Virus record (IMG/VR): IMGVR_UViG_3300023184_000339
Coordinates: 1 to 33,709 of that record
DNA length: 33,709 nucleotides
Origin: a virus
Strand: one strand, 5' to 3'
Under the pieces are notes generated by a model. It was not told the origin of the DNA. It ran no database searches and was given only the letters and a program-made list of their open reading frames with translations. A program made the translations under genes and the position numbers. This document shows, piece by piece, positions 1 through 33,709 of the stretch (positions within the stretch are counted from its first letter, which is position 1; each line of letters starts with the position of its first letter).

Positions 1-983
1 AAGCTGGTCACACTCAAGTTGTTCATTGTTACAATAAACGTTAGGCTGTTGTAGCTAGGAACTTCTGTTAGGAATTGATTTACTCGATCCCAAAGCAAAT
101 TAAAATCAAGCCCGTGGCGCATGTATTCTGCTTGAGAGCCCCATCCGTCTAGACTCACATACTGCATAAAGTGTTCTATACGTCCATCGCATAACTGTTT
201 CACATAGCCCAAGTACTTCTGCCAGCTCTTCTCATCTACTGAAAAGTTTGACGTTACATTTAAATGCAGTTTGGCACTTGGATTGGCTAATACATGATCA
301 AACACTCTGTAGGTGTTCTTGTCTAGCAGGGGTTCGCCGCCAGTCATGCGAAAGTGTATGAGTTCTGGATACAGCGTGGGCCACCACTGCCAAAAGGCTT
401 CTACATAAGGGTTATGCTCTCTAGCCGGAAGTACCCTGCGATCTCCACCAAAATGCCCAGGATCATTGTGAACACGAGCAGTAGGGTAGCCGCCCGATCG
501 GTCCACTTCTTGTTGCCAGCTGCTAGAGAATTGCGGACTACAATAACTGCACATGAGATTACAAACATTATTAAAATTGACCTCAACGTAGCTAGGGATA
601 ACATCATTTTCTTCTCCTGTTGAATTGCGTATTTGTTCAAAGTCCACAGCGGCCCAAGGCTCGCCTGAACGATAGTGCCTGTCACTCAGCTTGTTTTCCG
701 CTTCCATGTTCCAGCAGTATTGACACTCTGCAGGTTTTTCATTCTGTAACATCATCACACGTTGCGCTTTCTTGTGTGGCGTGTTGTGCAAGGACCCCGG
801 ATCTGTGGCCAAGTTTTCTACTGGTATCTTGTGTAGTGGCGGATGATAACAGGAGTTGTTGAGTCCTGTAGGCAAGTGCAGACTCACCTGTTTCCATTTG
901 GCAAGACATAGTGCAGGCCCCAAGTCCTCTTTCATTTGCTCTGCTGAGCTCATAAATTTGCTTTGGTCGCCTTTGTTTTGCAT
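1..983 (-). CDS. Radical SAM protein, 3' end cut off by the window edge
   Basis: Reading leftward from the ATG at 983-981, the frame stays open to base 1: 327 complete codons with no stop, so the C-terminus is missing. The radical SAM signature CNLMCSYC (C141, C145, C148) binds the 4Fe-4S cluster that cleaves S-adenosylmethionine, and TGGEPLL at 214-220 is the usual GGEP strand that contacts SAM. Before the core is an N-terminal region with CLAKW (C26), SCYHP (C45) and CQYCW (C87, C90), cysteines that could hold a further metal site. A Twitch- or SPASM-type radical SAM enzyme is the best guess; the decisive C-terminal part lies outside the window. The start shares one base with the stop of the preceding glycosyltransferase-like gene (TAATG), so the two are probably translated together. 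The substrate is unknown. Confidence 0.9.
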   Translation of the reverse strand, partial: MQNKGDQSKFMSSAEQMKEDLGPALCLAKWKQVSLHLPTGLNNSCYHPPLHKIPVENLATDPGSLHNTPHKKAQRVMMLQNEKPAECQYCWNMEAENKLSDRHYRSGEPWAAVDFEQIRNSTGEENDVIPSYVEVNFNNVCNLMCSYCSPQFSSSWQQEVDRSGGYPTARVHNDPGHFGGDRRVLPAREHNPYVEAFWQWWPTLYPELIHFRMTGGEPLLDKNTYRVFDHVLANPSAKLHLNVTSNFSVDEKSWQKYLGYVKQLCDGRIEHFMQYVSLDGWGSQAEYMRHGLDFNLLWDRVNQFLTEVPSYNSLTFIVTMNNLSVTS

Positions 984-1915
984 TACCAACCTTCTTGAGC
1001 TCTAATTACATCAATCTCACGTGTCATTATGCCTTGATTGTGCCAGTTAGATCTATAGTGTTTCTTAAAAAATTCACTTTGTTCAGCTTCCATTGCAATC
1101 ATAGGCAACCCTAGCTGTGTGTTGAGGTCCTCGGCTAGTCGCCCAGCTAACAGTCTAGGTTCAGAACTTTTTATATCTTTCCAGATTCCAGCAAGTGCAT
1201 GAAAGTTTTGCACCTGTGTATGATCCCAGGCAGTGAGCATGGTCATGTATGTGCCCTGGCGTGCGCCGGCCATAGCCCAATCTCCATGGTCTGCATCAGC
1301 ACCCACATTGTGCCAAATGGTTAGATGATCCAAGTTGCGTTGATGCACACGATCTTGAAACTCTGCTGTGGTAGGCTTGCGTCCACGGTCCAGGCACATT
1401 TTAACACCTTCACGGAAGCCTGCACGCCAGGCATGGAAAGCAGATTGGTTAGGGTATGTGGTTGAGTAGCAGTCATACATGGGCCAGTATAGTGGATCAA
1501 AACAAAATTCTACTTGTGTTTCTGCTGTGCCGTCTGTGGCTTCGTGTGTGCGCATGTTCTCTACAAAGCTCTTGGTCCATGAACTCAAGCCGCCGTTGCC
1601 ATACATTAGTCCGTTGATATGGTTACGTGCCCGCCACCGGAACACAGCACTCTCATATTCTTTGCTATGAAAAACAAGTGTTTGATTAAAGAACGCCGGA
1701 TCGGGGAGATTGTCGCCATCGATGAGAATGAATCTATCCGTACTACTCGCGTGGGCTGCCGCTTTGTGAGCCGCATCGCTCCCCAGAACACCGTCCACCC
1801 TTCGAGCCCAAGGCACCATATTCCTAATCTTGATCCAAAATTCTTCTCGTTGTGGTTCATCATAACTCAAGTATATGCAGTCTAAGTCTGCTATGTCAAT
1901 TTGATTCAAAGCCAT
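983..1915 (-). CDS. Glycosyltransferase-like protein with DGD motif
   Basis: A 310-residue protein. Near residues 61-70 it carries RFILIDGDNL, a hydrophobic strand ending in D66-G67-D68, the layout of the metal- and sugar-nucleotide-binding DxD motif in GT-A glycosyltransferases. It is preceded by an Ala-rich stretch with SDAAHKAAA (46-54). Aromatic residues are frequent in the middle (FCFDPLYWPMYDCY), as in related uncharacterised phage proteins. A GGAGAAAAC ribosome-binding sequence lies just before the ATG at 1915. The first 20 bases overlap the end of the 111-residue gene before it, and its stop overlaps the radical SAM start. The donor and acceptor sugars cannot be predicted. It could also be a non-catalytic nucleotide-sugar-binding relative. 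Confidence 0.7.
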   Translation of the reverse strand: MALNQIDIADLDCIYLSYDEPQREEFWIKIRNMVPWARRVDGVLGSDAAHKAAAHASSTDRFILIDGDNLPDPAFFNQTLVFHSKEYESAVFRWRARNHINGLMYGNGGLSSWTKSFVENMRTHEATDGTAETQVEFCFDPLYWPMYDCYSTTYPNQSAFHAWRAGFREGVKMCLDRGRKPTTAEFQDRVHQRNLDHLTIWHNVGADADHGDWAMAGARQGTYMTMLTAWDHTQVQNFHALAGIWKDIKSSEPRLLAGRLAEDLNTQLGLPMIAMEAEQSEFFKKHYRSNWHNQGIMTREIDVIRAQEGW

Positions 1916-2231
1916 ATGTTTGTTTTCTCCATGGTGTTCCGTGTTGAGTGACTACTACCGCAACCGATTGCGGGTGACACTGTGTGCCTGTGTTACCGGG
2001 CACAATTTTCTGTGATGTGCGCCTAGTAATGTATTTGAGCTGACCGTCTACCACCTGCACATTTTGTGGCGATAAGGCAAATGTTTTGGCGTCAACATCA
2101 ATGTAATTACCTGGCAGATCTTCCATGCTGTAACAAACAGGTTGCCCTGCATCGTTGTAGTACAACCGCCAGAACACAGGGTGGGGCTCTGGCATGCTGT
2201 GCAGTATGTTCCAGAACTCTTCAGACGTCAT
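1896..2231 (-). CDS. Small conserved phage protein of unknown function (111 aa)
   Basis: I place the start at the ATG at 2231 (MTSEEFWNIL), which leaves only an 11-base overlap with the glycosyltransferase-like gene before it. A longer frame begins at 2348 but would overlap that gene by 128 bases, and another ATG lies at 2249. None has a convincing ribosome-binding site, so translational coupling is likely. The protein has the stretch RLYYNDAGQPVCYSMEDLPG (22-41) followed by YIDVD, which I recall as a recurring pattern in small proteins of T4-like aquatic phages without a known function. No membrane segment or signal peptide is seen. Its position between two glycosyltransferase-like genes suggests a helper role in the same process, which is inference only. 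Confidence 0.6.
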   Translation of the reverse strand: MTSEEFWNILHSMPEPHPVFWRLYYNDAGQPVCYSMEDLPGNYIDVDAKTFALSPQNVQVVDGQLKYITRRTSQKIVPGNTGTQCHPQSVAVVVTQHGTPWRKQTYGFESN

Positions 2232-2997
2232 ATCGCCAGTCTTTAACATGATAATGAAACGCACCCCATTGTGCTTGAGTTTGTATACGCATGGGATCCA
2301 TTTCCCACACCAGCTCATTGGTCCATTGTTTTGTTCGTGTGCCGGCATGTGCTTGTTTCATGTGTACAATACGTGGGTATGTCACAAATGGCATGGTCAC
2401 TAGTTCTCTGCCAATTATGTCTGCTGCCATTGCGTACACAAGATCAGTGCTAGGGGTTTCTTCGGGAAATTTAATCAGCTTTCGAAACTCTGCCCAATTG
2501 GCAAATATATCACGCACTAACATAAAGAACTCTCGAGCTGTAAGGCTCAGGCGCCAGTAAGTTATGGCATTGTACACATCTGGTAAGTGGTTGGCATCAA
2601 ATACTTTTCTGTAATTTCTTGCACTACTGACTTGATCTTGCCATGTTCTGCAGCCCGTAGATATCACAACATCTTGATGTCTGAACATATCCCACCAGTG
2701 GTCGATTGAACTGGCAATCATCATGTCTGCTTCTAGTTTGATGGTTTCACGATATGGCGTTTGAAAAAACACTTGCCAATCGTTTGCATATAAATTATCA
2801 CGATTGACATTATCAATCACACGATAGTGATTGTATATAGGATCGTTGGCATGAGTTTGATCTGTGATCAAACAAACACTGGCCTGAGGATTCCATTGTT
2901 TGATTGTTTTTGTAAGTGTTCTAGCACAATCCAAGTAGTCAACTTGGGGCGTGTTCAAGGCCATGATCACATAGCCTTGCTCTTCGATGGGTTTCAA
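2221..2997 (-). CDS. Glycosyltransferase-like protein with ExD motif
   Basis: A 258-residue protein. It begins with a typical GT-A entry strand (GYVIMALNT, 8-16) and later has ETIKLEADMMI (84-94), placing E89-A90-D91 where GT-A enzymes usually have DxD. An H near the C-terminus (RIVHMKQ) resembles the late metal-ligating histidine of GT8-like enzymes. The start at 2997 gives a 59-base overlap with the upstream gene, which is long. The internal ATG at 2964 would reduce it to 26 bases but would remove the entry strand, so I keep 2997. It belongs to the tightly overlapped cassette between 4086 and the left edge. The fold is well supported by motif order; the substrate is unknown. Confidence 0.7.
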   Translation of the reverse strand: MKPIEEQGYVIMALNTPQVDYLDCARTLTKTIKQWNPQASVCLITDQTHANDPIYNHYRVIDNVNRDNLYANDWQVFFQTPYRETIKLEADMMIASSIDHWWDMFRHQDVVISTGCRTWQDQVSSARNYRKVFDANHLPDVYNAITYWRLSLTAREFFMLVRDIFANWAEFRKLIKFPEETPSTDLVYAMAADIIGRELVTMPFVTYPRIVHMKQAHAGTRTKQWTNELVWEMDPMRIQTQAQWGAFHYHVKDWRYDV

Positions 2998-3784
2998 CTA
3001 TTGCTCCTAAATCTCTTTTGCCCATGGCATGAAAGTCCAGTCCAACAATTGAGACTGTTTTACATTTGCCGTGTGCATCTTCATACTCGATGTTCCAGAA
3101 TGTTTCATTATCAAGCGTTAGTCTGCTTTCGGGTACCACACTAGGCATGCCCCAAGGTATTGCATCTACCTTTAGTGTTTGCCCACTCACGATGCCCAGT
3201 GCAATGCTCAATGCATAGTCGTTTCTGTAGGTGGGCTGTGCAATGTGATAGAGATCTCTGTAGTGCTTCCAATTTTCACGAATCATCTGCATGCAGTCAA
3301 ATATGTATTGTGAGGTGTTTGATCTGCGAAACATCATCACAGTGGCCCAGTACATGGGATATTGGTATGTACCAAAAGTGTTTAAAAATTCTTCCTCAGG
3401 TCTAGCAAGATTGAAAGCTGATCTAAAGCACATGAAATCTTGTGGGCTATCTAGCACCACTTTTAAATCTTTACTATTGATCACAAAGTCAGCGTCTAAC
3501 ACTAGAGTTTGATCCCAGGGCGACAAGTTGTAAGCATCTACTCTATTGCCGTTGTGCCAGGTTACATGTTGTTCCAAGTCGCCAAACCAGCGTGAGTTCT
3601 CACCTAATGGGTCAGCATATATCACCTGATCAAACACAGTTTCGTCGCTGGCAGCAGGATTGTTTGTGACCACTGCTACAGGAATTTCTAAAAAATCTTT
3701 GACTCTTTCGGCGCAAAAGGCTGCCATGTTGAGATAGCGTGTGTGTTCTGTATCAAATGCAAAGATCAGTGCGCCGGTAGTCAT
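2939..3784 (-). CDS. Glycosyltransferase-like protein with DAD motif
   Basis: A 281-residue protein starting at the ATG at 3784, which overlaps the preceding stop as ATGA; the frame is open further upstream, but that part lies inside the neighbouring gene. The order of features fits a GT-A fold: first strand GALIFAF (4-10), a PWDQTLVLDADFVI segment with D97-A98-D99 as the metal/nucleotide-sugar site, and a late FHAMGKRD segment whose histidine and lysine recall the His-X-X-Gly-X-X-Lys ending of GT8 enzymes. Together with the next two glycosyltransferase-like proteins and the radical SAM protein it forms one overlapping gene string. The three proteins differ clearly in sequence, so they probably act on different linkages and are not recent duplicates. 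Confidence 0.75.
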   Translation of the reverse strand: MTTGALIFAFDTEHTRYLNMAAFCAERVKDFLEIPVAVVTNNPAASDETVFDQVIYADPLGENSRWFGDLEQHVTWHNGNRVDAYNLSPWDQTLVLDADFVINSKDLKVVLDSPQDFMCFRSAFNLARPEEEFLNTFGTYQYPMYWATVMMFRRSNTSQYIFDCMQMIRENWKHYRDLYHIAQPTYRNDYALSIALGIVSGQTLKVDAIPWGMPSVVPESRLTLDNETFWNIEYEDAHGKCKTVSIVGLDFHAMGKRDLGAIVETHRRARLCDHGLEHAPS

Positions 3785-4086
3785 CGTTTGGTACTGAGTT
3801 CGTTGTGTTCCGTCAGCCACGCATTCATTTGCTCTTGCCAACGTTGCATGGCCAAGCTGCGCAGTTTTTCAGGCTGAACTTGCACAGGAGTTTCATACAA
3901 GTCTAGCAACACTGCGTCACCAGGAGGCACAGTGGCTAGGATGTTTATGAGTTCAGGCCCGGCACGCCACATGCCGCCGTCATGTGCAAATATCATTCGT
4001 GCTTCGTATTTTTCTCGGAGTATGCGCTTGGCAGCCACATGATCAAAACGAGCACGGCTGTGCGAAATTAAATCGTCAGTGTTCAT
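3781..4086 (-). CDS. Conserved hypothetical protein (101 aa), first gene of the modification cassette
   Basis: A 101-residue soluble protein without membrane segments. The recognisable stretch is KYEARMIFAHDGGMWRAGPE (26-45), a basic start followed by an aromatic, Gly-rich turn. Its stop overlaps the start of the glycosyltransferase-like gene (ATGA), tying it to that cassette. Upstream lies only 55 bases to the end of the 320-residue tail gene, with a hairpin terminator and a possible promoter between. No Shine-Dalgarno sequence precedes the ATG at 4086, so either the transcript is leaderless or a later start is used. I do not recognise a function. Confidence 0.65.
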   Translation of the reverse strand: MNTDDLISHSRARFDHVAAKRILREKYEARMIFAHDGGMWRAGPELINILATVPPGDAVLLDLYETPVQVQPEKLRSLAMQRWQEQMNAWLTEHNELSTKR

Positions 4087-4092
4087 GTTGCG

Positions 4093-4121
4093 ATTGTACA
4101 GGATTTACAGGGAAAAGTAAA
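4093..4121 (-). promoter_or_regulatory. Possible promoter for the radical SAM/glycosyltransferase cassette
   Basis: On the minus strand TTTACT (4121-4116) and TACAAT (4098-4093) are separated by 17 bases, a fair sigma70-like arrangement. Transcription would begin very close to the ATG at 4086, which would make the first message nearly leaderless. A degenerate late box TGTAAATC lies at 4109-4102, so late control cannot be excluded. It directly follows a terminator, where a new promoter would be needed. Confidence 0.35.
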
Positions 4122-4138
4122 GGAGCTGTCGCCCCTTT
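4112..4138 (-). terminator. Rho-independent terminator at the end of the tail-gene operon
   Basis: Reading leftward just after the stop of the 320-residue tail gene there is an 8-base stem AAAGGGGC / GCTCCTTT with a GACA tetraloop (4138-4119, one G-T pair), followed by ACTTTTCC. The T run is short and broken by one C-containing step, so the element may be only partly efficient. It separates virion structural genes from the glycosyltransferase cassette. Confidence 0.6.
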
Positions 4139-4141
4139 TGG

Positions 4142-5104
4142 TTAAGCTACCGAAGCTGCTACGCTGATAGATCCCCAGGTGTTTGCCAAATATGTGGTAC
4201 TTGGTGGGTACACAGTGACCAGTGTTGCCGGAGCAGTGCCAAATGTAGCACCAGTTGTAGCTGTTCCACCAGAAATGTTGTCAGATGATCCTGCCCCCGA
4301 GCCGCCCGGATCAGTCCAGGTTGTGGTAAATGTTATAGCAGTTCCTGAATTGGTTGCACTAAGAGTAATGTATTGTCCAGTATAAGGACTGGTGTCAGCA
4401 TATTGTTGATACAAGTTGGTTGGTGAGGCAGTTAAATTGTATGCGCCAGTTCCTGTTGACAATATGTTTGGACTTCCTGTGCCGCCAGATTTGGTAGTTC
4501 CATTATATGGAGTACCAGCAATTGTTTTTGCAGAACCAGAACCGCTTAGAAAAATAGCGCCGCATAAGGTTGTGGCCAGGTCATTCCATTCTGTATCAGC
4601 GTCGGTTGAATCAGCAGTTTTACTGGTTTGCCATTTGATCAGGCCGCCTGCATTGAAGAAATATCTTTGTGCGGCAGCATTGGCCCAACTTATGGTATGT
4701 GTAAAAGTAATGGTCCATGGGCTTGTACCTGAACCAGTGGCGGTGGTTTTGCTTGTGGTGCCACTCCAATTGGCCTGTTGAGAACCAATGCCCACAGCAG
4801 TAGATGCTGAATTGGTAATGTTGGTAATATCCGTGGTTAAATTTGTCAAAATAGAAATAGTATTACCGGTTACTGGTGCAGTTCTTGATGTGATACTAAC
4901 ACCAGTCTGAGCGCCGGCAGTAGCTAAATTGTTAACCAAGCTGGCCCAGTTGGTAGCAGTAACCACGCCACTGGTACTCACACTGCTTAATGTGGTTTGC
5001 CCCCACCCTAAACTTCCTGAGCCAGTGGCCCAAAATGCATTAGTATTGGTAGCAAATGTATTGTAATCACTTGCTAAAATCAATGAGCCTGCGGAATAAG
5101 TCAT
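4142..5104 (-). CDS. Putative tail/fibre protein, Ser/Thr/Gly-rich (320 aa)
   Basis: A 320-residue protein of low complexity dominated by Ser, Thr, Gly, Ala and Asn, with almost no charged residues, as in fibrous phage tail proteins. It starts MTYSAGSLILASDYN, an opening I associate with phage tail/collar proteins. The segment WANAAAQRYFFNAGGLIKW (about 140-158) matches the RYFFNAGG pattern recurrent in phage tail proteins. Neither transmembrane segments nor catalytic motifs are seen. An AAGGAT ribosome-binding sequence lies 11 bases before the ATG at 5104. It is the last gene before the terminator at 4112-4138. A fibre-tip, collar or whisker role is possible. Confidence 0.65.
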   Translation of the reverse strand: MTYSAGSLILASDYNTFATNTNAFWATGSGSLGWGQTTLSSVSTSGVVTATNWASLVNNLATAGAQTGVSITSRTAPVTGNTISILTNLTTDITNITNSASTAVGIGSQQANWSGTTSKTTATGSGTSPWTITFTHTISWANAAAQRYFFNAGGLIKWQTSKTADSTDADTEWNDLATTLCGAIFLSGSGSAKTIAGTPYNGTTKSGGTGSPNILSTGTGAYNLTASPTNLYQQYADTSPYTGQYITLSATNSGTAITFTTTWTDPGGSGAGSSDNISGGTATTGATFGTAPATLVTVYPPSTTYLANTWGSISVAASVA

Positions 5105-5119
5105 TCTGCGTTATCCTTG

Positions 5120-6514
5120 TTATTTAATTGTAACTATGGCTTCCACAGTACCTAACCCGTCTGTCAGTTTATCAACTAATGCGCGACCAATTACATTAAA
5201 TGCAGTTGCTTCGCCTGTGGCTGCTGATCGAGCAATTCCATTACCGGCAGACACCAATCGATCACCTTTGTGTATCACACCAGTTACTTTTACTGGAACT
5301 CGCCCAGTCATTGCAACTTTAGGATGAGTGTCGTCTTCGCCTGCGCCACCATTCATGGTGTATGCTGGTCTGGTACTAATTACACCAAATACATTTTCAC
5401 TCAGGTCTTTCAGGCTGCGAGTAATTTCTCGTGAACCGCCAAGTTCAACCACGGTGCCTGGCTCTAATAGATCGTCAGCAGCAAATCTTTCTGCAACGTC
5501 AGCATACAATGCTGTGGTAGCAACTGCAAACACTTGATTGAAATAACTGCTGCTTGAGCCAATATTTCCAACAGCATTACCAGCACCATTCACAATAGCA
5601 GTAGTAGCGGCTGCACTATTAACTGTGATTGGTCCACTTATAGTGGTCATGTTATTTCCGCCCCACATGGTAACTTTGGTGGTGACTGATCCACTAATAT
5701 TGGCAGCTAGAATTAAATTACCACCACTGGTGTTGTTGTAGACAGAAACATCATTGCCTGACACAGAAATTCTAGCATCACTATCAACACCAACGCTTAG
5801 TCCGCTATCATTTAATACACCCAATGTGCCTGATGTGGTATCGTTTGCAACTGCACTCAAGAAATCTGTAGAATCTAAATTATCCAGCAATTGAGCATTG
5901 GTCGCAGTGCCCTGGAACAACTGTGTCACACCACTAACTGTGCTTGCCAAAGTGATACCTGGGCGAACTGTAGTGAATCCTGCAATTGGAACAGCTGGAG
6001 TAAATGCAGTGTCTTTGCTGACAATAGCAACAACACTGTCTTCAACATACAACTCAATCACAACGTGACTTACTGCGGTATTGTCCGTAATGGTATTAAC
6101 AATAGCACCAGTTTCGCCTTGGCCCGATGTAAATGCAGGACCTACCAACAACCAAGTTGCTCCAGTGTACACTCTCAGCTGAGCATTGGTTGAGTCGTAC
6201 CACAAGTCACCAGCCACAGGAGAAGTAGGTGCGCTGCTGCTTGCTGCGGCACCCGAAATTACATTAAATGTAGTTCCATTGTAAACTTGCAATGTACCAG
6301 ATGTTTGGTCCCACCATAGTTGGCCTTCTAGTGGCGCTGTTGGTGCAGTGGTATTTGATCCATTTTCCAACAAGTGGATAAAGTTTTCATCTAAAAATTC
6401 ACCGTATCCAGCATAGTTTTTGCCCACCAGGGTCATGCTTGAGTCAGTATTGACCGTACCATCCGCTACTACAGCAAAAATTGTACCGTCAGTTAAATTA
6501 ATTGTATATGACAT
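5120..6514 (-). CDS. Putative tail fibre/adhesin with LW-repeat and C-terminal processing-like domain
   Basis: A 464-residue protein. Residues about 60-130 contain two copies of a short beta motif: GQLWWDQTSGTLQVYNGTTF and GDLWYDSTNAQLRVYTGATW. The middle (about 130-330) is Ser/Thr/Asn/Val-rich and fibre-like. The C-terminal part begins with YADVAERF (near 341-348) and continues with EPGTVVELGG, VAMTGRVPVKV and KGDRLVSAGNG. These resemble the Peptidase_G2 / autoprocessing-type ends of phage fibre proteins. That similarity is recalled and not computed, and I cannot name a catalytic residue. A good late-promoter box lies at 6537-6544 and a GGAG ribosome-binding sequence just before the ATG at 6514. 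A host-binding fibre component is the likely role. Confidence 0.7.
   Translation of the reverse strand: MSYTINLTDGTIFAVVADGTVNTDSSMTLVGKNYAGYGEFLDENFIHLLENGSNTTAPTAPLEGQLWWDQTSGTLQVYNGTTFNVISGAAASSSAPTSPVAGDLWYDSTNAQLRVYTGATWLLVGPAFTSGQGETGAIVNTITDNTAVSHVVIELYVEDSVVAIVSKDTAFTPAVPIAGFTTVRPGITLASTVSGVTQLFQGTATNAQLLDNLDSTDFLSAVANDTTSGTLGVLNDSGLSVGVDSDARISVSGNDVSVYNNTSGGNLILAANISGSVTTKVTMWGGNNMTTISGPITVNSAAATTAIVNGAGNAVGNIGSSSSYFNQVFAVATTALYADVAERFAADDLLEPGTVVELGGSREITRSLKDLSENVFGVISTRPAYTMNGGAGEDDTHPKVAMTGRVPVKVTGVIHKGDRLVSAGNGIARSAATGEATAFNVIGRALVDKLTDGLGTVEAIVTIK
5121..5128 (-). promoter_or_regulatory. Weak T4-late-like promoter box before the 320-aa tail gene
   Basis: ATTAAATA on the minus strand, overlapping the stop codon of the previous gene and 16 bases before the ATG at 5104. 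It matches the T4 late consensus TATAAATA at six of eight positions and has the same spacing as the better boxes before gp6 and the 464-residue gene. Chance occurrence in AT-rich DNA is quite possible. Confidence 0.35.
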
Positions 6515-6536
6515 ATGTTGCTCCGAAGTCTAAAAG

Positions 6537-6544
6537 TATTTATG
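6537..6544 (-). promoter_or_regulatory. T4-late-type promoter before the 464-aa fibre gene
   Basis: CATAAATA on the minus strand, seven of eight positions of the T4 late consensus TATAAATA, with 22 bases between it and the ATG at 6514. The predicted start leaves a short leader carrying GGAGC. The box sits in a real 50-base intergenic gap, which supports it. The late sigma factor encoded at the right end would read it. Confidence 0.6.
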
Positions 6545-6564
6545 ATTTGCTAATCTACGCATCT

Positions 6565-7182
6565 TTAAGCCGCGGTTAAATTAGTCAAAGTCTGAATACG
6601 CACAGTGTAATCAATTTGAATTTGTCGATTCAAACTCTTTTGTACAGGGTGAAAAATTACATGGGTAAGCAACCGCAAATCAGTTGCGCTTGTGTTCCAT
6701 CCTTTGAGCCCAAGCTCATCAAACACATATTCACCATTGAAATTTGTTGAATTATCAAATGCTTGTTGCCCAGCAGGCTCGCCGTAATCCAACAAACAAC
6801 TTACCAAAATATCAGTGTAAACTTTGCCCGAAGTATGCAACACAGTCATATTGTTGTTGACAGGATCTGTATCAGCTGCGGAATTGTCGTCTACAACTTT
6901 GGCATAAGTTTCGTTGTACAAGTCAGCATTTTGACCTGTGGTATTTGGGGGCAAATATGTGATAACACCAGTGGGATCCACGCTGGATCCGCCGTTGCCA
7001 AATGCCATTGTATAAATCCACCCTCCACCTTGTGCAGAAGTACGGTGGCTCAGGGTTTCGGCCAGGCTGATACTCATATTTTCATAATGAATAGCATTTT
7101 TTTTATCAACAAATATTTCTCCTGATTTAGGATCAAATATTTTTACAAATCCCTCTATCTGTAACATTCCAGGGACGATCAT
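6565..7182 (-). CDS. Putative virion structural protein (205 aa)
   Basis: A 205-residue acidic, beta-rich protein. The N-terminus contains GFVKIFDPKSGEIFVDKKNA (11-30), followed by a Gly-rich loop and, at the end, a hydrophobic strand series (LLTHVIFHPVQKSLNRQI, QIDYTVRIQTL). Similar proteins of about this size recur beside the fibre genes of T4-like aquatic phages, in my recollection without a proven function. The start ATG at 7182 overlaps the stop of the 51-codon gene before it (ATGA). That small gene carries the same GFVKIFDPK motif, so the pair seems related. It might link a fibre to the baseplate or cap an assembly, which is inference. Confidence 0.65.
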   Translation of the reverse strand: MIVPGMLQIEGFVKIFDPKSGEIFVDKKNAIHYENMSISLAETLSHRTSAQGGGWIYTMAFGNGGSSVDPTGVITYLPPNTTGQNADLYNETYAKVVDDNSAADTDPVNNNMTVLHTSGKVYTDILVSCLLDYGEPAGQQAFDNSTNFNGEYVFDELGLKGWNTSATDLRLLTHVIFHPVQKSLNRQIQIDYTVRIQTLTNLTAA

Positions 7183-7334
7183 GCGCGAGTCTCCACAAAA
7201 GTTTCTTTGGTTTTTGGATCAAAAATCTTTACAAAACCAGTGACCGATATTGAGCCTTGCTCATTTGGACGCTTGGCACGTTCTGGCTGTTCAACAACAG
7301 ATTTTTTCTCAACGGGCTGGTTATTTTGTATCAT
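7179..7334 (-). CDS. 51-aa mini-protein sharing the N-terminal motif of its neighbour
   Basis: A short frame of 51 codons between the giant gene and the 205-residue gene. It opens at ATG 7334-7332, 16 bases after the giant gene's stop, with AAGG before the start. It ends at TGA 7181-7179, overlapping the next ATG. The N-terminal half is polar and basic (EKKSVVEQPERAKRPNEQ). The C-terminal half reads GSISVTGFVKIFDPKTKETF and so repeats GFVKIFDPK and the following KxxxxF pattern of the 205-residue neighbour. Both ends fit exactly between neighbours, which argues that it is a real gene. Function is unknown; a shared docking motif or a remnant of duplication are both possible. Confidence 0.7.
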   Translation of the reverse strand: MIQNNQPVEKKSVVEQPERAKRPNEQGSISVTGFVKIFDPKTKETFVETRA

Positions 7335-7350
7335 ACTTTATTTACCTTGT

Positions 7351-10300
7351 TTAAACCCCTTTAAAAAACTGTGCGGGTATGGTGTTGGTGTATTGCAGTG
7401 CAACTCCATTGCTTGCTGAGTATGCACCTGGCTGATACCAACTTGTTCCTCGACGCACAGTAATTAATACTTCTCTGCCAGCTGGTGGCGGATTGTAGAA
7501 TATAATTTGTTCAGCACTATTATCAAACAACCCATCGCCATATGGCGCAACATCAAACCCGCTGCCAATTTCGTAATCAACCGACAGTTCTTGTAATATA
7601 CCACCAACATATACCAAAATAGCTCTATCAATGAAATCAGCATTGAATTGATCAAGAACCACACCTTGTGGAGCAGAAAATACCGTAGCAGTACCGTTTG
7701 ATAGTGTGACTGTGCTGTCATAGTAATCCTGATACTCGTCGATTAACAAGTTTGTGCGACCTAAGTTGTACACCAAAGATCCTGTAGTGTGACTGTCGGC
7801 TGCTGTGCCGGCAGTGCCTCTTCGCAAACTGCTTACAGTATTGTTGAAAAAATCAATTTCTCTGTACATGATGCGTTCGCCGTTGATTGTTATTACACCC
7901 CAGAGATTTATATCAAAATTAGGTATAGGCAAGGCTGCGGCATTTGCCACGTAAATTATGTCATCAGTTGCACTTAGATCTTGTGTTAGTTCTGTGGTGC
8001 TGCTTTCAGTCATTCGATACGTAGCTTGTATTCCACGCATGTCTTGGAAGATACGGAATTCTAACGCAGTGGTAGCTGGTTCCACTTCAAGAATCACAAT
8101 CACAGCATTTGCTACCGGTGCAGTATCAAATGTAACGCCTGTGCCTGATAATGTGTAATCGGCAGGATCTATTATTGCGTTGTCAACGCACACTTCAACC
8201 GCAGTAGATCCCACAGGCACAATGTAAGGTCCAGTGGTAGTACCATTGCCAAGATATGTTGTTATTGGACGAGTGTAAACTCGGAAATCCATTGTGTCAA
8301 ATTCTGCTCCAGGTATTAACTCTTCAGGAGCATGACTTTCGTAAGGTCCAAGGAATTCGCCGCCGTCGACATTGATGTCTGTATATCTTGTTCCTAAATA
8401 TATGTCATTGAATGAACTGCTGTATAGAGTATCTAGTATTCCTGGATAGTAAGTTGGAGTACCGTCTGGGCCATAAAAAATATCATCAAACGGATTCTTG
8501 TCGTAGCCGCCTACGTCAAAACCAGTATTTTGATTGAACCCTGGTGCAGAGACTTGCACACCTGGGTAAGTTATTCCATCAATCAATAATGGTAAATCAA
8601 GTCCAGGCAAGTTGGCTGTGGGCACATACAAGCCCATGGTTCTGTCAACACCTGACAGTGTGCCTGCATCAACCAGGTTCCAATAGTCAGGATTGAACAC
8701 TCCTGGACTGACTGTTTGAGTTGCTTGCCACACACGATCATCATATCGAACCATGGTACCAGTTGGGTATGTGGCGGTTGAAGTCCATGGAATCACATCA
8801 CTGTAATATTGATAACGGTCATACTTGATTGTGGTCTTAAAGCTACGAATCAGGGCATTTCCCATCACAGCCGCAGCACGGCCGCCTGTACCATTGCCGC
8901 CCACAAACGCTATTGTAGGAGTGGAAATATATCCTGAGCCAGGATTAACTATCACAATATTGGTAATATTTTGTGCGCTGCTTACTTCTGCAACTGCTGT
9001 GGCTGCTGTGCCAGCATATGCTAGAATGGTTGTTCCATTGGCTCTTGCTCCACTGGTAAATGTGGGAGCAAATGATGAGCTAACACCTGCTTGTGTGACA
9101 GTGTAAAGATTGCTATCGTAAAAAATCTGTTGACCTACCACATAACTGGTAGATGCTTGCCATTCAGTACCTACTATAACCAATGGTGCAACAGAATATC
9201 CGCTGCCGTCATCGCTAATGCTAACACCTTCTAGTACTAGTGTGTAGTTGGCAAACCATTGGTTGTATGGTTCCACAGACCACAATGCACTGTTAGGTGC
9301 CACGTCACTGTAAGTATTGAGTCTACCTGTGCCGACTGCTGTGGGTGTGTCGTATGGAGTCAATATTGGACTCATAAACTGATTGGGCACTTGAACAGTG
9401 TTGTAGAATGCCGGCAAATCAAAGTCTGTCATAGCACCTTGATAGAGATCAAACCCATCATAAATCAAGTTTACTTCTCTGATCACAGTGTGATATGGTT
9501 TGACTTCTTTAACATAGTTTACCACAAAGTCTTGATTGTCTCGTTGGTATATTTGGTAAGGCAACAACTGTCTGATTTTATGATCAATATCAACCAAACT
9601 GGTTTTGACCAGCCATTCGGGCGCTTCAATTTCGCTTAGTATAAAATTGAATACCAAAATCAATGCATGATTTCTTTCGACCAACAAGTCACCAATCAAC
9701 AATTCTTCATTGATTGCTTGTATGATCTTTCTTGTTTCTGTCACAGGCTCTTGATCATAGTACTGTGCGTCAAACACTTCAACGTCAAATCCAAATTTGC
9801 CCAGTGCATAGTCCCATAATTCAGCATTGAATGCTATTGTGCCATCTTGCAATCCAACTCTGGACCATCCCAAATCTGATCGCAAATAAATTTCATATTT
9901 GCCTTGAGAGTTTGCAGTAACTCTCACACTGCTACCAAGAGGTGCATCATACAAACTCAATGTGTCAAGATTGGCAGTATTGGGAACTTCAATCACAACT
10001 TTTGTGCTGGAATTGTAACCTGGCAAATACCAGTTGATATAGCTCCAGTACCTGCGAGTGTCATAGGCCTGAACACGAGTTAGCAGCAATGTTTCAAAGG
10101 TTTTAGCAGCAGTAACAGAGTAAATGGTCCAGAAACCATGTTGCGAGCTATCGCTAACAACCAAATACAAATATCCGACAGGCACCAGCACAAGATCTTG
10201 ATAACTGAGTTCTTCAAGATTGGCAACTCGTTTGTCCCATGCTCCAGTTCCGGCCTGTGGTTGTGCTTCGCTGCTGTTTAACAAAGAAAAACTTCGTGTT

Positions 10301-13300
10301 TCGGATATTGGAAAACGTGCTAGGATTTCATTCACGCGAGTCAAGTAGTTTTTCAACGCTAAGAATCTGTCAACAAACATGCTTTGGCGCGGACGGAATT
10401 GTACTCCATATCTTGTGGATGGACTTAGCAACGGGTCTGGCACACGATTGCCAACTGTATCTGCTCCACAGAAACTGTCTTGTAATTTTCTATAGAGATT
10501 TTCTGGCAAGAATCCATCGCCACGGCCTTCAGGAATTAAATCATATTGTACGTGAACATTATCATTGTTTAGTTCGCGATCAAACTCAATGCTTAAAATA
10601 GTATCTTGCGCACTGATTTTATCCAACGCATTGTAAATTGCTGTTGCACTGGCACTAACAAATGCCACGTATGGTATACCACTGCTGCGAGGATTTTCAA
10701 TGTATCTAGCAATGCCAGACACACTGAGATTTTTACCAGCTGCTTGGTTGATTGCAGTTATTCCTCTTACCCAGAAATAGTAAGTGGTTGCAAGAATTCC
10801 ATCTGTCCCAACTGATGTAGTTACACTATAGCTAGATATGCTCTTGGGAATACCGTCGCCGGTATAAGACCCAGGCGGAACAGTACTAGATATCCATTCA
10901 TATACTTCAACTGTGCTGCCCGGGAATGTTTGCCCCCAACGACGAGCTGCATACACAATGTCATCTTGATTGGGGTTGATAAATCTTACAGAGTTAGTAT
11001 CCCACCAAATTTCTCCAACTCGTCCTGCAGACCAAATTTTTCCATAGTTGTTTAGTGTGCCAACGTTGTAGGCTGCTGGATCAATTGCTCCAATGTAATT
11101 GATATTCTGTTGTGCAACTCCTAAGATTTTACCTTGCAATGGATCAAAGAAATCAAAGAATTGTGTTTTGGCACTGGTCAATTTATCATATGTAAACACT
11201 GAGTTGATTAGTGTTACATCTACTACCGGTTGCTGTACATGTATCACATTCCATGCTGGAGTGTTGTTTGCATTAGCAAACGGATTTACTTGTCCGTACC
11301 CATTGTGATTTGGGCTGCTGGCCAACAAATAGCCGCCGGTATAATCAACTGCTGTGCCATATCCATCTAATGTTGCTATTGTGCTGTTTCGAACTTGCTG
11401 TCCAAACGCAAATTTTCCTGGATTGGATGCAGTTTCGTTGGCACTGGCAAAATAATCATATGTGTATACCGCACCACTCTGTACCAATGGACCATTGAAA
11501 GTGGTAGCTTTTCCATCAAAATAGGTAGTACCAGCATCAAATGTATTTGGTCTATACAATGTTGCATTTGGTGCGCCCACACTCAGGGTAGTTGCGGTCA
11601 GTGTGTCGATATTCACTGCACTGCCAAAGTTTGCGTAGGCCAGTGGTGCAGGGCTGTCAATAGTTTGTGTGTACACAAATGTTTCAAAAGCCATGCTGCT
11701 GAAAATTGTCCCAATTTGTCCTGGCAGTACTGTCAACTTGTTGCCTGACACTGCCGAAGCTGTGTTCTTGACTTGCACAGTCAACAGGCCAAAACTGGCT
11801 GTTCCTGACACTCCTGCAAATGCAGTAACATTAGGCACTGTGGATGAATTGATATCCTGGGCTAACACAGCGGCCCAACTGCTAGGCTGCCAGTATGAGG
11901 TATTTGTTATGGCTGTGTTAATTGGTACAACTGCTACTGCAACATACAAGTCAGATCCATTTTTAACTATGGTGTTTTTTGTCCAGGAACTCACACTGGT
12001 CCAAGTGCTTGGAGTACTCAATGTCACTTCCATGTCATTGATTCTAATAGTATTGCCCGGAGTTAATGTTGCATTCACAGTAGAAGTAGTTGTGCCATAC
12101 ACTCGACTTTGATTTACCTGGCGTTCAACCAACCCTGCTTCTATCAGCACACTACTATCAAGTGGTGCACCAACATACAAACTGCAATTATAACGACACA
12201 TGTCTACAGATGCGCCATAGTTTGCATTTTTCCAAGGTTGGTTGCTGCCAATAACTTGTATTAAATTAAACGTGTTAACTTCAATTTCTAGTACATCACC
12301 AACTGCAATGGTGGTGTTTAATGTTACAATATCGCTAGCGACAGAAAATTCACCGCCAATGTTTCCTTCGGTATTAGTTAAAAATGTGTTGTTTAAAATT
12401 ACAGAAGTTGGTGCTACTAAATTGCCGCCGGCCACTGGATAAGAAAGCGTGTCGGCATCAGTAACAATAAACTGTTGTACTGTTCTATCAAACACATAAA
12501 CTGAGCCAGCATCGTCTGCGGTATTGTAGTCACCTGGTGCTCCTATTAGTACTTGACGACCATCTGTGGTGCAACTTACACTTTGTCCAAATTTTGCACC
12601 ATTGGGCAGTCGAGCTGTAATTGTGCGGCTGCCAACTGTTTGTGTTTGACTTACATAGTAGGTACCTGTGCCGCCAGTGCCTGTACCAAACGACACAATT
12701 TCTGTAGTAGCGCCAACGCCAACACCTGACAACTTCATGCCCACTTTCAATGCAGGTGCACCTACAGGTACATTTGTGACTGTCATTGTGATACCAGCAA
12801 TACTGGCAGTGAAGCCAACTGCAAATTCTAATGTGTCAACAAATGTATAGTAACTGCTAGTATCCACAGATATTTGTGCTCCAGGCGCTGGTGCTGTGTT
12901 AAAAATTAAATCGCGACCTTGAATTGTACTACCATCATCAAACTCATAATCAATATTAGGACGTTTCACAACACCATCAACTGTGACTTGGAAACTGTAG
13001 ATGTTTACAGCACTGTACAAGTATTCATTTAGAGAAAACACTCTGGTGCTGCCATTGCCAGTAAACGCCATTATGGGTCTACGAACTAATTTTAACACTA
13101 AATTGCTTGGTGGTGTTGATGTAAGTACCACAAGGCCGCCACCTAGTGTGTAATCAACTCCATACGTTAACACATCGTTATCTAATATTACTGTTAGTTG
13201 TTGCGGTAAATCAATCTCAATTGCATTGTTATAGTTGAAAGATGATTGAGTTCCATTTGTGTTGTATGATATAGTTTGTGTTGCTACTTCTACTAGACCA

Positions 13301-16300
13301 TATGCAAATACTTTGTTAACGCCCGGTGCACCAATGTACATCCAGTTCTCATCCGGACTTATCACTACGCTACGACCAAACTCAGCTGGTTGCGCCAGAT
13401 CATTTATAACTGGTGCAGTTAACAAGCTGCCAGTTACAATACTGCCGCCCGAATCAGGTGCAACATATAAAACTGCGGCATAGCCTGCATTGGCAGTGGC
13501 CGCCAGTCCTGTACTGGTTGGTGCACCTACTGCAATCCATGTACGATTGCCTATGCTGACTGACGAGCCAAACCCCTTGATTCCAGTGGCATTTATTTCA
13601 ATGATAGTACTGTCTTGAGCAAACGGTACTATATCTGTTCTTGCATATAGGTACACACCGCCCGAAGTATTGTAATTTGGGCTGCCTACTAAGGCAAACA
13701 AATTGTTTGTGGCCTGTGCAACACTGGCACCAAAGTTGCTGTTGTTAGCTGTGGTCTTGGCAACCAGCGGAGCACTCGGTGTAAACACTTCTTGTTTTTC
13801 CAATACTTCCCATAGTCCTTCGCCATTGTTATCAACCCACACACGACTGCCGGGTATGAAATAATTTGAATACGGTAATGTGTTTATATCACTGGCTTGC
13901 GCCACACGCTGACTCTGCAATTTGAACACTATGCCATCGCCAGTGGCCACAATTTGATCTTTTGCTAAGAATGTAAAAGCAATGGTAATTTGATTGATCG
14001 ATGGCACACCAAGCACACGATACACACCATCTACTTCTGATGAGAAGAATCTAATTATGATTGTGTCATCAACCAAAAGCCCATGTGGATTGACAAAAGT
14101 AACAACAGATGTGCCATTAAGGTTTGCATTCACTTGAACAGCAGCACCGTTCACATGTTCTGTTCTGTAAATACCCCAATCATAGTTGTTGATCTTGGCT
14201 ATCCAGATGTTGGTGCCTACGATGATTTCATCAATATTTGCATCTAATGCTGTGGGAGTTCGAAGATCAAACACAGTAATGTCCACATCATTTATACTCA
14301 CATAGCCAGCACTGGGCAACGACACATCAGTCGGAGTGGTAAATGTTGTGGTCAGTATGTCTGGACTAGGCAGTTTGTAACTTTCATTCCACAACTTGCT
14401 CAGGAACACAGTTTGATTAGCTATACTTGTTTCACCAGGCACAATTACTTGTATAGTACTGGGGTTAGATGTTAACAGTGCTTCATTCAACTGCATTTCG
14501 TAATAACTGCGATTTGCATTTGCACCATACACAGCTCGTTGCACAGCCCAATTTTCGTAGATATTGTATTCAGCTGTGCCACGACCAAGGTCAGCTAATG
14601 TGAAAATTTCAGCAGCTCTAATAGTGCCCTTGGTTCCCAAGAACTGTTTGTACAAGTTTATTTGACTGACACTGTCTAAGTTCAATGCAACCATGTATTC
14701 TCTAGGCTTGTATCCAATCAATCCAAAAGAAAACAAGTCCTGATTGAGTTCAAGATTTGCATTGTAAATGTCGTAACTGTTGGCCAACTGATCACTCTTG
14801 TTTGGCAAGTTGGGCAGCAGGCCCTGTTGTATTCTAGTGTAGTCGCTGATCACCCAGTCATTGAAATCAAATTCTACTTTGGGCTGTACTATAACCACTG
14901 CACTATAATAGTAATTTTTGTAAGAAACAATTTCGCCGCGAGCGTATCGACGATTTGGCAGCCATTCTTTTATGTTGTCTTGGTTGAGAATAAATCCAGG
15001 TGCATTCAGTTGCCCATTCCAATCCACACTGGTAGTACCAACCAGTCGAATACGACTTTGTCTTGCACCAGTTACAGGTTCATACAACAAGTCAGCAAAT
15101 ATACTTCTGTTGTCTAGTACAACCATATTTTCATATGATGTAAACTTGATATTGAAAAAGTTTATTGTCTCATTGGACAACGAACGCAGAGTGAATGTAT
15201 TGTCCAGTCGTTCAACCACAAGATCACGAGTATTAAATGGAGTTCTATCAGCATTCAACACCATGTTTTCTACAGTTTGCAATGCAATGCTGTCAACAAT
15301 GGCATCTGGTTTTTCTACAATTATTTTGGTTGCACCAGGATTCAAATTGATAATGCTGTTGACTGCCCATCCTTGCCCGCTCCAGTACAAGAATTCAGAA
15401 ACCATCTGGTTCCAGTCTAACACATATCCATTTTCTAACTGATTGAACACAAGGCCTTGTTTTTGTAACAATGCACCATAGCTCAACAAGAAGTCAGCAA
15501 CCAAGGTACGATTGGTAAACACATAACCATAAGGTATTTGTACCACGGTATCGCTGTAGTTTACAGGCACCTTAACACTAAATCCGCCTGCACTCACAGT
15601 TGCAAGATTGCCGTTTATCAAACTGGCCAGTATATTGAAATACGGTTGAGTGGCGCTGTAGCCATATACTGCCCAGCCGTTTGTGGTAGACTGCACAATC
15701 ACACTGCTGTAGGTCAGTTGTTCAAACGGTACATTTTTGTAGAACAGCAGATTATAACTGTCATCGGGCAGTAACAGACTTGAATTCAAACTGTTTGGAC
15801 TGGATTTTTCAGTATAAATTTCTAGTAAATTTTTACCAGTGAACGATGCCATTCTATAGCACAGTCGAACGTCTAAGTTCTTGAGATCAGCAGTGAGTAC
15901 ATCGGTCGAATTAATGCCTGACAGTCTGTTGTAGTCCACAATCCAATCAATGTAACTGGCCTTGCTAACTCCGTTGCCGTAAATTTCAAGTCCGTTGGCG
16001 TCCAGGCGATATCGTCCATTATAGAGATATTGGTCCAATGATACATCAAACTTGTAAAGATCTCTATCTGCAAACAAGCTGAAGAATTCAGCCGGGCGAG
16101 TTAGTGCCAACATACGCATGATAGCAAAAGGATAAGCACTGCTGGTACGCCAGGCATTTTCAACAGGACCATCGTCGCCTACTGCCCATGACTTCTTAAA
16201 GTCCACACTATTGTAATTGCCAACCATCACTTCAATTGGCGGTAATAAATTACCTTCAGAGTCTGCCGGAATTACATTTGTCAATCCTGGACGTTTGTAC

Positions 16301-19300
16301 TTTTCTACCACATACGGAACAAGTGGATCACGCACCAGTCCCAGTTCCAAGTCGTCCCACAAGTTCAAGTTACCCGACGTGTATGGTGCTGGACCATATT
16401 CATTTTCCCACCATAATGGTTTTTTATCAATGCCCAACATTTCCCAAGGTGTAGTGTTAGGAGTAATGGTATCATAGAAATAATCATAGATGCCGCGCCA
16501 TGCACCAACTGCCAATGGTTGTGTATTATTGAGTTTGTTGGCTGCTGAACTATAATTCCATGTGAATGCATTATCAGCAATGTAATTTTGTGTTTTATAA
16601 TCTAACTTGTTCCAGCCAACCCAGGTCAAAAAGTCTTTACTTAAGATGTCTGTTATTTCACTTAGACTGTAGTCTGTGGTTCTGAATTCTCCTGGAATAA
16701 CCTCTGTGCTAACCAATGGTACAGGGTTACCATCTAATTTTAAGTTGTTGTAAATGCGTGTTTCAAATTCCAACAACAACTGATCTCTAAAGTCATTGAA
16801 CGCTACTGTAATAGATCCGTCGTGCCCACGAATTACCAATGTTGGAGTCACATACGTGTTGTCTAGATATATTGCAGGTTCAAATGCTGGGTACAATCCC
16901 AGTTTGGTAGGAGTGTTTGGAACAAATGTTCCGTAGGTGGCTGTGTACTCTTGTATGGTCACAGTGTCGCCAACTGACAATGGCAACAGAATAGTCAATC
17001 GTGGACCGTCAGTTGCAACAACATATTCTTTGTCACGTGTCAACAACACATCATTGATATACACCAACAAGCCTAGGTAGTTAGCAGATGTGTAATTATA
17101 AATCTGTGTGGTATCAAATACTTGTGTGGTAATTGGGGTCACTGTTGTGGTCAACACAGTGTACACATTGCTGGCTGGTAACATGTCTGACCAGTAGAAT
17201 GAATTGTCACTAGTTCTGCCAGATATAATGTCAGTGATTACTGCTGTTAAAATTTCTGGCACAGTCAAGTTGACGTAGTCGTTAGTGACTGCGGTATTCA
17301 ACAATTTTGCCTTGTACTTTTCGTATTCTCTTGAATTGTATTCAATGCTGGCAAAAATATTGTATTCTGGATTTCTCAAGAAATATCCAGCCAATGTCAT
17401 TGGAGCACTTTGTTGTAAGATGTTCAGGCCAAATGGTATGATGTTGCCTAGATCTCGTGAGTTGTTGGCACCATTAACTTTGCCTGAGAAGCCTATTAAG
17501 TTTTCAGCAATAGTTTCGTAGTGAGTTCTAACAGTGCCCAATGTAAAGTTGCTGGAATTCTGATTCAATGGGTTGTTTTCAAGATTGTTAGGCACTTGAT
17601 AAAATGCCACATCACTAATCTGATCACTCAACGCCAGCACTTCAATGACTTGACCTGGCACAATCACAGTGGTGCTTGGGAATGTGATCACTGTGGTATT
17701 GGCAGTGGTTGTGTAGGAATAAGATGCAGGATCCTGAAATGCGCTGTCTACATAAACTTTGATTGACGGAACTGTATTTTCAGCTTGTACAGCAACATCC
17801 AATTGCAATGGTGTGTTCACTGCATATACAAAACTAAATTGTTGATAGATATTGCTCTTGGTTGCAGCAGTTTGCCATCCAATTTTTTTGCTGTAAATAG
17901 TACGGTCAACATATTCTCTCACAAATCCCTGGCTGATCAACTGTTCATTACTGTTTTGATTTCTAACAAAGATAAAAGTATCAGTGTAGAAATTGTTGTC
18001 AAACACAATGTCGCCCACGTTGTTTAGACTTAGGTATTTTAACGGAAAACTCAACACAGTATCTTCAACACCTGTGCCAATTGCATAACTAAACAACTTG
18101 GTGCCAACAAATGTGCTACTTGGATATACTACTGAATTATTTAGACTGACTCCATCTGCATCAAATACATCAAACAGTGGCGGTTGATTTGTGGCTGTTT
18201 TTTCTTGGGCTTCGATCCACTCAGTTCCATCATAATAAAAACTTATGCCCTGAAGAGTAAGGCCAGACAGACAAACTAAATTTTGATTTACCAATACTTC
18301 AGAATCACTAGTAGGCGTTAAATTAATAATTGGCACTACCAAACTGCTGCCGTCAGAATCAGGTTCAATGAATTCTACTTGATAAATTCTATTTCGAACT
18401 TGTTCATCAACGTCGGCTGCAAAAATAACTCTACTGCCAGTGATAAGATTATACCCATCAGTGCTGTAGCCAATGCTGCCATTGATATTGCTAAATGCAT
18501 CAGTTTCTTCAAAATCAATGATGTTAACTGGTTGCTTGCTTTGCGTTCCCATGTTGAATAACTTCAGGCCACCACGGAATTCCAAGATAGGCCGTTTAGC
18601 TCTGAATGCATTGTCCAGTACCGGCGAACTATTGTTATATGATGAACTGGCGGTGATTACATCAATGTGAAACCATCGATTACTACGTGTCCATGCATTT
18701 AAATCTGGAGAATCCAATGATATGGTCATGTAATCCGGCACCAATGGCTGATTCAAACTGGCATCATAATTACCAACGTCAAATGGCGTTGTGTCAAATG
18801 GCACACTGGCAGATTGAGTGTAAGTTTCTGGTGTGATATAATTGCTGACTGGCAGCAGTTGTATTGCTGTGCCTACCCCGGCCACATAGTACTGTTGATT
18901 TTGATAGCTGCTGGGCGTTACTGATCCAATAAATCTCACTTTGAGATTGTTGGTAAACACCACTCCGTTGGGACTGGTATAAGTTTTCTTGCCCAGTATG
19001 TCAGTATCAATATCTAACACATCAGAATCAACTTCGTCAATCAGTCTGATACGACCAAAAATTTCCGGGTTGGTTCCGTCCTGATACCATACAAAATCAT
19101 TTGCTGCTGTTAGCAACGGAATTTGTTGCAAAAATCCTGATTCTAATTTGTACCATTGTGTGCTGGCATATTGATTTCCATACAAGATATTGAACTTGTC
19201 TAGTATGGCAATATCTTGAACAACATTGAGCTGTAAGTATGTGCCGGCGCCATAGTTGACATAACTAATACGCCAGATGTTATAATATTGATTGGTTGGT

Positions 19301-20313
19301 ACATCAGTAGTATACGAAAATGGAATACTATCGTAACTGCCCACTTGACCATCTTGCGTTGCATTATTGGTCAATGGATCAAATAATGACTGATTGATCC
19401 ATCCGCCATCAGTTGGATCAAGAATTTCATTAGTGAAAACCAAGGTGCGTCCATCCAATGATGTTATGCCGTCGATGCCGCCGTGTTGTTCTAAGAATAC
19501 ATCTAGACGGATTCCATTGATTTGATCAAATTTTAAATCTGTAATCAAGTCAACTGATCCAAGATAATTTAAATCGTAGTAAAACTGCTGTGCATTTTTT
19601 AGTGGCACATTGAATGTTACAGAACCTGAACTGGTGCCATTGTCAGTCACGCCCAGTACATCTCTACTGCTGATGTTTGGCGAGTACGGCAACTTGCCTG
19701 ACACTCCTGGTTCAGCTTGAATCCAGAAACTGTTAGGTGATTGATTTACATTGAACGTGTAGTTGCCACCTCGAACCAAAGTAAGCAACGGATCTTCTCC
19801 GCGCACACCACTGAAGCTGTAGCTGTTGGTGTTTCGAGTAACATCAAAAATGTCAGTTAACGGATAAGCCGAAGAGTATACATCTACTGAATCTGGGCCG
19901 CCTGGCAACCAGTAGTACTGACTGTAATTTATGAACTTATCAAAGTTAACAAATGGATCCCAAGAATAGTACTCACTAGTATACAACCTATCACTGTCAT
20001 TGGTGATAGCACCTTGCACAGCTAATGCATCGGTTATGCCTGGATAGGTAATTGCATCTTGTATTTCTGTAGTATCTGGCTTGAGACTGATCACTCCGGG
20101 TTCAAGCTGATAGTTTGTTCTGACAGCGTCAGGTTCCAACACATAGTAATCGTTTGGATTTACACCTGGACCAACTCGGCGTCCCACAAAACCTTGTGTC
20201 TTTTTAAATGTTGGCTCTTGGACCAACTGATCCAATGTGGCATTCAAAAATTGCTTGTTGGCTGTGGTTTGAAATATTTCTGGTAAAAAATCAACTGTGC
20301 GTGTGTTGGCCAT
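7351..20313 (-). CDS. Giant modular baseplate/fibre protein (4,320 aa)
   Basis: One uninterrupted frame, starting one base inside the gp6 stop (TAATG) and ending at TAA 7353-7351. Residue positions below are approximate. N-terminus: [20 protein letters not shown], likely the anchoring end. Beta-sandwich modules with a VxVDG...DY...F...P..G..I pattern lie at 846-898, 1063-1125, 2356-2412, 2416-2483, 2621-2682, 4018-4080 and 4200-4320. CBM5/12-like modules (W..xxY..G..V.Y...Y) lie at 1780-1822, 2768-2814, 3715-3765 and 3838-3882. A PHGL-type module is near 2062-2112. Seven FG-GAP-like blades lie between 2185 and 3015. A charged helical segment with [20 protein letters not shown] lies within 3518-3640. 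GSGY...P strands are near 3700 and 3789, and an INGERIMY...[11 protein letters not shown] module is near 4085-4185. It occupies the position of T4 genes 7 and 8. I infer a wedge-attached, glycan-binding megaprotein; neither enzyme motifs nor a signal peptide are seen. Confidence 0.85.
11270..13760 (-). repeat. FG-GAP-like propeller blades within the giant gene
   Basis: Seven degenerate protein repeats in the giant gene, each with an FG.SV opening, a hydrophobic strand and usually GAP or SP. Openings and cores seen are NFGASV/VGSP, GFGSSV/VGAP, EFGRSV/IGAP, KFGQSV/IGAP, NYGASV/VGAP, NFGSAV/VGAP and GYGTAV/ASSP. Several end in VYLY, VYVF or VYTY. This is the pattern of integrin-alpha FG-GAP blades. 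Beta-sandwich and CBM-like modules are inserted between blades 3 and 4, 4 and 5, and 5 and 6. Seven is the blade number of the classical integrin propeller. Confidence 0.65.
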
Positions 20314-23300
20314 TAAATCACTCCACTACCTGGTGCAGTACGAATATTGGTACTGGTCAATGCTGTGATCACTTCCACACTGCTGACCCCAGCAGCATTA
20401 ACGAAGATTTCACTAGGAGTGCTGCGGATTTCGTACAAGTCACCAAAGCTCTTTAACGGATCTAACGGAACCAATACCACTGAGCTCACAATACCGCCCA
20501 TATTTGCATGAATATATGCTGCCAATTCAGAGAAATAAAATGTATCACCAAAGTCCCATTTGTCTATGGTAAAATAGTTGTTCAAATTTGCCACCACAAG
20601 ATTTTTAATTTCACTTTCACTGGCTGTGGAGTTAGCGGCACGAATAACTTTGATAGTGGCTCGCAGTTCGGGTGCAGCCTTGGGACCAAACAATGGTTTG
20701 AATATCACGCTGTTGACCACAATGTTATCACTGATCATTTTGTAATCGTTAAGTCCTTGGTATGCAGTACTCAGTTCGTTGATGGTAGGCAATGGTGGAT
20801 AAGGCACTGTGTCTGTGGTGTCTCGTACCCAATTTTGATATGCAGTATAATAACTTTGTGTGACCACATAAAGATCAATAATATTGGTTGTACCTGGATC
20901 AATTCTACTGGTCAGTGGAGCATTGTGACGATACTGATAGTATATGCTCTGGCGGCCAACTCTGGCCACCCACTCAACTGTTACATCAGTCAGTGTTCTC
21001 ACACCAGTTGTGGTTACTGACAACAGGTAGAACGCACCTGTGGTTCCGGCTGCTGGACCTACATAGTTTATTTGACCATAGGCATAGAATACTTGTCCGG
21101 GCAAGAATTCTGACTTGTAGGCTTCAATGTCATCTAAGGTAGCAAAATTTGCATTCACACGCTCAGGTTCTACCAATAGATAACGTTGTAAATTATCAAA
21201 GTCCACAGTTTTCTCAAAGAACACATACTTGGTAGTTGAATTTACATCAGGTGCCACAATCTCATTAAAGAAATCTGGATCATCTGCAACTCCGTCGGAG
21301 TCTGAGTCCTGATAACTTACTATCACCTGAAAGTCATCCACAAAACCGTCGCTGGCCACTGGCTGCCCAATAATGCTCAATGTGATGTCACCAGGCAGCG
21401 GTACATTGCTATCTGGTCGAGAATTAGTTTTTAAAACTTTCACATAGTCACTGATCACAGTGCCGGTGCGACTGTCGTATATGCGTTGATTTGTTTCAAA
21501 GAAGAATCTAGTTTGTAATACGCTACCAAACGAGTATACCAGTGCTCTGCTGGTCACTGTGTACTTGGTTCCGTCTGTGATAAATTTAATCAGCCAAGAT
21601 TCATCAGCATTGGTGTTTGAAGTATCTTGTGCATTGGCCAAACTAAAGTCATTGGTATCAGTGTTTAAGTTGGTTGATGTGATCAAATACCATGTGGCAG
21701 TTTCGTTATCATATCCCAAACCAAAGTTACGATATAAAATAATTTGCTCTGCAATGCTATTTTCCAAGCTAGGTGTCAAATCAGTTACTAGAATAGGAAT
21801 AACTTCTGTGGGAATTGCGCCAGTAGGAATAAAGTTGTTTAACACCACTGGTCCTGAGCCATTGCTGAAATTGCCAAGACCTTGATTGGTACCATCAAGA
21901 TAAATGGCACTAGGACTTGCCCATACTGTTAGTTTTTCGTCAGCGCGAGTAGGTTCTCCCAACTGCAATCGATTGTTGGAATCAAAATAATAGCCAGCTG
22001 GCGCTGCAAATTTTATCAACGAACTCACTTGAATGTACTTGGCATTGCTACTGCTGTAACTGCCTATTGGAACAGGTACATCAGCAAAATTTTGAAAGTA
22101 TCCCGACGTTTCATTGGCCAATGTAGTGCTTTGATGCCATGTTAGATTGAGTGGCGTAAGACTTGGGCGCGGAAAATTAGCATAGTAAAATTGTATAAAA
22201 CTGTTTTTCACTAATAATGGTTCTACACTATTGGCCAATATGCTGGCAATGTCATTGCGATTTATCCAGGTAAAGAAGAATGTGGGCAGTTGATTTTCTT
22301 CCCATAACGCACCATCACTGCCAAAACTGTTTGTAGACGAATACTTGCCGGTGTTATCCACTAGATCAAGATAACGACTGGTTCCAATAGATGCACGGTT
22401 CAATGCTTTGGATTTGATAATTGAATTGTACAAGGTAAAGGGAAAATTATTGTAATCTTCTCCGTTGACCATGCGATTCTGTGTGTAGTAACGAGCTGGC
22501 GCACGTTGTTTAATTTCGTCCAGTGTTTCTCTAGGTTGTGCATTGCTTACTGGTGTGGTGATACCACAGGTGAATGTCACAGTTTCCAGTTGTCCTGTAC
22601 GGCTGATGTAGCTGATAGGAATCACTACATTTTGCATTTCTTCTGGATTGATAATGTATGACAATCCGTTGCTGGCTCGTACATAGCATCTGAACAACCC
22701 CACCGGGATTGTGCTAAACACGCCGTCGCCGAATGTCAGTGTGATCTGATCATTGGATCTACTGGTTACTGAAAACAATTTTCTTTGATCAGGAGCCAGT
22801 TGTTCTGTTGCAGCAGCAAAAACACTTTCTACAAACTTCCACTGGTACTGTATGTTTCCCACAGTATCCAATTGAAACAACCAACGATCTTGATTGTTAA
22901 CGCCTTCAATATTGATTGGTACCACGCGATTGGCCACACGCTCACCTAGATTGAAGTCTTGATTTTGCAACACACCTTGTTTGAAGTAAAAGAAGTATCC
23001 TGTGTCAGCTGCGGAAAATCCCAGTTGATCGTTTCGAAACAACAAATTGAAAATACCATTAGCAATAGGACTAGGTTCGTATACATAATCTTCTCCCACA
23101 CTAGTTGAGCTTACAGCTTCAAATGGCATGTTTACTCCGTCTACCACAGAAGTGTATGGTATTACTGGCAGGAAGCCTGGCACCAGGTTGACACCGTATT
23201 CTGCGGTGTCAACCCCCAAGATTGTTTGACGGTTGCCAGGTTTCCCCACACGCTGAGTGTTTACCAAACATGCATTAATGATTGCTGTGAACTGTTCTTG

Positions 23301-23756
23301 CCAGTTAAAGTTGGTAGGATCATTCCAATTTATAGTAACATTGCTTAGATTAATACCGTTGAAATCATAAACATTTTCTGTGGTTTGAATGCTGAATACT
23401 TTGAGGTAGCCCTGCGCTGCTTGGTTGCGCTTGGGGGTGTAGCTCACAAGATTTGCCAATTTTACCACAGAGTCTCTGCGCTCTGCGGTGTCTAGATAGT
23501 TTTCTCGTGTGTTTAGATCATTGCGGAAGGACAGCGCCTGTCCCATAAACGCCATTACATCTAGTAATGCAATGAATTCTGAGCTTTCAATGTAGTCATT
23601 GTAGCTTTCTGGGTAGTATTGACGTATGTAATCTACAAAACTTTTTCGCAGAGTCTCAAAGTCGTAGCTTTGAAAGTCAGCTTCGCGATAAGTTTGATAG
23701 ATGCGCTTCCAATCTTCAACGCCAAATATTACTGTTTGTCTTGTAGTGCGTGCCAT
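20313..23756 (-). CDS. gp6: Baseplate wedge protein gp6, enlarged (1,147 aa)
   Basis: The N-terminal region [20 protein letters not shown] (about 59-78), followed by [20 protein letters not shown], is characteristic of T4-like gp6/baseplate J-type wedge proteins, where gp6 dimers form the inner ring of the baseplate. The C-terminal end ([20 protein letters not shown], then [13 protein letters not shown]) fits the ring-contacting end of gp6. T4 gp6 is 660 residues, so this one has about 490 extra, mostly beta-rich material between N- and C-terminal parts. That insert includes a [13 protein letters not shown] loop near 815-828, similar to calcium-binding acidic loops. Its position directly after gp25 and before the giant gene matches T4 order (25, 6, 7, 8). 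A late-promoter box lies at 23773-23780. The ribosome-binding site is weak (ACGGAT). Confidence 0.9.
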
Positions 23757-23772
23757 GATAATCCGTTTGATT

Positions 23773-23780
23773 TATTTATG
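23773..23780 (-). promoter_or_regulatory. T4-late-type promoter before gp6
   Basis: CATAAATA on the minus strand, seven of eight positions of TATAAATA, inside the 43-base gap between gp25 and gp6 and 16 bases before the gp6 ATG. It would give a very short leader. It would also let gp6 and the giant gene be made in larger amounts than the genes upstream. Confidence 0.6.
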
Positions 23781-23799
23781 GAAAAAATAAACGGCTTAG

Positions 23800-24174
23800 T
23801 TATACGTAACTGGCTCGTCGTTGTTCTTGATCAAAAAAGATACTTAGTCGTTCAACATCAGTGCTGGGCACAATCTGAAGTTCCAGTTCAATCAATATAC
23901 CATTTTCCTGAGGATACATATTTGCGCTGTAGATTGAGATCCTAGGGTCGCCGCCTGCTACACGTTGAACTTCGGCTAAAATTGCTCGTTCAGTGGTGGT
24001 GTCTTGAGATTCAAACACATAATCATAGATTACTGTGCCGTAGCCCGGACGTCCGGGCAATTGTCCTTGCCGAATACCAAATGCATTCAGCAGATCACGT
24101 TTGACCAATTCAAAGTCAGTTAGTGTGAATTTTTTATATCTGTCAATGGTGCTGAATCCAATAAATGTGCTCAT
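23800..24174 (-). CDS. gp25: Baseplate wedge protein gp25
   Basis: A 124-residue protein, close to the 132 residues of T4 gp25. Diagnostic features are the central Gly-rich turn GQLPGRPGYGTVIYDYVFES (37-56), a helix with AEVQRV, and D76-P77-R78 at the place of the conserved Glu-Pro-Arg that in T4 ties gp25 into the wedge core bundle with gp6 and gp53. The last third is a beta sheet (ILIELELQIV), as in the gp25/TssE family. gp25 joins the wedge to the sheath and helps start sheath polymerisation. Only seven bases separate its ATG from the stop of the preceding gene. There is no clear ribosome-binding site. Confidence 0.92.
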   Translation of the reverse strand: MSTFIGFSTIDRYKKFTLTDFELVKRDLLNAFGIRQGQLPGRPGYGTVIYDYVFESQDTTTERAILAEVQRVAGGDPRISIYSANMYPQENGILIELELQIVPSTDVERLSIFFDQEQRRASYV

Positions 24175-24181
24175 GCTTTAT

Positions 24182-25624
24182 TTAGTGCTCTGAAAGTGCA
24201 AATCCAAGGTTAGGCAGATTGCGTAGATATTTTATAGTTTCAGCAATAAAATCAAGAATGCGATTACTTCTTTTTTTGATGTGAGTGTATTCAGTAAGAT
24301 ATGTTTCTCGAAGATCGTAAGGAGATGCAGACTCCAACTCATAATAAGGATTAAGTGTGGATGAATAGGCTTCTGCATAAAGTGTATTCAATTCTTTTAA
24401 TTTTTCTTTGATTTGGTCAGACGGGTCATCGGCCTGTACCTGACTGCTGATAGTTTTGCTCAAGCTCTCAAGTTTATCAAGTTCAGCTTTGCTGGCAGCA
24501 ATGGCGGCTTTTAATTTTTGTTCAGCAGTGGCTTCTTTTGCCGGCTCTGGCAGCAACGGTAATCCTCTGTTGGCTCGTTCTTCGTTCACGCGATTTAACA
24601 CCAATTCATCTGTGCCATTGTATGTCAAATCTTCATCTTTTGTGTTAGAATAAAAACTGCCTGGGTTGATCTTTGGTATCTTAGAATCGCCAATGATACT
24701 GGCAACACCAGCATTAAGCGTGGCACGATCTACTGTTTTGGCAAAACCTTTGGCTTTTTGTATACCAGCTTGTAGAGGATTGCCACCGCCGGCTAACTCA
24801 GCATTTGCTTCGGCAAACGACTGAGAGAAGTCTGCTTGTTTTGCAGTTTCATTTAGCTGATTGACTAGGTCCCCGGGTGCCTGCCCCTTGGCCCAGTCCA
24901 TGGTAGGACCAGTTCCAAATTTAGTGGCGTTTTGCAACAACGGTCCTAGTTTTTCAGCACTCTCAGTACCGTCTATAGCACCCAGTTGTTTGAGCTGACT
25001 TAAATTTGAATCCATCAGGCCTTGTTGTACTTTGCCTTGCAAATTGGCATCACCTAACACTTTGGCAAGGCTAGTGGCGCCGGCTACACCAGTCCACACT
25101 GCAGGGCTTTGCAAAATGCTGGTTAGTTGTGAAGGGGTTTGCGCAACTTGTTCAGCAACACCTGGCTTGATCAGTCCCGACAGTTGCAATTGATTGGCGT
25201 CTAACCCAAACTTGCCCAGACCTTTTTCATTGGTTATCACGTCTGATGCTTGACCAACTGCGGCGCCGGCTTGACTTACTAGACCTTGCACTTGTGTGGG
25301 ATTCAATGTGCCAATGTTCACTTGACTTACTGACTGTCCCACAAAATCAGCTGCCCCAATAGGGTTGTTGATTGGCACACCTTTAAGGGCTGGAAATGAT
25401 CCTGCAATAGATTGCAAGTTGGGATTCAACTGAGATACTGCTGTACCCAGCCCAGCAGCTGCCTGAGTGGCAGCACTAAGAGAGTCTCCAACTTTGAGTC
25501 CGGCCAAGCTGCCAGTGTTAAGTTGTTTTTCAAAAATAGCTTTGGCTTGATCGTATGTTCCTTCAGGAGGACCTTTGACCTCTATTTCTTGACCGTCAGG
25601 TGTGGTAAATTTAAAGATGCTCAT
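24182..25624 (-). CDS. Putative virion/baseplate-associated protein (480 aa), unrecognised
   Basis: I start it at ATG 25624, which overlaps the gp5 stop as ATGA; an in-frame ATG seven codons upstream (25645) lies inside gp5 and is less likely. The N-terminus, FKFTTPDGQEIEVKGPPEGT then YDQAKAIF, is a short beta/helix motif found at the start of many phage proteins. Residues about 45-300 are Ala/Gln/Gly/Leu-rich with few aromatic residues and low complexity. A charged helical stretch rich in Lys and Glu (about 355-430) is likely coiled coil, and the last 60 residues are Tyr-, Arg- and Leu-rich. Its place between gp5 and gp25 implies a baseplate, tail-length or assembly role. It is not identifiable as gp29 or gp26 from sequence. 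Confidence 0.75.
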   Translation of the reverse strand: MSIFKFTTPDGQEIEVKGPPEGTYDQAKAIFEKQLNTGSLAGLKVGDSLSAATQAAAGLGTAVSQLNPNLQSIAGSFPALKGVPINNPIGAADFVGQSVSQVNIGTLNPTQVQGLVSQAGAAVGQASDVITNEKGLGKFGLDANQLQLSGLIKPGVAEQVAQTPSQLTSILQSPAVWTGVAGATSLAKVLGDANLQGKVQQGLMDSNLSQLKQLGAIDGTESAEKLGPLLQNATKFGTGPTMDWAKGQAPGDLVNQLNETAKQADFSQSFAEANAELAGGGNPLQAGIQKAKGFAKTVDRATLNAGVASIIGDSKIPKINPGSFYSNTKDEDLTYNGTDELVLNRVNEERANRGLPLLPEPAKEATAEQKLKAAIAASKAELDKLESLSKTISSQVQADDPSDQIKEKLKELNTLYAEAYSSTLNPYYELESASPYDLRETYLTEYTHIKKRSNRILDFIAETIKYLRNLPNLGFALSEH

Positions 25625-27120
25625 GACTTTGCCTGTAGCTCCCATCCACTTGGCACTGGTTCAGCAGTTGGCGGTGGCGGTGGCGGTCCTTCACTAAACG
25701 CCACTTTTACATCTACCCCTTCGTTGTGATAGCTGTAAGGCTCATGTGTGGGTGCTCGTGTAACAATGCTTTCTAATGCATCTGCGTCTGTCTGCCAACC
25801 AGTGCTGTAATCAAATGTAACGTCATCCATGATGCGTTTTGGAAATAACTTGGGCACATTCACAGTGCCTGCTGATCCTCCGTTTAGATCAATTCTGCCA
25901 GCTGTTAATGCCAGCCCGCTGCCTGCGCCCCAGCCGCCTGATGCGCTTTTTAGCGTAAGGCTGCCGTCAGCACGTATGCCCAATTCACCGGAACTGTACA
26001 TGGTAATTGATTTTTCTGCGGCAAAATTCATAGAAGCAACTGCGCCAATATTGGTGTCAACATTGCTTTTCATGTTTATGTTGCGTCCGGCAAACATGTT
26101 GATGTCTCTGTCAGCATGCAAATTAATGTCGCCCTGTGTGCGAACATTTACTGAGTTTGTTGAGTAGATATCTACTGTGCCTTCGCTACCCAGCTCTAAC
26201 CAAGTTTGTCCATTGGCATGTGCAATGTATATGAAGTTGTTGGAGTCATTCATCATGATCTGATGACCCTTGGCAGTTCTCAAACGGAACAGTGCATCAT
26301 CGCCGTCAAGATTACCATCATCCATCACAAAAGTATGGCCGCCTTGTCGACCAATTACTTTAACATCCTGAGGGTTTACTGTGCCTTCACTTAACTGTTG
26401 TCTAATGGTAGCAGGATTTAATCCGCCTGAATAGATTGGCTTGCCAGGTGTAGAAATTCCATAAACTGTACTTGGACTTTCTCTTTGTGCTGTGGACCCA
26501 ATGGGACCACGTTGGATATCTTTGTCCAGACCTTGCTGAAAAAGTATTGCTGCCTGCACACTATGAACTGGTTTGGGCTGATCAAAGAATCTTGCATTTT
26601 CGTCAATTTGCTTGTTGTCTGAATTGATTTCAGTCACAGGCAGTTGTGGTGCTCCGGCAAAGTAGGCTTCTTGTGCTTTGTTTTGTGTGCGATAGTCAGC
26701 CACAGCACCTATGGCCGGAATCATGTGATTGAGACCAATTTCGGGTACACACCCCACATAATAACCTTGACTGGGATCACCGTTTACAAAGAAACATAGT
26801 ACACTGGTATTGAGGTCTGGCGGAGTAAACCACATGCCATAGCTTTGTTGATTGCCAGGATAAGTTCCAACTCCGTCAATGGTACTCTCTTTAGGAGTAA
26901 GTCCATAAAATGGCGGCAGGTAGTTTACATATCTCCATGTCATGGGATCTTCTGGATTGGTTGAAAATTGTTTGATAAAAACTTGCAACTGTCCACTGCG
27001 TTTGCTGTCAATGTTATTTTTGACCACACCAATGAACGGCCCAAATTCAGTTGGTGTGCCGCCGCGGTCATTTCTAAAGTTTGGTGATCTACCTGATTTG
27101 CGTTCTATGTTTTCTGCCAT
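25621..27120 (-). CDS. gp5: Baseplate hub/needle protein gp5-type, without lysozyme domain
   Basis: A 499-residue protein. Residues about 27-130 look like the gp5/VgrG OB-fold (FIGVVKNNIDSKRSGQLQVF, then MWFTPPDLNTSVLCFFVNGD). About 235-290 is the entry to the needle (GRQGGHTFVMDDGN, RLRTAKGHQIMMNDS). About 290-410 has the alternating hydrophobic pattern of the triple-stranded beta-helix, for example GDINLHADRDINMFAGRNIN. The C-terminus has a six-proline run (near 485). T4 gp5 carries a lysozyme domain between OB-fold and needle; here this is a linker of about 100 residues without lysozyme-like motifs. The protein would form the membrane-piercing spike on the hub. AAGGAAAC precedes the ATG at 27120, and the gene's stop overlaps the next start. 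Confidence 0.85.
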   Translation of the reverse strand: MAENIERKSGRSPNFRNDRGGTPTEFGPFIGVVKNNIDSKRSGQLQVFIKQFSTNPEDPMTWRYVNYLPPFYGLTPKESTIDGVGTYPGNQQSYGMWFTPPDLNTSVLCFFVNGDPSQGYYVGCVPEIGLNHMIPAIGAVADYRTQNKAQEAYFAGAPQLPVTEINSDNKQIDENARFFDQPKPVHSVQAAILFQQGLDKDIQRGPIGSTAQRESPSTVYGISTPGKPIYSGGLNPATIRQQLSEGTVNPQDVKVIGRQGGHTFVMDDGNLDGDDALFRLRTAKGHQIMMNDSNNFIYIAHANGQTWLELGSEGTVDIYSTNSVNVRTQGDINLHADRDINMFAGRNINMKSNVDTNIGAVASMNFAAEKSITMYSSGELGIRADGSLTLKSASGGWGAGSGLALTAGRIDLNGGSAGTVNVPKLFPKRIMDDVTFDYSTGWQTDADALESIVTRAPTHEPYSYHNEGVDVKVAFSEGPPPPPPTAEPVPSGWELQAKS

Positions 27121-27129
27121 TGTGTTTCC

Positions 27130-28863
27130 TTAGCCTGGATTACTGTCTTTGACAATGTTTGGTCCGGTGGTGCGTATGCCAGGCAATGCTGAATCGCTGT
27201 AATTGTTAGTGCCAGCTGCAAATGCTTGTTTTGCTAATTCCAATGCCTCACGCGGATTTTTACCACTGCGGCGTGCTTGTATGTACACCGGACTAGATTG
27301 TAGTTGTGCTGGTGTTGGATCATTTGTTTGTGTCACCGGTCTCAATTGTTGTTGTATGCCACCAGCCAATGGACTTACGTTTGGCTGTTGCATGTTCACA
27401 TGATCTTGTTTGGTTACTACTGTGGAGTTTGCCAAAGTTCCAGCAGCAGATGTTGCCGCTCTAGTTTGTGGCGCAGTGTTTGCTGTGGTTGATTTGACTG
27501 TTCGTCCTCTGTCTGCTGGTTTTTTATAGTCAGTCTGCAGCCATGATCCTTCTAGATCTTGACTGAATCTGCCACTTTTAAAAGTACTAGTCACTTTGGT
27601 AAGAACATAACTCACTGCATCTTGTGTTACTCCAGCAGCACCCTTAGATCGATCAGCAAATGCATTGTTTTTTCCAGGATCTAAAAGACCAGTTTGCATG
27701 TCGTAATCTGTTGGACGATTAAATGCAATTTCAAAATATGCACCACTTGCAGTTATGTTGACTGTGCCATCAGGTAAAAATGGTGCTGTTGAAAACGTTG
27801 ATTCAGTTATATTGTTCAAAATTGGATTTTGAATCCAAGCAGGATCACCTATCACTGATAATTTAACGCTGGCTAGATCAGCTGTGTACAAATAGTCAGC
27901 TGCATTAGCGCCTGGCTCAAATACTTTTTGATTTTCTGCACCTTGACTGCTTTGATTGCTGTTTTGAAATACATGTTTTTTCCATTGTTCTCGACTGTTG
28001 GTTTTTTGTTTGATGCCGGTGCCGGCGCCTGTAATTGCTTGTGCCCATAACTTGTTGAAATTTTGTTCATATCCTAGTACTTGTGTGTTTTGCCCAGTGA
28101 ACCAATAGTTATAAACTTTATGAACACCTCTAAATTCACCTGGTTCAAAATATTCACTTTGCACGGGAATTTGATAAGGTGTAACTATAAACGTCATTCT
28201 ATAAGCAAAGTCATTGCGAGATTTGTCGTAGTCCAATTGTTCTGCGTTGACTACAATGTTAAACCAAGAAAACTGTTGTGCTGCTTTTCCGTTTTTATCC
28301 CATGTTTGAGTTTTTTCATTCCAAAATACCGCAGACTGGGCTGTTATATAATTGCTGTTTCTAATAACTTGGTCAATAAATTGCACAATCTGTTGGCCAG
28401 CCACAGCGGCTTGTAATCTAACAGTGGTTGCAACACTTTGTTTTTCAGGTAGCGTTTGATCGGCGGCTGTGGTGCCCGGTGTGTCGCCTGATTGCGCTTT
28501 GTCTATTGGTCCCGGTGGCACCACACTAGCTGATGCAATTATAGGGTCAACAAATTTTATTTCGTAAATGTCAGCTACATATCCTTTGTCTTTATACTGC
28601 TCTGCTAATTTTTGTTGATATAAATTAAGAGCTGCAATTAGACCTGTACCTGATGTAGTAACTGATGGCTTTGGTGCTGCACTGGCCTTTAGTGGCGCAC
28701 CAGTAGTAGAATTAATGCCACCACTAGCATTTGTCGTCAGTCGCGGATCATTGAGCATGGTTCCGCGACCACCAACTTGAGTAGCACCAGCCGCACGGGC
28801 AGCATTGGTTATTCGGGGATTACCGACTGCTGCACCACCTCCAGTATTTGCAAATGTCGCCAT
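27130..28863 (-). CDS. Probable baseplate hub protein (577 aa)
   Basis: A 577-residue structural protein. Flexible Ala/Gly/Thr-rich ends flank a folded centre. In the centre (about 195-275) are FSWFNIVVNAEQLDYDKSRN, a further YRMTFIVTPYQIPVQSEYF and GVHKVYNYWFTGQNTQVLGY. This set I associate with hub-type structural proteins encoded immediately before gp5 in T4-like aquatic phages. The C-terminus carries SPVYIQARRSGKNPREALEL (about 528-547). The start overlaps the preceding stop (TAATG) with GGAGGA just before it, and gp5 follows after nine bases. No discrete gp27 gene exists in the window, so this protein, perhaps with the 453-residue neighbour, may form the gp27-equivalent platform. That assignment is inference. 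Confidence 0.7.
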   Translation of the reverse strand: MATFANTGGGAAVGNPRITNAARAAGATQVGGRGTMLNDPRLTTNASGGINSTTGAPLKASAAPKPSVTTSGTGLIAALNLYQQKLAEQYKDKGYVADIYEIKFVDPIIASASVVPPGPIDKAQSGDTPGTTAADQTLPEKQSVATTVRLQAAVAGQQIVQFIDQVIRNSNYITAQSAVFWNEKTQTWDKNGKAAQQFSWFNIVVNAEQLDYDKSRNDFAYRMTFIVTPYQIPVQSEYFEPGEFRGVHKVYNYWFTGQNTQVLGYEQNFNKLWAQAITGAGTGIKQKTNSREQWKKHVFQNSNQSSQGAENQKVFEPGANAADYLYTADLASVKLSVIGDPAWIQNPILNNITESTFSTAPFLPDGTVNITASGAYFEIAFNRPTDYDMQTGLLDPGKNNAFADRSKGAAGVTQDAVSYVLTKVTSTFKSGRFSQDLEGSWLQTDYKKPADRGRTVKSTTANTAPQTRAATSAAGTLANSTVVTKQDHVNMQQPNVSPLAGGIQQQLRPVTQTNDPTPAQLQSSPVYIQARRSGKNPREALELAKQAFAAGTNNYSDSALPGIRTTGPNIVKDSNPG

Positions 28864-30224
28864 TATAGTCCTCCACCACCAAAGGCCATGCCTTGGTCAT
28901 TGACAAGATTTTCGTCTGTGCCGGCAGCCGCTGCGGCTGCTGCTTTGTCGACTGGTGGTGTTGCTTTGACTGGCACATCATTGCGAACTTTATCGCCAGC
29001 TGCATTAGATGCTGTTTGTTGCTGCACTTGCCCAACCAATATGTCACTTACAGTGGCTCCGCTGAAATTAAACTGACTTGGAATACTGCCACGATTGCTG
29101 CTCAAAGCAGTGGCGGTGCTAGGACTGGATCCAGTTACTTTATATTCAATTTGACGATTGCCAACACTTAATTTAATGTCTGTCAATAGGAAGAAAACAA
29201 ACTTTTCAACTGCTGCTTTTCTATCAGTTGAGCCAGTTTTCTGTGCAATAGGATATACCATGTTTCCATTTTCGTCATAGCCATAAAATCTAATCACCAT
29301 GCAAAATGTTGCAGCAGCATAGTTGGCTGTGGTGTCTGATCCAATTTTGCCTGTGGTCTTAAAGAGATCATTGCAGGCTGCAAAAAGGTTTGGGATCAAT
29401 GTTAATCCATTGGGTTCTGTTACTGTGAAAGAGATACTATTAGTTTGAGCAGCGCCTTTGGATTGTGGATTACTGGATAATACTTGCTCTAGTACCAAGT
29501 TATCAATGTAGTAGTCTAGATTAAAATACGGACTGCGACCTGCAGAAGTAGAGGTGCCGTCGGATGCAACTGAGCCTTGGCTGATAGATGCTCCGCCTGA
29601 TTGTGCCAGCAAATAATATCCGTTGAGATCTTTCTTGTCGCTTTTTAATGTTGCGTTGTAGGCATCTGGATTCATGAGATACCAACTTAACGAATAGGTA
29701 TAACTGGCATATTGATCCAGTATGTTGTCTTGAGCAACAATACCGTTACCAGCACCACCGTACAATTCATCCACACGATTTCTCACAGGATTAGAACCTC
29801 GAGGTGCAGTTGCTATGCGTTGATCATCATTGGGTGCTGCAACCCCTGGGCCTCCAATGGGTGCTGAATTGGGACCAGGATCGTATAATTCTCCTGTTTC
29901 AGGATTGCGTTTTAAATTGCTGTACGATCCATCCTCAGCTTGTACAGCAATTCCTTGTGTATTGTTGCGCTCAGTTATGGCCTGCGTTTCTACCGTGGGT
30001 CGAACAGGTGCATTAGTGCCAGCATCGTTGCTTGTGGCCAAAGTAGGTAGTCGCACAGCATTGGTACCTGATCCTTGCCCAGCTGGGGTGATCCTACCTT
30101 CAGGAGTTAGAACTTGTTGTGCATTAGGGGGAAGAACAGAATTGGCATTGTCGTCTCTTGCTGTAGCTCCAGTAGATACAATATCACCTGCACTGGCTGC
30201 GGGGAGAACTCCATTTGTGGCCAT
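28863..30224 (-). CDS. Probable baseplate hub-associated structural protein (453 aa)
   Basis: A 453-residue protein with a disordered first third (Asn, Pro, Thr, Gly). A folded central part follows (about 165-385), including YASYTYSLSWYLMNPDAYNA, RSPYFNLDYYIDNLVLEQVL and VEKFVFFLLTDIKLSVGNRQ. An Ala-rich tail contains DKAAAAAAAG. The motif RGSIPSQFNFSGATVSDILV (near 382-401) recurs, in my memory, in hub-type proteins of aquatic T4-like phages. It sits between the gp53-like gene and the second hub-like gene, overlapping the latter by one base. Three bases separate it from the gp53-like gene. I cannot tell which T4 hub protein it replaces. Confidence 0.65.
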   Translation of the reverse strand: MATNGVLPAASAGDIVSTGATARDDNANSVLPPNAQQVLTPEGRITPAGQGSGTNAVRLPTLATSNDAGTNAPVRPTVETQAITERNNTQGIAVQAEDGSYSNLKRNPETGELYDPGPNSAPIGGPGVAAPNDDQRIATAPRGSNPVRNRVDELYGGAGNGIVAQDNILDQYASYTYSLSWYLMNPDAYNATLKSDKKDLNGYYLLAQSGGASISQGSVASDGTSTSAGRSPYFNLDYYIDNLVLEQVLSSNPQSKGAAQTNSISFTVTEPNGLTLIPNLFAACNDLFKTTGKIGSDTTANYAAATFCMVIRFYGYDENGNMVYPIAQKTGSTDRKAAVEKFVFFLLTDIKLSVGNRQIEYKVTGSSPSTATALSSNRGSIPSQFNFSGATVSDILVGQVQQQTASNAAGDKVRNDVPVKATPPVDKAAAAAAAGTDENLVNDQGMAFGGGGL

Positions 30225-30227
30225 GGT

Positions 30228-30527
30228 TTAAAACCCTAACACTCGTCGAAGTGTAGTTATTTTAGGCAAATATATTTGTACTCCCACACGAAAATCCAAG
30301 GGAGGAGCTGTAAGAGTATTGGGATTGCGTTGATAAAACACCCACCATAGCGTTGAATTGTCGTACAAGTCAAATGCCAACAAATCAGGTCTGTACTGAT
30401 AAGTTTGATTGATTATCATCACACGGTCGTCGTTTTCTTTTGGTATGGATCTGTTTTCCATGACATCCAAGAAAAACTGACTGTACCCTGTGGCAAAGTA
30501 AGGACTGGTTGCGTCGTATGTGGCCAT
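30228..30527 (-). CDS. gp53: Baseplate wedge protein gp53-like (99 aa)
   Basis: A 99-residue protein; the start is ATG 30527, which shares one base with the preceding stop and has GGAGG nine bases upstream. An ATG two codons earlier (30533) lies inside the upstream gene and is less likely. The core YRPDLLAFDLYDNSTLWWVF (45-64) followed by RNPN and a VGVQIYLP end (81-88) matches the pattern of gp53, where T4 has RPEELANAIYGNPQLYWVLL. The short LysM-like ending is common in this group. It is about half the length of T4 gp53 (196 residues), lacking the C-terminal part. In T4, gp53 clips neighbouring wedges together around gp6 and gp25. Confidence 0.65.
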   Translation of the reverse strand: MATYDATSPYFATGYSQFFLDVMENRSIPKENDDRVMIINQTYQYRPDLLAFDLYDNSTLWWVFYQRNPNTLTAPPLDFRVGVQIYLPKITTLRRVLGF

Positions 30528-32698
30528 TACCAAAATCCTCCTTTGAGTAAGTCACCATTGGCATATCCTTTGAGGCTGAACTGTCTGCTGACCTGTTGTC
30601 TGCTTTGGATGGGATATAAAGTAAGGCTGATATCCATTTTTGTTGGTACGTATGTGGGCTGATTAAGTCCCAGTGTTGGCGGCGCTGGACGTGAGTCTAT
30701 GGCGCCTTTGTTTATTTTTTGGCTGCTGAATAAATTTTGAAGACGTTGCACTGCGCCCGATACAGGATTGGTGGGCAAGTCTTGTTTGTTTCGTCGAGTC
30801 AGTAAATTTGCTCCATTTATGTTTACACTGCGAGCACGAATATAATCTACGTCATTGGGCAAGTTCAATTGGAAATTATTTACCACACACGGATGTGCCG
30901 AGAACTGATACTCTCCAAGGCCAGTAAGGTATACCAATGGAGGTGGTGCTCCACGTTCTGCATCTTGGCCATAAAACATTTTTGTTATGGATTTAAAGAA
31001 ATGTATCACTGCCAACAGGTAATCTGCTTCTGAAGAATCTTGTGCAGTAAATGTGGCAGTTAAATTTACTGCATCAGTATAACTGCTTTTATAAAAATAT
31101 CCACGATAGTTGCTGTGTGTGAGATTGTAAGTGTCATACTCAGCTTTGTAGTTGGTATCAATTTTAGGCATGTATGGAAACACAACACCGTCAGTGGCTG
31201 CGAGGGGCTGCAAAATTCCCGGTGGTGATGCATTGTACAAATATGTTGCACCAGGTGCTAGACTGAGTCTCACACGCCAGTCGCCATTGTTGGCCATTTT
31301 CTTTTGTGCAGCCAGCACTGCTTGTTTTTGTGCCAGTCCAGTTCCCACAGCAGCTTGGCTGGCAGCATTGGCTTCGGCTGTGTCTGCATCTCCTGCCACA
31401 GCCTGTGTGCCAAACTCATTTGGATCCAGTGCCGATACTAGTGCTCCGTCAACTGGTGTAGCTGACTCTGCGGCTATGCGCAGGTCAGCAGCTTCTCGTT
31501 CTCTTGCGGCGGCTTCAGCAGCCGCATCACCCGAGTTGGCTAGGTCCACATCGGCAGCTTGGTCCAGTCTGGCATTAAAGGCAGCATCTGCTTGTGCAGC
31601 CTGTTCAGCATCACTTACATAACCAGTATCTAACGGAGATACAGGATTGGCAGATTCAGCAGCTACTTGCAGGTCAGCAGTTTCTTGTGCCAGTAGTGCG
31701 GCATCTTCGTCAGTTAGCGGAACATCGCCGGCTCTATCCAGTCTGGCATTAAGAGCTTCATCTGCTTGGAACTGTTGTAGTTGCTGTTGCTCTAAGAGTA
31801 AGCCTTCAGTATATGGATCAACTGGGGTTGATGATCCAGCGGCTACTTGTAAGTCAGCAGCCTCTTGCGCTTGAAGAAGTGCTTGTTGCTGTTCCAATAA
31901 TCCATCAGTTTGTATATCAACTGGGGTTGATGATCCAGCAGCTATTTGTAAGTCAGCAGCCTCTTGTGCTAGTAATGCAGTGCTAGTTGTTAGTGGAGTG
32001 GCTGATTCGGCAGCTATGCGTAAGTCAGCAACATCTCGTGCAGTTTGTGCATCAGCTGATGGAGTGGCTGATTCGGCAGCTATGCGCAAATCGGCTGCTT
32101 CTAGTTGTTGTTGAATTTCTTCATTGGTCAACGGAACAGTAGATGCTGTAACAGTGGGAGGAACAAATGGATCAACGTTTTGTGAGGGAGTAGTAGTTGG
32201 ATCTACTGCTGCCGAAGATTTAGGAACATTTGTGCTGACCGGCAAAATATCAGACGCATTGTTAAAAAATTTTCCAATACCACTTCCGATACTGGTAATT
32301 AAATTTGGATTTTTAGTGATTGCTGTTAGTGCCGCAGCGCCAAGAATTAGTCCATTGGGGTTGTTTAACAAATCACCGTTGCCCTGTGGTGACGTAGGCA
32401 CCACAAAAGGAGTTTGTTTGGCATTGGAGTCTATTGCAGGAGATACACTGTTTCCAGTTTTTCCCTGAGATGCCTGTAGATTATTTTGTGTTGTGTTGAG
32501 ATTAAGTTGAGTAGACTTAACTGTGAAACTTGTTCTGTTTATAGCATTGCTGGCGTTGATAATCTCAGTTGGTGTTGCGGTGTTACTGTTTTTTAATTTG
32601 GTATAATTTGCTTGTGCGGCCGCAAGAGATTCAACTGCCGCTGCATGCGTTTTTTCTGCATCTGTTAATGCGTTTTGTAATTGATTACCAGTGGCCAT
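30527..32698 (-). CDS. Baseplate/tail-tube-cap-like protein with Ala-Gln repeat region (723 aa)
   Basis: First gene of the leftward operon. Residues 1-80 form a helical, coiled-coil-like start (LTDAEKTHAAAVESLAAAQA). About 110-145 is a hydrophobic Gly/Ala/Leu segment. About 195-420 holds six copies of an ADLxIAAxSxxP repeat spaced by Glu/Gln/Ala-rich helices. About 470-723 is a folded C-terminal domain with WRVRLSLAPGATYLYN, YKAEYDTYNLTHSNYRGYFY and the ending GYANGDLLKGGFW. The C-terminal domain resembles the gp48/gp54 tube-initiating baseplate proteins in position and in its beta-rich character, but I cannot decide between them. Ribosome-binding AGGAAAA lies before ATG 32698, and a late-type box lies at 32716-32723. 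Confidence 0.7.
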   Translation of the reverse strand: MATGNQLQNALTDAEKTHAAAVESLAAAQANYTKLKNSNTATPTEIINASNAINRTSFTVKSTQLNLNTTQNNLQASQGKTGNSVSPAIDSNAKQTPFVVPTSPQGNGDLLNNPNGLILGAAALTAITKNPNLITSIGSGIGKFFNNASDILPVSTNVPKSSAAVDPTTTPSQNVDPFVPPTVTASTVPLTNEEIQQQLEAADLRIAAESATPSADAQTARDVADLRIAAESATPLTTSTALLAQEAADLQIAAGSSTPVDIQTDGLLEQQQALLQAQEAADLQVAAGSSTPVDPYTEGLLLEQQQLQQFQADEALNARLDRAGDVPLTDEDAALLAQETADLQVAAESANPVSPLDTGYVSDAEQAAQADAAFNARLDQAADVDLANSGDAAAEAAAREREAADLRIAAESATPVDGALVSALDPNEFGTQAVAGDADTAEANAASQAAVGTGLAQKQAVLAAQKKMANNGDWRVRLSLAPGATYLYNASPPGILQPLAATDGVVFPYMPKIDTNYKAEYDTYNLTHSNYRGYFYKSSYTDAVNLTATFTAQDSSEADYLLAVIHFFKSITKMFYGQDAERGAPPPLVYLTGLGEYQFSAHPCVVNNFQLNLPNDVDYIRARSVNINGANLLTRRNKQDLPTNPVSGAVQRLQNLFSSQKINKGAIDSRPAPPTLGLNQPTYVPTKMDISLTLYPIQSRQQVSRQFSLKGYANGDLLKGGFW
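31470..32105 (-). repeat. In-frame tandem repeats encoding ADLxIAAxSxxP units
   Basis: Six related units inside the 723-residue protein. Two neighbouring units (31818-31866 and 31917-31965) are 99 bases apart and almost identical in DNA. Another pair (starting at 31995 and 32061, 66 bases apart) share a 23-base perfect stretch. All offsets are multiples of three, so copy number can change without breaking the frame. Confidence 0.8.
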
Positions 32699-32715
32699 TA
32701 TGTTTTCCTATATCT

Positions 32716-32723
32716 TATTTACC
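32716..32723 (-). promoter_or_regulatory. T4-late-like box before the baseplate operon
   Basis: GGTAAATA on the minus strand, six of eight positions of TATAAATA, 17 bases before the ATG at 32698. It is followed by AGATATAGGAAAAC, which supplies the ribosome-binding site. It lies in the divergent region shared with the gp55 gene. Confidence 0.45.
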
Positions 32724-32754
32724 GCTGTCAAAAACGGCACAGTTTAACAAGAGG

Positions 32755-32782
32755 TTGACAATTGTTGTAAATATGCTACAAT
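32755..32782 (+). promoter_or_regulatory. Sigma70-type promoter for the late sigma factor gene
   Basis: TTGACA (32755-32760) and TACAAT (32777-32782) are separated by 16 bases; the -35 is a perfect match and the -10 has five of six bases. Transcription would start near 32789, just before AAGGAGA (32789-32795), the ribosome-binding site of the gp55 gene, 13 bases from its ATG. The arrangement fits expression by the host polymerase before late genes are on. Confidence 0.75.
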
Positions 32783-32807
32783 CCTACTAAGGAGACTTTG
32801 TCAGATC

Positions 32808-33704
32808 ATGACTTTACTAACCAAACCGGCACCTCGTGTCAATTATCTAAACAACCGTGATATTTTAAAAGAAATACACTTCAGCAAAAATTCATACTGT
32901 GTGTTTGTTGACCCCACTATAGATCATCAATACGATATTATTTTGCCCACACTCAGCAAAATTAATCAAAAAACCATAGCCGAAGCTCGCAGGAATCGTG
33001 CAGATCGTCTCAAACGAGAAACTGGTGTGCTGGTAGATCAAAAGAAAATTCCCAACACTGACCTAGTGTTTAGAATCACCTGCTGGGACCATATCCCAAT
33101 GGCACCCAAGAAGGTACCCAAATTACAAGTTAAAAAAACACAGTTTGACGAACTGCTAGAACTGGAAATAGTAGACGACGATCCATTGGTTGATCTCATC
33201 GAAGAGCCAGTACTAAATCAAACTCATATGCGAGTGAACTTCCCACCGTTTTATCATTACAGAATAGACGATCAAAAAGTACCGTTTCTTGTGGGCAAGA
33301 GCCACTGGAAAGGCGACTTAGTCACTGGAGAGTTTTCCAAAGACCACGGTACCATGACCAAGAAGCTGGCTATGATGTTTATCAAGCTGTGTGAACGATA
33401 TGCTACTCGTACAAACTGGCGTGGCTACACCTACAACGAAGAAATGCGTGGACAAGCTCTACTTCAACTTAGTCAAATTGGTCTACAGTTTGACGAATCT
33501 AAATCGCAAAACCCCTTTGCTTACTATACCGCTGCGATCACTAATAGTTTTACACGAATTCTCAATCTTGAAAAGAAAAATCAAAACATCCGAGATGACA
33601 TTCTTGAAATGAACGGATTGAATCCTTCGTGGACTAGACAGAATTCTGGCAAGCTGGGTATGGCTGCCATGAGCGGGCCAGTCACTATTACCCACCAGGA
33701 ATAA
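32808..33704 (+). CDS. gp55: Late-transcription sigma factor gp55
   Basis: A 298-residue protein, the only plus-strand gene. Residues about 183-276 carry the gp55 signature: MTKKLAMMFIKLCERYA, NWRGYTYNEEMRGQALLQLS, GLQFDESKSQNPFAYYT and LNLEKKNQNIRDDILEMNG. These match the T4 late sigma factor, which directs RNA polymerase to TATAAATA promoters together with the sliding clamp. T4 gp55 is 185 residues; here about 115-130 extra N-terminal residues precede the core (VNYLNNRDILKEIHFSKNSY and onward), a segment that may be a separate domain fused in. I see no obvious hydrophobic clamp-binding tail at the C-terminus (GPVTITHQE). It is divergent from the baseplate operon it presumably activates. Confidence 0.95.
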   Translation: MTLLTKPAPRVNYLNNRDILKEIHFSKNSYCVFVDPTIDHQYDIILPTLSKINQKTIAEARRNRADRLKRETGVLVDQKKIPNTDLVFRITCWDHIPMAPKKVPKLQVKKTQFDELLELEIVDDDPLVDLIEEPVLNQTHMRVNFPPFYHYRIDDQKVPFLVGKSHWKGDLVTGEFSKDHGTMTKKLAMMFIKLCERYATRTNWRGYTYNEEMRGQALLQLSQIGLQFDESKSQNPFAYYTAAITNSFTRILNLEKKNQNIRDDILEMNGLNPSWTRQNSGKLGMAAMSGPVTITHQE

Positions 33705-33709
33705 CCCAC

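Follow-up and report, generated by a model that had tools for sequence, protein, structure and literature searches.

A calcium-free, integrin-type beta-propeller with exchangeable insert modules in a giant virion protein of an uncultured phage

What does an array of integrin-like repeats do inside a giant structural protein of a phage? The question is raised by a 33,709-base virus record from IMG/VR (the window, analysed over its whole length), whose source is probably a phage of an uncultured, jumbo-type myophage clade. A preliminary description, made from the DNA letters, had proposed an alpha-integrin-type propeller built from seven FG.SV...GAP repeats at positions 11270-13760, within a baseplate protein. 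The repeats lie in a single 4,320-residue ORF, which matches a PHROG 10938 virion structural protein (E=1e-297). Features are collected in Table 1.

The giant gene comes after genes for gp6-like, gp25-like, gp5-like and gp53-like proteins in a baseplate gene cluster headed by a late sigma factor gene, and the gene order of the cluster is that of PA5oct. The PA5oct homologue, gp355, is annotated in its record as detected by mass spectrometry. The assignment of the giant protein to the baseplate is supported by this gene neighbourhood and by the PA5oct virion mass spectrometry, and not by a structural match of the chassis, as we call the conserved sequence around the propeller. The giant gene immediately follows the gp6-like gene of the cluster, which is the place that gp7 has in T4. 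No sequence similarity between the chassis and T4 gp7 was detected (hhalign probability <1%), and a model of chassis residues 1-660 (pLDDT 83, pTM 0.58, low in residues 1-120) found no PDB match below E=0.01 with Foldseek, the best, non-significant matches being cupredoxins. An identification of the chassis with T4 gp7 is thus supported neither by sequence nor by Foldseek with this model. The baseplate placement in the preliminary description therefore holds by gene order and mass spectrometry, but not by homology to T4 gp7.

The propeller has phage chassis on either side. Residues 642-1959 of the giant protein align with PA5oct at 28% identity (blastp, E=6e-143) and residues 3024-3338 at 32% (E=9e-51), and chassis residues 1380-1800 are 83-86% identical to near relatives. 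The giant proteins of PA5oct, RaK2, Salmonella PHA46, Vibrio 2.275, SCTP-2, Atu_ph07 and Phosso share a co-linear chassis with it, and in none of them (0 of 7) were FG-GAP blades found. The PHROG 10938 members PA5oct gp355, RaK2 gp465 and Atu_ph07 gp180 thus share the post-gp6 position and the co-linear chassis with the giant protein described here, but unlike it have no FG-GAP blades. The stretch between the conserved chassis halves measures ~70-155 residues in RaK2, PHA46 and Vibrio 2.275 and 320 residues in PA5oct, and the two Rhizobiaceae phages fill that site with ~1,500 residues of other modules. These computations show the propeller to sit as one block at a single insertion site in the giant protein.

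Table 1 Features of the window, with residue numbers of the giant protein.
Feature	Position	Strand	Evidence
Giant virion protein carrying the propeller, 4,320 aa	7351..20313	-	single ORF; PHROG 10938; co-linear homologues
gp6-like baseplate wedge protein, adjoins giant gene	20313..23756	-	PHROG 10646 and 219, baseplate wedge subunit
gp25-like baseplate wedge protein	23800..24174	-	PHROG 43, E=2e-9
gp5-like hub protein	25621..27120	-	PHROG 13211, E=2e-37; Phage_base_V E=0.0022, under cut-off
gp53-like baseplate wedge protein	30228..30533	-	PHROG 7145, E=3e-20
Conserved chassis before propeller, aa 1130-2177	13783..16926	-	blastp to PA5oct; identity to near relatives
Blade 1, aa 2190-2243	13585..13746	-	FG-GAP motif; leave-one-out 17.6 bits; four model strands
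Blade 2, aa 2244-2307	13393..13584	-	motif; leave-one-out 7.5 bits; model
Blade 3 strands A-C, aa 2308-2342	13288..13392	-	motif; leave-one-out 10.7 bits; model
Blade 3 C-D hairpin insert, aa 2343-2486, two beta-sandwich-like domains	12856..13287	-	model strands; PF03906
Blade 3 strand D, aa 2487-2496	12826..12855	-	model strand, relative 339-346
Small all-beta module in the blade 3-to-4 linker, aa 2497-2570	12604..12825	-	family alignment
Blade 4 strands A-C, aa 2571-2612	12478..12603	-	PF14312 best stretch 2572-2608; leave-one-out 25.7 bits
Blade 4 C-D hairpin insert, aa 2613-2676, beta-sandwich-like	12286..12477	-	model
Blade 4 strand D, aa 2677-2690	12244..12285	-	model strand, relative 525-539
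Blade 5 strands A-C, aa 2695-2740	12094..12231	-	motif; leave-one-out 12.7 bits; model
Blade 5 C-D hairpin insert, aa 2741-2876, base domain and nested module	11686..12093	-	family lengths
Nested CBM5/12-like module, aa 2770-2814	11872..12006	-	family profile; PF02839 in relatives
Blade 5 strand D, aa 2877-2890	11644..11685	-	model strand, relative 730-736
Blade 6, aa 2892-2980, conserved 30-aa B-C loop	11374..11640	-	model; family alignment
Blade 7, aa 2981-3030	11224..11373	-	model; family alignment
Conserved chassis after propeller, aa 3031-3640	9394..11223	-	blastp to PA5oct

All seven proposed repeats were recovered, as FG...GAP motifs at residues 2194, 2248, 2312, 2575, 2699, 2896 and 2985 (residues 2194-3001, ~11.2-13.75 kb of the window), with no second cluster elsewhere in the 4,320 residues. 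Pfam assigns them to PF14312 (FG-GAP_2) with E=6e-14 and 52.4 bits, the cut-off being 23. Neither NCBIfam nor a sequence search of the PDB, with the propeller or the whole protein, returned a match. Leave-one-out profiles, each made from six of the blades, recovered blades 1-5 at 7.5-25.7 bits, compared with at most 4.4 bits in a shuffled control (200 shuffles), but missed the last two blades of the window copy, so that repeat detection by profile comparison, suggested in the preliminary description as a check, succeeded for five of the blades. In an alignment of the window with 71 non-redundant relatives (72 rows, the relatives being 37-62% identical to the window), all seven FG...GAP positions are aligned in all 72 rows. 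The glycine of FG is conserved in 72/72 rows in blade 6 and in 71/72 in blade 7, and blade 6 keeps FG and the P of GAP in 72/72. Blades 6 and 7 are thus supported as predicted blades by the family alignment and the structure model.

An AlphaFold2 model of residues 2150-3050, calculated from the 72-row alignment (pLDDT 91.9, pTM 0.91), is a confident seven-bladed propeller in which DSSP assigns seven times four strands; the repeats align as blades, there are no unrelated folds, and the VYxF/Y strands that had been noticed after the repeats prove to be the C strands. The first-ranked Foldseek match in the PDB is the integrin alpha-V headpiece (9ind_A, E=1.2e-9, probability 1.00), and integrins make up 43 of the 50 best PDB matches. 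The TM-score of the alpha-V match is 0.62 by target length and 0.33 by query length, the latter being low, as is to be expected with about half of the query made up of inserted domains. A chance run of motifs is ruled out by the Pfam score, the leave-one-out profiles, the model and shuffled ORFs, 67 of which gave no blade-profile match above 6 bits.

The phage propeller has the FG...GAP motif and the seven four-stranded blades in common with PF14312 proteins and integrin alpha propellers. It differs from integrin alpha propellers in being embedded in a virion protein, in having domain insertions in the C-D hairpins of blades 3-5, and in the absence of DxDxDG loops. These calcium loops, which the preliminary description had named as something to look for, occur neither in the window propeller nor in its relatives, and the A-B segments across the family are of near-fixed length and without the motif. 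Since no A-B loop contains DxDxDG, the propeller is of the FG-GAP_2 type, and a calcium-binding propeller as in integrins is ruled out. The integrin likeness therefore extends to the blades but not to their calcium loops. We regard it as close to certain that the fold is a complete seven-bladed, calcium-free FG-GAP_2 (integrin-type) beta-propeller.

Relatives of the propeller region are encoded at no fewer than 214 IMG/VR loci, and each of the 137 long near relatives has exactly seven detectable blades. Wider retrieval by chassis added more remote relatives, with blades counted by an iterated blade profile. Among 54 propeller-bearing representatives placed on a tree, 30 have seven blades, 18 have six, 5 have five and one truncated record has three; none has more than seven. 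On the chassis tree (67 rows, quick search, midpoint root), the presence or absence of the propeller can be explained by two changes, against a mean of 12.0 for shuffled labels, and one of the two changes is the propeller-free relative L249 within the propeller clade. The distribution is shown by this computation to be clade-wise; since the root is a midpoint root, the tree does not separate gain of the propeller from loss. No propeller was found in cultured phage records by tblastn, with the whole region at E 1e-5 or with blades 1-3 at E 10. A host-derived or prophage protein was rejected as the source, with 0 relatives in genome contigs in a scan of limited sensitivity based on short peptide patterns.

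The long insertions reported between blades 3 and 6 are real; by strand order, blades 3, 4 and 5 each have one in the C-D hairpin, and a further one lies in the linker between blades 3 and 4. In the 72-row alignment, blades 1, 2, 6 and 7 have C-D loops of 6-12 residues throughout, the blade 3 insert spans 137-305 residues, the blade 5 insert spans 86-208 and falls into distinct length classes, and the blade 4 insert is near-constant in length. The blade 3-to-4 linker ranges from 5 to 77 residues, with a small all-beta module in 15/72 rows and mostly 5-10 residues in the others. The second domain of the blade 3 insert weakly resembles the N-terminal domain of the T7 tail fibre gp17 (PF03906, E=0.0029; 17.7 bits, below the curated cut-off of 25.2), and the sandwich inserts match one another only weakly when compared as internal repeats. 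Within the blade 5 insert, a base domain of ~86-97 residues contains a nested site that is empty in ~20 rows and holds a CBM5/12-like module of ~45 residues in ~26; most remaining rows have an insert of ~60 residues there, with the look of a T7-tail-fibre-type sandwich in the rows inspected. By sequence inspection, the remote relative L175 is an almost bare disc of seven closely spaced motifs, and another, L182, bears CBM-like modules in the loops of different blades. With Pfam, both are recognised as FG-GAP_2, and L182 also has a CBM5/12 match. Computation thus shows that large, variable inserts are limited to few loops, in this lineage the C-D hairpins of blades 3, 4 and 5, and that modules are exchanged between relatives at particular loops while the disc is kept. 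Standard propeller topology would place the C-D loops of neighbouring blades on one face.

These patterns bear on a reading that sees the disc chiefly as a structural spacer and its inserts as neutral hitch-hikers, tolerated at many loops of giant proteins like this one. CBM5/12-like and sandwich-like modules elsewhere in the same protein would suit it, as would the other modules at this site in the Rhizobiaceae phages. However, the seven blades and their near-invariant motif columns are conserved across wide divergence, and the large inserts are confined to few loops; we consider neutral cargo improbable.

The insert modules had been described as beta-sandwich and CBM-like. The former are sandwich-like in the model, and the latter are recognisable through relatives. 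Pfam does not recognise the window's own nested module, but finds PF02839 in that of 7 of 24 relatives (best E=5e-4). A profile of the 24 nested modules matches an F2-pyocin tail fibre (E=8e-7) and two phage tail spikes or fibres (1e-5 and 2e-4), and matches chitinase domains weakly (0.08-0.36). The label CBM5/12-like is accordingly a fair one at the level of the family alignment, and the modules, which look like pieces of phage tail fibres and spikes, could be docking collars. Among six near relatives, identity is 91% in chassis residues 1380-1800, 73-85% in the blade A-C segments and lowest, at 65%, in the CBM-like part. This divergence would fit exposed, adapting cargo, and relaxed constraint would give a similar picture.

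Propellers in phage tails are already known, and FG-GAP-like proteins are on record from phages as well as giant viruses. The available text on T7 gp12 (PMC6702177) describes a tail protein whose seven-bladed propeller serves subunit contacts and channel closure, and in which a loop of blade 3 leads to another domain, as in the propeller described here. That protein is a podovirus nozzle hexamer for which FG-GAP repeats are not reported in the same text, and it was not among the 50 best PDB matches of our model. A Foldseek search of BFVD returned similar folds (E down to 1e-30) in the uncultured Caudovirales proteins A0A6J5L8L4 and A0A6J5S3H5, in an Atu_ph07 'hemagglutinin' (A0A2L0UZX4) and in giant-virus proteins, some named FG-GAP-like, although the names look automatic. 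We found no open-access paper joining FG-GAP with a phage baseplate, weak evidence of absence as subscription papers lie mostly outside that literature, and no open-access paper that describes module swapping or the insertion of a propeller into a protein of a baseplate cluster.

What, then, might the disc do? The best explanation, to which we give a little better than an even chance, is a rigid platform at the baseplate periphery, close to the tip of the tail, that displays exchangeable adhesive or docking modules. The disc would serve as spacer and display surface, and the CBM5/12-like and T7-tail-fibre-N-like sandwich modules hanging on neighbouring blades may contact cell-surface glycans or the phage's own fibres. 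With modules exchanged between relatives and the disc kept, the lineage could retune adhesion while leaving the wedge undisturbed. The earlier suggestion of a disc displaying binding modules on its loops thus gains from the module swapping as regards display, while binding is putative.

The propeller may instead be an internal assembly hub, with faces and inserts that hold fibres of the phage itself or adjacent wedge proteins and make no host contact; this reading differs from display mainly in the partner of the inserts. The T7 gp12 propeller has such internal roles in the available text (PMC6702177), wedge proteins of A-1(L) hold the long tail fibre (PMC10966104), and docking would suit both the T7-tail-fibre-N-like folds and the CBM-like matches, which lie at residues 29-59 of tail spikes. 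Yet inserts that vary and swap while disc and chassis stay would better suit an exposed, host-facing role than a fixed interface, and we hold the internal hub to be possible though rather doubtful.

The display platform has a stronger form, in which an integrin-type propeller is an evolvable baseplate disc that swaps glycan-binding or docking modules, so that adhesion is retuned in the wedge and not in the fibres alone. We put this forward tentatively, as falling somewhat short of an even chance. In large myophages, the tail fibres are the usual place to look for host recognition; if the proposal is true, a wedge-borne disc with exchangeable modules, carried by a widespread family of giant proteins, would be a second place for specificity to evolve. 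The locus also offers a clean case of domain insertion inside domain insertion, with many natural variants in which to test how a scaffold takes up cargo.

Modules of the CBM5/12-like and sandwich-like kinds are also seen at other places in the giant protein, including a strong PF02839 match at residues 3717-3745, outside the propeller.

The giant virion protein encoded at locus L249 lacks the seven-bladed FG-GAP_2 propeller, though it is placed within the propeller-bearing clade on the chassis tree, and is probably a case of propeller loss. In the giant proteins of the Rhizobiaceae phages Atu_ph07 and Phosso (L009 and L012), a stretch of ~1500 residues with many GxGY-type repeats lies where the propeller sits in the homologues that have it, which indicates that this site accepts different large inserts. 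The Atu_ph07 giant protein contains no propeller, yet this Agrobacterium phage encodes a separate protein, a 393-residue "hemagglutinin" (BFVD A0A2L0UZX4), that matched the propeller fold in a search of BFVD (E=1.8e-10). The second-best Foldseek match of the propeller was a portal-tail chain of cyanophage A4 (PDB 9k09, chain U), with an E-value of 2.7e-9 but a TM score of only 0.09; this chain may be another phage propeller.

The small all-beta module in the linker between blades 3 and 4 is present in 15 of the 72 alignment rows and absent from the others, and appears to be mobile. Near the N-terminus of the giant protein, the sequence pattern of one region resembles a cupredoxin-type module. 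No obvious copper ligands were found in this region, and its Foldseek matches to laccases and rusticyanin were weak and non-significant. Radical SAM genes are annotated close to the corresponding tail cluster in Atu_ph07 and Phosso, and a radical-SAM-like gene, indicated by a weak Pfam match, is located in the window.

Features of the window and of related giant proteins
Feature	Window position	Giant protein residues	Strand	Remarks
Radical-SAM-like gene	3-989		(-)	Weak Pfam match; adjoins tail cluster
Small all-beta module	12604-12825	2497-2570	(-)	Blade 3-to-4 linker; pattern TASIAG...
Cupredoxin-type module (putative)	19534-19821	about 165-260	(-)	Pattern GGNYTF...NNG...GSVTFNVP
GxGY-rich insert		about 1660-3200		L009 and L012
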